Shown here: piece by piece, positions 1-64,000 of the stretch
Numbering within the stretch: position 1 is the stretch's first letter
How the letters are laid out: each line of letters starts with the position of its first letter
Assembly (NCBI GenBank): GCA_030068145.1
Contig: JAPJBO010000810.1
Location: 40,047-104,046 of the forward strand
From: Diplonema papillatum
Lineage: Eukaryota > Euglenozoa > Diplonemea > Diplonemida > Diplonemidae
Direction: 5' to 3'
Length of the DNA stretch: 64,000 nucleotides
Notes under the pieces: model-generated
What the model was told of the DNA's origin: nothing
What the model saw: only the letters and a program-made list of their open reading frames with translations
Databases searched by the model: none
Position numbers and translations under genes: made by a program

Positions 1-58
<58 letters not shown>
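1..58. repeat. CT dinucleotide microsatellite
   Basis: An uninterrupted CT run fills the first 58 bases and continues off the left edge of the window. Confidence 0.97.
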
Positions 59-61
<3 letters not shown>

Positions 62-220
62 GGTTCCTGCAGTTTTTCTTTGAGAACGAACCCAATTTCC
101 AATGGTTTCTCGCCGAGCATCAACCGCCATGCGACGAAAAATAATCCGGGGAGTTTGTCCCGTGTCTTTTACCTGTGTTTTTCCTCTCCTTTTGTTTTTT
201 ACATAAGCGCCAGGTGTCAT

Positions 221-652
221 GGGAGGGCCTTCACGTGGCGACACTGTTGACCGCACCTTAATTGAGTAGCGGTCGCCGATCCCCCAACCGCCAGCATCAT
301 GTACTTGATGCGACGCGGAACAAGTGTTGACAGCACCGCCCGGCGAATAGAGGCTACAAAAGTGGCAAATCGACCGGTCGAGGGGTGCTTAGCAGCCAAT
401 GGCCTGATGGCTGAGTGCACACCTAAGCAGGGCTGCATCCTCGTGTTGTAGCCGTGATGTGTATAAGGCTTCGTGGGGGCCTGGTCAACCAGCTCATCAC
501 AATAGGCGCAAACTTTCTCGACAGTGATTGGACAGTCGGGATTGCGGGGGCGGGTCTCCACGAAGAAGAGAAAAGTAAAGCAAGACCTGCTCCCTGCGCC
601 TGCTGTCTCCGGCTGCTTCGGCTCGATTCTAGCCTCCCTCAAAGTGAGTCCC
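221..652. repeat. Dispersed repeat, copy 1 of 2 (about 400 bp)
   Basis: This stretch is closely repeated at about 54950-55325 in the same orientation. Shared blocks begin with GGCCTTCACGTGGCGACACT and continue through GTACTTGATGCGACGCGGAA and on to a shared segment near CTGTCTCCGGCTGCTTCGG. The copies differ by substitutions and short indels, for example an extra segment near 415-445 here. No convincing coding frame is kept in both copies. It is a dispersed element of unknown class. Confidence 0.8.
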
Positions 653-1504
653 TCGAGTATTTATGAGCGACGGTGCAACCTGCTTGGGTGACTGCTTGGG
701 TGTCGCCGGAGCAGTGCACCTGCAGCGCCGCAGGTGACTCGGTGGCTGGGTTCTCGGTATCAGGTGCTCTCTGCCGCACTCGTCGAAAAGGAGCGAAACG
801 CAAGCCATTGTTGCACTTCCCCACCCCTCCCACCATGCATGGGCGCGGCAGTGTTCTGCCTGTTGGGGGGGAACTGAGATTCCCCCCACCCCCCCCCCCC
901 CCACCCCCCGAACTAAAAAAGTAAGAGAAAAGAGAAAGTCTGGAAACCTATACATGTGCCCCCATCCCCCCTTGCGAAGAAAGAAAAGAAGAAATAAACG
1001 CTAAATAAAACGAAAACCCGGACCCGGGGAGGCGGTAGGTCAGGGGAAGTGAACTCTCCTCGAGCCCTCGGCCGCCCAACCTCCTCATCACGATAGGCAT
1101 AGGTGGCGGACTCGCCCTGTCACTCGCCCTCAGTACCATACAGGGTCAATTTTTTGTGCTTTAACTCTGAAAAAGGCCGCTCCTGGTCCAGGAACGTGAC
1201 GGTCAACCACAGCTTGCAAAGCTTGAGTCGGAGGCAGCACAGTGCCGCAACCCCGTCCGCTCTGCCCTGCGGCTGACCGTCTCGACGAGCTTGTGCTCAG
1301 CGCGAGCGCCAACCCCAAGGTGCGCCAAGCCTCGATGCTTTAGTTTGGGAAATCGGTAGCCACTTGACTCGTACCGGGCCCGTGGCTCTGCAGTACCGCC
1401 GAACACGTGAAGCTTGGCTCCCGTGTAGCAGGCTTTCCCTGGTACCTGACGCCCCCGTCGCCAAACCCCCCCCCCCCGTGGAGAAACACGTGTTGGGAGG
1501 GAAC

Positions 1505-1640
1505 GGCAGCAGAGAAGTTTCCTGCGCTGTCGACCCACATCACGGCGGTGCTGGCCGCACAGCTAAGCGTGACGAGGGTCGACAGCGTCTTCTCGGTGAC
1601 GAACGCCATGGAGAAGATATGCTGCCACCATAGATCCGCA
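1505..1640 (+). pseudogene. Possible hAT transposase C-terminal remnant
   Basis: One plus-strand frame reads FPALSTHITAVLAAQLSV, then VDSVFSV. This loosely follows the hAT dimerisation pattern (P-x-L, then a Leu/Ala-rich helix, then S-x-x-x-E/D-x-x-FS). The flanking frame is not coding-like and no terminal repeats were found. It is a resemblance by pattern only. Confidence 0.25.
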
Positions 1641-1717
1641 GACATTCGTCAACCGACTGTTTCTGCGGATGCATGGTGGTGACGCATTTGTCGCGGATGA
1701 CGACGACAACGATGCCG

Positions 1718-1792
1718 ACGTGACGACCTGGAAGCTCGATCCTGACGTGACGACCTGGAAGCTCGATCCTGACGTGACGACCTGGAAGCTCC
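1718..1792. repeat. 27-bp tandem repeat, about 2.7 copies
   Basis: The unit GACGTGACGACCTGGAAGCT followed by CGATCCT occurs almost three times without change. Confidence 0.9.
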
Positions 1793-2019
1793 CGACATGT
1801 GCATTGTGTGAGGGCAGACCTTCGGCACACTAGGCAGTATTCTGCCAAAACATCAAGATGTTCTCACCCCTACCCCTTCTCCTGCACGTGTGTTCATCCG
1901 CCGTAACAGGATCGGCAGCCCCTCGGGCTCATGAGCACGGTGGCAGCGGCAAAACCGGTCGGAATCGAGGCGGAGTGCGCTCTTCGACGTGTGTCACCAT
2001 GGTCCACGGAGGGCGAGTC

Positions 2020-2224
2020 GGAGGGCGAGTCTGGGGCGAGTGGGCGTGTCAAAAGGCGAGTTTGGGGGCTCGAGGGCCCTAAGGCGAGTTTGGGGCGAGT
2101 GGGCGTGTCAAAAGGCGAGTTTGGGGGCTCGAGGGCCCTAAGGCGAGTCTGGGGCGAGTGGGCGTGTCAAAAGGCGAGTTTGGGGGCTCGAGGGCCCTAA
2201 GGCGAGTTTGGGGCGAGTCGTGAC
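2020..2224. repeat. 59-bp tandem repeat, about 3.5 copies
   Basis: Copies starting at 2055, 2114 and 2173 have period 59. Each carries GGCGAGTTTGGGGGCTCGAG, an internal echo GGCGAGTTTGGGGCGAGT and then GGGCGTGTCAAAA. The copies are almost identical. Confidence 0.92.
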
Positions 2225-4318
2225 TCGCCCGCCACCTAGAGGTACAAGCCTTTTTGCGACCGAGATGCGACCAGAGTAAATGGAAGAAAGCGAGACGAGA
2301 CCCGCCCCTGCGTCCCACGTTTCCGCAGACGAATCCGCTGGACGCCGTCCGCCAGCATGTGGTCCATGTCATCGCATTTGGGATTTTGACGCCCATTTTA
2401 TCGCATTTTTCATTTGCATTATCGCGCGATTAAAACCTGGGCAAATACAGTACGATCGACTATCGCACACTTATCGCATGCCGCATATAAGCGATGATTT
2501 TGTGCGGTAATGCGAAAATGATTATCGCATGCGAACCGTTTTGACCACTATGCCTGGGGTGGTTTGGCGACTGTGCGCTGCAGTGTTTCCCGCGGAAAAC
2601 CGCAAGAACACAGCTCCTGGCCACGTTAGCTCCCGCAGTTTCGGTGCACCGGATGCCGCCGTGGCTTGTTAGTGCTAGTTCCCCCCACACTCTCAAGTTC
2701 CCGGGTCCACATTGTGTAGGAGTCGTCTACCTAGCGGGGAGACAGACTCGGTCGACGAACCCTTGTTGACTTGAGTTGCTGCTCGTCCTGTGGGGTTTGT
2801 TGCAGAATGTGCGTACGACCACACAGGTGCAAGCACTCTTTACATTCCCTCCCCGATCTCTCTGTCCCCCCACCCCGAACCTCTACGGGACGAATGGAGA
2901 CTTTAAATCACCGGCCTTCCAAACCGCAAAAAAAAAAGAACGCTAGATCTATCAGGTTTACGTCCCCCCCACCCCGCCTCCCCAAAGAACCCCAAAGTTA
3001 CCGGGGGGGTGCATGCATGGAACCCAAACTTTTATCGCTCCAACTTGTCTGTCTGTCTCTTTCTCGTTTGTTGACCTCCTACTTCGTCAAAGCTTTAGAA
3101 TGCTACCGATCACACTGCTTACGGACCGAGATCTGAGCCCATATACTGATACACCTAAAACCCACTCTCGGGTCTCGTGCCTATTATCTCCTTTTGTTTC
3201 CCTTGAAAGCCTTGGAACGATACAGACGACTGCATACTGCTCAGGGTCGTGCCTGTTTTATTTGCTCTTGTTTTTTTTCCTTGAAAGCCTTGGAACGATG
3301 CAGAGGACTGCTTAATGTACATGTATCGGACCGAGACCTGCTCGATACAGATAGATTTACTACTGCCGCTTTTCCCGGGCTGTATCTTCTTTATTTCCTC
3401 TTGCTTCCAGAGCGACAGCCATACATCATTCGTTTGTAGTAATCGATTTCGCTCTCCCTGACCCCCTGGGGATGATACACAATCGCCACACAAACCACCG
3501 CGCCCCAAGTTGGTTTATATGAATGTTGCGCCTCTCTAGATCCCCCCCCCCTCTTCAAACCCAAGAAACATTTTCCCCCCAGGTGAACCCCATTCCATCA
3601 CATTTCGTCCGCAAAGTTTTGCCTGCGCACCGCCTTCTCTCTCAAGAACCGACGTTTTTTTAGCTCTTCGATGTCAGCTCTTTCAAGCCCGGCCAAGCAG
3701 GGTTGGCTTGCTCACCAACCAAGTCGCCCTACAACGTACACGTAGATGCATAACATACCACGGGTGTATGAGTACATACGTTTACTGCTACCACGACTTA
3801 GTAGTAGTACACCACGTAGCAGCAGCACGTAGTATGAGTAGAGGTATACGTAGGATCACTACCTACATAGCACGTAGATGCGTAGCATTGTGATATTACG
3901 TGCTATAATTAGGGGGTTGCTAGATCGCAGTCCACCCTGCGCACACAAGGACACACAGTGTTGAGCCGATAGCCATCTCGACCACGTTTTTGCTGACCAT
4001 CCCGCCCCCCGCCCCCCACCCTGAGAGGCTCCTTTAAAGCCGGACCAGTCTACAACGGCCTCCACCCAGAGAGGCTCGTATCCTGTACACGAAGGGCAAC
4101 AGACGATCCTGGTCGCCCAACGCTGCTACTGCGCGCTGGGTTGTTTCCTTCCTACAACCTGAGAGAGGGTGGCCGCCAGTTGTCAAATCACAACGGTTGT
4201 GCTTCCGGGAAGCCGGATGTGAACGAATCGCAGACAGCCTTGAGGCAAAGCGATGCGCTTGATATGCTTTTCACGCCCTGTCCCTTTCTTATTCTTTAAA
4301 GGTAACACTTTTATTTTT

Positions 4319-4490
4319 ACATGAGCGCCAGCTCGGAACGAAATGCTCGGCGAAGCTGCCAGGCAAAGAAGGGGTCCCGAGTGCAACAACCGGTTGGTCA
4401 TACGGGTCTACCCCTACACGACAAGACACACAACCATAACAGGCGAAAAAAAGTCCTGAATGAAAAAAACAACACACGGTGGTGTAAGCG
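4319..4490. repeat. Dispersed repeat, also present inside the intron at 12.4 kb
   Basis: Shared blocks with 12430-12635 are GAGCGCCAGCT (AAGCGCCAGCT there), GGGTCTACCCCTACACGACA, AAAGTCCTGA and GGTGGTGTAAGCGA. Order and orientation are the same, with divergence between. A related TTACATAAGCGCCAG word occurs at about 199-213. The 12.4-kb copy lies in an intron, so this may be a mobile non-coding element. Confidence 0.75.
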
Positions 4491-4845
4491 ACGAACAAAT
4501 CTCCCTTCCATTCGGTGTCAAAGCAGCTACGTCGAGTATTTTCGGTTCTTTGACGTGGCAAACCCCCCCCCCGTTCAACATTTCTTCCGGACTTGCAGCC
4601 AGACTGCAACGATAAACCAAACTATAAATTATTGATTACAACCGGCACTGATGAGGTTGGCTTTTGTTTCCCACGTGCTTCTCCATTCCGAGATTTTTCC
4701 GCAACCCGCCGAAAGAAAGAAAAAGGAAAAAAGAGGTTGGGTACGATGTAGTTGGATGTCCGTGCTCCCCAACCTTTTTCTCTTTCTCCCCTGCGCAAGA
4801 ATTGCAAGAACGCAGCCCGGCAGAAAGAACCGCAGGCGAGATGCG

Positions 4846-5133
4846 GAGAGAGCACGTTTGTTGACAGCATGTCTTCCGATCATCGACTGGTGGGATGCAC
4901 GCTCCTTCAAGGGACGAGCACTCATTCCGATTCCGAGAACAACGTTTTGCGGAGGTGTGGTCGCCGTGCTGCTGTGGAGAAGCGCCTGCGTCACCTCCTG
5001 GATGTACCCTTCCTTGCGACGGAGGATCTCTTGCAGATGCGACACTTTGCTCCGCAGCAGCTGCATCTGCTCTTTCCTCACGCGCGCTAGTTCGGGCGAC
5101 GACTCATCCGAGACCTGTGGGGGGAGGTACGGC
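4846..5133 (-). CDS. Possible coiled-coil protein exon (partial)
   Basis: The minus strand here reads a hydrophilic, heptad-like segment (ELARVRKEQMQLLRSKV, then SHLQEILRRKEGYIQEV) about 65 residues long with the GC-rich codon use of the window's real exons. Two CAG acceptors lie just upstream (minus strand), near 5134-5136 and 5115-5117. I could not place a downstream splice site or stop with confidence, and no start was found. Family unknown. It would be transcribed divergently from the gene at 5483. Confidence 0.35.
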
Positions 5134-5482
5134 CTGAAAGCAAGATTTTGAAGTGACTCTGAACGCACTGCAGTGTCCCGCAGCTAGAGTAGGAGAAAAC
5201 GTGAAAACGGGACTTTGCCTGGAGGCTTTTCGCGTTGTTCTGAAATTGTCGTTCGGATCTTTACTCTTTGGTACGACAGGGTGAACACCGCAAAATCGAT
5301 CGAGGGGAGCGGGCCCGAGCGTCGATCATCCGAGTTACGAAAGGAGTAACTGCGGCTCTCTTTACACGTGTGCTGTCGCTTCCACTCACGCACCGACCAT
5401 TTAACTACATTTTCCCCGCTGCGACAGTCGTCGGGTTCCGGCAAGGGGGGGTTGGTAAAAAGAGGGGTGCGTGGATAAAAAC

Positions 5483-7367
5483 ATGGCGAGCATGACGTTC
5501 ACGGGGCTGATGCCGAAGAAGAAGGTCGGGTTGATGAGTAAACCGAAGGTGTCGGTGGTGGTGAAGGCGTTCGACGACGAGAGCAGCGACGAGGCGGACG
5601 GTGACGGGCGGGACATGGTCCGAAAAGCGATCGAGGCGCAGGCGGCGAAGAACGAGCTGATCGCGGAGGAGACCCGGAAGAGGGTCGAAGCCGAGTGCCC
5701 GGAGGTGTTCCAGTACGACGAGCGGTACGAGGAGATCGAGAAGCAGAAGTCGGCGATCGAGAAGGCCAAGCGCCAGCACGCGGCGTCGCGCGACTCGAAG
5801 TGGATCGCGGACATGAAGCGCGCGGCGTCCAAGCGGGAGACCGAGCGTGAACTCACCGACCTGCGCCTGATCCAGCAGGAGGCCGAGGCCACGAACCACA
5901 TGTACTCGGAAGTCGACCACGACGTCGCGCCCATCGTCACCGCCGCGTACCGCCGCAAAATCGAGGAGCAGCGGCTCAAGGCGGAGCAAGACGCGGTCGT
6001 CGCCGTGCAGGAGGACGCCCACGCGGCCGAGAAGATCGGCTTCGCGAGCTTCAAGATGAACCAGCTCAAAACCCTCACCCGCACCCAGGAAGAGGAGCAG
6101 CCGGAAGACGAGTACGAAAAGGAGCTCGAAGGGTACCTGCAGAAGAAGGAGCAGCAGCGTAAGAAGGAGCGCAGGGAGAGGTGTGTGTGTGTGTGCGTTG
6201 TGTGTGGGGGTTTTTTGTTGTGCAGGAAAAGGCCGCGTACGTGTTGTTGGAGTCCTTCCGTGTTTCATGACAGCCAACATGGATAGCCTCTAGGCAAACC
6301 CCCGTCTCCACATTTCCGCTGTTCGAAAGGACTCCGCTTGAGGTTTGGCTGTCCCTGCATCTATTGAGTGTTCCCCGCGTTGAGTTGGTACTATTGGCTG
6401 TTCGTCATGTGCCTTGGCATTTGTTGCCTGCTCCCCAAATTACCTGGACACTATTGGCTGCCCCGAATTACTTCGGCACTACATTTCAGTATTACTATGA
6501 ATTGGAGCAAAGCGCAGTAGACGGAGCAGCCGCAGGCTTAACTTTCCCGGTTGTTGAATAAGCCTTATTATTATAAGGCCGCACCACAGCCTTCGGGCGT
6601 TAGACACCCAGACACTGACACGTGACTGAGTCACGCAGTGGTTGGCCACTGGTTGTCGTCAGGTGGGTCACTGGGTTAGTGGGTGTTCGTTGTGGACCCA
6701 ATCAATGGCAGGAGGAGCACCTTCCCGAACCAACACCAGGAGAATTTGGGATGAGAGGCGGGGTTGCAGGTAGACAGTCACACCCGGCGGTACTAAGAGA
6801 CCAAACCCTGCAGGAATCAAAGAATTGTCAGTCTCACCTTCCTCGTTGTTTTTTCCGTACCTCTTTTTTCAAAATACTGGGCTGCTGTCGGCGTCGGCTG
6901 CTTCCGCATCACCTTGCAACGCGCCCCGCAGGTACCATCAGATGAAGCGCGAACAGCAGGAAGAGGCTGACGCACCACCCGCGGAGGCAGCCCGCCCGGA
7001 CGACGCCCAGGCTGATGGCGCCCAGGGCCAGCCGGCGGCGGACGCGCCGCCGGCCGCGCGGGAGGCGAGCGAAGGCGGCGACGGGAGGAGCGACGACGCG
7101 GCGATGGCCGGCGGCGGCGATGACTCCGAGCCGGCGGCGGGCGGCGGGGCCGGGGCCGGGGAGGACGACGACGCGCCGATGGAGATGCACGCGACGGCGG
7201 ACACGATCCAGAAGCTCGCGTACGTGGAGGAGGAGCGCAAGCAGCTCGTGCGCGAGCGGCGGCTGCAGCGGCTCCGCCGCCGCAACGCGCCGGAGGACGT
7301 CGACCGCGCGCGGGACAGGTTCCTCAAGAGGCGCTTGGAGCGCATGCGCCTGCTGCACCGGTCGTAG
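5483..7367 (+). CDS. NSRP1: NSRP1-like nuclear speckle splicing regulator (DUF2040/CCDC55 family)
   Basis: Two exons, 5483-6180 and 6932-7367, join in frame (phase 2) into 377 residues. The start is the first ATG of the frame (MASMTFTGLM). The N-terminal half matches the NSRP1 pattern: an acidic FDDESSDE patch, then a region with VFQYDERYEEIE like the family's YEYDSIYDEM segment, basic helices, then VTAAYRRKIEEQRLKAE like the family's VTSAYKKKLQE. The C-terminal half is Ala/Asp/Glu-rich and low in complexity, ending in a basic helix (RLQRLRRRNAPEDVDRARDR). In animals NSRP1 binds RNA and affects splice-site choice in nuclear speckles; that role is inferred here. The donor lies in a GT repeat at 6181. 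The 751-bp intron carries a dispersed repeat. Confidence 0.82.
6490..6600. repeat. Short dispersed repeat inside the NSRP1-like intron; inverted relative at 46.47-46.55 kb
   Basis: Blocks AGCCGCAGGCTTAACTTTCC, CGGTTGTTGAATAA and AAGGCCGCACCACAGCC recur in reverse complement at 46465-46550 inside element G. The segment also contains a small palindrome (GGCTTATT facing AATAAGCC). Confidence 0.75.
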
Positions 7368-7384
7368 CTCGGGCCCGGCATCCG

Positions 7385-7910
7385 CCGCCGAAGCCCCGCA
7401 CCGGACGACAGCACAGATGGATCATCCCGCAGCAGCGGGTCACAAAAGTATCTCTGGTCCCGCAGCATCAGTGGACCACGTGGTATCTGATCCTTGTTGG
7501 CGGTGCACCACTAAGGTATTTGTTCCGGACGACAGCGCAGATTGTGGGTCACCAACGTATCTCTGGTCCTGCAGCCACCAGTGGACCACCAGGTATCTGA
7601 TCCTTGTTGGCGGTGCACCACTAAGGTATTTGATCCGGACGACAGCGCAGATTGATCATCCCGCAGCAGTGGGTCACCAAAGTATCTCTGGTCCGTGGAA
7701 CACCAGGTATCTGGTCCTTGTCGGCAGTGCACCGCTGAGGTATCTGATCATCCTGTAGCAGTTGGCCACAAGCCATCGGATACACGTGCACGGCACGGCC
7801 TCGGCGCCGGTGATCCAGCCACCGGTGGACCGTGAAGTATCTGATCCTTGTTGGCAGAGCACCGCTGAGGTATCTAATCATCCTGTAGCAGTCGGCCACA
7901 AGCTGTCGGA
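7385..7910. repeat. Degenerate tandem repeat array downstream of NSRP1-like gene
   Basis: A roughly 115-bp unit recurs at least four times. Marker words are TATCTGATCCTTGTTGGC, GGACGACAGCGCAGATTG, ATCCCGCAGCAG, GTATCTCTGGTCC and CTGTAGCAGT. Later copies are truncated and rearranged. Confidence 0.8.
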
Positions 7911-8520
7911 TACGGCACTGGCGCCGTGGGTTGTTGTTGCTGCCTTCACGGCAGCACTTTTCACGTACCCGCAGTGCGCCTGCAGAGCTTGGACGAGCGA
8001 AGCTCGTCTCCAACGCGTCAGCCATTCGCCTCGATTTTTCCTCTAGCCCACCGGCTGCAGCCGTCTCAGTCCCGCTAGCCGCGCTTCCTCGGACCGCGCC
8101 CGTCGTGCTTTCCCTTGGCGTTCTGAACTAGGAGCCGAACCCCGCCAAACTGTACGCGCAACATGGTGATTTGCGGAGACACGAAAAGAAGTAAAAGAGT
8201 TGAAACAATCCTTGGCTATAGTGCGTTGCTCAGGGTAGTCGAAGGCCTGACAATCACACTAATGCAACAAATTCGGTGGGTGGTGACCGGTGACCCCTCC
8301 GAACAGTCTCCCTGGCCCTGGCCCACGCCTGATGCCGCAACCCCTTAACCCGGGCGGCGGCGCTTTGGCATGAGCGCGAGAGGCATCATCCACGCTTCAA
8401 AGGCCCACACACTAATGCAACAAATTTACACAAATCCTTGGCGGCTGGGGCAGGTTGACTGACAGTGTGGTGCCCGCGACACCCCTGGATGCGACGACGA
8501 TCCGCTTTATCGGCGTCGTG

Positions 8521-8565
8521 AGAGCACGGGGGGTCGCTTCGGCGCGCGACCCCCCGGTGCTCTAG
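8521..8565. other. Strong GC-rich hairpin
   Basis: AGAGCACGGGGGGTCGC and GCGACCCCCCGGTGCTCT face each other across a short TTCG-containing loop, giving about 17 paired bases. It lies 230 bp before the 18S fragment. I cannot tell whether it is part of a mobile element or a structured RNA. Confidence 0.7.
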
Positions 8566-8795
8566 TAAGCAAAGGACAACCCCGTTCCGGTGGACCGTGC
8601 TCTGTGCTTCCGAGGAGATGGGTCCGTTACGTGTGTGGGGGACCCTTTCTGCATGTTTTCCCAGTAGATCCATCCCCAGCAGCCCCGCAGAGCCTCGGCC
8701 CCGCGGGGCTGCCCCGGTACCGTCAGCCCCCACGCTGTCATCATGGGACTGCCGTTCGGGGAATCTTTGATTCGTCAGATTTTCCTCGGTCCAGT

Positions 8796-8975
8796 CTGGT
8801 TGATCCTGCCAGTAGTCATATGCTTGTTTCAAGGATCTGCAGACGCTCATTAAATCGGTGGCAATCTGCGCGGGGAAGGTGCCGTTTGGGCCCAGTTGGA
8901 TACCAATGGGAACTCCATTGCGAATACATGTCCGAAGAATCCAACTCGATTCAACTCCGTGGCCATAAAAAAACC
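8796..8975 (+). pseudogene. Degenerate 5' fragment of 18S rRNA
   Basis: The segment opens with CTGGTTGATCCTGCCAGTAG and then TCATATGCTTGTTTCAA, the near-universal 5' end of eukaryotic small-subunit rRNA (usual text CTTGTCTCAAAG). It then jumps to GCTCATTAAATC, which in intact 18S lies tens of bases further on. Next come TTGGATACC and GCGAATACATG, which match the order of the 18S TTGGATACC and GCTAATACATG words. After about 8960 the resemblance fades. No 28S, 5.8S or repeat unit surrounds it, so it is an isolated, internally deleted pseudogene copy. Confidence 0.8.
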
Positions 8976-9468
8976 GCGGAGAAGTATACTGTCCTTAACA
9001 CGAAGTTGTGGCTGGCGGCGCCCGCGAGTGCGAGCAACACAGCTTCAACCAGGGACAATATCTATTGTACTGGGGGAGAAAAAAAAGGGGTGGAGGGGGA
9101 GTTGGGGTTTTGAGGGTTGTCCTCGGGGTACGGGTGGGTGGTTGGAGGGGTTGGGTGACAGAGGTTATGCTTGCGCTGTTCGCATGGAGGCTCGTTGGCT
9201 CGAAGAGGCTATTGTTCGGTGTTACTCTTACAGACGTAAGATGAGATATTTTTTTTATCTATTACCGTCTTCGGAAAAATATTGGATAGGAAAATATTTG
9301 GATAGGAATAATATTTGGATAGGAAATATTTTGGATAAAACGGCCTTCCGCGGAACATTTGGATATTTTTCCGGAAATTTTTTTTTTGAATTTATGTCTT
9401 CTCTGATTGCCCGCACAGCAGTAGCTGCTTTACCCGGACGGGGTTTTCTGCTCGGCTCTCTTGATGTA

Positions 9469-9610
9469 CACCCCGGACTCCAACTCCGGATTGCGGGAGT
9501 GGGTTTGCGGTCATTTGTGCGGTCGGCCTCACTCCCTCAACGCGGGAGTGGCCTCCCGCACGTTTTCACTCCCGCATTGACTTAGTATATGGCTGCTGAA
9601 GTCCGGGGTG
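9469..9610. mobile_element. 142-bp MITE inside the pogo-like element
   Basis: CACCCCGGACT at the left tip faces AGTCCGGGGTG at the right, with TA on both sides as a likely target duplication. The interior holds further foldback words (GCGGGAGTG and CACTCCCGC). Confidence 0.7.
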
Positions 9611-9879
9611 TAAGAAATGATCAAATAAGAAGAAAACGAACCAGGGATATCAATCAGATATACCGCACGAGGAACACCGCAGAACGCTCCGCAGAAAAGC
9701 GCGGGAGTACAGCTCGTGGGAGGAAAGAGACCTTGAAATAGGTGGAATAGGTGAGCTTGTTGCCGTCTAGGACTACAGGAGGGATGCAGAAGTGGAACAG
9801 CATGCCAGGCAAAAAGGTTTCGCATGCAACGGCCACTCGCGCTCGTACGCTGTACGGGAAAACAACTCCATTGCACACG

Positions 9880-10565
9880 CTCTAGGCGGAAGTCGGAGTG
9901 AACCGATCGACGTTGACGAACAAAAGGCCAAGAGAGGCCGTCCATTGTCATTACGAAAAAAGGAGACCGTGATCCCTTTAGAACTGATCGAGCGAAAACG
10001 AACGAACGGGGCCGCTGTCACTTACTCGCTCGTGAGCGTGCTTGCGCCCGAACTACTGGGTTGCCAGTCATCTAATCAGAACTTAGCACAGAATGGGCTC
10101 GGAAGTGGTGTCGGAAGCACAACTACGTACAGACGACTAAGACAAGCAGAGTACTGGATGAAACCCAGACGAAACAAAAGAAAGAAGAGATGCGGCCAGC
10201 TGTTCATGCTTTAATGGAGTAACGATATCCCACAAAGCTGCGTCTTGAACTGCGACCATGCTGCGGCGCTTTTCACGCCCAGCCCGACTGCGACACTCGC
10301 CCCGAAAGGTACTCGTGATGTGCGCATTGACTATGGGCGACAAGCGAAGTGTTACTGTTGTGACGGGTGGGGCTGCGGATGGGATACCCATTCCCTACCA
10401 AGTGATCTTGGCGGGGAAAACGAGCCGGATCATTCCCCAGGTCGCAGACACGAAGGGGTTCCACTTGACCTAGACCCGGCCAACACCGCGACAACAAAGC
10501 ATTACATCGACTGGTGGGCGAAAGATGGTGAGGGTGCAAGAAACGGTTCCATCAGTAAGCGCTTT
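9880..10565 (+). pseudogene. DDE_1 (pogo/CENP-B-like) transposase remnant
   Basis: Three plus-strand pieces in different frames match consecutive parts of this family. The first is a basic N-terminal piece (KRGRPLSLRKKETVIPLELI). The second is CVLNCDHAAALFTPSPTATL with APKGTRDV, matching the family's N-x-D...P-x-T-x-x-x-KG-x-x-DV. The third is GDKRSVTVVTGGAADGIPIP with YQVILAGKTSRIIP, matching DKR-x-x-T...P-x-Q-x-IF-x-GKT. At least one frameshift separates the second and third pieces, near 10315-10330. The enzyme is therefore inactive. Confidence 0.72.
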
Positions 10566-11073
10566 TTCCTTCTGCGAATCGAACCATCAGCGTCCCGTAC
10601 CGGCCGCGAACCGACCCAGACCCGCTGGGTCGGAGCGTCCAAAGCGCTCTCAGCCTAGGATTTCGTGGCATGAGGCGCGGGGGGGAAACCAGAGTTAGAG
10701 GGCGGGGGAATACGTTCTAAACTTAACAACCGGAAAATCGCCTTGAACTTTGATCGGACCGGAAAAATATTTGGATAGGAAATATTTTGGATAAAATGAC
10801 CATCCCAGAAAAATTTGGATATTTTTCCTATCCAATATTTTTCCGGACGGTATTATTAAAGGGTCAAATAATAACAGTTATTTGACACACGTCTGGTTGT
10901 CTAAAAACACTACCACTATTTGATCCTGCTACTGTTGGCTACCCGGAACTTTTTTATTATTCGACGAATCGAATAATAACACAGTGTTATTATTCGACCC
11001 CCCCTTTAACACGATTGTTAATAATAGTTGTGGGGGGGTTTACACACACGGGCGCCGCACACACCGCGAAACA

Positions 11074-13486
11074 ATGCCGGCCGCGCCCGCGCTTTTTCGC
11101 CTCCGGGCGCTCCGGTCCGGCCTGCGGCCCCGGCCGTCGCCGCGCCCCCAAACAGCAACGAACGCAAGGACTTTCTCTCTAAAAGAACCCAGAGAACCGG
11201 CTCCCTCGATGACGGCGACGATGAAGGACATGCTCACCGCGCTCGAGGCCGTCGACACGTGGACGCGGCGGAAGGCCCACGGGAACGACCGGACCCGGCG
11301 GATCGACGAGTACTGGGCCAGCGTGCGCGAGTTCGACTGGGAGAAGAAGGCCAAAGGGCAGGGGTGCGAGGCGCAGCTGTCGGTGACGGTCGGCGTCGGC
11401 GAGCTGTCGGCGGCTGAGCACAGCGACGCGCCGCCGGTGCTCGTCGTGAAGTTCGTCGACACGACAGTGAAGTCGCACGACAACTCGAGCGACCCGCCGC
11501 CGGTCATCTGGGCCGTGGCTGTCACCGCGAAGGAGGTGAAGGAGCTCGAGAAGCAGATTGCCGCCGGCGCGACGTCGACGCTGATCCACCGAGAGCCCGA
11601 CGACGACGACTTCGACGAAGCCGACGAGCCGTACTTCTCCGACGCGCAGTGGGTCCTCGACGATTCGGCGAAGAAGATCAAGGGCATGAAGCTCCGCGTG
11701 AAGGTCTCCCAGGACAGCAAGCCGAAAGAGGTTACCGTGCACTTCCGCGCCCGCGGCGACCGGTTCGAGAAGGGCGACGTATCGAAGCCGGCGGCCGCCC
11801 GGTGGGCGCCCGACACGGGCAAGTACCCGCTGCCCGCGGCCGTCGAGGAGGGCGACTGCCACTCGATCGACAAGCTCGCGAAGGTCGCCAAGCCCGCGGT
11901 TAAGGCCCCTGTTGTGACCGGCGACTCGGTCCTCACCGTCCGCGCCGAGGGCAAGACCCTCGTCTCGAACTCGGGCCGGGCGAGCGTCCCCGTGGCGTAC
12001 CAGTTCCTCACGACGCCGAAGCTCGTCATCACCAACCCGACGGATTCCCGCATTTCCGTCACCGACTTCGTGATGGAGTACAAAGACGGGAAAACGGAGG
12101 TCTGGACCAAGTTCGTGCCCGAGGGAGACGCGCGACCGACCGTGGTCGGGTACCCTTCGTACGGAGGCAACGTGCACAAGGACGAGAACGCGTCGAGCTT
12201 CGAAGTCGACAAGCACTCGTCGTGCGAGGTGCACTTCACGGGTCGGCAGGCCCTCCCGGGCGTCGTCCCGTACCACGGGGGTGACCTGCGGGAACGCGTT
12301 CACCACCGGTTCCTTGAGTGCTCGCACAACACCGGCACAGGCCTCGTCGAGTGCCGCGTCACGCTGCGGGACGAAGCAGGCAAGACGATGCGGGTATCCC
12401 CCTTTTTTCAACAAAACTACGTTTTTTTTTTACATAAGCGCCAGCTTGAAAGGAAATGCTCGACGATGCTGCCCGACAAAGAACAGAAGGGATCCAAAGT
12501 GCTGTAACTACCGAACCACGTGTTGAACGGACGTGAGGTCATGCGGGTCTACCCCTACACGACAAATCACACAAACACAACAGGTCAAAAGTCCTGAGTG
12601 AGAAAACAACACACCGTGGTGTAAGCGAAGAACAAAACTGTCTGACACACATGTGCACTTTTAACACGAAAACGCCTCAATCCCAAGGGTTTGTACAGAT
12701 GCTTTGCACAGTGTCTAAGTTTTCGCACGTCTTAACTACTAGACATAGCTCAAAGCGTCTGCAGGATGAAAAGCCTCTAGGCAAACCCCCGCATCACACT
12801 TCTTCGTCTCCCTCTCGCGAAGGCACGTCAAACAATATGCTCCCCCCTTCCACGTAGGAGACCCCCATATCATCTTTCAACCTTTCCTATTCCCTTAAAG
12901 CCAGACCAATGTGTACACAAGACCCCCATATTATCTTTCAACCCTTCCAATTCATATATACAACGACCCCCTCAACGTAATCCACGCGCTTCAGGTTGAG
13001 TTCGACGCGGCGAACGGGCCGCTCGAGGTGGCGCACCGATCGTACAACGACGGGATCGCCGGGAAGACGTGCGACGAGCAGGGCATCGGGCCGAACTGCG
13101 AGTGCCTCCTGTGGCTGGCGCTCGACCACCCGCTCGACCTCAGCCCGTACTACGTCATCGTGTCGCGCGAGAAGACCGGCGCGCAGAAGTGGTACTCCCG
13201 CGTGTGCACCGAGGGCGAGCGGGACATCCCGTTCTCGTGCCGGTACCAGTTCCCGAGCGGGCTCCGCCGCATCGGGTACCAAGCGAAGCGGGAGAAGAAG
13301 TCGGAGGTCGAGCTCGAGGCGACGCCGGAGGCGAGCCTGTTCGCTCTGGTCGGCGACGACGGCGTCGTCTTCGGCCTACGCGGCGAGATCCACATCACAG
13401 ATCCGGCCACCAAAAAGACCCTCGTCCGCGTCTCGAAGAGCTGCAAGCTGGACTACGACGCGGTCCACGAAGAAGAAGAAGACTAG
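11074..13486 (+). CDS. Unknown 603-residue protein with N-terminal presequence
   Basis: Exons 11074-12393 and 12995-13486 join in phase 0 (donor GTATCC, acceptor CTTCAG). I chose the ATG at 11074. The first 35 residues are rich in Arg, Ala, Ser and Pro with no acidic residue (MPAAPALFRLRALRSGLRPR), which looks like a mitochondrial or plastid presequence. A second in-frame Met pair lies at MTATMKDML. The body has an acidic patch (DDDDFDEADEPYF), beta-rich segments, and a C-terminal Cys-containing part (CDEQGIGPNCECLLWLALDH) ending in an acidic tail. I do not recognise the family. The shared codon use of the two exons and the clean splice phase support one real gene. Confidence 0.75.
12430..12640. 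repeat. Intronic copy of the dispersed repeat seen at 4.3 kb
   Basis: It lies wholly in the intron of the 11-13.5 kb gene. Shared words with 4319-4490 are GGGTCTACCCCTACACGACA, AAAGTCCTGA and GTGGTGTAAGCGA. Further along the intron, GCCTCTAGGCAAACCCCCG at about 12773 also recurs near 6286 in the NSRP1-like intron. Confidence 0.7.
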
Positions 13487-16322
13487 AGGGTGAGTTGCAT
13501 CCGCCGCCCAAAAACTTTGCAGAGTGGAAACGCTTTGCTCGCCCCCTCCTCTCTCTAAAAAGAAGAAGATGCTGACATCGAATGCATGAAGAGGCGGTGT
13601 TCCCCTGCCTTGAACCAAAAACAAAAAGCTGCAAACGCACTTTTTCACTCTAAAATATATCCATTCCTCCCTCAGCTATAAATGATGCTTTTTTTTTTAG
13701 CGTTTATTTTTGTTCCCCGTCCTTGGAGCGCAAGGGGTCGACCACGATTTTCCCCCTCTGCGGCACCGCGCCTCTTCCTGTGTCCTTCGTTGTTCGCCGT
13801 CCGCATTACCATGGCCACTGACCCCGTTGGTGGCAATGACGTGCGCTTTACTCTGAAGCCGCCTCGCGATGCGTTAGCTGCGCAACGGAACGGACCCCTC
13901 GCGGGCTTTCTTTTTCTTGCAGGACAGCAAGCGAACTTTCACTGGTGGAAACTTGCATTTTTTTTCTCTGTTCTTCTCCCTTCTCCATTGCGGCAGAAAC
14001 GCTGGGCCACGGTTCACGACATCAGGACAGATCTGTATTTGTTATCGGAGTCAAAGTCTCTAGAACGGAAGTATGAGCTTACGTGCACCGCTGTCATTTG
14101 TACTTAATGTACGCTTCTTCTTTGAAGTTTCCGAGGCGGTCGTAGAGGTTGACCTGACGCTAACAAAACATGCCAATCCAGGCTCTTCCTCATCTCACTA
14201 ACGACCTCTCACTTTCACCAGCCGTGCGGGACGGGAGAGATACCATGAACTGGGCGCGCCCACGAACGAGACAAACAAAGATGGTCCTGTAAGAAGTCGG
14301 AGTAGCATAGTATAACAACATTTTCTCTCCTACCCTTCCCCCCACCCACTTCCCCAACGATGTTTGACCATTTTCTCCCCCCTCCCCTTCCTGAAACATT
14401 ATAACCTGCAGTCCCCCCCTCCTCTCCTTTCCGTTATTCGGCGGAAGCGCGCGGGGGGCACCAGCCGAATCCGATCCGGGCGTCGTGTATCAAGCCCGAG
14501 ACGAACCCGTGTAAGAATCATTCCTCGCTCCTTGGTTCTGAACACGACGCCCTTCGGGGAAAAAGTTGCAAGTGATCACGTTTCGTGGAAGCCTCGCACG
14601 ATATTTTGGGGTTTCTTGTGCGCACCTGCGGTTCCTGCTGGGGTTCAGTACCGCACTGGCTCTTAGACCTCGCGCGTCTCAAACGCGATTTCTCATGTCG
14701 AGAACAATAATCGGGCGATTTCTACTCATCGCGAGGAAGAATCAAAGCAACCCAACTCGGCAGCTGATCCCTTTCGACGTGCGTCGTGTTTTTCCCCGGC
14801 CGCCCGCGGGTCGGATTCGGCAGGTGAGTGGCGACACCATCCTTTTTGCGAGCCCCAGCAAGCGAACACCCTCATTGTGACAGCCCACAGTCCGCCCGCA
14901 CCCCGGACCATCGACAGCGTTAAGTTCTGTAAAGTGCAAGTGCCATCAAGGCAGGTGGCTGGCAGTAGCGGAGACAGTCTTCCCACCGTGGCGCGATAGC
15001 GCGACGGCGCCAGACTACAGGCAAGCTGGTCGACGGAGTCTTCCTAACAACGTAAAAGTTCTTTTTCCGCTGACAGTTTCAAGGTCCGGGGGTTGATAAG
15101 GTCGCGTAACATTGCGGACGGGCCTCGGCGCTCACCCACAGCCAACGAGGGGAAAAGAAAAACCAAAACAGCAACAGGGATTATCCTGCATGGTTAAAAA
15201 ATTATTTCTTCACAAAAAAACTATGTATATGTTCTCAAAACAGGCCGGTTAAAAAGGGTTTTTTAACCACAGGAGTTTCTGGTGAAAACTTTTTGTGCTT
15301 GCAAGGCCAGAGACACGGAGGCTGCAGGACCTGCAGGACCCACAAGTGGGGTCACAACAAAGTGGCGAAGCAGCAACGCGCCCACGAAGGTCGCACACCA
15401 GGCTTACAGACCATTCAAAAAGCTCGCTCAACGTGGAAAAGAAATCGTTCCGGCCATGATACAGATATTTTTAACCATGAATTGCCCGAATTTCGGGGAT
15501 TAGAATAATCCCTGGACCAGGTCCAAAACCAAAAAAAAAAAAAAGGTAAGAACAGAACCATTTTTCCTGAACCAAAGTTAACCCCACATCTCTTTTTTTT
15601 TCTTCCTTCTCTTCCAGCAGGAGTCGTAGCTTTCCTACCTCCAAAGCCAACGTGCAACCTTAGCTTGTCTGTATCCCTCGAGCTCGCAAATATCTGCTTG
15701 TGCGTCCTCTCCCTTTTCCAGGCGCTGCGACTATGTAGTAAGGCTGGGTGCGATGTAGCAACGTGGCACAATGAGCAGGTGTACGTGCATTGAGATCGTG
15801 CGTTGAGCATCAGCCCATCCAAAAACGCGGTCGTGCTTTGTGTAAGGAGACCGCGAAAAAAGACAGGCGCTTCGTTTTGTTGGTGGGCGTGTGCCTCTGC
15901 CGGTCGATCGTTTTCCCACGTCTTTTTAGCCTGCACAATGCATTGAAGGGCAACCCGCAAGATTGTTGGTACGTAAAAATTAGCCAGCAGCCCCCACACA
16001 TCCAGCTGCCTGGTTCTTCCAACTTCATCTTAAACCGAACGCCAACAACCGCACTTCAGCAGCTGCGATCCCCTTCCTACCCCAGCGAAAGACAGACCTA
16101 GACGAGGGTCACCTGGAGACTCTAAAATCCCGGATTCTCAAGCCACAGAACTATCACACACTCTAAAAACTACCCAAAACAGAAGAAGAAATACATTAAA
16201 CACCCACACGCACTCACACGACAGCAAAAAGACAAAAAGAGAAAGAAAAAGCCCCTCCCCCCCCCCCCCCGATGCCCCGCGCCGACCGCTGACATGCTCG
16301 CCCCGTCCGACCGGCACCGACC
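13487..16322. other. Intergenic, no supported gene
   Basis: AT- and poly-pyrimidine-rich sequence with only short, non-conserved frames. Around 16105-16165 it carries a weak copy of the intron-associated repeat described at 27045-27140 (GGTCACCTGGAGACTCTAAA, then TCCCGGATTCTCAAG). A poly-C tract lies just before the next gene, at about 16257-16270. Confidence 0.5.
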
Positions 16323-19300
16323 ATGCGGCTCGCCGGGCCCGGTGTGCTGCTGCTGCTGGCGGCGCTGAGCGGCCGCTGCGCGGGGCAGGTGCTGCCGCAG
16401 GCGCCGGGGCTGACCCCGGAAGGGGGTGCGGTCGACGCGGGCGACCTCGTGGTCGTCGACCCGTACACCGGTGGGGATGACGGCGGCGTCGTCGCTCTGG
16501 TGTCCACGGTGGACATCGACACAGGGCTGGGCGGCACGCAGGCTGTGTCGGCGGGGCTCGGCTGGGCGTTCCGGTTCGAAGCCTCCGGCACGTACTCGGT
16601 CACGGTGCAGTACGTCCGCGCGAGCGACGGTGCCGCGAGCGCGGTAAGGGGCCCGTACTCCTTCACCGTCACGACCACCCCGGCGCCTTGCTCAGTAGCC
16701 ATCCAGCCCCGCCCCACCGCCACCCGAGACGTCGACCCCGCCACCGGAGCCGTCGCATTCGACGTCGTCGGCGGTCGATACACCCCCGACGTCACCGTCA
16801 CGCTCCGCGTGCTCTCGGAGAACTCCTCCGCTTCGATGTACTACGCCGTGACTGAACGGTCCTCCCCTCCGGCCGGTCGAGATGGATACACCCGCGTGGC
16901 CTTGGCGGACGGAGCTGCGTCGATCGTGCTGCGAAGCAGCCGGTTCGTGCACTACGGCTGCGGGGTTGCGGGGGTCGTGTGGACGGTGCGGTACGAGGTG
17001 GCGGGCGCCGCGGTGCCGGCGGCCGCCGTCGTCGGCGCGTGCGCCGCGCTGCTGGTCGGCGCGGCCGCGTGGTGGCGGCTCTTCGCGCGGCGCACGGCGC
17101 TGCGGCGGGACGCGCCGGACGGCGCGCACTACGGCGAGGCCGACGCGCTCGCGTGGGCCGTGTTCCTCGCGGTCGAGCCGCTTCCCCTCGCCTCGAACAT
17201 TTTTTTCGTCGCCTCCGACCTCGCGGCGTCGTCGGCCAGCGTGCTCGCGTCGTACGCCCTCGTCGCTTGCACCGTCATCCGGGCGCTCGTCTTCTGCAAG
17301 CGGGCCGGCGCGTACCACTACTACAAAATGCGCCACGCCGCCGCGCTTAGTGACCCCAGGGTTGACCGTTCCGTGTTAGAGACGCTGCTGGTGTACCGGC
17401 TGGCGCGCTTCCCCGGGGCCGCCGACGTGTACCGGGCGACGCCGGGCGAGCTGAAGCTGTCGCACCGCTGCCGGATGCAGGGCTTTGCCGTCGGCTTCGC
17501 GGCGGCGGCCGTGGACCTGGCGGCGACCGCGGTCGTGTACGCGAGCCACCCGACCGAGCTCGGGACCTTCGCCCTCCTCCTCCACCTCGCGATCTCTGAA
17601 GTCGTCGTCGCGGCGGGCGTCCCACTCGCGGCGACCGGATACCTGGGAACGGGCCACTGGCGGGAGGAAGACCGAGTGGCACTCGGGTCTCGGAAGGGAA
17701 AAGGCGGCGGCGCGCACCTCGGCGTCGGCGGCGACGAAACAGACCCGTTTAGGAGGTATGCGCCGGTGAAGCCTGGCGGCGGCGGCGGCGCCGGGTTTGA
17801 GCCGTTCGACGTGCGGGCCGTGAGGGAGGGAGACGGGGAGCTCCTGCGGGCGTCGCTCGCCGAGATGACGCGCGCCCTCGGGCGGCAGGCGTCGGTGGCC
17901 GAGGAGGTGTCGATCCTGCGCGACCTCCGGGCCGTGCGCACCGACCCGGCGGCGTCGCCGCGCGCCAAGGCGCGCGCCGAGGCGGCGCTGCTGCTGCAGT
18001 GGGAGCACGCCAGCCCGCCGCCGCCCGCCGAAGTTCCCGCGGACCCGGGCCCCAAGCCGGCCGGCCGCAGCGGCGGCGGCGGCGGCGGCAGCAGCAAAAA
18101 CGACAGCTGCTGCAACAACCACCGCGGCGCCAACAACGCCGACTACAACGGGACGGCGGACAACCTCTCGTTCTCGCCGCCGACGACGCCGCCGGCTTCG
18201 CCGCCGGCTTCGCCGCCGGCGCGTCCGGCGGGCCTGCCGTCGCCGGGCCCGCCGGCGCGGCCGCCGAAGAGCGCGCTGCGGGCCGCGTCCCCGGCCCCGC
18301 CGCACCCCCTCCACGCGCTGCCGTCCGGCGGCAGCGCAGCCCGTACCGTCGGCGTCGTCGAGCCAGGCCAGCAGGCCGCGCCGCCGCCGCGCAGCTCGCC
18401 GCTTGCGCGGCTGGCCTCGAGCTCGTCGTCCCTCGGCGGCGCGTCCCCGGCCGGCCACGCGCTGCAGCCGAAGACCAGCGGCGACGCGTTGTCGCCGGTC
18501 GACCTCCTGTTTTCGCCGCCGCCGCCGCCGAAGCCGGCGGGCGCGGCGCCGAAGGCACCGCCCTCCGACGGCGGGGGGCGCCCGGCGCGCGCCCACCAGC
18601 CGCACCCGCTGTCCGCGAGGCTCTCCCACCACGCTACGCTAGACGGGGCCGCCCGGTCCGACCCGGACCGGAAGGAGGGGGAGTCGCCGGTCTCGCCGGC
18701 GGCCACCAACCCGCGGAGCCCCGAGGAAGCGGACGCACCGCCGCAGACCCGCCGCAGCGACGGCAAGCCGCACGGTCTGCTCCCGGGCGGCGACGGCAGC
18801 GGCCGCAGTCAACACAACACCAACAGCAGCAACGACAACAACAACAACGCCGGCGGGGGCGGGCCGCGGAGCGCGGAGGAGGCTCGGCCCGGCGCCGCCG
18901 GCCTGCTGCCGGACAGCACCAACGCCGCGGGCAAGGCGAGCGATCCGGCTGCTGGCCAGCGGGGCCTGAAGGACCGGCGGTCGCCGTCGCTGTTCGAGCT
19001 GCCGGCGGCGGCGGCGGTGGCAGACACGCGGTTCGAAAAGGAGCGGGAGGCAACGCGCGCCGAGCTGGCGTCCCTCCGCGGCGAAGTGGCGCGCTCGCGG
19101 CGGCTGGAGCGGGAGGTCGACCGGCTGAAGGAGGAGCAGGCCGGCGCCGCGGCCGCCAGCGGCGGCGACATCGAGGAGCTGAAGCGCGAGATCCGCGACC
19201 TGCGCCGGCAGATGGCCGCGGCCGCGTCGCCGCGCGGCCGCGAAAGGGGCGGAAACCGGATCCGCCGGCGGCGGCCTTCGTCGCTCAGTGCGGTGAGTGA

Positions 19301-19952
19301 TCGGCCGTCGGACGCGACCAGCGACGACGACGACGGGCGCCGGATCCGCGAAAGCTCCCCGGTTCGGAATCGATCCCGGTCCCGGGGCTCGGGCGCTTCG
19401 AGCTACTCGCGCTCCGCCGCGGACGAAGAGGAGGAGGAGCGGCGGCACGTCCAGCGGCACTCGTCGCAGCTGGTGTCGAAGATGCTCGGGCAAGTCAACC
19501 ACATGATCGTCTCGCGCAACTCGGCGGCCAACCTGCTGTCGACCCCGCGCAGCGCGCCGAGGAGCCCGTCGGCCCACTTCTCGCCGGACCTGCCGCGGGA
19601 CTTCGACGCGCACAGCGTCACGTCGCACCAGTCGAACCACTCGCGGGGCCCTTCGACGGCGTCCCCGGGCCTCGTCTCGCCCCCCCGGAAGGCGTCGCTC
19701 CGCGGGCTTGCCGCCCCCGACTCGCTGGCGTCGCCGGCCCTGGAATCCAAGCCGTCGGCGGCGTCCGTCAAGGCGTCGCCCGTCCTCTCCGCCGTCCTCA
19801 GCGCTGAGTCGTCGCCGCCGAATCAGCAGCAGCAGCAGCAGCAGCCGCCGCACGGCCACCAAAGCTTGGCGAGGTCCGTCATGAGCTCGCTGGCCGGCTC
19901 CGCGCACCGCCCCCCGCCCCGCTCGCCGAAGCTGCTCGTCACGCCTTCTTGA
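16323..19952 (+). CDS. Single-exon multipass membrane protein, 1,209 residues, family unknown
   Basis: The ORF is uninterrupted and starts with a clear signal peptide (MRLAGPGVLLLLAALSGRCA). Residues 21-227 form a probable luminal or extracellular domain with beta-rich Ser/Thr segments and few Cys. About five hydrophobic helices follow, near 228-251, 274-296, 302-324, 384-406 and 412-440. From about 445 on the chain is long, Pro/Ser/Gly/Ala-rich and probably disordered and cytosolic. It includes an Asn/Ser tract (NNDSCCNN-type runs), a predicted coiled coil near 900-960 (FEKEREATRAELASLRGEVA) and a nine-Gln run near 1167. The GC content is extreme, so many opposite-strand frames stay open. 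It could be a receptor or channel-like protein, but I see no diagnostic motif. Confidence 0.75.
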   Translation: MRLAGPGVLLLLAALSGRCAGQVLPQAPGLTPEGGAVDAGDLVVVDPYTGGDDGGVVALVSTVDIDTGLGGTQAVSAGLGWAFRFEASGTYSVTVQYVRASDGAASAVRGPYSFTVTTTPAPCSVAIQPRPTATRDVDPATGAVAFDVVGGRYTPDVTVTLRVLSENSSASMYYAVTERSSPPAGRDGYTRVALADGAASIVLRSSRFVHYGCGVAGVVWTVRYEVAGAAVPAAAVVGACAALLVGAAAWWRLFARRTALRRDAPDGAHYGEADALAWAVFLAVEPLPLASNIFFVASDLAASSASVLASYALVACTVIRALVFCKRAGAYHYYKMRHAAALSDPRVDRSVLETLLVYRLARFPGAADVYRATPGELKLSHRCRMQGFAVGFAAAAVDLAATAVVYASHPTELGTFALLLHLAISEVVVAAGVPLAATGYLGTGHWREEDRVALGSRKGKGGGAHLGVGGDETDPFRRYAPVKPGGGGGAGFEPFDVRAVREGDGELLRASLAEMTRALGRQASVAEEVSILRDLRAVRTDPAASPRAKARAEAALLLQWEHASPPPPAEVPADPGPKPAGRSGGGGGGSSKNDSCCNNHRGANNADYNGTADNLSFSPPTTPPASPPASPPARPAGLPSPGPPARPPKSALRAASPAPPHPLHALPSGGSAARTVGVVEPGQQAAPPPRSSPLARLASSSSSLGGASPAGHALQPKTSGDALSPVDLLFSPPPPPKPAGAAPKAPPSDGGGRPARAHQPHPLSARLSHHATLDGAARSDPDRKEGESPVSPAATNPRSPEEADAPPQTRRSDGKPHGLLPGGDGSGRSQHNTNSSNDNNNNAGGGGPRSAEEARPGAAGLLPDSTNAAGKASDPAAGQRGLKDRRSPSLFELPAAAAVADTRFEKEREATRAELASLRGEVARSRRLEREVDRLKEEQAGAAAASGGDIEELKREIRDLRRQMAAAASPRGRERGGNRIRRRRPSSLSAVSDRPSDATSDDDDGRRIRESSPVRNRSRSRGSGASSYSRSAADEEEEERRHVQRHSSQLVSKMLGQVNHMIVSRNSAANLLSTPRSAPRSPSAHFSPDLPRDFDAHSVTSHQSNHSRGPSTASPGLVSPPRKASLRGLAAPDSLASPALESKPSAASVKASPVLSAVLSAESSPPNQQQQQQQPPHGHQSLARSVMSSLAGSAHRPPPRSPKLLVTPS

Positions 19953-21097
19953 TCGGGTCCGTGCGGTTCTTCGTAGTCACGGTAGTGCGCCTTTTGTGGG
20001 GTTGAAGCCTCGGAGAGTTAACGTTTGTGGCACAAATGAGCCGGTCCACCTCCCGCTGACAAGGCTGCTGGTAGACTGTGCCAGACCGCAGCAGTTCTGG
20101 CTCAATAAATGATCGTACCACCGCTTTTCGGGAGTGACAAAGTGAGAAACGAAGGCGGAACAGCTGTTGTCACGTCTGCACTCGCTGCCCAGTGCGGTGT
20201 TAAAGCGCGCAACCTATGCACCTCGCAATCTTCCCCCCCTGCGCTCACGCTTGTTTCCAAGAGACCGCAACCGACCCCAACCCTCACTTGTTCTTGGCCC
20301 GATGCTGCCCCCGCCCCACATGTGCATTGTCCCACTGTTTTTTTCTTACTTTGCCGGCGCCAAATTGACGAATCGGACCGAAAAAATGCTGGTGCAAAAA
20401 TAGACCCTCTTCCGGGGTCTGCGGGCTCCTTTTTTCCTCTGTTCAGCACAAGCGCAAAAAGGGGTCCGTCTTCCGCGGTCGTACCGCTGTCTCTGTTGTG
20501 CTGCGGCTTCAGGATCCTCCCCTCTCTTCTGTTTGTAAATGCGCCGTTCTCTTTTCCATTCTGCGGCGCCACGGAAGACGAGCGGCTTCTGCTGCCTTGC
20601 GAACGAGGTAGAACACGGCGAAACAGACCGCTCCAGCGACAGAATGTGTCTTGTCAACAAGGTAGAACGCAATGGTACAAGCTTCTTCTTGTTCATTTCC
20701 TACACTGCCACTTAGTCGCTGTTCATCTTGCCAGCCCCACACAACACTACTCGTTCCCCGAGCCATTGGCGGCGATCATGGCTCCTGCGGCAGAGCAGGC
20801 CCTGCCCCCTCTGTCGGCACCCGGGTCCCTCACTTCCTCCGACATACGGAAACTGGAGCACTTGCAGTGATGTGGGACGCGGTGATTAGACAGGTCTGCT
20901 GCAGTGTGGGGGCTGGCAAGATGCGAAACCCCCGAGAGTCCGCACGGACTATCGGGGGAACTCATCCAATGCGGGCAAGCCCGTGCCACTGTACAGCTGA
21001 AGGCGACGACGGAACTCGTGGTCCACGTACCTGAAAGATCTGTCCAAAAAGTGCGCGGCCGGGAGGAGGGGGTGTGAGTCGGCCGCGGGTGCGCCGC
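19953..21097. other. Intergenic, no supported gene
   Basis: No recognisable coding frame. A lone CAGTGTGGGGGCTGGCA word at about 20894-20910 matches the tip of MITE K at 35619, but no partner end was found. The segment may hold an upstream exon or the promoter of the coiled-coil gene at 21098. Confidence 0.4.
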
Positions 21098-22743
21098 ATG
21101 CAAAATGGAAAATGGAAGTCGATGTCGGCGCCGCTGTCGTCGAACAACAAGCGGATGTCGTCGCAGTCGTTCGCGGTGAGCGAGGCGCCGTCGATGAAGT
21201 CGAGGAACAGCAACGTCTCGCGGGTCTCGCGGGCGCAGAGCTCGGTGTCGAAGGTAAGCCAGAACCGGCGCGACGGGAAGGGCAAGCGCTTCGGGCGCGA
21301 CGACGCGCACCGGCAGTCGGCGTACAGCAAGAATAAGTATGAAGAAGAACTCGAGCGCTACCGGCAGCTCGCCGTCAAGGTGCAGGAGCAGGAGCTTGCC
21401 GTCGTAATGAGCCAGGACCACCTGGCCCAGGCCAAGCTCACCCACGAGGCCAAGCTCACGGCGAAGCAAGACAAAGGGGCGCAGCTCCGCCAGCAGATCG
21501 CCGACATCCACGAGCGCATCGCCCTGAAGGAGATCGTCGCGGACGACAACGACGAGCACATCGTCTTCCTGCAGGGCATCGTCCGCAGCGACGAGGTCCG
21601 GCGCGCCTACAACTTCATCCTCCGCAGAACGAATTGCGACATCGCCGGTATGCCTTTCCAGCCACGCGGTAGAACAAACTTCGAAGAAGGCGTCAAGCAT
21701 GCACGAGAGGCAGTGTCCTGAATTCACCCTTTTATGCAGCATCTTCTTTCAAAGACCTGATGAACCCCCCCCATGACTTTTCGAAAAAGACTTGATGTTG
21801 GCATCAAACGTGCGTGAGAGGCAGTGTTCGGTCTAACCATTAACATGAGATTCTTCACCCCCAGTCTCGACCGGGGACTTGAAAACACCGGCGTCTTAAA
21901 ACACGGGGCACGACGGCCGAACGTGGGGAGGTTCTGCTCTTCGTATTGTCTGACGAAAACTGCCTTGGAGAAAGCGGGAAGTAAGAACAACGTCTTCGTA
22001 ACTGACATCACTAGCGCAAGGGAATGTTGAGTGGCTGCCTTGCTGTACAGTGACCCGTGGGAAACGAGCTTGGGCGAGGGCACCTTCCATCCACAGGGGT
22101 CAAACCGGAAGAGGTGTTCGACGAGGCAGCGATGCTGCGGTTCTACGGGACGGCGCACCGGCGGAAGAACCGGAAGCTGCAGTACGAGATAAAGAAGGCC
22201 GGGCAGGCCTCGTCGCTGGCGGCGGGGATCCTGGTGGTGGTCGTCGCGCACCTGCACAACGAGATGAGCGCCGAGCTCCAGTTCCGGAAGGCGGTCCTGC
22301 AGTCGGTCGGGCTCGCCGGGCAGACCGCGAACAAGTGGCTGGCCGACGTGCGGTGCAACAAGCCGGCGGCGAAGGACCGGACGCCGTCTCCGTCCCCGCC
22401 GCCGACGCCGCCGTCGAGGATGCCGCGGGTGCCCCCCCGCTGGGCGCGGTACCGGCTCTCCTTCTACGAAGACAGGGACGCCGCCGCGGCCGCGGCACCC
22501 GCGCCGGCCAAACCGGCGCGGGACCTGCTCGCGCAGTGCAACGCGGAGCTCCGCTCCCTCGCGGCCGTCGACCGGGCCGCCGGCAGCCTGAAGCCCGGCG
22601 AGCGGCACCGGCGGCTGGTCGCCCTGCAGAGCGAGGAGTTCGAGGCCCAGCGCACGTCCGCGGGGAGCCCGGCCCCCGAGCCGTACTTCTGGTCCGTCCT
22701 GCCGCCCCCTTCCATGCGAACGCCCGTTTGCCAGTGGACTTGA
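21098..22743 (+). CDS. Coiled-coil protein, 398 residues, family unknown
   Basis: Exons 21098-21647 and 22097-22743 join in phase 1 (donor GTATGC, acceptor CCACAG) and give a whole number of codons. The start used is the ATG of MQNGKWKSMSAPL; an upstream exon cannot be excluded. The N-terminus is Ser-rich and basic. Residues of about 80-180 form a long charged helix (NKYEEELERYRQLAVKVQEQ). Exon 2 begins GVKPEEVFDEAAMLRFYGTA, has a hydrophobic helix (GILVVVVAHLHNEM) too short and polar to be a sure membrane span, and ends in a Pro/Ala-rich tail. It lies next to the flagellar kinesin, so a cytoskeletal role is possible but unproven. Confidence 0.7.
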
Positions 22744-23038
22744 CGACGCGCCACCCGACACGGACTGCGGGCGGGGTGCCAACCTGGCGCGAGACCCCTA
22801 CTCGTCTCTTGGCTGGGCTGGCTACAAAGCAGAGTAAACGGATTTTGCGATTCAAACGCGCGTCTTCCTGCAAGACTTGACTCGTCAACGTCCCAGACGA
22901 TGCCAACTCCCCAGTTCGGGACCTAACAACACGTCTCGCGGCCGTTGAGAAAGCCACGTGCCGGCGCAGCCCAGCAAGTCTGGACCTCCTGCCTTTTCCC
23001 CTGTCCACGTCCAGCATGAGCTGCTACCGAGGAACAGC

Positions 23039-23097
23039 TACAGGGGGGGGCTAAATACAATTGTCTCGGAATACATTGTATTTAGCCCCCCCCTGTA
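23039..23097. mobile_element. 59-bp near-perfect palindromic MITE
   Basis: TACAGGGGGGGGCTAAATAC and then AAT face their exact reverse complement across a 13-base loop (arms 23 nt). TA at both tips suggests a TA target duplication. A related tip, TACAGGGGGGGGCCAATTAC in reverse complement, ends at about 30245. Confidence 0.75.
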
Positions 23098-23948
23098 TGG
23101 GACCAGTTGCGTTGAACGACTTCTTTCGCGAAGGACTGGGTGCTCCCGCGACAATACGTGAGCTCCTTCAGCTCCGGAGAGAGTGTACTCCAAAAGGAAG
23201 AAGGACGCGGTCGTGAACCGGAACGATTTCCTTCTGGCCCTAACCCGAGCGGGTCTGAGCCCGCTGACCCTCACTCCTCCCTCAAAACGTCTGTTGTAGG
23301 CGAGCAGCTATCTTTCCCGAGCCAAACCAGCATTTCCATGCTGCTTTGCCCCACCTCTCCTCCTGCCCGGTTGCGGTATATGCGGCGTTCGACGCCGCCC
23401 CGAGTTCCGTCAACCGTTTGCCCGTTTGCTGTCGTTGCCTCACACGGGCGCGTGCGGCCGCTAGCATACGCACACACACAGCACCCGTGGACCGTAGTGG
23501 TACGTGGTAGGATACTACCACTACGTGTTGTCGGGCTACAAACGGCTGGTATGTAAGTGCGTACGCGGCAGCACGCGTAGTACTTTTGAGTGCATTAACC
23601 ACATGGATTATCATGCACTCACACGCGTAGCACTACCATCAGCAGAGGCTTTTGAACTTTCTGTCATGCGTGCACAGGCCTCGTACCGGGGGGGAAAAAA
23701 AGGCTAGTTCAGCGCTTTCCAAAAACAATACACTTTTTGCACCAAGAAAAGCCGGGTTGGCTCGAATAGAGGCTATTCACATTGCATGTTCATAGGACCT
23801 CCAATTTTGAAAAAAAAAGGAAGGGGGGAGGTGCAGTGTGGGAGTGTTTGGGAGGGGGGGGAAAGGCGGGGATCGTCGTCTCTCTTTCTCTCTGCCCGGG
23901 AACAACCGCGCCGCGTGCGCAGTGCAGCAGCCGCGGGTCTGCAGAGCA

Positions 23949-26900
23949 ATGGGAAAAGGCGCCGTGAAGGTTGTTCTGCGGACGCGTCCGACCGAGTACT
24001 TCGCCGCGAACAGCTTGCAGTTCCTCGAAGGCAGCACCGTCGGCTTCTACTACCCGCGCCGGAAGGACAAAGGGCCGCTGAACAACACGCAGGAGCACTA
24101 CTCGTTCCGCCTCGACGACATTCTGCACAACGCGAGCCAGGAGCGTGTCTTCGACGCGACGTGCCGAAACATCGTGGACAGCGTCGTGCAAGGCTTCAAT
24201 GGCACCATCATGGCCTACGGCCAGACCGGCGCGGGGAAGACGTACACCATGACAGGTACTCATTCTTTGTTTTATTATCTTCAATGGCACCATCATGGCC
24301 TACGGCCAGACCGGCGCGGGGAAGACGTACACCATGACAGGTACTCATTCTTTGTTTTATTATCTTCAATGGCACCATCATGGCCTACGGCCAGACCGGC
24401 GCGGGGAAGACGTACACCATGACAGGTACTCATTCTTTGTTTTATTATCTTCAATGGCACCATCATGGCCTACGGCCAGACCGGCGCGGGGAAGACGTAC
24501 ACCATGACAGGTACTCATTCTTTATTTTATTATCGGGGTCAACCTTTTTGTACGAGTACACGTCTTCTTTTCGAAGGAGTTCCTGAGCGGTTGTAGAGGT
24601 TGACTAATTAACGAATCTTCATTTTCTTTTCACTTGCTGTCACAGTTAGTCGCGTGTGAAAATGACGACCTCTTTTTTTGTCGTGCTTCTCGTGGTTGCG
24701 GTGTGGTAATGAGATGACGAGCTATGAAGACCCGCCGGACAACCCAGCACCGCTGTCGGACAGTGTCCTTTACCCCCCCCCCCCCCCCCCCCCCCCCTTA
24801 TCTTCCGGAAAAGAAGGGTTACGCGAACCCCCGAAAAAATAATTACCCCCCAAAAAAAAAATACAGAAAAAAACAAAAACACAAACCGACGGTGACCCCC
24901 AAAACCTTTTTCAACCTTTCCAACACCCTTCAAGCTAAACCATTATACAACGGCCCCCCCCCCCCCCTGGAGCCTCCTTTACCCCCCCCCCCCTGGAAAT
25001 TACCCCCCTCGGCCAAAATTTAGGCCTCAGGGGGGGGGGGGGGGTAAATGACAACGAATTATACTGATTATATTAAGATTTTCCCCCCAGTTCTGTTTAC
25101 TAGTAGTAACCCGCGCCGCACGTCTATAAAACCCTCCAGGCGGCACTGACTTTCGTAGCCGCGGGTTGATTCCACGGGCGGTCACCGACGTCTTCAGCTC
25201 GATAGCGCACCTGCCTGAAAAGGCATTCGACGTCGAGGTGTCGTACGTGGAGATCTACAACGAGAAGATAATCGACCTCCTGGATGACGCGGACAGCGCG
25301 GAGCCCGTCGGGACCGCGCACCTCGCGATCCAAGAGGACTCGACCGGAATTTCGGTCAAGGGGCTCACCAAGCGCGCGGCGAAGTCGGAGGCCGAGGCAC
25401 TGAGCCACCTGTTCGACGGGAACAACCGGCGGATGGTCAGCAACCACGCGACGAACAACGCGTCGTCGCGGTCGCATTGCATCTTCACGCTGCACGTCAA
25501 GTCCAGGTCCCGCGTGGAGTCCGACTCGCACATCCTCGCGAGCAAGCTGAACCTTGTCGATCTCGCCGGGAGTGAACGGGTGGCGAAGACTGGTTCCGAA
25601 GGGTCGACGCTGCGAGAGGCAACGTACATCAACAAGTCGCTGTCGTTCCTCGAGCAAGTCGTCATCGCCCTGGGGTCCCAGGGGAGGTCGCACGTGCCTT
25701 ACCGGCAGTGCAAGCTGACTAACGTCTTGAAGGACAGCATCGGCGGGAACTGCAAAACCGTCATGATCGCGAACGCCTGGGGCGAGGAGCAACACCTGGA
25801 CGAGACTTTGTCCACCCTCAAGTTCGCCACCCGGATGATGAAGGTGCAAAACGAGGCGAGCGTCAACGTCGAACTCGACTCCGCGTCGCACATCAAAGCG
25901 CTGCAGCGGCAGATCGCCGAACTCAAGGCGGAGCTGCAGATGCAGAACCAGCTCCACGGCAAAAGCCACGTAAAGTACGACGCTTTTTCCGACGAGGAGC
26001 GCTTCGAGCTTGAAAAGAAGGTGGAGCAGTACCTGGCGGGTGTGCTTTCGTACTTTAGAACTCCTCCCTTGCTCCTGCTGCAGCCACGTGGAACCACCCT
26101 TTTAGAACGCGCAGCGTTTAAACGATAATCTTGTTGTCAAGACTCATCGTCTTGCTGACAAGAGCCAGCCCCGGAGTTTCAAGCGAAGCGCTTCACTCGG
26201 AAAAAACAGGCACCTGGGCATTCCCAGCAGAACTTGGCTGTCTAAGCATCGAACTAGAGATTCTCCCTCCGCCGATCGCAAGGCGCGCGTGCGAAACTCT
26301 GTAGCTGAGCGGAAACTCCCGCTCCTTGCCAACTCGCCTCTCTCCCTCTTTCGCTCTGGAAATGAATGCGAGCCCCCCTGATTCAACGAGCTGCTCATTT
26401 GTTATGTGGACCAACAACACCCAGGAAGCACCGACGACATCGAAATTCGTAACCTCCGGGATGTCAAGGAGTACTTCAAGTTGTTCAAGGCGTGTGTGGC
26501 GCGGGCGACCGCAGAGGCCGAGGAGCGCTTGCGGGGGAAGTTTGAGCTGACCGAAAGGAGCAACGCCGTCGAAGCCGCTGCTGTGCAGGGCGGCGGTGCC
26601 CCGGGGGGGCTGGGCGGAGTAGGTGAGCTGGACGGCGCGGCGGGCTTCGGCGTGGGTACCGGAGCGGCAGCCAAAAACATCAAGCAAGCGTTGGCTGGGT
26701 CCCCGAAGGGTGGGAGTGCCAGCATGATCCCGAGACCACCTTCGGACAACATCATCCCTCAAGACGCCACCTGCGCCCGGACCACCACTGTATGCGCTTT
26801 CTTGCCTGCCGCCGTCTACCAACATGAGCTAATTCGCCTGCTGTGAAAGCGTGCCCCACTACGTGTCTGCTCTGTACTTGAACTCCGCCTGACACTGTCA

Positions 26901-29900
26901 TGCAAACCCGTGCACTAAATAGAGCCGGTCAAAACCGAAAATCAAGAATCCAACAAAAATTGGTGGCGGTCACAAACAGTCCCGGACATGGCTAGCCATA
27001 ACCCATAACGAAAGCGTGCACTAAATATACAACCCGTAACCACATAGCCCTTTCTTGCTCCAAGAGAAGCCATTCATGAACGGTCACACGGAGACCCTAA
27101 AACCCCGGAATTTCAAGCGAACTTTAACTCTAAAAATCAGCTTCCCAATCGATCGGACGCCTACGAAGACTTCAAGCAAAACGAAGGCGCGGAGCTGGTG
27201 AAGAACATGAAAAACTCCTTGACCCGCTTGAAGGAGCTGAAGCAGGAGGGCAGCGACCTCACTTCGGCGGCCGCAAACTTGAAAGCCGAGATCGAAATAC
27301 TCAAGAAAACGCTCGAAAAAGCAGAAGTCGAGGCTGGCGACGACGACAATGCCGACGAGGAGACATTCGCAGGCTACGAGGAACTCAAGCGGAAGCGGCT
27401 AGCCTTCCGAGACATCCACGAGAACGTATGCCGGTTGCGGCTGGAGAGAGAGTCAGCGCAGAAACTCTTGAATCAAGCCCGCCAGCAACTCATCACGAAC
27501 TTTGAGAACTGGTACGAGAAGACGTACAACGCCAGCGCGGGTAATGGAAAGTCTGCAGCTCCTGACGAAGAGGTTTGCCGCTTGCACTTTTTAGCCACAG
27601 CAAGCCGAACTTTAACTGCTGCCTCCAGTCTCGCTGGGCGCCGGTCTTTACCGGCGCACATGTACTTGGTCTTCGGTCTATTTTTCACCGTAAAATTCCC
27701 TGACTTGGGTCCCCAACTTGGGTCCCAAACTTGCCCAAAATCTTTACCGTTATGAGCATCAGCCCCTGACCATAGCTGTCAGCCAGTGGCTCCTGGGGCC
27801 GGGTTTGATTCCCGGGTCTATTTTTCACGGATCTCTTCATCGAAGCTGATCGCGAGCAAAACTTTGTCGACAAAGGTCTGCTACGCGGACCAGCAACAGA
27901 ATGCCACCAGCCAGGGGATCGATACCGTCCGTGTTCAATGCACACCTGATCAGGCTGGTGGTTTCTACGCCCGGTGCCCTGCAAATTGTAAAAACTACTG
28001 ACCACGCACATAGTTTTCTGTCTCCGGGTCTATTTTTCACGGATCTCTTCATCGGAGCTGTTCGCAAGCAAAAATTCGTCGGAAAAGGTCTGCTATGTGG
28101 ACCAGCGGGAAAATGTCGCCAACCAGGGGATCGAAACCCGTTCTTCCCAGTGCACACCGGTGGTTTCCACGCCCGGTGCCCTGCATCTTGCACGGACCCA
28201 CGAACAATGCACATACTTTTTCGTTTCCGGGTCTATTTTTCACAGTTCTTTTCATCGGAGCTGATTGCGAGCAAAAATTCGTCGAAAAAGGTCAGCGGGA
28301 AAAAGTTACCAACCAGGGGGTCGATACCCGTCTTGCTCGATGCCCACCTGGTGGTTTCCACACCCGGTGCCCTGCATCATGCACGGACCCACGAACCACG
28401 CGCATACTTTTTCGTTTTCGGGTCTATTTTTCACGGATCTCTTCATTGCAGCTGATCGCGAGCTAAAATTCGTCGAAAAAGGCCTGCCGCGTGGTCCGGC
28501 GGGAAAATGCCACCACCCAGGGGATCGATTCCCGTCCTTCTCAATCCACACGTGGCGGCTTCCACGCCCGGCGCCCTGCAACTTGTAAAGGGCCCCGAAC
28601 CACGCACATAGTTTTTCGTCTCCGGGTCTATTTTTCACGGATCTCTTCATCGGAGCTGAAAACGAGCAAAAACTCGTCGAAAAAGGTTTGCTACATGGAC
28701 CAGCGGGAAAATGTCACCAGCCAGGAAATCGATACCCTGCACACGCCGTGACACGGTCTCGAGAGGGCGGGGGGGGGTACCAGGGGGGGGTTGGGCGACT
28801 CTGAAAACGAGAACGAGGCAGAAAATCTGGTTTCGTCGCAATTTTTTTTGCATTTTTGGGCACCTACCTGAGGCATTCTGACGAAAAAGACGTGAACATA
28901 TTTTCAGTCGTCTGGGCAGCTATTTTAGCTATTTTAGCTATAAATAGCTAAAAATAGCTACTGGGGGGGGGGTCAGCGCTCTTGTTAAGGATCAGCCACT
29001 TTGGCCGGATGGCCGGATAAACCAGACCCCCCCCCCCCCCCCCTCTACAGTGCAGTTGCCTTGGAGGCTGGGTGGTCAAATTCTCTAAGGTGAAATGGTC
29101 AAAATTCCCTGCCAAAAGTGGGCCCACAAAAATTTTCCAAAGTGTGGTATTTGGGGTATTTGGGGCAAAAAAAAATTTTTTTTTTCTGACCGCCCACCGT
29201 GGTGACCACCTTAGAGTGTGACAGGTAGCGTCTCCCCCCTCCACAGTGAAAATAGCCTGAGGGGGGGGGGGGGTCAGCCGGCTGATGGATGGATAGATGG
29301 TTCTTAACAAGATGCCTGGGGGGGGTCAAATCCCATTCACGAGCATTCTCAAAACTTTTTGCCCATTCACGAGCATGCTTGAACTTTTCGCCCATTCACG
29401 AGCATCCTCGAAGTTTTTGCCCATTCACGAGCATGTTTTAACTTTTCGCCCATTCACGAGCACTGCCATTCCCATTCACGAGCATGATTTTTTTTTTAGC
29501 CCATTCACGAGCATTCCTCAATAGTTTTAGCCCATTCACGAGCATAGCCTAACTTTTTGCCCATTCACGAGCATGCTTCAAACTTTTTGCCCATTCACGA
29601 GCATGCTCAAAACTTTTTGCCCATTCACGAGCATGCTCAAAACTTTTTGCCCATTCACGAGCATGCTCAAAACTTTTTGCCCTTCACGCCAATCGTCGGC
29701 ATGGGGGCGATGGCCCATCGGATGGGACATCTTGTTATCCCCAGATTTATCGGTTTATCCGTCTGCCGCAAGCGCTCTCTGTCAGAAAGAGAAAGCAGTA
29801 AGTTCGTCGGACTGCGGTCGCCATGCTGTTGGAAACTCTGATACTGAGCAACCGCCCCAGAAAAAGTGAACCTTAGGCCCAAGTTAGGGCACTCTCCTGC

Positions 29901-32900
29901 CAAGAGTCTTAGCAGGAGTCTTGCCAGGTGTTGGTGGAAACACCCACGCCACGGCATGCACCAGTTGGGTATTTCCGACCCGATGCACGAGAAATCAGGG
30001 CTCGGAGTCCGAACTGCGCTCGAACCTTTCGCTTGTTGTGTGAAGGTTTTCCCTTCAGTTTTTGCTCGGAGTTGCATTGTACTCACTGTGTCATTTAGTC
30101 CCGACAACAACGTGTTTCTAACAGGCAAGCTGCACTTCAATTGTAATACACTAGTGTTTTTTGGGGGGGTCTGAGACCCCCCAATTCCACGCCGTGTATC
30201 GTTATATTACAATTGAACTCAATTGTAATTGGCCCCCCCCTGTAGCTAAGTCTCACACTGACGAAGGTAGCCACAAGGTTTGTGGCTACTTTGTGGCTCC
30301 CAATTAGCCACTAGTGGCTATCTTGTGGCTGACAGCTATGCGCATACCTGAATTATGCACGAATCTGTGTTCACAATACCTTTAGAAAACCGTTTACCCG
30401 TAGTCTGCGGTGTCAGTGACCCAGTGCGCAGCCAGGATACCGAGCCGGGACGCAGCAGCCAACCACAATGCTGGCACCTTGTTCGAGGAACGGATCCGAC
30501 GGAAATCGGAATCGGAAATGGCAAACCCAAAAATGGCTGGGATTTTTTGGATGTATGGGTGGTGAGTTCGAATCCCACCCTGGGCAATTTTCAATGTTCG
30601 AGAATGGGCGGGGTAAACGGGCTAATTCCCATTATAGCACATTTTCTTAACTTTGTGCCCATTATAGAACTGTTCTTAACTTTGTGCCCATTATAGAACT
30701 ATTTTTAACTTTTTGCCCATTCTCGATAACTTTGTGCCCATTATAGAACATTCGCTAACTTTTTGCCCATTATAGAACATTCGCTAAAAATCGTCACTTC
30801 GGGGACTCGATACCACAACCTTCAGGTTTGGTCCAAGTTTTGGGTCAGGTTTTGGGCTCAAGTTTCGGTCCACGCGGGCCCGGTCTGAAGTCTGGGCCTA
30901 ATTACTGGTAGCGCCAGGCCAGTAACCTGGTAACCAGACTGGTCCTGGACCTGGATTATGTCATCATGCCACGGAAAAGCCTCGAACAGACCGGGCGGTC
31001 GGCTCAGAGTCAGACTGCTGTCAGGATGCGTGCAGTCTGGTAGTGTTAGTCTGGCCTCTGGCAGCTGACGCTTGAAGTTGAACTGGTTGTCGTCTATTGA
31101 TGACCAACCCAAGTTTGGGGGACCCAAGTTTGGGACCCAAGTTTGGAACCCAAGTTCGGGACCCAAGTTTGGAACCCAAGTTTGGAACCCAAGTTTGGGA
31201 CCCAAGTTTGGGACCCAAGTTTGGGACCCAAGTTTGGGACCCAAGTTTGGGACCCAAGTTTGGAACGGACCCAAGTTTGGGACCCAAGTTTGGGACCCAA
31301 GTTTGGGACCCAAGTCTGGAACCCAAGTTTTGGGCACAACCTCAGGAAACCGTACTGTTTTGGTATTTCACCCCATTCTTGAATGGATTTCATAGGCTCG
31401 TCACTTCCTGCTGCCGTTGTCAACAGCGTTGATGCCCAGTTGCAGAACCGACTCCTCCGCGTTGGTTGCAAGCATCTTCCTGCGAAAAACAGCTGATTCG
31501 AAGACTTGGCAACTCCTTCAGCCGACTTTCACCCAGCTTTTCTCGGACCCAAAACTTGGAGTCCAAGTTGGACCCAAAGTCGCGGCCAAGATTTGGACTA
31601 AATCCAACCATTGGACCCAAGTTTGGGAACAATGCTGGTCGCGACGGTCGAGACGTGAAAGCAAACATCACGTACGAAGAGTAATAAACCCGTGTGCAGG
31701 TCTCTTCTGCCACGCCGGCGATGCAGAGTACCGCCTGCGTGCTAACACAAACTTGAACTTACTCTTGCCACGAGTCTTGGCAAACTTGGGTCCAAAGTTG
31801 GGAAAAGTAGGCACAAACTCAGGAAACCGTACTGTTCAAGTTTTGGACCAGATTTAGACCAAAACCCGTCCTGACCCGAGTTGGGAACCAAAACGTAGAC
31901 CCAAGATTTTGGCAGCCTGGAGGTTGGGGTATCGAGTCCTAGAAGTGACGATTTAGCAATGTTCTATAATGGGCAAAAAGTTAGCGGAATGTTCTATAAT
32001 GGGCACAAAGTTAGCGGAATGTTCTATAATGGGCACACAGTTATCGAGAATGGGCAAAAAGTTAAAAACAGTTCTATAATGGGCACAAAGTTAGCGACTG
32101 TTCTATAATGGGCAAAAAGTTAAAAACAGTTCTATAACGGGAATTAGCCCGGGGTAAACACCATTCTCACACTTTTTCAACAATTCTTACCATTCTCACA
32201 CGGTTGCAACAAATGCTACCATTCTCACACAGTCGCAACAAATGCTACCATTCTCACACAGTCGCAACAAATGCTACCATTCTCACACAGTCGCAACAAA
32301 TGCTACCATTCTCACACAGTCCAAACAATTTCTTACCATTCTCACACAGTCGCAACAAATGCTACCATTCTCACACAGTCGCAAAAAATGCTACCATTCT
32401 CACACAGTCGCAACAAATGCTACCATTCTCACACAGTCGCGTGTACACACAAAATGATTAGAAAGCTACAGGGCAGTGTGAGGTTTAGCTACAAAAAGCT
32501 ACAGCTAGCTACAGCGTAGCTTTTTGTAGCCTTTTGTAGCTCTTTTTTTTGGGGGGGGTTCCCAGCCCATTCAGGATACTTTTCGCCCCAATTTCTTCAG
32601 TTTCGAAGTTTTCTGGGCATATTTTGGGTTTTCCTGGCACCTGCTTTGCCCTGTGCACTGGGGCCCGCTGCAGTCTACCGAGCCTCAGTGAGGGTCGGTC
32701 ACTCGGTGAGGCTGCAACCACGCAGGCGGCGAGGGTGATGCAGCAGGGAAGTCTGGGGCGCCAGAGTCACGACGGTTCCATGAAGCGAAGCCAATCAGGA
32801 CCCCAACCGCAGAGCGAAGAGCGCTCGAGACAGTGTGGGCCCGGAGCCCCGGCTGGAGCTCTCATTGCACTCCAGAGCCCCGGGCTGAGTCAGGTATTTG

Positions 32901-35900
32901 GCCGGTACCACCACTTACCAACACTTGGGCAGATGCTGCAGTGTGGACTGCCGAAGCCACCGTTTAGACCAGTCACTCCCCGTCGGACGGGCCCCCCAAA
33001 AAGCCCCTCGGGCCTTCTGGGGATTCGCCACAAGAACGCACTCACCCGCCCTTTGGAAGATAGTGGAGACCATTATCAAAGACCGCCCCACGTTCCTCCA
33101 TCGATGGACTCCTCAGTCCGGAGGCTTCCGGTAGGGAGAGGCACAGAGAAGCAGCTCTGCACCGTGACGGCGGCAATCAACCGGAAAAAAGGCCGATTCA
33201 CATGCTGCTCGCCTTCGACCTGGCGCGCGCTTTCGACGGGCAGCACGCTCCCGGCAGGCGGGACCCCCGGGAAGAGCACGCCGCTCAGCACGAATCAACC
33301 CCGACTACTTTACGCGTATTCCCCGGGTGAGAATGCCCAAACTTGACACATTGCAATTCAACTTTGGCCCTTTGGAAAGTTTGGGGTCTTATAATCTTAG
33401 AATTTGAGTGGCGTCGGTTCAAACCCGCCTCTCTGGTCTTTGGTATTTGTTGCGACTGTGTGAGAATGGGGACAATTCCCATTATAGTACACTTCCTTAT
33501 GTTTGTGCCCATTCTCGAACACTATTTAACTTTTTGCCCATTCTCGAACACTCGCTAACTTTTTGCCCATTCTCGAACACTTTTTAACTTTTTGCCCATT
33601 CTCGGTAACTTTGTGCCCATTCTCGAACACTATTTAACTTTTTGCCCATTCTCGAACATTCCAGTTTTTGTGGTGAAAATGTCACTTCCCCGAGACATTT
33701 GCCTCAAGTTTCACCGCGAGAACAGCTGCGTTCACTGATTCGAAGACGGTACCCTTGCTAACTTCAGGCCGCAGCCTCTTCGGCATCTAAACTCGGGTTC
33801 TTGGTTGCTTCAAGCTTCTACACGTGACGGTGGTGTGCGAGCTACAAACCCGGCACAGACTTCACTGAGTTTGCTCGTCTTGCTTGCAAATTGCGCGGCG
33901 GCCATTGAGTGACCTTAGTTCACTGACCTACACCAGGAGAAGCAGCTTGCAACTTTGCAGCAAAGTGATTCAAAAAATTTGACCGAAATTTTTTGGCTCA
34001 AAAATTTTCGGTCAATTTTTGGGTCAAATTTTTTGGGTCAAAAATTTAGGACAAAATTTTTGGGTCAAAAATTTTGGGTCAAAAAAGTTAGGACAAATTT
34101 TTTTCAGAGTTGAAGTGGCGGTTACACTTGGCACATGGCTGCATGATGGCAGGAGAAATGGCTCCTGCCATGCGCCCTGGCGGCTCGCCGGCAATTCCAG
34201 TCTCTCTCTCAGCCTGCCAGCCTGCGGCAGGGAGGACAAGATCCAGTCACCATCCGCCAGCTCCTGATTATTTTCAGACGACTGGCACTTTTTCTTTGCA
34301 GCTTCTACTGTAAGAGTAGCATCACTCAAATCTTGATTGGCTGCGGCGTTACTTACCGCTCTGAGTCTCTCCCGCTCCTCCTCTGGAGTCATTCGTGACG
34401 TCGCGCCCGTCGCTGGTTACTACTCGTGGTAAAACGTAAAACAGTGGCTCTGATTCTGAAGAGGTTTCGGCACAGAATTAGGAAGCGCTACAAGTAGAAC
34501 GGGCTGGTCACTCGCGCATACCTGAATTATGCACGAATCTGTGTTTAGAAAACCGTTTACCCGTAGTCTGCGGTGTCAACACTGTGCTGGCACCTTGTTC
34601 GAGGAACGGATCCAAATGGCGAACCCAAAAATGGCTGGGATTTTTTGGATGTATGGGTGGTGAGTTCGAATCCCACCCTGGGCAAATTTCAATGTTCGAG
34701 AATGGGCAAAAAGTTAGGCGACTGTTCGAGAATGGGCAAAAAGTTAAAAAGTGTTCGAGAATGGGCAAAAAGTTAGCGAGTGTTCGAGAATGGGCAAAAA
34801 GTTAAATTGTGTTCGAGAATGGGAATTAGCCCGTGAGAATGGTAGCATTTGTTGCGACTGTGTGAGAATGGTAACATTTGTTGGAGCTTGTGTGAGAATG
34901 GTAAAATTTGTTGCGACCGTGTGAGAATGGTAAGGTTTGTTGAAACTTGTGTGAGAATGGTAAAAATTTGTTTTTTTGTGTGAGAATGGTATTTGCCCCC
35001 AAATACCATTCTCACACAAAAAAACAAATTTTTACCATTCTCACACAAGTTTCAACAAACCTTACCATTCTCACACGGTCGCAACAAATTTTACCATTCT
35101 CACACAAGCTCCAACAAATGTTACCATTCTCACACAGTCGCAACAAATGCTACCATTCTCACACAGTCGCAACAAATACCAAAGACCAGAGAGGCGGGTT
35201 TGAACCGACGCCACTCAAATTCTAAGATTATAAGACCCCAAACTTTCCAAAGGGCCAAAGTTGAATTGCAATGTGTCAAGTTTGGGCATTCACCCGGGGA
35301 CTACGCGTAAAGTAGTCGGGGTTGATTCGTGCTGAGCGGCGTGCTCTTCCCGGGAGTCCCGCCTGCCGGGAGCGTGCTGCCGAAAGCGCGCGCCAGGTCG
35401 AAGGCGAGCAGCATGTGAATAACAACCGGAAAAAAAGACCTTTTTTCCGGATTGCCGCCGTCACGGTGTAGAGCTGCTTCTCTGTGCCTCTCCCTACCGG
35501 AAGCCTCCGGACTGAGGAGTCCATCGATGGAGGAACGTGGGGCGGTCTTTGATAATGGTCTCCACTATCTTCCAAAGTGCGGGTGCGTTCTTGTGGCGAA
35601 TCCCCAGGAGGCCCCGAGCAGTGTGGGGGCTGGCACCACAGCACCACCGGAGAGCACCGGCCGGTGCTCTCCGGTGCTCTCCGGTGCTGGGGCTGGTATT
35701 TGACTTTACCCACCCCGTAGCAGACCTTTTTCAACGAGTTTTTGCTCGCGAGCAGCTCCGATGAAGAGAGCCGTGAGAAATGGATCCGGCGACCAATAAG
35801 TATGTGCGCGTTTCTTGGGTTCGTACGAGGTAAAGGGCACCGGGTTACGGCGGATACGGAACCCACCAGTTTTGCAATGCTAAATCCCCTGTTTTGTGAC

Positions 35901-38900
35901 ATTATTTTGATGGCCCGTGTAGCAGACCTTTCTCGTCGACTTTATGCTCACGTTCAGCTCCGATGAGGAGATTTGTGCAAAATGGACCCAGGGAACCCAC
36001 AGTATTTGCGTGGTTCGTTGAGGCTTTCCGACGTTCAGGGCACTAGGCATGAAAACTACACCGCGGAATGCAAAACTTTGCATCACAGAATCACGCCGCG
36101 GTGCCCGGTGCTGGTGCTCAGCACTGGGCACCGGCCAGCACCGGTGCCAGCCCCCACACTGCCCCGAGGGGCGTTTTGGGGGGCCCCGTCCGACGGGAGT
36201 GACTGGTCTAAACGGTGGCTTCGGCAGTCCACACTGCAGCATCTGCCCAAGTGTTGGTAAGTGGTGGTACCGGCCAAATGCCCGGGGCTCTGGAGTGCAA
36301 TGAGAGCTCCAGCCGGGGCTCCGGGCCCACACTGTCTCGAGCGCTCTTCGCTCTGCGGTTGGGGTCCTGATTGGCTTCGCTTCATGAAACCGTCGTGACT
36401 CTGGCGCCCCAGGCTTCCCTGCTGCATCACCCTCGCCGCCTGCGTGGTTGCAGCCTCACCGACCCTCGGTAGGCTGCAGCGGGAGGCGAAGTACTTTCTA
36501 TTACTATCCCCAAACTTTTATACCATTCTATTACTATCGCAAACTTTTATACCATTCTATTACTATCCCCAAACTTTTATACCATTCTATTACTATCCCC
36601 AAACTTTTATACCATTCTATTACTATCCCCAAGTTTTTATACCATTCTATTACTATCCCCAAACTTTTCTATCCCCCCCCCAAATTTTTGTACCATTTGG
36701 TTGGTGTCCCAGCACTTGGCGTCAGTACCGAAAACGTTGAAGCGTTGTCCCACCGCACGAAAAGAGGCCCCTTTTTGCTTTGCCGCAAGTTTCTAAGCAA
36801 AGACGAAATCTCAAACTGCCAGCACGGAGTCTAAGTGGTTTCGGTCTCTCGTTTGCGGAGTCGACGACCCCCATTCTGTTTTGCCCCGACTCCACCCTGT
36901 GGAGGGAGCTTCCGTGGGAATCCCACTCCAATCCTGTAGTTCCGCAGTTTGACGCTAATCAGGCTCAGATACGAGTCAGTACGCGTGCACGCAGCACGGT
37001 GCTGGATTCTGGAGTCTACGCTATATCGCCGAACAAAAGCCACTACGACTGTGCCCGGCCCAGGGTTCCACCGAAGATTTGGTCGACCGTTCAGCCACTC
37101 CGACGACTCAGACTGGTCGCCGGCCGCTGTGAAATCCACAAATAACGCTAGAAATCATCGGTCAGTTTCTTTGGCCCACCGCAGTCGCGCTCTGCTGCAC
37201 AACCCTGCCGCCCGGGCCTGCGAGTCAGCACAAACCCTTCCATGTGGGTTACCGGCTTTGGTAATTCCATTTGAGAGTTCTCGCAGAACAGGTGTCATCA
37301 GGAATGCCAGGATGTCAACTGAGTCGGCAACATCAACTCGCAGAGCTTGGCTACGTTTCGTTTACGGGCAACACGTAGTACATGCTGCGGGAATGGTTCC
37401 CAGGCTGTCAATGGGACCCAGCCCTGGAAAGCCCGCGGCTCTCGGGGCTGGGGATGGAAAGTGGAAAAACAGTAGAAGTGTCGGGCACCCTGGACTTGGT
37501 GACTGTTCCTAACACTGTACTAACGTAATTCAGTGACCGACTCACTGGGTGACACCAAAATGGGTTCAAAGTTTGGGAATGGGGTTCAGCTTTGGGACCG
37601 TAATGGGTTCAAGTTTTGACCATACTACAAGCCGGTCTCCTTCATGTTTGGATACCGCGTAATGGTCCACACAATGTGACACATTTACATCATGAGGCAA
37701 CTTCACTTCCAAGTCGAATAGAGGCAGACTCGCACAAGGCTTTTGTGACAAGCATGTACTTGTTTTTGTACCGAGGGCTGCCAGCAATGGGTGAATTCAG
37801 TCTCCAGAGTTGCAATAGTAATAGAATGGTATAAAAGTTTGGGGGTAGTAATAGAATGGTATAAAAGTTTGGGGGTAGTAATAGAATGGAATAAAAGTTT
37901 GGGGGTAGTAATAGAATGGTATAAAAGTTTGGGGGTAGTAATAGAATGGAATAAAAGTTTGGGGGTAGTAATAGAATGGTATAAAAGTTTGGGGGTAGTA
38001 ATAGAATGGTATAAAAGTTTGAAATAGTAATAGAATGGGCAAAAAAAGTTCCAAACGTCATATTTAGGACTTCACCTCCTGCAGCGGGCCCGGCAGTGAG
38101 GCCTCAGTGCACAGGGCAAAGCAGGTGCCAGGAAAAACCAAAATATGCCCAGAAAACTTCGAAACTGAAGAAATTGGGGCGAAAAGTATCCTGAATGGGC
38201 TGGGAACCCCCCCCCAAAAAAAAAGAGCTACAAAAGGCTACAAAAAGCTACGCTGTAGCTAGCTGTAGCTTTTTGTAGCTAAACCTCACACTGCCCTGTA
38301 GCTTTCTAATCATTTTGTGTACACGCGACTGTGTGAGAATGGTAGCATTTGTTGCGACTGTGTGAGAATGGTAAGAAATTGTTTGGACTGTGTGAGAATG
38401 GTAGCATTTGTTGCGACTGTGTGAGCATAGCTGTCAGCCACAAGGTAGCCACTAGTGGCTAATTGGGAGCCACAAAGTAGCCACAAACCTTGTGGCTACC
38501 TTTGTGGCTAATTATGCAAAATTTTGATACCCAGGAAAACCACGTGAAACTAGTTTTTTCGGCCAGAAAATGCATCTAAAACACAATTTCTGATGATTTT
38601 GACAGGTTTTTGGGCCCGAATTTGGGTAAGCTGCTTCGCCCTGGCCTCGTATCCTCAGCCGCGAGTCAGCGGCAACGTTGGCAACTCTATCAGTAACTTC
38701 GTACAACACTGCAAGTAATTCAAGGCTTGAAAAGTTCAGAAAACAACAACAAGCTGCTGCATCTTGCCAACACGGTCGCAGCACCAATGCTAATGCCATA
38801 GTTCTGGTACATTTTGAGTCAGAGAGTGCACCGGAGGAAGACGAACCCGTCGAAAGCGATGTTGATATTTCAGACCGCAGAGTCAGTACGAAGCTGCCAA

Positions 38901-41900
38901 TGCTTCTGTTGCCAAGTTTTGGAGCAGGCAAGGAATCAATTTAGTTCAAAGGGTCGCTTGTCCGCAAACCCGTTTCAGTTGCGGGGTGCATAGTCTCCAA
39001 CTTTTCACCCAAACCACGCCGGTGACAGCCGTACTAGTAACGGCGATGCACTGATATTCTAAGATACCCAAGGTTAAACAGGACAGCAACGACCCAGCAA
39101 ACGGAGCATTTCACAATTACGACAGCTCTTCTACTCGGTACCCCGTCACCAGCGAGTTTGCTTGCTTGCTTGCAAAGTGCACAGAGCTCGCAACTTCACA
39201 CGGCAGCAGGCATAGTTACTATGATAGTACAGCAGGAGCACACTGACAGTGTGACTGACTCCCTGTAACAGCTGTCACTGAGTGGCACTGTTACACTTGT
39301 TGCAATCAGCGTCCGAAAGAGTTCAAGGAGGAGCCAAAGATCCGAGAAAAGTAGCGGGGGCAATCTCTCACACGTCTTGGAAATTCCTCGCAGGCTCCTG
39401 TAGCACAGGCCCAGCCAAGGCACAAGGGAAAGTTGAAAGTGACTGACTTGCGACAATACCAGTCCAGCAGGGCAGCACGGGCCGCAGGCCCGCGGCAGGG
39501 AGCTCAAGCTCAGTCACCATCCGCCAGCTCCGCCACGTTTTCTTTGCAGCTTTCTGGCAGCATTCAAATCTGTTTGGCTGCGGCGGTACTTGCCGCTCTC
39601 TCCCACTCCTCCTCTGGGGTCATTCAAGAGGCTCGGAGAGCGCCGGTCGCTGGTTGAGAGGCCCTCTCAGAGGGTTTCAGGACAGAAATGGTAAGCGCTT
39701 TGCAAGTAGAATGGGTCTGTCACTCTCGCCAACCTGAATTATGCATGATTCTGTGTGCATAATGCCTACTACTACTTTAGTAGCAGTAGCGGTTTAGTAA
39801 ACCGTTTACCAATGGTACCCCAGGGTGCGCAACCAGGATGCCGAGCCCAGGGTGTAGCAACTAACCCGTATTCTGGCCCAAAACCCTGTCAAAATCGTCA
39901 GAAAACGTGTTTCAGATGCATTTTCTGGCCGAAAAAGTTAGTTCCACGCGGTTTTCCGTGATACCAAAATTTTGCATAATTAGCCACAAAGGTAGCCACA
40001 AGGTTTGTGGCTACTTTGTGGCTAAATGGGGCCACAATGTGGCAACCTTGTGGCTGACAGCTATGGACTACTGTGAGAATGGTACGAAATTGTTTGGACT
40101 GTGTGAGAATGGTAGCATTTGTTGCAACTGTGTGAGAATGGTATCATTTGTTGCGACTGTGTGAGAATGGTAGCATTTGTTGCGACTGTGTGAGAATGGT
40201 AGCATTTGTTGCAACCGTGTGAGAATGGTAAGAATTGTTGAAAAAGTGTGAGAATGGTGTTTACCCCGAATTAGCCCACCCATGTACCTGTTAACAAAAA
40301 ACACCTCCCGCGGGGCTCGAACCCGCGACCACAAGGTTAAGGGCCTTGCGCTCTACCGACTGAGCTAGGGAGGCGTCTGCGGCGCGAAAAAAAAAAGCGC
40401 TTTTTTTTCATCAGCGCCCCATGGTTTTATCGGGGGTAGGTTCCTACATTACTCGCGGTCGGCCGAGCCAGGGTCATTTTTCGTTTCGTATTTTTTCGTA
40501 TTTACGAAATACGAACGAAATACGAAACGTCGTGTTTTCGTACAAATCCATGACTCGCCGATTCGCAGCCGAAGGCCTCTTCGGGGGCATCTCACAGCTT
40601 GCAAGCACCGAACTGATGTGCATGCCCAACTGATGCTGACATACGTCAGCAGTGTCAATGGCATGCGGCTAGAATGTGGCAGACAGGCTCAGGCTGTGCG
40701 TTCTCGAAGGGGAAACCAACATGATTATTCAGGTTCACCGCATGTGAGAGAAAATGTTGATAACGAAACGGTTTGCCAGCACAGACAATGTTGGAATGGA
40801 TTTCAAACGCAAAAAAAGGAGAAAACGTGGAGACTTCAGATTCCTTGAAAGGCGAGGTCGACCCCATCTACAGCAGTCTAGATTCTAGATTACTGAACAG
40901 AGTCTTTGTCCTCAAAATCCGCGAACTGGAGGGGGAGAGGCTGAAAACTCAAATTTCCGGTACTTGTGCTTGCGAGGCCTCAACATCCAGGCTTTCATGA
41001 GCTGCTTCCTCGCTGGGCTCTCGGGGCATAGCTGTCAGCCACAAGGTTGCCACATTGTGGCCCCATTTAGCCACAAAGTAGCCACAAACCTTGTGGCTAC
41101 CTTTGTGGCTAATTATGCAAAATTTTGGTATCACGGAAAACCGCGTGGAACTAACTTTTTCGGCCAGAAAATGCATCTGAAACACGTTTTCTGACGATTT
41201 TGACAGGGTTTTGGGCCAGAATACGGGTTAGTTGCTACACCCTGGGCTCGGCATCCTGGTTGCGCACCCTGGGGTACCATTGGTAAACGGTTTACTAAAC
41301 CGCTACTGCTACTAAAGTAGTAGTAGGCATTATGCACACAGAATCATGCATAATTCAGGTTGGCGAGAGTGACAGACCCATTCTACTTGCAAAGCGCTTA
41401 CCATTTCTGTCCTGAAACCCTCTGAGAGGGCCTCTCAACCAGCGACCGGCGCTCTCCGAGCCTCTTGAATGACCCCAGAGGAGGAGTGGGAGAGAGCGGC
41501 AAGTACCGCCGCAGCCAAACAGATTTGAATGCTGCCAGAAAGCTGCAAAGAAAACGTGGCAGCCGTCTGATAATAGTCAGGAGCTGGCGGATGGTGACTG
41601 AGCTTGAGCTCCCTGCCGCGGGCCTGCGGCCCGTGCTGCCCTGCTGGACTGGTATTGTCGCAAGTCAGTCACTTTCAACTTTCCCTTGTGCCTTGGCTGG
41701 GCCTGTGCTACAGGAGCCTGCGAGGAATTTCCAAGACGTGTGAGAGATTGCCCCCGCTACTTTTCTCGGATCTTTGGCTCCTCCTTGAACTCTTTCGGAC
41801 GCTGATTGCAACAAGTGTAACAGTGCCACTCAGTGACAGCTGTTACAGGGAGTCAGTCACACTGTCAGTGTGCTCCTGCTGTACTATCATAGTAACTATG

Positions 41901-44900
41901 CCTGCTGCCGTGTGAAGTTGCGAGCTCTGTGCACTTTGCAAGCAAGCAAGCAAACTCGCTGGTGACGGGGTACCGAGTAGAAGAGTTGTCGTAATTGTGA
42001 AATGCTCCGTTTGCTGGGTCGTTGCTGTCCTGTTTAACCTTGGGTACTTAGAATATCAGTGCATCGTCGTTACTAGTACGGCTGTCACCGGCGTGGTTTG
42101 GGTCCTTTAGCAGGAAAAGTTGGAGACTATGCACCCCGCAACTGAAACGGGTTTGCGGACAATCGACCCTTTGAACTAAATTGATTCCTTGCCTGCTCCA
42201 AAACTTGGCAACAGAAGCATTGGCAGCTTCGTACTGACTCTGCGGTCTGAAATATCAACATCGCTTTCGACGGGTTCGTCTTCCTCCGGTGCACTCTCTG
42301 ACTCAAAATGTACCAGAACTATGGCATTAGCATTGGTGCTGCGACCGTGTTGGCAAGATGCAGCAGCTTGTTGTTGTTTTCTGAACTTTTCAAGCCTTGA
42401 ATTACTCGCAGTGTTGTACGAAGTTACTGATAGAGTTGCCAACGTTGCCGCTGACTCGCGGCTGAGGATACGAGGCCAGGGCGAAGCAGCTTACCCAAAT
42501 TCGGGCCCAAAAACCTGTCAAAATCATCAGAAATTGTGTTTTAGATGCATTTTCTGGCCGAAAAAACTAGTTTCACGTGGTTTTCCTGGGTATCAAAATT
42601 TTGCATAATTAGCCACAAAGGTAGCCACAAGGTTTGTGGCTACTTTGTGGCTCCCAATTAGCCACTAGTGGCTACCTTGTGGCTGACAGCTATGCTCGGG
42701 GGCTTTCTGGTTGGGGCACGGCAGCTTCCAGTGCCTGTGCAGCACGCTCCGCACGGCGTTCAGCCTTGGCTTTTTTCCCTGTGTCGCGATACAGGTCTTC
42801 ATGCAGCAGCCTATGATTCAGGGCAACACTCATGGAAGCGTTTAAATTTTCAGTGGAGAGTGGCATTCACGAGCATTCTCGAAACTTTTTGCCCATTCAC
42901 GAGCATGCTTGAACTTTTCGCCCATTCACGAGCATTCTCGAAGTTTTTGCCCATTCACGAGCATGTTTTAACTTTTCGCCCATTCACGAGCACTGCCATT
43001 CCCATTCACGAGCATGATTTTTTTTTTAGCCCATTCACGAGCATTCCTCAATAGTTTTAGCCCATTCACGAGCATAGCCTAACTTTTTGCCCATTCACGA
43101 GCATGCTTCAAACTTTTTGCCCATTCACGAGCATGCTCAAAACTTTTTGCCCATTCACGAGCATGCTCAAAACTTTTTGCCCATTCACGAGCATGCTCAA
43201 AACTTTTTGCCCATTCACGAGCATGCTCAAAACTTTTTGCCCTTCACGAGTATTCTTATTTTTTTTGCCCAATCACGAGAATTCAAGCATAACTTGCCAT
43301 AAGTCAAATTGGCTCAAGCTACCGAGTGCACATTACACGTGTAGGCGAGTTCAAACTTTCAGCCGTTCAGCTTAGAGCAGGATCAGTTCAATTCTGTCGC
43401 TCCCATTCGGTGATACGGATCTCTCAACAGCTCAGTCGTGCATGTCATGACTGTCCAGTTCTGTTTTGTGTTTCCGACGATCCCGTTTTTCTCAATTACG
43501 TTTCCTTCTTCAAGTGTTTCCTAATAGTTTTGCGTCGCCGACCATGATGAAAGTCGGCCCGTTTAAAACGGCGTTTTGGGTATTACCGTACTTTGGGTAT
43601 TGACACCGGCCTGCTCTGACAGATGTATTTCGACCTTTGAGTTTTTTTCTTAGCCACATGCAATGTGTGAGGAAACTGAACTGCCCAAGTAGGACCTTCT
43701 GATCATGATCATTTGCCAAATTTACCACCTGAAACCACGTCCAGGATTTGGCTCAGGGTAGTGCGGTCAAAAAAAAGTGACGTGGCTCTTACTATTTACG
43801 CACAGCCGTTTGTTTGTGCGTATGTGTATCACCTGTATGGTAATTTCCACAGTACGCTGCCAACCGTCACTTTTTGATAATGACAACCGCGGTTGTTACC
43901 ATAAAAAAACTTTCCCTTTCTACGTTTTCCTACTCTCGCGGTGTACGGTTTCCTTGTTTGGTCATTTGAAAAATCGAATCTCGAGTCCAAGAACTACTGC
44001 AACTCACTGACTTAGAGCAAGTTAGACACATCCTGAACAGTACCCCTTGCAGAACCAGGATTGAACCAGGATTGTGTTGTCGTTGACTGAGAATCAAGGG
44101 AGACAAGCTTTGAGATTTCGTCGCGAGGTGACCCCTCGCCCGCTAAAATGCCCCCTCTCGGGCTCACCCCCTCGCCATTTTTTTTCGCGTCAAAGTTCCT
44201 GTTCTGGCCCTCGGCTCCCTTTGTAAAAAGGTTGAGCTCTGGGCCGGTGCGGGAGCTTCCCGGCGCGGAGAAGAATGGAGATGGCCATGGTCACCTTTAC
44301 CACTTTTTCTTCATCGGGTTTGTTAGGCTGCCGCATATTAGGCATGAGCCTGTGCGGTCGCAAAGCCGGGAACTTTGCCATTATAGTCCACGATTCTTAC
44401 TGGGGGGGGTCGAATACAAGAGGTACCTCTTCTATTCGGCGTGCCGATCCTGCAATTTTCCCGAAAAAGAAATGGAAAAAAGTACCGCAAACCCGGAAAC
44501 CGCGGGAACTCCCTTCTTCTTGAAAGACGCACGTAATTTGTGGTCCCCGGGTCTATTTTTCACGGTTCTCTTCATCGGAGCTGAACGCGAGCACAAATTC
44601 GCCGGGCAAAAAGGTCTGCAACATGCTCGTGAATGGGCAAATATTTTGAAGCATGCTCGTGAATGGGCAAAAAGTTTTGAGCATGCTCGTGAATGGGCAA
44701 AAAGTTAGGCCATGCTCGTGAATGGGCGAAAAGTTAGGCCATGCTCGTGAATGGGCGAAAAGTATGGCCATGCTCGTGATTGGGCAAAAAGTTTAAGGTG
44801 CTCGTGAATGGGCAAAAAGTTTGAAACATGCTCGTGAATGGGCAAAAAGTTAAGCCATGCTCGTGAATGGGCAAAAAGTTAAAGATTGCTCGTGAATGGG

Positions 44901-47900
44901 AATTGACCCTGGAGAGTGTGGATCTCTTTTTGTTTAAAAGGACCGACAACTTCTTGAAGTGTCGTTCTACAGAAGCTTCGCTAGCTGTCGCTTTGCCCAA
45001 AGTGCAAGCGAAGAGAGTTAGCAGTTCACTCTCTTCTGCTGTAGCAAGGGCATGATTTCTCCAAAAAAACTTGTACCCGTGTTTGATAACTTCCCCGCTC
45101 GGGCCTCGGGCTCGGTTTCTGAACTCGTTGTACACGACTTTCAGTTGAACAAGAGTTTGTTCAAGGGTGCTTTGATCGCGAAACGAATGGGCGCAAGAAC
45201 CGGCACAGCATATTCCACTGTCGGGCTTTCTGCTCATTCTGGACCAGCATCTGGTCGACGTCGGGGTGCAGAGACTCCAGAACTTGCATGGCTGGAAACG
45301 ACAAGTTCTTTTCTATGCGCCAGGTCCACGTTATATAGGGTGATTCCCCATTATGCTATTAAAGTTTGCTAATTTCCCCATTATGCTATTAAAGTGGTGC
45401 TAATTTCCCCATTATGCTATTAAAGCTGCTAATTTCCCCATTATGCTATTAAAGCGGTGCTAATTTCCCCATTATGCCATTAAAGTTTGCTAATTTCCCC
45501 ATTATGCCATTAAAACATTTTTTTTGGGTTTCGGCGGGTTTCCACCCGTTTTCCACAGTTTCCCGCGGCCTCTACCACGAACATGTCCTACCGTTTCGGG
45601 AATGGTTTCCCGCAAACCCTTGGATTTGTGTACGTGTGTGAGGATACGGCTAATAGCTTGCTGGTCATGAAATCTTCAGTACACTCCTTCAGGAGTCCTT
45701 GGTTGGTCCAAGACATGGCAGCAACCCGAAGTGCCCGCCCTGGCACTTCGGGTTTGACCCGGCGCCCATCATGGCCACCGCAGCGGCATTCCACTGTATC
45801 TGAATCCACAACTGTGACAACACAAACTGGGCTCATGAAATGATGAAAAGCCTCATCCAGGGCTGGTCGCCACACGGTTGCCACGTGTGGCCCACATTTG
45901 CCACACGAAAATGAAAAAGTCGTGTGGCGGATGTGGCGAATTTTTCCGGTTTTTTTTCCCTCCTGAAAACCGGCCGCAATTGCCGTATAACCACGATATC
46001 CCCCTTTTTTTTGTGTTTTTTTGGAGTTTTTTGGAATTTTTACGACAGGTACCCGATTCCAGCCAGTACAAGCCTCTGTACTGTAGGAACCAGTTCTGCC
46101 AGCTTCTGGTGAATGTCGCCGTGAAGCAACTCACCAACTCGCACAGAAAACGGGTGACCACCCAGGTTTTCGTGTCGTTATGATGAAAAGTATGATGTGT
46201 CGCATGCATCGAGTGCAGGAACACGGTGTCTCGCTGACTCTGAGTCTGAGGGACGTGTCGCTAAGGACCGTCGGAGTCAGGGCAATACGTTAGTCCATCA
46301 GCGATACGTCAGCTACAGCGGGGCACAGCGCACGTGCATCGTTTACGTCACGCCGGTCACGCACAACTTCGGGTCGAAGCTCGACCTATGCTCGAAGAGG
46401 ACATTGGAGTTGCGCAAGCCCGCGAGAGATACCGCATTGACCCATTGATTGGGTCCACAACGAACACGCAAGGCTGTGGTGCGGCCTTATTGAATAAGTT
46501 ATTCAACAACCGGGAAAGGTAAGCCTGCGGCTGCCCCGTCTACTTTGTTGAAAACTGGATGCACAACCGTGGTCGTGACCGACGGCCAGTGGGCGTCATC
46601 CCCTCGCGTGCTGGCCCCTGGCAGCTGGATGCTGTCCTCTCTTGCGGTGGGTGTCCACCGAGGGGTGGTTCCTTGCCCATGGGAAGGCCGTGCTTCGCGC
46701 AGGAACCCCGGCTGAGGGGGTCGTCCCTCGCGCGGTCGGTGCTGGCGCGGTGAGAGTCGTCTCCTCGCCGCCGCCGCGGCAGGGGTGGTGCCCCCTCCGG
46801 CAGGGTTGTCATCCCTTCGAGTCCGACGCCGTTACCACACCAGGCACGTAGACACACGGAGCTTGCACAAAGTTAGTGACAAACCCAACTGTTCCTGCAC
46901 TTTGATTTGCCGTACGAACTCAAACTTGCACGTGGTTTCGGCCCCGCTGCAGCTGCACACATCGCAGAAGCAGCATCAACGCCGACTGACAACGGCACTG
47001 AGAAACGTCCCCCAGACTCAGAGTGTCGTCCCTGTACCTCGAGTAAGTTGACTCCGCCAGGCTGGATGGCGTCCTGTAACTGGACGTTCCTGCACTCGAT
47101 GCATAATTTTCATCCCAACGACACCAAAACCTGCGTTTTCTGTGCGAGTGAGTGAGTTGCTTCACGACGACATTCACCAGATATTAGCAGAACTGGTTAC
47201 TGCAGTACAGGGCCACACAGCAGCTTGTACTGGCTGGGATCGGGTACCTGTCGTAAAAATCCCAAAAAACTCCAAAAAAAAACAACAAAAGGGGGATATG
47301 GTGGTTATACGGCAATTGCGGCCGGTTTTCAGCAGGAAAAAAAAAACCGAAACAATTCGCCACATCCGCCACACGACTTTTTCATTTTCGTGTGGCAAAT
47401 GTGGGCCACACGTGGCAACCGTGTGGCGACCAGCCCAGTGGCTCATCTCATGTATCAAATTTCCAAATGAGTATCACAAAGGTCCACGCTGCAGTGCAGC
47501 CTGCAGTATGGTTCCCGAGTTTTTCCGCCAGAAGCTGTTGCTTTGCTACAGTGCCGCTGAGACAGTGAGAGCTTAGCTTCGGTGCAGCTGTCTTTAGTCT
47601 GCTCCAACTTAGTCTGGTGTCAGACTACAGACAGTCAGATCACCAGCTGAGCTGTCAGTGCGAACCCTGCTGACCCCTTTTGGTGAACATGCTGATTGTT
47701 TCCCGCGGACCAGCACAGTGCCAAGACGCTGTGACTTGCAAAGTTAACTGTTCGGAAATAAGCCGTTTTCTCGAAACAATCTACTGAAAGTAGGCTAAGT
47801 AGCGCCGTCGAATCGATTTCATCAAACGACTGCTCGCGTTAGGCACGGTTAGAAAGTGCATTGTCATTATCTTCCTCGAAAATGGACAAAACTACTCACA

Positions 47901-50900
47901 AAAAGTCTTGACCAGACTACCTGTGCTGTACTACGACCGCCAGTAGCCCAGTCGCAGAATGGGGAAATTAGCAAACTTTAATGGCATAATGGGGAAATTA
48001 GCGCCACTTTAATAGCATAATGGGGAAATTAGCACCACTTTACTGGGGGGGGTCGAATACAAGAGGTACCTCTTCTATTCGGCGTGCCGATCCTGCAATT
48101 TTCCCGAAAAAGAAATGGAAAAAAGTACCGCAAACCCGGAAACCGCGGGAACTCCCTTCTTCTTGAAAGACGCACATAATTTGTGGTCCCCGGGTCTATT
48201 TTGCCTCTTGTATTCAAGGTACCTCTTCTATTCAAGGTAGTTCGACCATAGCATAATGGGGAAATTAGCAACTTTAATAGCATAATGGGGAAATTAGCAA
48301 ACTTTAATAGCATAATGGGGAATGTCCCCCCCAAAGTGGAAAAACTATCGGTTCCCATTTGACAATGTCTGGGCTGTCCAATCACGCTCCAGCTGCCCTG
48401 CGGAAGTGAAAGGCCAACGAACCACAAAACAATCATTCGTTTTCGGGTCTATTTTCCACGGTTCTCTTCATCGGAGCAAGAGACGAGCAAAAAAACGGCG
48501 AAAAAGGTCACCAGCGGGAGAATGACACCAACCAGGGAATCGATTCGCGTCCACCCCATTGCAACCCTGGCGTGGAAACCCACTGGTCTGCATGTTGTAA
48601 AGATTCACGAACCACGCACATACTATCTGATCCCCAGGTCCATTTTTCATGGATCTCTTCATCGGAGCTGATCACGAGCAAAAACTCGCCGAAAAAGGTC
48701 TGCTACGTGGACCAGCGAAGAAATGTCACCAGCCAGGGGATCGACACCCGTCCTTGCCAATGCGCACCTGGTGGTTTCCACGCCCGGCGTTCTGCATCTG
48801 ATAAGACCCACAAGCCACGCACGTACTTTGTGGTCCCCGGGTCTGTATTTCACCGTTCTCTTCACCGGAGCTGAGTACGAGCAAAATTTCGCCGGAAAAT
48901 ATCTGCAACGTGGACCAGCGAAGGGATGTCACCCACCAGGGGATGGATACCCGCCCTTCCCAATGCAAACCTGGTGGGTTCCACGCCCGGTGCCCTGCAT
49001 CTCATAAAGACCCACGATCCATGCACATAACTTTCGATCCCCGGGTTTATTTTTCACGAATCTCTCCATCGGAGCTGATCACGAGCAAAATTTCGTCGAA
49101 AAAGGTCTGCTGCATGGACCAGCGAAGAAATACCACCACCCGGGGGATCGATACCCGTCCTTCCCATCGAATCCCAATGCAAACCTGGTGGGTTCCACGC
49201 GGTGCCCTCCGCCTTGTAAGGACTCACGAACCATGACCTACTTTATGGTCTCCGGGTCCATATTTCACGGATCTCGTCATCGAAGCTGATCGCGAGCTAA
49301 AATTCATCGAAAAAGGTCTGCTACGTGGACCAGCGAAGAAATGTCATCAGCCAGGGGATCGATACCCGTCCTTTCCAATGCAAGCCTGATGGTTGCCACT
49401 CCCGGTTCCCTGCAACTTGCAAGGCCCCGCAAACCAGCAAACCACGCACATACTCTTAGCACCCCGAGTCAAATTTTCACGGATCTCTTCATCGGAGCTG
49501 ATCGCGAGCAAAAATTCGTCAAAAAAGGTCTGCTACGACAGCCTGTGTGGATCGGCAAAAAAATCCCAGCCAGTCTGAGCCACCAATGGCTGGTGGCTGC
49601 CACTGACTGCCCGTGGCTGTCACCTACACTGACCAGGGGTCGAAAAAAGCCGGAAAAAGGCATTTCGTCACGTTTCTTTGCATTTTTTCGCATTTTTTGG
49701 CCCTAAATACCGGTACATTTCCAGTTTCGGACACAATCCATTTTTTCCACTTTTTGAGCTACCACGAGCTACCGGGAGCTACCCGGTAGCTCTGGTAGCT
49801 CAGCTACCGGTAGCTGGTAGCCAGCCCCCACACTGTATTTAGCCCTAACGTTGAAACGACAGGATGAGCAGCTGGACGAAGGTGAGACGTTCGAAAAGAT
49901 GGAAATGGAGAAGCTTACACGAGAAGATCCCGATGCATTGGAATTCTACAAGTATGTTCGAGTCTTCGGTCAATTTCACATTTCACTCATTCCACGAAAA
50001 CGTGTCACAGATTTTGCTTCGTGCAAAATTCGGATTTTTTTTTTGGATGGAAAGAGCTATCCACCGTATTATTTCCACGGCGTGTATCGGCACCTTTCTG
50101 GAACTCGGTACAGCCAAAAATCTGACCCGAGATGGCACTTAGACGTTTTCCGGGCGATTTTCGACCCCCAAAAAAAACACCCTTCGGGGAATCGCCCGGA
50201 ACCATAAGTGAGTGTGCTACCCGTTAGACCACGGGCAAAAAAAAAAGCGGGGGGTTTTTTTTTGGAGCGCGGGACACTGTACAAGCCATGTTGGTACCTT
50301 AGCTTGCCCGAACTTTGCTTCACTAGAACTTAGCTTCGCCCGAACTTTGCTTCGCCAGAACTTTACTGTTTCCCGAACTTAGCTGCTGCCTCCAGTCTCG
50401 CCTCGCGCCGGCCTTTAGCCGAGCGCACGTACTTGCCATCTGTAGGTGCGGAAATTGTCGGTTTCAAGTCGAAATAATTTGCGTTTCTGACGATGGATCT
50501 CCAGGTAACCGAAGAACGATGTTACTGGGGGGGGTCGAATACAGGAGGTACCTTGAATAGAAGAGGTACCTTGAATACAAGAGGCATTTTGGAAATCTGG
50601 CAAGAAGTTGGATTTTTCTTGGTCCGCATAACAGACCTTTTTCGACGGTTTTCTGATCGTGATGAGCTCCGATGAAACGTGAAAAATAGACCCGGGGACC
50701 AAAAGTTATGTGCATGATTCGTGGGTCTTTACCAGATGCGGGGCACCGGGCGCGGAACCCACAGGGTTTCAATGGAAAGGACGGGAATCGACCCACTGGT
50801 CGGTGCATTTCTTTGCTGGCCCGTGTAGCAGACCTTTTTCGGCGAATTTGTGCTCGCGTTCAGCTCCGATGAAGAGAACGGTGAAAAATAGACCCGGGGG

Positions 50901-51846
50901 CCACAAATTACGTGCGTCTTTCAAGAAGAAGGGAGTTCCCGCGGGCTCCGGGTTTGCGGTACTTTTTTCCATTTCTTTTTCGGGAAAATTGCAGGATCGG
51001 CACGCCGAATAGAAGAGGTACCTCTTGTATTCGACCCCCCCCAGTAACACACCAGACTCACACCGCAGTCCTGTCTGCAGACACTCAGGTTCCGCGCTGA
51101 TGATGGTCCGCCTTATGTGTCCGTGGCTTAAAGGACCGAAACACGGCGCAGACGGGACCAGTGCGGTGTTGAGCACATACCCATTCCAAGCACGTTCTTG
51201 CAATCCCCCCATTCCAGTAGGGTACTTCGCGTAACGCGACTTGCTGCCCTCAGCACGCAGGATTACTTCCTCGCACTCTTTTCCTTTTGGTACTTCAACC
51301 ATTGGTGCTGCACACGGCAACCCCATGTCCACTGTGCTCTGCGGAGTTTACTTCGCAGATTGCCACCGTAAAAAGAAGACAAGTCAGTACTGCCTAGCGA
51401 GTCGCAGTCACAATCAGGGCGAGTGCCCTGAGTTTTTTAACTGATTGCTCAGACACGGTTGTAGGGGCCTTCTCCCCGTGACGGATTCGCCTGTGCTCTA
51501 GTAGCACGGGTGGTCCTGGCTGTGACGAGCGACGAACAGCCGCCTGACAAACCCGACTCACACCGCAGTCCTGTCTGCAGACACTCAGGTTCCGCGCTGA
51601 TGATGGTCCGCCTTATGTGTCCGTGGCTTAAAGGACCGAAACACGGCGCAGACGGGACCAGTGCGGTGTTGAGCACATACCCATTCCAAGCACGTTCTTG
51701 CAATCCCCCCAGTAACACGCCAATCTACACCTGCTTCAGCACTGCTGTATTAGGACTTAACAATGACCTGCAGGGCGCAAAAGATGACGCTGGTGAAAAC
51801 GCGAACCACCAAGCGAGGGGCAGGCTGGGCAGCAGCCCGGAAATGA
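23949..51846 (+). CDS. KIF9: Kinesin-9 motor protein (KIF9/KLP1-like), six exons over 28 kb
   Basis: Exons 23949-24255, 25140-26039, 26425-26789, 27141-27572, 49863-49951 and 51774-51846 sum to 2,166 nt, 722 codons including the stop, with matching phases at every junction. The motor comes first: VKVVLRTRPTEYFA, P-loop GQTGAGKT (residues 91-98), switch I NNASSRSH (209-216) and switch II DLAGSE (from 244). HNASQERVF and GFNGTIMAYGQTGAGKT are typical of kinesin-9. After the motor come coiled-coil segments (DAYEDFKQNEGAELVKNMKN) and a short tail: DEQLDEGETFEKMEMEKLTR is exon 5 and AQKMTLVKTRTTKR the last exon. Kinesin-9 works in the central pair or axoneme of motile flagella. At 721 residues it is near the usual family length. 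Intron 4 is 22,290 bp and intron 5 is 1,822 bp; both are full of mobile DNA. Confidence 0.9.
24194..24534 (+). repeat. Four tandem 85-bp copies of the P-loop exon end plus splice donor
   Basis: The segment from CTTCAATGGCACCATCATGG through the GQTGAGKT codons, the donor ATGACAG/GTACTC and 28 intronic bases is repeated exactly four times at period 85, with one T/A change in the last copy. The first copy is the functional exon end. The other three lie in intron 1, each with a donor but no preceding AG acceptor, so they should be spliced out. Confidence 0.95.
24768..25046. repeat. Poly-C and poly-G tracts in kinesin intron 1
   Basis: Runs of 12 to about 20 C occur at 24772-24797, 24954-24967 and 24982-24991. 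A G run at 25031-25046 could pair with them. Confidence 0.85.
27045..27140 (+). repeat. Intron-associated repeat (introner-like), copy in kinesin intron 3
   Basis: This 3' end of intron 3 matches 58908-59005 in a PDI intron. Shared words are CTTTCTTGCTC, ACGGTCACACGGAGACCCTA and GCGAACTTT followed by CTCTAAAAA. Shorter echoes are at 26165-26180 (kinesin intron 2, CCCGGAGTTTCAAGCGAA) and 16105-16165 (intergenic). Confidence 0.7.
27790..28745 (+). repeat. Array U1: five tandem units of about 200 bp
   Basis: Units start near 27814, 28025, 28228, 28421 and 28622 with the word GGGTCTATTTTTCACGGATC, then CTTCATCGGAGCTGATCGCG, a GGACCAGCGGGAAAATG box, GGGGATCGATACCCGTCC, and CCACGCCCGGTGCCCTGCA. 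Spacing is 194-212 bp. The GGATCGATACCC box resembles a tRNA T-arm. The same unit recurs at 48437-49545 (six units, same strand) and in inverted pieces at 35700-36080 and 50610-50900. Confidence 0.88.
29323..29690 (+). mobile_element. Solo left terminus of a D-type element (D2)
   Basis: The tip GGGTCAAATCCC is followed by 12 repeats of a 30-bp unit beginning CCCATTCACGAGCATGCTCA and ending AACTTTTTG. The array is nearly identical, unit for unit, to the left end of element D at 42863-43255. No matching right end follows, so this copy is truncated. Confidence 0.82.
30136..30245. mobile_element. Decayed palindromic MITE related to the one at 23.0 kb
   Basis: CAATTGTAATA near the left faces TATTACAATTG near the right, with an inner GGGGGGGTCTGAGACCCCCC foldback. 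The right tip CCAATTACAATTG-type with CCCCCCCCTGTA matches the 23039 palindrome tip. Confidence 0.5.
30265..30340. mobile_element. E-family terminus fragment (E3)
   Basis: AGCCACAAGGTTTGTGGCTA through CTTGTGGCTGACAGCTATG matches the end of elements E1 and E2 almost base for base. Only one end is present. Confidence 0.8.
30341..30609. mobile_element. C-family interior and right-edge fragment (C2)
   Basis: From CGCATACCTGAATTATGCAC through GTTCGAATCCCACCCTGGGC to GTTCGAGAATGGGC it follows 34516-34708 of element C, with a longer middle segment. The final GAATTAGCCC of a C-type tip reappears at 40268-40277, on the far side of the B complex. B therefore probably landed in the end of this C copy. 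Confidence 0.65.
30619..32150. mobile_element. Element A: 1.53-kb TIR transposon with 29-bp terminal arrays
   Basis: Tips GGGCTAATTCCC and GGGAATTAGCCC are flanked on both sides by GGGGTAAAC (30610-30618 and 32151-32159), a 9-bp target duplication. The left array (to about 30786) repeats CCCATTATAGAAC with a 29-bp period ending AACTTTGTG or AACTTTTTG; the right array (from about 31968) is its reverse complement. Inside each array lies a further inverted match (GTCACTTC, then GACTCGATACC). The interior holds a 13-14 bp tandem array (ACCCAAGTTTGGG, 31107-31330) and a short C-like segment (GCTGATTCGAAGAC). No intact transposase was found. The uninterrupted target GTTTACCCC survives at the other end of B (40259-40267). 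Confidence 0.85.
31107..31330. repeat. 13-14 bp tandem repeat inside element A
   Basis: About 15 copies of ACCCAAGTTTGGG, a partly palindromic word, with occasional GGAACC variants. Scattered single copies appear at 27705-27735 and 31555-31625. Confidence 0.93.
33469..34832. mobile_element. Element C: 1.36-kb TIR transposon with 29-bp terminal arrays
   Basis: Tips GGGACAATTCCC and GGGAATTAGCCC are flanked by GTGAGAATG on both sides (33460-33468 and 34833-34841), a 9-bp duplication inside B's own array. The terminal unit begins CCCATTCTCGAACACT and ends AACTTTTTG, period 29; the first left unit is still A-like (CCCATTATAG). The minus strand encodes MTPEEERERLRAVSNAAANQ, homologous to a frame in E1 and E2. 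A T-arm-like GAGTTCGAATCCCACC sits at the inner edge of the right array. The empty site is preserved in B's right arm. Confidence 0.87.
34842..35172. repeat. Central palindrome of the B complex
   Basis: About 155 bases on each side of the CCCC at 34996-34999 are perfect or near-perfect reverse complements, made of B-type 29-bp repeats with differing middles (AGCTTGTGTGAGAATGG-type variants are mirrored exactly). Confidence 0.95.
35619..36161. mobile_element. Element K: 543-bp hAT-like MITE with U units inside
   Basis: Tips CAGTGTGGGGGCTGGCACC and GGTGCCAGCCCCCACACTG are flanked by CCCCGAG (35612-35618 and 36162-36168), a 7-bp duplication. B's left arm holds the empty site. Subterminal CACCGG repeats (GGTGCTCTCC, GAGCACCGG) fold back. 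The middle contains two inverted units of the 200-bp U repeat. It has no coding capacity. Confidence 0.83.
36484..38079. mobile_element. Element I: 1.6-kb TIR transposon with 30-bp terminal arrays
   Basis: TGCAGCGGG flanks both sides (36475-36483 and 38080-38088), a 9-bp duplication (10 if the neighbouring C is counted). Outer words AGGCGAAGT and ACTTCACCTC are inverted. The left array (36498-36675) repeats ACCATTCTATTACTATCCCC then AAACTTTTAT, period 30; the right array (37812-38035) is its complement. The interior (36690-37800) has partial open frames but no family I recognise. B's left arm shows the empty site (GCTGCAGTCTACC side). Confidence 0.82.
38426..40065. mobile_element. Element E1: 1.64-kb hAT-like transposon
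   Basis: Tips CATAGCTGTCAGCCACAAGG and the complement carry nested GCCACAAGGT/TAGCCAC words within about 95 bp. It sits in B's right array. No clean duplication is seen (GACTGTGTGAG against GACTACTGTGAG). It is almost identical to E2 in inverted orientation. A plus-strand frame (38678-38944) encodes SVTSYNTASNSRLEKFRKQQ and an acidic stretch; the minus strand has a MTPEEE frame shared with C. It is probably non-autonomous. Confidence 0.85.
40303..40374 (-). tRNA. tRNA-Lys(CUU)-like gene with C33
   Basis: On the minus strand a 72-nt cloverleaf can be drawn: acceptor GCCTCCC/GGGAGGT, D arm GCTC-AGTCGGTA-GAGC, anticodon stem CAAGG/CCTTG around loop CCCTTAA (anticodon CUU) and T arm GCGGG-TTCGAGC-CCCGC. 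A T6 run follows two bases after the acceptor stem, a plausible Pol III terminator. Position 33 is C where nearly all elongator tRNAs have U, so function is uncertain. It lies antisense inside kinesin intron 4, just outside the B complex. Confidence 0.8.
41027..42694. mobile_element. Element E2: 1.67-kb copy of E1, inverted, in the H gene
   Basis: Tips CATAGCTGTCAGCCACAAGG and complement, flanked by CTCGGGG on both sides (41020-41026 and 42695-42701), a 7-bp duplication. The sequence matches E1 over its whole length with few changes; E2 has an extra TCTGATAATAGTCAGGAGCT-type stretch. The H reading frame resumes exactly across the insertion. Confidence 0.88.
42863..44909. mobile_element. Element D: 2.05-kb TIR transposon with 30-bp terminal arrays, in the H gene
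   Basis: TGGAGAGTG flanks both sides (42854-42862 and 44910-44918), a 9-bp duplication. The right tip GGGTCAATTCCC (complement strand) is intact; the left tip has lost about 11 bases. The left array (42863-43255) and right array (44617-44909) are inverted and use the unit CCCATTCACGAGCATGCTCA then AAACTTTTTG. A truncated J element lies at 44397-44615. The middle (43260-44390) has no recognisable transposase. The H frame resumes after the duplication. Confidence 0.87.
45860..47436. mobile_element. Element G: long-TIR element (about 325-bp arms) inside F
   Basis: GGGCTGGTCGCCACACGGTT at 45860 and its complement ending at 47436 begin arms that stay alignable to about 46185 and 47110, through GAAAACCGGCCGCAATTGCC and GTGAAGCAACTCAC. 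The middle (46200-47090) is much richer in GC than the arms and includes the short repeat shared with 6490-6600. No transposase is seen and no clear target duplication. Confidence 0.8.
48040..48247. mobile_element. J2: truncated J-family element in the right array of F
   Basis: It begins TTACTGGGGGGGGTCGAATA and follows the J sequence (GATCCTGCAATTTTCCCG, then CCGGGTCTATTTT). It ends with CTATTCAAGGTAGTTCGACC, after which F's repeats resume. Another truncated copy is at 44397-44615 inside D. Confidence 0.72.
48437..49545 (+). repeat. Array U2: six tandem units of about 200 bp
   Basis: Units start near 48445, 48637, 48838, 49040, 49254 and 49466 with variants of GGGTCTATTTTTCACGGATC. They share all boxes of array U1 but are more diverged from one another. 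The array stands near the 3' end of the intron, mirroring U1 near the 5' end, in the same orientation. Confidence 0.86.
49610..49835. mobile_element. Right end of a K-type (hAT-like) MITE
   Basis: The terminus GGTAGCCAGCCCCCACACTG matches the K tip and is preceded by foldback AGCTACC/GGTAGCT words. The left end could not be placed. It ends 27 bp before kinesin exon 5. Confidence 0.5.
50205..50303 (-). repeat. Pol III-like / SINE-like sequence with A-rich tract
   Basis: On the minus strand GCCCGTGGTCTAACGGGTAG resembles a tRNA 5' half with an A box (TGGTCTAACGG). Upstream of it, GTACCAACATGGCTTGTACA and GTGTCCCGCGCTCC run into an A-rich tract. The same GTACAGTGTCCCGCGCTCC plus poly(A) occurs on the minus strand at 62204-62256, which suggests a retroposed family. 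Confidence 0.5.
50520..51049. mobile_element. Element J: 530-bp TIR MITE built around U units
   Basis: TGTTACTGGGGGGGGTCGAA and its complement form the ends. Internally there are GAGGTACCT/AGGTACCTC words and two U-type units in inverted orientation (GACCCGGGG...AGCTCCGATGAA...AAAAAGGTCTG read on the minus strand). It is non-coding and lies in kinesin intron 5. Confidence 0.78.
51055..51710. repeat. Direct repeat of 156 bp, copies exactly 500 bp apart
   Basis: 51055-51210 and 51555-51710 are identical by eye, from GACTCACACCGCAGTCCTGT to TTCTTGCAATCCCCCC. The first follows the J right tip; the second is followed by AGTAACAC, the same letters that end J. Confidence 0.92.
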
Positions 51847-53319
51847 CGCGTCCTGACGGCTTCAATCGAAAGCGCTGTTGATGGCAGAACGTCACGTGTT
51901 TGTGGTTGTCGAGAAGCCTAACTCCGCAAAAGGGCATGGCCCTGTTTTCGTGTGTGCAAAGCATGAAGGTGTTGCCCGATTTAGGGGATCTCGGGTCATG
52001 ACTTGCCCAGCCTTGACGACGAATCGGCCGTCGAGCAAGACAACAATCGTTCACTTCACTCAGAAGAAAAAGGTCCACCGCAAGCGGACGCAGAACAAGC
52101 GAGGGGAGGTCCCGACGGTCCTGGATATGCGGATGGCACGCGCCGTTCATCTGCAGTCAACCTCAGCAAAAGCTTCCCATCCCGGCTCCACCGTGCTCCA
52201 GCACCGGAGTGTACTGCGCGGTCAAAGTGTCGGTGCGGGTGAGTGTGATCACCTGTTTTTGCGAGTGCCACATAATGGACCACACAGTTTAACTCTACCC
52301 GGTGCGGGAGCACACCGTGCCGTGTAAATTCCTCGGTTGGCGCAAGCAGCTGGAAGCAGCGATGATGAAGGAAGTCCCCCTCCCCAAAAAAGACGAGCTG
52401 TAGCAGGTTTTCTGACCTTCGCTGTTTGCTCTGTTGGCATTTGGCATCGCACAGCGCCTGCTGCCTCCAGTTGCCGTGGGCTGGTACTTCCTCCCCCCCC
52501 CCCCCCCCCCTTCCCCCGCGAAATTTATGCGAACGCTTTGTGCAGTACGCCAGTCCGTTATTTTCTCAGTAGTCTTCGGTTTCGGAATCAAACAAGCTTG
52601 GGCAGCGGGAACTTTTGTGTCTTCCCCCTCGCGTTCTTCCCCGGTGGCCTTTTTTAGGAGTGCGTGAGCCCTCCGAAGAACGGCACATCACACTGGTTCC
52701 AGCTTACTGCGGCCCGGGACTCTGGGTTGCGTCCCCCTCCTTCTCTTGGTCGCCTGGTCTTGAATCTCGCTGGTTCGCCCCACGTGCAAGGCTCCCGCCC
52801 GCGAATACACACAGGGACCGTGCGAGAGGGGCGCGACCCACCCTGGGATCTCGACTCAGCAATAGCTCGTTTTGTTGTGTGAACAACACATGACGATCCT
52901 GCTGCCATGTCCACAGGCCCCGGATAATGCAGTCGTCTCTTTTTGAAGGAAGGGTTGTCCCTTGAAACGCTTCACGCGGGGACTTAACTATCCTGGAAAG
53001 CTGCACTTTCTTCGTGTAGTAGGGTGTTGTGGATATGCATGGAAAAAAAACAGGGGAGATCTCATTCTCTTGCAACCGGCCGTTAACCGCAATAGGTCTC
53101 CTAGACTAAAAGCCTCTGGCCGGCTGCTAGTGCGCAAATAAAAAACTTCCAGGGTAGGCGCTTGCGGCGCGCATTCGAAGCGTCAGCCAATACCCCTTCA
53201 CTGAGCGTCGCGAATGCTTATTGATCACATTTGCCGATCGTATCGTGTAGAGCAATCTGAAGGGTTCCCCACACAAAGGAATACAGACACCCAAAAACCC
53301 CGCCTGTTACTGAGAAACC
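51847..53319. other. Intergenic between kinesin and peroxidase; possible small exons
   Basis: A hydrophilic plus-strand frame (about 51987-52238, including SLDDESAVEQDNNRSLHSEE) stays open to a good donor (GTGAGT at 52239). A frame at 52350-52403 reads LEAAMMKEVPLPKKDEL and stops. I cannot link them in one frame, so no gene is called. 52655-52760 is an inverted relative of the repeat at 55925-56165. A 23-base poly-C run lies at 52492-52510. Confidence 0.4.
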
Positions 53320-54264
53320 ATGTTTTCCCGCATGCTCCGCTCGAGAGGCGCGGTCGCGGCGCTCGCGTTCGGGACCGGAACGGCTTTCGCGTTCAACGGC
53401 AAGGCGGTGAGCGAGACGAGTGCGTTTTCGCTGAGCTCGCTGAACCCGTTCGCGCCGAAGGAGGACTTCGACAAGGAGACGCTGCGGCGGGTGCGGGCGA
53501 AGGTCGCGGCGATCCTCGACGACTTCCCTGAGGCGGGCCCGGAGATGGTCAGGTTGGCGTGGCATGCCAGCGGCACCTTCAGCCGCAAGAGCGGCGACGG
53601 AGGCAACCACGGGACCATGGACATCCCGTCGGAGTCCAGCGACCCGGCGAACGCCGGGCTCGACGTCCCGCGCAAGCACCTCGCGCCCCTGTGGACCGAG
53701 GCGAAAAAATTCTCGAAGGCCGACTTCTGGGTCCTCGCCGCCCTCATCGCGATCAACGAGATGGGCGGCCCTCAAATCCCGTTCTACTACGGCCGCGTGG
53801 ACGGCAAGAAGTGCCCGCCGACCGGCCGCCTCCCGGACGCCTCGAAGGGCTCCGACCACATCCGCGCCGTCTTCACGGACAACCTTGGGTTCAACGACCA
53901 GGAAATCGTAGCTCTGATGGGTGCGCATGCGATGGGCAGGTGCCACGCTGACCGGTCTGGGTTCGAAGGCCCGTGGACGCACGACCCGTATGGCTTCTCG
54001 AACGGCTACTACGGGGAGCTGCTCGGGAAGACGTGGGTTCCCAAGGTGTCGTCAGCGGGCAAGCATCAGTTTGAGGACAAGGAAACGCGGAGCCTGATGA
54101 TGCTCCCGACCGACTTGGCGATGATCAAGGACGAGAAGTTCCTGCCGTGGGTGAAGCTGTACGCAGAGGACAACGACAAGTTTTGCGAAGATTTCTCGAA
54201 GGCGTACACCAAGCTCATGAACCTTTCGTGGGTCGGCCTCAAAGGACCGATCACCGATTACTAA
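53320..54264 (+). CDS. Class I haem peroxidase, cytochrome c peroxidase-like
   Basis: A single exon of 314 residues. Class I catalytic residues are all present: distal RLAWHASG (Arg78, Trp81, His82), proximal ALMGAHAMGRCH (His203), the proximal Trp in LLGKTWVPK (Trp239, counterpart of yeast CcP Trp191) and LPTDLAMI (Asp265, counterpart of Asp235). GFEGPWTHDPYGF and the DKFCEDFSKAYTKLMNL end are closer to cytochrome c peroxidase than to plant ascorbate peroxidase. It reduces hydrogen peroxide; the electron donor is not decided by sequence. The N-terminus (MFSRMLRSRGAVAALAFGTG, then TAFAF) is a targeting sequence. The AFAF recalls the ASAFAP motif of secondary plastids, but a mitochondrial role is also possible. 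Confidence 0.92.
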   Translation: MFSRMLRSRGAVAALAFGTGTAFAFNGKAVSETSAFSLSSLNPFAPKEDFDKETLRRVRAKVAAILDDFPEAGPEMVRLAWHASGTFSRKSGDGGNHGTMDIPSESSDPANAGLDVPRKHLAPLWTEAKKFSKADFWVLAALIAINEMGGPQIPFYYGRVDGKKCPPTGRLPDASKGSDHIRAVFTDNLGFNDQEIVALMGAHAMGRCHADRSGFEGPWTHDPYGFSNGYYGELLGKTWVPKVSSAGKHQFEDKETRSLMMLPTDLAMIKDEKFLPWVKLYAEDNDKFCEDFSKAYTKLMNLSWVGLKGPITDY

Positions 54265-54949
54265 GTGTTGCGGTGAACGTCCTCGGGAGTAGCTACGGTG
54301 CCACCCAGCGTTAACGACAGCCATCGTCCCATGAGGTGTAATTCAACTTGGAAGAGCCGATCTCCCGGAAAAAGCCGCTGTTTTTACGCGTTCGCCATCA
54401 TTAAAAGGTGACGGTTGGCACTGTTTGGTGTGTTGAACAGGTGAATGGCAGGCGCGCCCGCATGCATTCGGGATGCTGAATAATGTACTGTTATTTTGCT
54501 GTTCTCCCGCTGTTTCAAGGAACACACACCCTTTCTCTCTCTCGTCCCTCTGGGGTTTTTTTCTTTGTCGCCCAGTCGGTCGTTTCCACCTTTTTCCCCT
54601 AAAAACCCCCCTCGAGCTTTCCTACCTAGCTGGAATGTCTCTGATGGGCCCGTAGCTTCGGTGGGCTTGATCCGAATGGCTTGGCATTTGTGCTACGGAC
54701 CAGGAGACGTTCTTCCGTGACCAGACTTGCTCACGGACTAGAACGCCACTTGCTGCCAGCTACAAGTCTGGCAACCTTACTCAGTCGGGTTCCATCTCGG
54801 AAACAGCGAACCGGTGTTTTGAGCAAAATCCGGTCTTTTGAATACCAGCGCCCTGGCCTAAAGCATTCGGAACGCACGCCCTTGCTGCTTCATTGGCTCG
54901 AATGAGTCGTTTATGAGATTTTTCTTTGTTTGTTCCAGGACGTATCACG

Positions 54950-55325
54950 GGGGGGCCTTCACGTGGCGACACTGTTGGTTGATCGCACCTTAATTGAGTC
55001 GCAGTCGCCGATCCCCCAACCGCCAGCATCATGTACTTGATGCGACGCGGAACAAGTGCTGCCAGCACCGCCCGGCGAATAGAGGGCCACAAAAGTGGCA
55101 AATCGACCGGTCGAGGGGTGCTTAGCAGCCAATGGCCTGATGGCTCGTGTTGTAGCCGTGTTGTGTATAAGGCTTCGTGGGGGCCTGGTCAACCACATCC
55201 GATGACCGTATGCGCAAACCTTTCTCGACAGCGATTGGACAGTCGGGATTGCCGGGGGCGGGTCTCCATGAAGAAGAGAAAGGTAAAGCAAGACCTGCCC
55301 CTGCTGTCTCCGGCTGCTTCGGCAG
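54950..55325. repeat. Dispersed repeat, copy 2 (partner of 221-652)
   Basis: Same order and orientation as copy 1, from GGCCTTCACGTGGCGACACT through CTGTCTCCGGCTGCTTCGG. A TACTAC run follows directly at 55332-55350. Confidence 0.82.
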
Positions 55326-55512
55326 ACGACACATACTACTACTACTACTACTGTTCCCAGCCCTCGCCCCCTCTGAAGCAAACGTCCCGTCTTTTCCTCT
55401 CGCATCCTTCGCACGCCAGTGTGCTCATGGCAGATTGCTCGTCGTACATGGCGCACGGCACGAGATAATTGGCTTCCCTTCGAATACCCGTCCCCTCTTG
55501 GATTGCATACGC

Positions 55513-55513
55513 A

Positions 55514-55559
<46 letters not shown>

Positions 55560-55577
55560 ACACACTCACACACACAC
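55513..55577. repeat. CA/AC microsatellite
   Basis: About 22 uninterrupted AC units followed by shorter AC blocks. Confidence 0.96.
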
Positions 55578-55924
55578 GAATGACAAGCTTCTTGCCAATA
55601 AGAGCACACGTGCCGCTCGACGACCACTGTGCTCGTGCAGGGTAAGCGGATTAGCAAAGAAGGCGCGAAGTTGAGCGACACTGGGGGCTCAAACAAAAGA
55701 GCCCCCCTCCCTGCTGTAGAATGCGGGAAGAAAAGGTATTCAACCACGCGCTCCCCCCCCCTCCCGAAGTTTTTGTCTCAAAAGAAAAAGCCTTCGTCGC
55801 TCACCGCCAGTTTTCCGTTCTTTTTTTTTTTTTTGCGTTTGCAAGCCCGCCGCACGCGCCCAGTACAGAGCCGTCGTCGCGCAGACGAGCAGTTAAGTGG
55901 CCCGCGTCGCAGGTGATGCATGAC

Positions 55925-56165
55925 GAAGGGGAAGCGCGAAGAGAGCAGCCCAGGCGACCAAGAGATGGAGGGGGACGCGACCCAAAGACCCGGGGGCTAA
56001 GTGGCCTGGAACTAGTGCGATGAACCTTCCTTCGGGCCATGACGAAGGGGGAGCGCGAAGCGAGCAGCCCAGGCGACCAAGAGATGGAGGGGGACGCGAC
56101 CCAAAGACCCGGGGGCTAAGTGGCCTGGAACTAGTGTGATGAACCTTCCTTCGGAGGGGCTCACG
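55925..56165. repeat. Two tandem copies of a 111-bp unit; inverted relative at 52.66-52.76 kb
   Basis: Each unit carries GACGAAGGGG(A)AGCGCGAA, GCAGCCCAGGCGACCAAGAG and AAAGACCCGGGGGCTAAGTG. In reverse complement the text follows 52660-52760 (CCTTCTCTTGGTCGCCTGG there). Confidence 0.85.
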
Positions 56166-56539
56166 CACTCAAAGTTCGACTTTTACGCACGCGCCCCGCG
56201 AAAGGCAGAACAGGAAAGGCAGGCGCGGTCGGTTCGAGAATCGGCAATCGCGGATGAGGCAACGAGTGCAGAGCAGTCCACACGCCGACAAGCGGCCCAG
56301 AGTAACAACAAACCCAGATTTACCTGTGTTTTCGTGTGGGTTACAGCACATTTGCCTCCTTTGATCTTTTGCAGCTGGCAGCCAGTATTTCCTACAAAGC
56401 AGGTGCTTTTACAAAAAAGTGTCGTGGCTCTATTTGTGCGCACAGCCGGAAAAAACACACACCAAAACTGATCTTCCTTCGGGATCGACGGTAACAAAAA
56501 GAACCCCCCCACACCCAAACCCCGAAGGAGAAGGCGAGG

Positions 56540-59500
56540 ATGTGCGCTGTGCTGCGCGCCGCGTGCGCGGCGCTGCTCGTCGCGTCCGCCGGCGGCGCGG
56601 CGGCCGGCGCCGCCGACGAGGTGCCGGACGTGGCCGCGGCGCTGCGCGCGCTCGGGGGCGGGACCAACCCGCTGCTGCTGGGCGTCGCGGCGGGGGAGAA
56701 GGAAGAGCCGCTGGCTCTCGTCCGGCGGCTGCTCGACGACGCGGTCGCGATCGGGGGCGAGCTGCCGTTCCGGGCCGGGTGGGCGGCCGGCGCGCCGGCG
56801 GTGGCGGCGCTCGCGGCGGTCGGCGTGGCGCCCGACGCGGCGCTGGGGTACCGCGTCGTGCTGTTCACGACAGAGACCGACTTCGCGGTGTGGCCCGTCC
56901 AGGACAAGCCGAACGGCGCGGACCTCTACAAGTGGGCGGTGTCCCGCACGGTCCGGTCGCAGTCCGCGAGCTTCCTCACCGACTGCGACGACGGCCTGTT
57001 CAGCACGGCTGTGTTCATGCCGAGCAGGGCCGCGGTCGTGCTGCTGGACACCGACAAGAGGTCGTACGCGGCGGACGTCCTCACAGAGGTCGCCGAGGCC
57101 ATGTCGGACCAGATCCCGAAGGAGATGGTGTTCGTCCGAGCCACAGAGGAACTCGCGCCGGAACGGTTCTCGTCGTACGCCAAGCCCGACGAGACGCTGC
57201 CGAAGATCATGTTCTTTGGCAGGCGAAAGGTTTGATTGCCTTCTTCATTTTTTACAACTTCTATCCTTGGTTGGTGGGGCGACCGGATACTCCCCGGAGA
57301 GATGGTCCCTGCACTCTAACTCGTCTCTCTCTATCCTATCCTAGGCTATAGGCCCCGTGATAAAGGTGATCCAGGACGTGTGCATACACGCACCGGATCC
57401 CAGAACTCCCAGGTAGCTTGTGTAACAAGCGCTCTTTGCAGATACCCCGAATTTGGCACCCCCTCCCGCACCGAAAGGCGAGCGGGGACGAACAAAATGA
57501 CCCAGAATTTTCCGCCTGATCAACCGATGTTCTGCAGCAGCTGAGCTGACTCTCCCAACAGGACGTGATTTCAGGTACTACTGGTGAACAGTGCTGGTCT
57601 GCCTGTCACGGCACCTGCACTGCAGGGCTTTTGCACCCACGTGGCCGAACTTCCGTGAACAGCCAACCATGGGAAAATGGGTCACGCCACACACGAAGGC
57701 AGAAGGGAACCTTCAGATGTAACCTAGAAGGGAACCAGGCGTGGACAACACACTCTCGCTAAGAGGGGCGCCACGATATAAAGGGTCCGCAACACACGCA
57801 CACGCACACAGGGGAAGTACCACCCGGTCACGAACGGCGGCGCACACACGAAGAACGCGCTGATAGCGTGGCTCCAGGATTTGACGGGCTCGGCGCAGAT
57901 CGAGAAGCTGAAGGAGGCAGCGCTGCCGGACCTGACGAGCGAGAATTTCGAGCCTTTCCTGGCGCTGGTCCCGGACGGCGTGTTCGCCGCGTTCCACGCG
58001 CCGTGGTGCGGGCACTGCAAGCGCATGGCGCCGACGTTCCAGCAGCTCGCGGAGAAGCTGCGGAACGAGAAGACGATGAAAACCGTCAGGGTGGACGCCA
58101 CCGCCGAGAAGGCCATCGCCCAGCGGTACAAGGTCGACGGCTTCCCGACTCTCAAGTGGATCTCCCGCCACGGCACCGCGACAGACTACACAGGCGACCG
58201 GTCCCTTGACGACATGCTCCGATTCTGCTACAAGCAGCTCGGGAAGCCGGTGCCCGGCGAGGAACCGACGGACGTCGTCGTGCTGAGTGACGACACGTTC
58301 GACTCGGTTGTGACGAACTCGAAGCAGGGCGTCTTCGTCAAGTTCTTCGCCCCGTGGTGCGGCCACTGCAAGGCGATGGCGCCCGACTGGGACAAGCTCG
58401 GGACGCTGTACAAAGCCGACCCGGACGTCGTCATCGCGAAGTACGACGGCAGCCGGTACACGAAGGCCTCGGCCAACCTCCCCGTGCAAGGGTTCCCGAC
58501 CATCCTCTGGTTCGGGCCCGAGGACAAGGCGCAGCCGTCGCGGTACGGCGGCGCCCGGAGCTTCGACGCGCTGAAGGGGTACGTCGAGTCCCGCAAGAAG
58601 GCGATGGCCACCGCCGGCCCCGCCGGCGCGCCGCCGGCCACGCCGCCGGCTGCGCCGGCCGGCGCCCCGGCGCTGGGGAAGCCCGGCGCCGTCGTCGAGC
58701 TGTCCGCCGCCAACTTCGAGTCGGCGACCGCGGCGCCCGGACGGAGCGCGCTGGTCATGTTCTACGCGCCGTGGTGCGGGCACTGCAAGCGGCTCATGCC
58801 CGACTACGAGAAGTTCGCCGCGTCCGTTGCGGACAAGTTCGACACGTATGCGGGGCACGATTTGCGAACGAGTTTTCCATCCGACTGGCACCTGCCAGCA
58901 CGAAATACGTGGCCCTTTTCTTGCTCTAAGAGAACCCATTTACCAACGGTCACACGGAGACCCTAAAAACCCGGAGTTTCACCAGCGAACTTTGTCTCTA
59001 AAAAAAACTGCACGCTCTTCTCTGTCCGTGGAATGGAACACGAAAACCTTTCCGCCGTGCACAGCGCAACCACGGCACGTCCTTGCAGCGAACATTGAAC
59101 TCAGATTTCTCCCCGGGATTCGAGCCTCTCACGCGGCAAGATTCTTACTACCGATTCGACTGTGTTTGAACACCGCCTGCACAATACAGCTTCCTCGTCG
59201 CCAAATACGATGCGCCGAAGGACCCTGATATCGCGAAGGCTGCCGGCGTGAAGTCTTTCCCGACCATCTTGTATGTTTTGTTTGACACCTCAACCACAAT
59301 ATGTTGTCGACACCAAACAAGTAAAAGAATAGCCCAAAAACTGCGCTTTTCGTTGAATACGCACAAGCGTATTACGGGAAATCGAAGCGAATCGGAACCC
59401 CACAAACCAAACCCCTCACGCAGCTTCTACGGACCGAAGGGCAAAGTGAAGTTCGAAGGCGACCGATCGTTCGACGGACTGGTATGTGGGACTCTTGGGA

Positions 59501-59851
59501 CTGGGAACGAAGCCTTGTCGTGGAGTTGCTTCATAGAAGTACATGACGCGGGGAACATCACTTCGCGAGTCGAGCGCAAGTCTGGAGAGATTTGATATCA
59601 ATAGATTCTTTCATGTGACTCAACTGCTTGGGCGAACCCGACCCGCGTAGTCTAAAACCCTATCACTTTGCGAGTCGAACGCAAGTCTGGAGAGATTTGA
59701 CATCGATAGGCCCTGAGATTACCCCCTCAGATGACACCACTTTATACTTCAACATTCTTTCATGCGACACTCGACTGCTTGGCGATCCAGGCCCGCGTAA
59801 TCTAAAACCCAACCCAAGCAGAATTCCTTCGTCAACGAAAGGCTGAAGTAG
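56540..59851 (+). CDS. Protein disulfide isomerase with three CGHC domains (PDIA5/PDIR-like layout)
   Basis: Exons 56540-57229, 57812-58845, 59188-59268, 59424-59481 and 59822-59851 keep phase and give 630 residues. A signal peptide (MCAVLRAACAALLVASAGGA) leads into a thioredoxin-like region without CxxC (about 30-250), then three thioredoxin domains with APWCGHCK at Cys296, Cys413 and Cys552. An Ala/Pro linker separates the second and third. The third domain is completed by exons 3-5: FLVAKYDAPKDPDIAKAAGV, FYGPKGKVKFEGDRSFDGL and NSFVNERLK. An inactive first domain plus three active ones is the layout of animal PDIA5. It should form and reshuffle disulfides in the ER. The C-terminus is NERLK, with no KDEL-type signal. 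Confidence 0.9.
58908..59005 (+). repeat. Intron-associated repeat, copy in PDI intron 2
   Basis: It matches 27045-27140 in the kinesin gene: CTTTTCTTGCTCTAAGAGAA, ACGGTCACACGGAGACCCTA and GCGAACTTT followed by CTCTAAAAA. Orientation relative to transcription is the same in both genes. Confidence 0.7.
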
Positions 59852-61300
59852 GCACACAACCTGCGCAAGTCGTCTGCGGATGGACCCCGGCCCCAGGCAG
59901 GGCCGCCCGGCGATGCAGGCGGGCGACGCCGCCCGCCACCGAGCTGCTGCCGAAACCACCAGCGGAGGAGGGAAAAGTAAAAATATGATCCGAACCGCTT
60001 CTTCTGCCCGACGGGGGTCCTTCACTGCGATCATTCTGCGGGGAAGACTGGCAATTTCTTGTGAAGCAGTTGCGCAAGGCTCGGCGTTATGTCTGCACAG
60101 CAAGTCGAGGGAAGGGGCTTGAAAGTGTCAGCGGGGTAAACAAAGGCCCCCGTTGCCTCCAGCCCGACTTTGTGCAGTGACGCGAGAGGTGTTCGTTCTT
60201 ATCCAACGGTGAAAGTGAAAGCAAAACATGGGAAAGGCCAGAAGGTCGTTGTCACCCGCAGAACACGTCCTTTCGTACTTGGTGGTGATGCTGTTCGTGA
60301 CCCAAACCGGCATCATCAGACTAGGGTCAGGCCAGGGGTCGTGCGTCTTTGGCCTGGCTTCACCTGCCTTCAATCTGACGCAAGCCGAGTCGGACGGGCC
60401 TTTCCGAGGATCGGAGACTCGTCAAGCCAGGGTCCGTACCAGAACTCCCGTCTGAATCAGACCGATTCATGAGTCTCTCTCTCTCGCTCTCTTCTTTTCT
60501 TTGGCGCGGCCCCGCGCACCCAAACACACAACACTGCCGGTGGTAGGCCCAGCGATGGCACAGCTGCAGAGTCCTGTGACCAGACACGGGGTTGATCCTA
60601 ACCACCCGCACGCCCCCTCCCCCGCGGCGCGTGGTGAACCAACAACGTGACCACATGCCCTTTGTAACCCGTGTGTCCTTTCTACTACCTAGTGCGCCAA
60701 TTCACCCCCTGCCCGATCGAACGTTGTCGAGCCTTGTAGTTTTGGGTTAGAATGCAAACAATCCGCGGCGTTAGTCTGCATCGAGTTTCGTAGTTTGGGT
60801 CAGAATGCAAAGAATCTGTGGCGATAATCTGCATCGCCGACGGCGTGGTTATCTCTTCGCACGTGTTGTGTCATGTTTTCGCCTTTTTAGCTCGTCTCGA
60901 TCATCGAGTTTCGTAGAGTGTAATCACCGCGTAATCGAGGGGGGGGTAGGTGAATTGGCTCACGCGTGGTATACCTAACTTCTGTTTGTTTTCGGTGGCT
61001 CACGTGGCCGGTGACGCGACGCATGGTGTTCCATCCCTTTGTCCCTTGTCTCAGTACATAGTCCCGGGTTTCGCCAGCCGGATGCGCAACCGCATGCAAA
61101 GGGGAGCACGGCTTAAAGGCAAGCTGCAAAAGCGTTCAGCCCAGGTCGATGGGCAGTGTGAAAGACGTGCGAAAAATGGCTGGCAAAAGCTGAGCTGGAG
61201 GGGAAAGTGAAAGAACAACTGCGTGGTTTTCGCTTGGTCTTCCTCATGGCGACAATATGTATACAACTATCTTGCCATCCCAAGAAGTCAGCATGACCAT
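59852..61300. other. Intergenic, no supported gene
   Basis: No recognisable gene. A 60-bp unit is duplicated at about 60735-60850 (TTTGGGTTAGAATGCAAACA against TTTGGGTCAGAATGCAAAGA, each followed by TCTGCATCG). Confidence 0.5.
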
Positions 61301-62200
61301 CTACCGGTTTTCTTCGTCCTCCTCGCTGACTAAGGCCTGGTCGTACTCCAGACGCCTGGTGGTTTCTTCGGCGTACAGGTTCTCCCAACAAGAGGCCTGC
61401 GTGTTGTTGGAAGTTTTTGGTGCGCCATGCGAAGGAGCGACGGGACTACGTTGTGAGGCCGGTCCACAACGCAGGCGTTGCATCCCGCAACGCGTATGGC
61501 AGCGCTGTCCTGTAGCAAGGCCAAAGCCGGGTTGCAGCTCATCCTGAACCGGGGACGACGTGGGCGTCTCGCCAGGATTCGGAACGAAGCCTTCCTCCCA
61601 CGAAATGTTGGCCAACTCAAGGATGAGGGCCCTGGCACCGTCGGTGAGTCGGCGGAGGAACTCACTGCAAAGCCCGTCAGGGTCGAGCGAAGTCTTCGGG
61701 TCGAGGTTGTTGAGGGCCCGATCAAGCTCGTCGGCGGTGGTTGGATGGTTCTTTAGCGGGGAACCACGGCGGCGGTTTTGTAGCTGTCGAACCGCCGCAC
61801 ACCCGTTTGAGGTGATCCCCAAAAAGCTCCGTCTTCCCGTCTGCGGCAACATAATACGAGTGACCGAGCCGGATGGGGGGTATGTTGTTTTGCTGAGTAC
61901 GACCGTCGATCTTCTACCTGAGCGACGGGAAGAGGCCGGCTTCGAACCTCTATCTCCCCCAGCGGAAGGTCGATGGGGAGGGGCGTGCCGCGGCCGCGGA
62001 TCACCCGATGCCAGGACCTGGGTTGAGCCCAGGCTTTTTCCAGGACATCTCCGAGTCGTGCGCCGAGGCCAGCCGCGACACACAGTGCCGCTTCCCGTCG
62101 GCACCGGTCATGAAGATGGTGGCGTGGCGTTTGTTCTACCAGAGCCTTCGCCCATTCGCCCAAAAACCAGCGCCAGACTACATCGTACCTTTTTGTCTCG
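61301..62200 (-). mobile_element. LINE reverse transcriptase fragment
   Basis: The minus strand encodes a typical start of a non-LTR reverse transcriptase: TADELDRALNNLDPKTSLDP, then DGLCSEFLRRLTDGARALIL and ELANISWEEGFVP, matching the LINE pattern EL-x-x-AL...P-x-x-DGL-x-x-EFL...L-x-N-x-SW-x-x-G-x-VP. Upstream in another frame is VVWRWFLGEWAKALVEQ, probably the linker before the RT. The catalytic FxDD-bearing part is missing, and the frames are shifted between pieces. A decayed, truncated copy. Confidence 0.7.
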
Positions 62201-62203
62201 CTC

Positions 62204-62305
62204 TTTTTTTTTTTTTTTTTTGGAGCGCGGGACACTGTACTAGCCATGTTGGTACAGCGGGGCTGCCGGTATCCGCGGGGCTGCCGGTATTTTTTTTTTT
62301 TTTTT
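62204..62305 (-). repeat. Two poly(A) tracts with SINE-like 3' ends (minus strand)
   Basis: On the minus strand GTACAGTGTCCCGCGCTCC runs into 18 A (62204-62221). A second A run (about 62290-62305) precedes a duplicated CCGGCAGCCCCGC word. The first tail motif recurs at 50262-50303. Confidence 0.65.
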
Positions 62306-62409
62306 GTCGTACAAGATCGAAGATCTTCGAAGACTACCAGTATTCCAACGAGAACTAACACTTGGTACCCGGGGTAACAAGGTTATTGCGCCGTCGCTAT
62401 CCCGAGAAA

Positions 62410-63346
62410 AAACACCGTAATCTACCCCTCGCTTGCCCACCCACCCTTGCCCATGTTTCTTGAGCGGGTGGCTGTTCTGGGCGGACGGAATCCTCTGGGA
62501 GTGTCGAGGAGGCGGAAAAACTTTCCGGAGATTCTGATCGGGGGTCGAGGAACCTTTTTACCTGCACGTTGGTGATCGTGCCTAACACTGGGATGTAGTG
62601 TACTTGGGCAATCTAGCCGAGCAATATGAGGGCCTGTTTCGCCTACCGTTTGGGTGTGGAACTTATTCCTCTCATCGATTGTAAAAAGGCGGATTTGCAC
62701 TTTTTTGAGTTGTGTGAAGGCTACGAGGGACAGGTAGTCACCCCAGCTGTAGTTCTCACGCAGCTTTTCGATGTATTGGGAAGTGTCCAACTCAGGCAGG
62801 AAGGCTCGTAGGTCGTCTCTGTGTGCATCCCAGCAATCTGCCAGTTCGTTGCGGAGGACCATTTTGTCTCCTTGTTCATAAGTCAAGCTCAAAAACAGGC
62901 AGTGTCCGTTACCGGCTACGGTTCGCGGCTGCAGTCCTATCTGTCTAAGTCTCGACGTCGGCAACGGAACGCTGCTGGCGGCGCATGCGCGGCGACTGCC
63001 AGCTCGAATGCCGGCGGCCGTTGCTGTTGCAGTTGTTGTTGTTGCCGTCGTCGTCGTCGGGCTTGCCTTCGCTTTTGTGCCGCGGCGACCGCCTCGGCGG
63101 CGCATCCTCCGCGAACTCTTCAAGCGCGCTCAGGAGCTCGCCCGAGTCGCCGGGCGCCAGCTCGCGCTGCGACAGCGACAAGAACTCTTCTTCGACCATC
63201 GGCGTCCCCGCCTCGTCGACGCAGCTCACGCCCACTTCGTGGCAGCTGTCCACGAACGACACCCGCGGCCTCGTCCCCGTCTCGTCGCTGCCGCGGTCCA
63301 ATCGCCTGCATGTGTTGGGTGTGCGCGGCATGGAAACTGGAACCAC
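62410..63346 (-). pseudogene. OTU-type cysteine protease, broken or with unresolved introns
   Basis: The minus strand has an acidic N-terminal piece (63346-62945, with MVEEEFLSLSQRELAPGDSG) and, in another frame, an OTU core (about 62952-62608): VAGNGHCLFLSLTYEQ gives the catalytic Cys, then LRNELADCW and YIEKLRENYSWGDYLSLVAF. The matching His motif (QVHYIPVLGTITN) lies in a third frame just after. The usual Asp of the GDGNC motif is Asn here. Two frame changes mean decay or missed introns. OTU enzymes cleave ubiquitin or are carried by some retroelements. The LINE fragment lies just downstream on the same strand, so it may be part of that element. Confidence 0.6.
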
Positions 63347-63451
63347 AAGCCAAAACCTGCACTGTTGCGCGGTTGAGGGATATAGAACTGCGTTGGAATA
63401 CAGTTGTTTCGGTTGAAGTTGCTTGTGGCGTGCGTGCTTTGGAACAACTGT

Positions 63452-64000
63452 GTCCCCCCCTGTTAAGTTACCCCCCCCTGTTAAGTTACCCCCCCCTGTT
63501 AAGTTACCCCCCTGTTAAGTTACCCCCCCCTGTTAAGTTACCCCCCCCTGTTAAGTTACCCCCCCTGTTAAGTTACCCCCCCCTGTTAAGTTACCCCCCC
63601 TGTTAAGTTACCCCCCCCTGTTAAGTTACCCCCCCTGTTAAGTTACCCCCCCCTGTTAAGTTACCCCCCCTGTTAAGTTACCCCCCCCTGTTAAGTTACC
63701 CCCCCCTGTTAAGTTACCCCCCTGTTAAGTTACCCCCCCCTGTTAAGTTACCCCCCTGTTAAGTTACCCCCCCCTGTTAAGTTACCCCCCCTGTTAAGTT
63801 ACCCCCCCCTGTTAAGTTACCCCCCCTGTTAAGTTACCCCCCCCTGTTAAGTTACCCCCCCTGTTAAGTTACCCCCCCCTGTTAAGTTACCCCCCCTGTT
63901 AAGTTACCCCCCCCTGTTAAGTTACCCCCCTGTTAAGTTACCCCCCCCTGTTAAGTTACCCCCCCCTGTTAAGTTACCCCCCCTGTTAAGTTACCCCCCC
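63452..64000. repeat. 17-18 bp C-rich minisatellite reaching the window edge
   Basis: About 32 copies of TGTTAAGTTA followed by 6-8 C. The C-run length alternates (8, 7, 8, 7 in one stretch, 8, 6, 8, 6 in another), so a 34-35 bp higher-order unit seems to have been amplified. Confidence 0.96.

Follow-up and report, generated by a model that had tools for sequence, protein, structure and literature searches.

The window analysed here, a stretch of 64,000 nucleotides from the 271-Mb genome of the unicellular marine flagellate Diplonema papillatum, contains a set of nested transposons. Six of these elements, designated A, B, C, D, F and I, bear inverted arrays of 29-31-bp units at both ends, the units starting with [A/C]CCATT, and a further C-family array stands by itself; a peroxidase gene is also present in the window. 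The features are:

29323..29690, + strand: C-family array of 12 units CCCATTCACGAGC..., tip GGGTCAAATCCC; a single array, its right partner end having been looked for beside the array and not found
30619..32150, + strand: element A, non-autonomous, tips GGGCTAATTCCC and GGGAATTAGCCC; arrays at 30629-30790 and 31958-32141; 9-bp target duplication GGGGTAAAC, one copy at 30610-30618 and the other, which is the tip of D, at 32151-32159
32151..40267, + strand: element D, tips GGGGTAAAC and GTTTACCCC; arrays at 32160-32440 and at 38325-38425 plus 40072-40258, these last two split by another insertion; in the interior, additional D-type arrays at 34833-34995 and 35004-35177, placed tip to tip
33469..34832, + strand: element B, non-autonomous, within a D-type array, tips GGGACAATTCCC and GGGAATTAGCCC; 9-bp target duplication GTGAGAATG at 33460-33468 and 34833-34841
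36484..38078, + strand: element F, outer tips AGGCGAAGT and AGGTGAAGT; arrays at 36496-36668 and 37816-38038; 10-bp target duplication CTGCAGCGGG at 36474-36483 and 38079-38088
42863..44909, + strand: element C, non-autonomous, right tip GGGAATTGACCC, left tip eroded; arrays at 42864-43279 and 44622-44900; 9-bp target duplication TGGAGAGTG at 42854-42862 and 44910-44918
45338..48328, + strand: element I, tip GGGTGATTCCCC; arrays at 45344-45514 and at 47954-48046 plus 48248-48322; interrupted by another element (~45858-47441) and by a short repeat (48040-48202)

The units are built to a common layout, in which the fixed [A/C]CCATT is followed by a 7-nt core belonging to the family, a spacer that varies and, for several of the families, a tail resembling AACTTT; the array begins inside a short tip, which is mostly composed of GGG, about 7 nt and CCATT. 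The six unit types, four tips and the arrays described in the initial annotation were all found where it had placed them; F has a different outer tip (AGGYGAAGT). Its tail rule, by which A, C, D and I would end in AACTTT, has to be corrected: the tail is common to A, B, C and F, with D ending in AACAAATGCT and I in GCTAATTTC. The number of units per end is approximately 4-14 and varies among copies and ends. Outside the six families, four more array families (K, M, P and Q) bring the total to at least ten. Across the genome a CCCATT-triplet pattern gave 4,394 matches (2177+2217) against 129 (25+104) for the reversed pattern; the ACCATT version, with 787+718 matches against 102+337, is less clean, at least one listed match being a simple repeat.

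Exact target duplications were found at 22 elements in the window and elsewhere, 15 of them of 9 bp and seven of 10 bp, and in a cross-pair control matches of 8 bp or longer occurred in 3/380. The 9-bp duplications reported previously are thus better described as 9 or 10 bp; in the window the shorter length holds for A, B and C, F has 10 bp, and for the window copies of D and I no duplication of their own could be demonstrated. A 10-bp script match beside D, GAATTAGCCC, is the end of the adjoining A and was discarded as a by-product. Two I copies outside the window have 9-bp duplications, one A copy (L023) with both tips present has none, and an empty site for F, with a single copy of CTGCAGCGGG, is present in the other arm of D. 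These duplications lie within the 8-11 bp expected of MULEs, and the ends, as terminal inverted repeats (TIRs) built from tandem repeats, are of the foldback type.

An autonomous member, with its transposase lying between such arrays, had been proposed as something to look for, and both A and P carry a MULE transposase in this position. Nine of the ten families could be assigned a MULE transposase between or beside their arrays, although with uneven strength, four being placed by coordinates and I the weakest among them. As read from the sequence, the A transposase (L064, 2763-5991; a 747-aa ORF) has arrays on both sides and its element a 10-bp target duplication, GCAGGATTAG; that of P (L067) also has arrays on both sides; that of K (L066/L070) has a whole left array, and on its right a single unit and inner inverted sequence precede an A insertion; that of B (L065) has a whole right array and an interrupted left one; and that of M (L068) has a right array in which several units are altered. 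From coordinates only, a C-array marker was placed 0.96-2.1 kb 3' of a 929-933-aa transposase, in enclosing orientation, in 5/5 copies, a D-array marker 0.40-0.47 kb 5' of another transposase group in 5/7 copies, and a Q marker 5' of its transposase in the one copy (1/1); at C206 a transposase is located between an I tip and an I interior. No transposase partner was found for F. L073, which precedes a fragment sharing 38% identity with K, shows no array.

The match between transposase and array was family-specific where tested, that is, with the markers of C, D and Q, and with 16/56 transposase places left out (ten of the 25% group, together with C206, C1567, C718, C626, C128 and the second piece at C1848, these six being short or weak matches). 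Off-family markers in compatible orientation comprised one of D, located 5' of a B copy at a distance of 1.7 kb, and one of Q, located 5' of a C-type copy at 1.3 kb; three more lay near the transposases of other families in the wrong orientation. The grouping of transposases into families used identity, matched range and frame length, not a tree.

The MULE DDE transposase domain (PF10551) was matched by all five clade proteins scanned (best E 7.7e-13), and its curated cut-off was exceeded by the A and B proteins and by P0121 of Diplonema. A SWIM match was found in three of the five (best E 0.0027; P0121 scored 16.8 bits, below the cut-off of 19.6), and Cys/His patterns are visible in the transposase alignment. 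The genome as a whole gave 150 scored places for MULE transposases, many of which lie outside the array-bearing clade. Searches of a protein collection with the A protein and with a five-member profile, each covering at most about 8,000 candidates, gave P0121 of Diplonema as the single match among those candidates; an AlphaFold model of P0121 alone had a mean pLDDT of 35 and was set aside, and the matches of a profile to solved structures were all weak, most being to zinc knuckles (best E 0.016).

The question of why the ends of some transposons carry repeat strings is an old one, going back to Drosophila Foldback, whose TIRs contain a 31-bp unit. The D. papillatum elements resemble Foldback and Tetris in TIR structure, and Tetris also in duplication length. 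Tetris, likewise from Drosophila, has TIRs of tandem repeats and 8-10-bp duplications, and no autonomous copy of it is reported (PMC4079207), whereas a transposase is assigned, with differing strength, to nine of the ten families here. Tm1, a Mutator/Foldback element of root-knot nematodes, is reported to have composite TIRs of short tandem motifs, mostly 9-bp duplications and a putative transposase in some copies (PMC3169594), in each of which it is like the D. papillatum elements; it differs in its ~14-bp motif, its asymmetric 7-bp tips and its description there as one element family. For Rehavkus and Phantom, which are similar in this respect, duplications of 9 bp or of 8-10 bp are tabulated together with parts that resemble minisatellites (PMC6446971). 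Rehavkus differs in having a PHD finger and, ahead of its 3' TIR, a minisatellite; no PHD family was among the matches up to E 0.5 in the five members scanned, and assignment to Rehavkus was rejected. In Galileo, of the P-element superfamily, footprint and gel-shift data are reported to place several transposase-binding sites in foldback-like TIR tandem repeats, with partial cross-binding between Galileo types (PMC3688188). Galileo differs in its THAP domain and P-type transposase, and membership of the P superfamily was rejected here, the matches of five members including the MULE domain and no THAP or P-type family. Mutator-like elements (maize MuDR/Mu) are alike in PF10551, 9-10-bp duplications and long inverted ends, and possibly in a SWIM-like pattern. 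Maize MURA is reported to bind a conserved ~32-bp TIR motif (PMC3310237); here, by contrast with maize Mu, each end has ~4-14 copies of a unit of similar length, and the core of the unit differs across ten sister families.

The proposal that these are a related group of Mutator-type DNA transposons with foldback-like arrays is borne out by the PF10551 transposases and the 9-10-bp duplications. We consider it probable, at roughly 70%, that they form a clade of cut-and-paste MULEs, which has diverged into ten or more families within a single diplonemid genome and whose array units are putative docking sites for the transposase. Mutator-like elements with foldback-type ends are a known kind in a new host; the presence of many sister families in one genome is unusual. 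Ten such families, alike in unit format but differing in core, and with transposases assigned to nine, provide a natural set for asking how transposases tell their own DNA ends apart, and would allow direct study of the core that each enzyme binds and of the way in which a family alters its address.

Within families, mean entropy was 0.30 bits for the core against 0.91 for the spacer, with the core the lower in 8/8 families with enough units, families being assigned by array majority; an earlier core value of 0.07 was dropped because families had there been assigned by the core itself. Little variation of the core inside a family, together with differences from one family to the next, is the pattern expected of family-specific transposase-binding sites, judged on sequence. 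Each unit would be a docking site for the N-terminal zinc finger of the transposase, several copies per end would assemble the enzyme on the right element, and the core would give family specificity, so that non-autonomous copies would be moved by the enzyme of their own family. Against this reading, the likeness of units in the same array is partly maintained by tandem duplication and conversion, processes that do not require binding, and core distance does not track overall transposase distance, A and M being one core base apart with transposases 39% identical. The A/B divergence (dN/dS 0.13 overall) gave no indication that the N-terminal zinc finger alone is under positive selection; synonymous sites are saturated in the first 300 columns, with synonymous divergence lower toward the C-terminus, and the figure is not read as selection on the DNA-binding domain.

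It is rather unlikely that the arrays of these same elements are instead structural and passive, formed by slippage and unequal exchange of the TIR and homogenised per family, binding being limited to the outer tip and possibly a single unit. Such an origin would fit the differing unit number between copies and ends, the long one-way stretches that occur at C2:209136-210455 and C48:235634-236209, and the conversion of Tetris arrays into satellite DNA as reported (PMC4079207); however, homogenisation alone would be expected to carry core and spacer together, whereas the core is the less variable of the two within arrays, and the A and B cores differ at whole units with the blueprint, including the CTCG start of the 21-bp unit, kept in both. 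Binding of a host protein, e.g., a replication, chromatin or transcription factor, is improbable: one such factor would suit the constant CCATT and the AACTTT word common to several families, but family-specific cores, each matched in the families tested to a transposase of its own, would be left unexplained. That the arrays are ordinary minisatellites lying near transposons by chance is barely credible: among the 32 arrays formed by the first 100 CCCATT-triplet places listed (contigs C2-C17), 12 lack an inward partner within 4 kb, and the C array at 29323 is likewise solitary, but 20 have an inward-facing partner within that distance against four with an outward-facing one, exact 9-10-bp duplications flank 22 elements bounded by array tips, and family-specific transposases lie between or beside arrays. 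The initial annotation had named arrays mainly outside paired inverted ends as the mark of minisatellites, and the inward pairing and target duplications run the other way.

Returning to the array units as transposase docking sites, a more far-reaching version is possible, though we lean somewhat against it: the core would be a code read by the N-terminal zinc finger, and families would have split by in-place change of the core at all whole units of both ends, together with the enzyme and without rebuilding the array, the outer and 21-bp units keeping older cores as fossils and the arrays serving as landing sites for sister elements. The in-place switch is argued from the blueprint and spacers that A and B share. 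Their arrays have the outer unit and the 21-bp short unit in common, the latter beginning CTCG in both, while the whole-unit core is ATAGAAC in A and CTCGAAC in B. Among distinct 29-nt units an identical 14-nt tail occurs in 5/13 of A and 5/10 of B, and no 15-nt tails are shared, spacer position 15 being likewise a fixed difference and position 14 differing in most units; this comparison left out K-, D- or M-like cores, 30-nt units and one 29-nt A-core unit from a B-majority array.

With regard to landing sites, 4/15 A insertions with a duplication lie within another array or its tip, against an array share of the genome that we estimate roughly, from the CCCATT and ACCATT counts, as a fraction of a percent; this preference is measured against the whole genome and may vanish when set against array-rich transposon nests. 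Elements often land in each other's arrays, and nests such as this window are the result. Outside these 4/15, an A insertion at L002 seems, as judged by eye, to lie at the inner edge of a K array.

The units of all six families in the window are laid out as [A/C]CCATT, a 7-nt core, a spacer and a tail, and the six unit types described in the initial annotation are present as arrays at the positions it gave. The AACTTT tail is common to A, B, C and F units, D and I units having other tails, and the tip in families other than F reads GGG, about 7 nt and CCATT. Four further families (K, M, P and Q) were recognized from the strings printed by the CCCATT search described below and from the stretches fetched from the genome (loci, L numbers).

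Families, positions in the window, unit cores and transposases read with their arrays
A, 30619..32150; core ATAGAAC; L064 2763-5991, 747-aa ORF, arrays both sides, duplication GCAGGATTAG
B, 33469..34832; core CTCGAAC; L065, 754-aa ORF, array whole on the right and interrupted by nested elements on the left
C, 42863..44909; core CACGAGC
D, 32151..40267; core CTCACAC
F, 36484..38078; core CTATTAC
I, 45338..48328; core ATGCTAT
K; core ACAGCAC; L066, 832 aa, left array whole
M; core ATAGTAC; L068, 773 aa, several units altered in the right array, the fetched stretch ending before the left side
P; core ACGGTAT; L067, 756 aa, arrays both sides
Q; core CCAGCAC

The genome searched comprised 271 Mb in 2,910 contigs (C numbers), the published D. 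papillatum assembly being given as about 280 Mb (PMC10161547). Three CCCATT motifs spaced 22-26 nt apart occur at 2,177 + 2,217 places, against 25 + 104 for the reversed pattern; the corresponding ACCATT triplets number 787 + 718, against 102 + 337. The first 100 CCCATT places listed (contigs C2-C17) resolve into 32 arrays, of which 20 face inward with a partner within 4 kb and four face outward.

Exact matches of 8-11 bp were sought by script at 57 tip pairs from the fetched loci and the window, and were found at 20, every match being 9 or 10 bp, against 3 of 380 control cross pairs matching by 8 bp or more; the remaining 37 pairs were left unsorted, and many of these can only pair tips of different elements. 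The D duplication in the window, one of the 20, was dropped as a by-product, which leaves 15 duplications for A and two each for B and I; one more B copy (L018), together with the window C and F elements (added by hand), brings the count to 22 elements with an exact duplication, 15 of 9 bp and seven of 10 bp. Among 30 fetched A loci, an automatic rule recovered the two tips at 15, of which 13 also gave an exact duplication, the exceptions being L002, where it had assigned a nested element's tip, and L023, an A copy with both tips in which no duplication was found. Both tests combined, 15 distinct A copies have a duplication and one has both tips and none.

Four of these 15 A insertions (L001, L005, L021, L026) and two of three B insertions (L002 and the window, L018 being the third) lie in the array or tip of another element, and arrays make up a fraction of a percent of the genome, as roughly estimated from triplet counts. 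Such landings may reflect a preference or merely survival in transposon nests. Within the window, A lies at the D tip, B within a D-type array and F in the D interior, and the I element contains another inserted element. The B elements of L065 and window 33469-34832 occupy one position in one D-type unit in opposite orientations, either through independent insertion at one spot or through a flip by inter-array exchange.

The transposase domain PF10551 has 245 candidate places in the genome, at least 150 over the cut-off (all of those scored and listed). Flanking sequence was read for fourteen (L061-L075), and L026, with K array units at the gene's 5' end, reaches a fifteenth. The B transposase matches a database protein filed under Diplonema papillatum (P0121) at 735 of 736 residues. 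On the right side of L066 are one K unit and inner inverted sequence followed by an A element, and L070 is a second K left end. L061-L063, L069 and L071-L075 showed no CCATT array, the last five covering 600-1,000 bases upstream only; L073 counts as a miss within or near the clade, because the adjoining fragment is 38% identical to K. At L063 7301-7468, on the 3' side of a distant MULE of 1197 aa (25% identity to K), is an array of 29-bp units whose tail resembles AACTTTTT; a tip-like GGGATAATTAGC is present and CCATT is lacking. No inverted partner was found within the 9.9 kb fetched, and the array format may be older than CCATT.

Identity to the B protein is 73% for A, 46% for K and P and 40% for M. 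All five share an N-terminal C-C-H-C pattern, a DDE part, a CxC...CxH pattern, a zinc knuckle and a Cys-rich end, the pattern names, including a putative SWIM-like assignment of CxC...CxH, being our own reading of the alignment. Up to E 0.5, Pfam gives MULE and Transposase_mut in all five and SWIM in three.

Further transposases were matched by coordinates. Searching the genome with the K protein yielded 56 scored places. The 40 that entered the proximity test (marker in enclosing orientation, within 2.5 kb) were grouped by identity and matched range; sixteen were left out, six of them short or weak (C206, C1567, C718, C626, C128 and the second piece at C1848) and ten belonging to the distant 25% group. 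The Q marker occurs at 81 places, the C marker at 64 and the D marker at 92, with none for each reversed control. The C marker lies beside all five copies of a 929-933-aa transposase, the D marker beside five of the seven members of another group (870-1003 aa in its three longest frames) and the Q marker beside a single 566-aa copy; stray markers beside other families' transposases number two in compatible and three in wrong orientation. For I the link is weaker: L072, at C206, is part of an I element whose interior adjoins a transposase with one stop and 31% identity to K, an I tip lying 3.4 kb beyond it, and a second related fragment, at C1567, has an I tip on its 3' side. No matching transposase was found for F, and a 1229-aa transposase (C1218, C1987) was matched to no family.

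The initial annotation proposed that each unit is a transposase-binding site and the variable core a specificity code. With families assigned by array majority, within-family entropy averages 0.30 bits for core positions, 0.91 for spacer positions and 0.47 for tail positions, and the core is lower than the spacer in all eight families with enough units. The pattern is clearest in A and B, whose arrays have in common a 21-bp unit (CCATTCTCG[A/G]TAACTTTGTGC or a near copy) and, at one end, an outer unit with a different core (ATAGCAC or ATAGTAC). Spacers are shared too: one of three identical 14-nt tails occurs in 5 of the 13 distinct 29-nt units of A and in 5 of the 10 of B. The core of whole units is ATAGAAC for A and CTCGAAC for B, whether the copy is autonomous or non-autonomous. 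Differences are fixed at unit positions 9 (core) and 15 (spacer), nearly fixed at position 7 (core) and present in most units at position 14, so the switch spans the core and the next two bases. Binding of every unit, together with a change in the enzyme's preference, would be expected to leave such a pattern. Homogenisation of arrays can likewise keep cores alike. Distances between cores do not track those between transposases, and the A-B comparison gave no selection confined to the zinc finger.

Precedents for the unit-binding reading, which we infer here, are Galileo, in which footprints and gel shifts showed further binding sites in the tandem TIR repeats (PMC3688188), and maize MURA, which has a TIR motif of about 32 bp (PMC3310237). 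Foldback-type ends are already known among Mutator-like elements, in Tm1 (PMC3169594), Tetris (PMC4079207) and MULE groups with minisatellites (PMC6446971); the portion seen of PMC12621601 does no more than propose that MITE-like transposons gave rise to introns in diplonemids. As far as a search of open-access literature, mostly of listings and abstracts, reaches, what is new is the host group and the presence in a single genome of ten sister families built on one unit format, with a transposase assigned to most of them.

Other repeats were observed in the window. At 38423-42697 are two inverted copies of another element, with arms 100% complementary over 584, 467 and 534 nt, the left copy splitting the D right array; a minus-strand tRNA gene (40302-40374) adjoins the right end of D. 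The element inserted into I (45858-47441) is repetitive, with inverted ends (GGTCGCCACACGGTTGCC) and matches mostly about 88-98% identical, and its empty site is present in L072. Element A contains an array of 13-bp ACCCAAGTTTGGG (31107-31330), and the target duplication of the L029 A copy, AAGTTTGGG, fits insertion into an array of this type. A kinesin-like gene holds four near-identical 85-bp tandem copies encoding AYGQTGAGKTYTMTG (24194-24534), resembling tandem gene-part repeats reported in PMC10161547, and a satellite of CCCCCCCTGTTAAGTTAC occupies 63454-64000 at the contig end.
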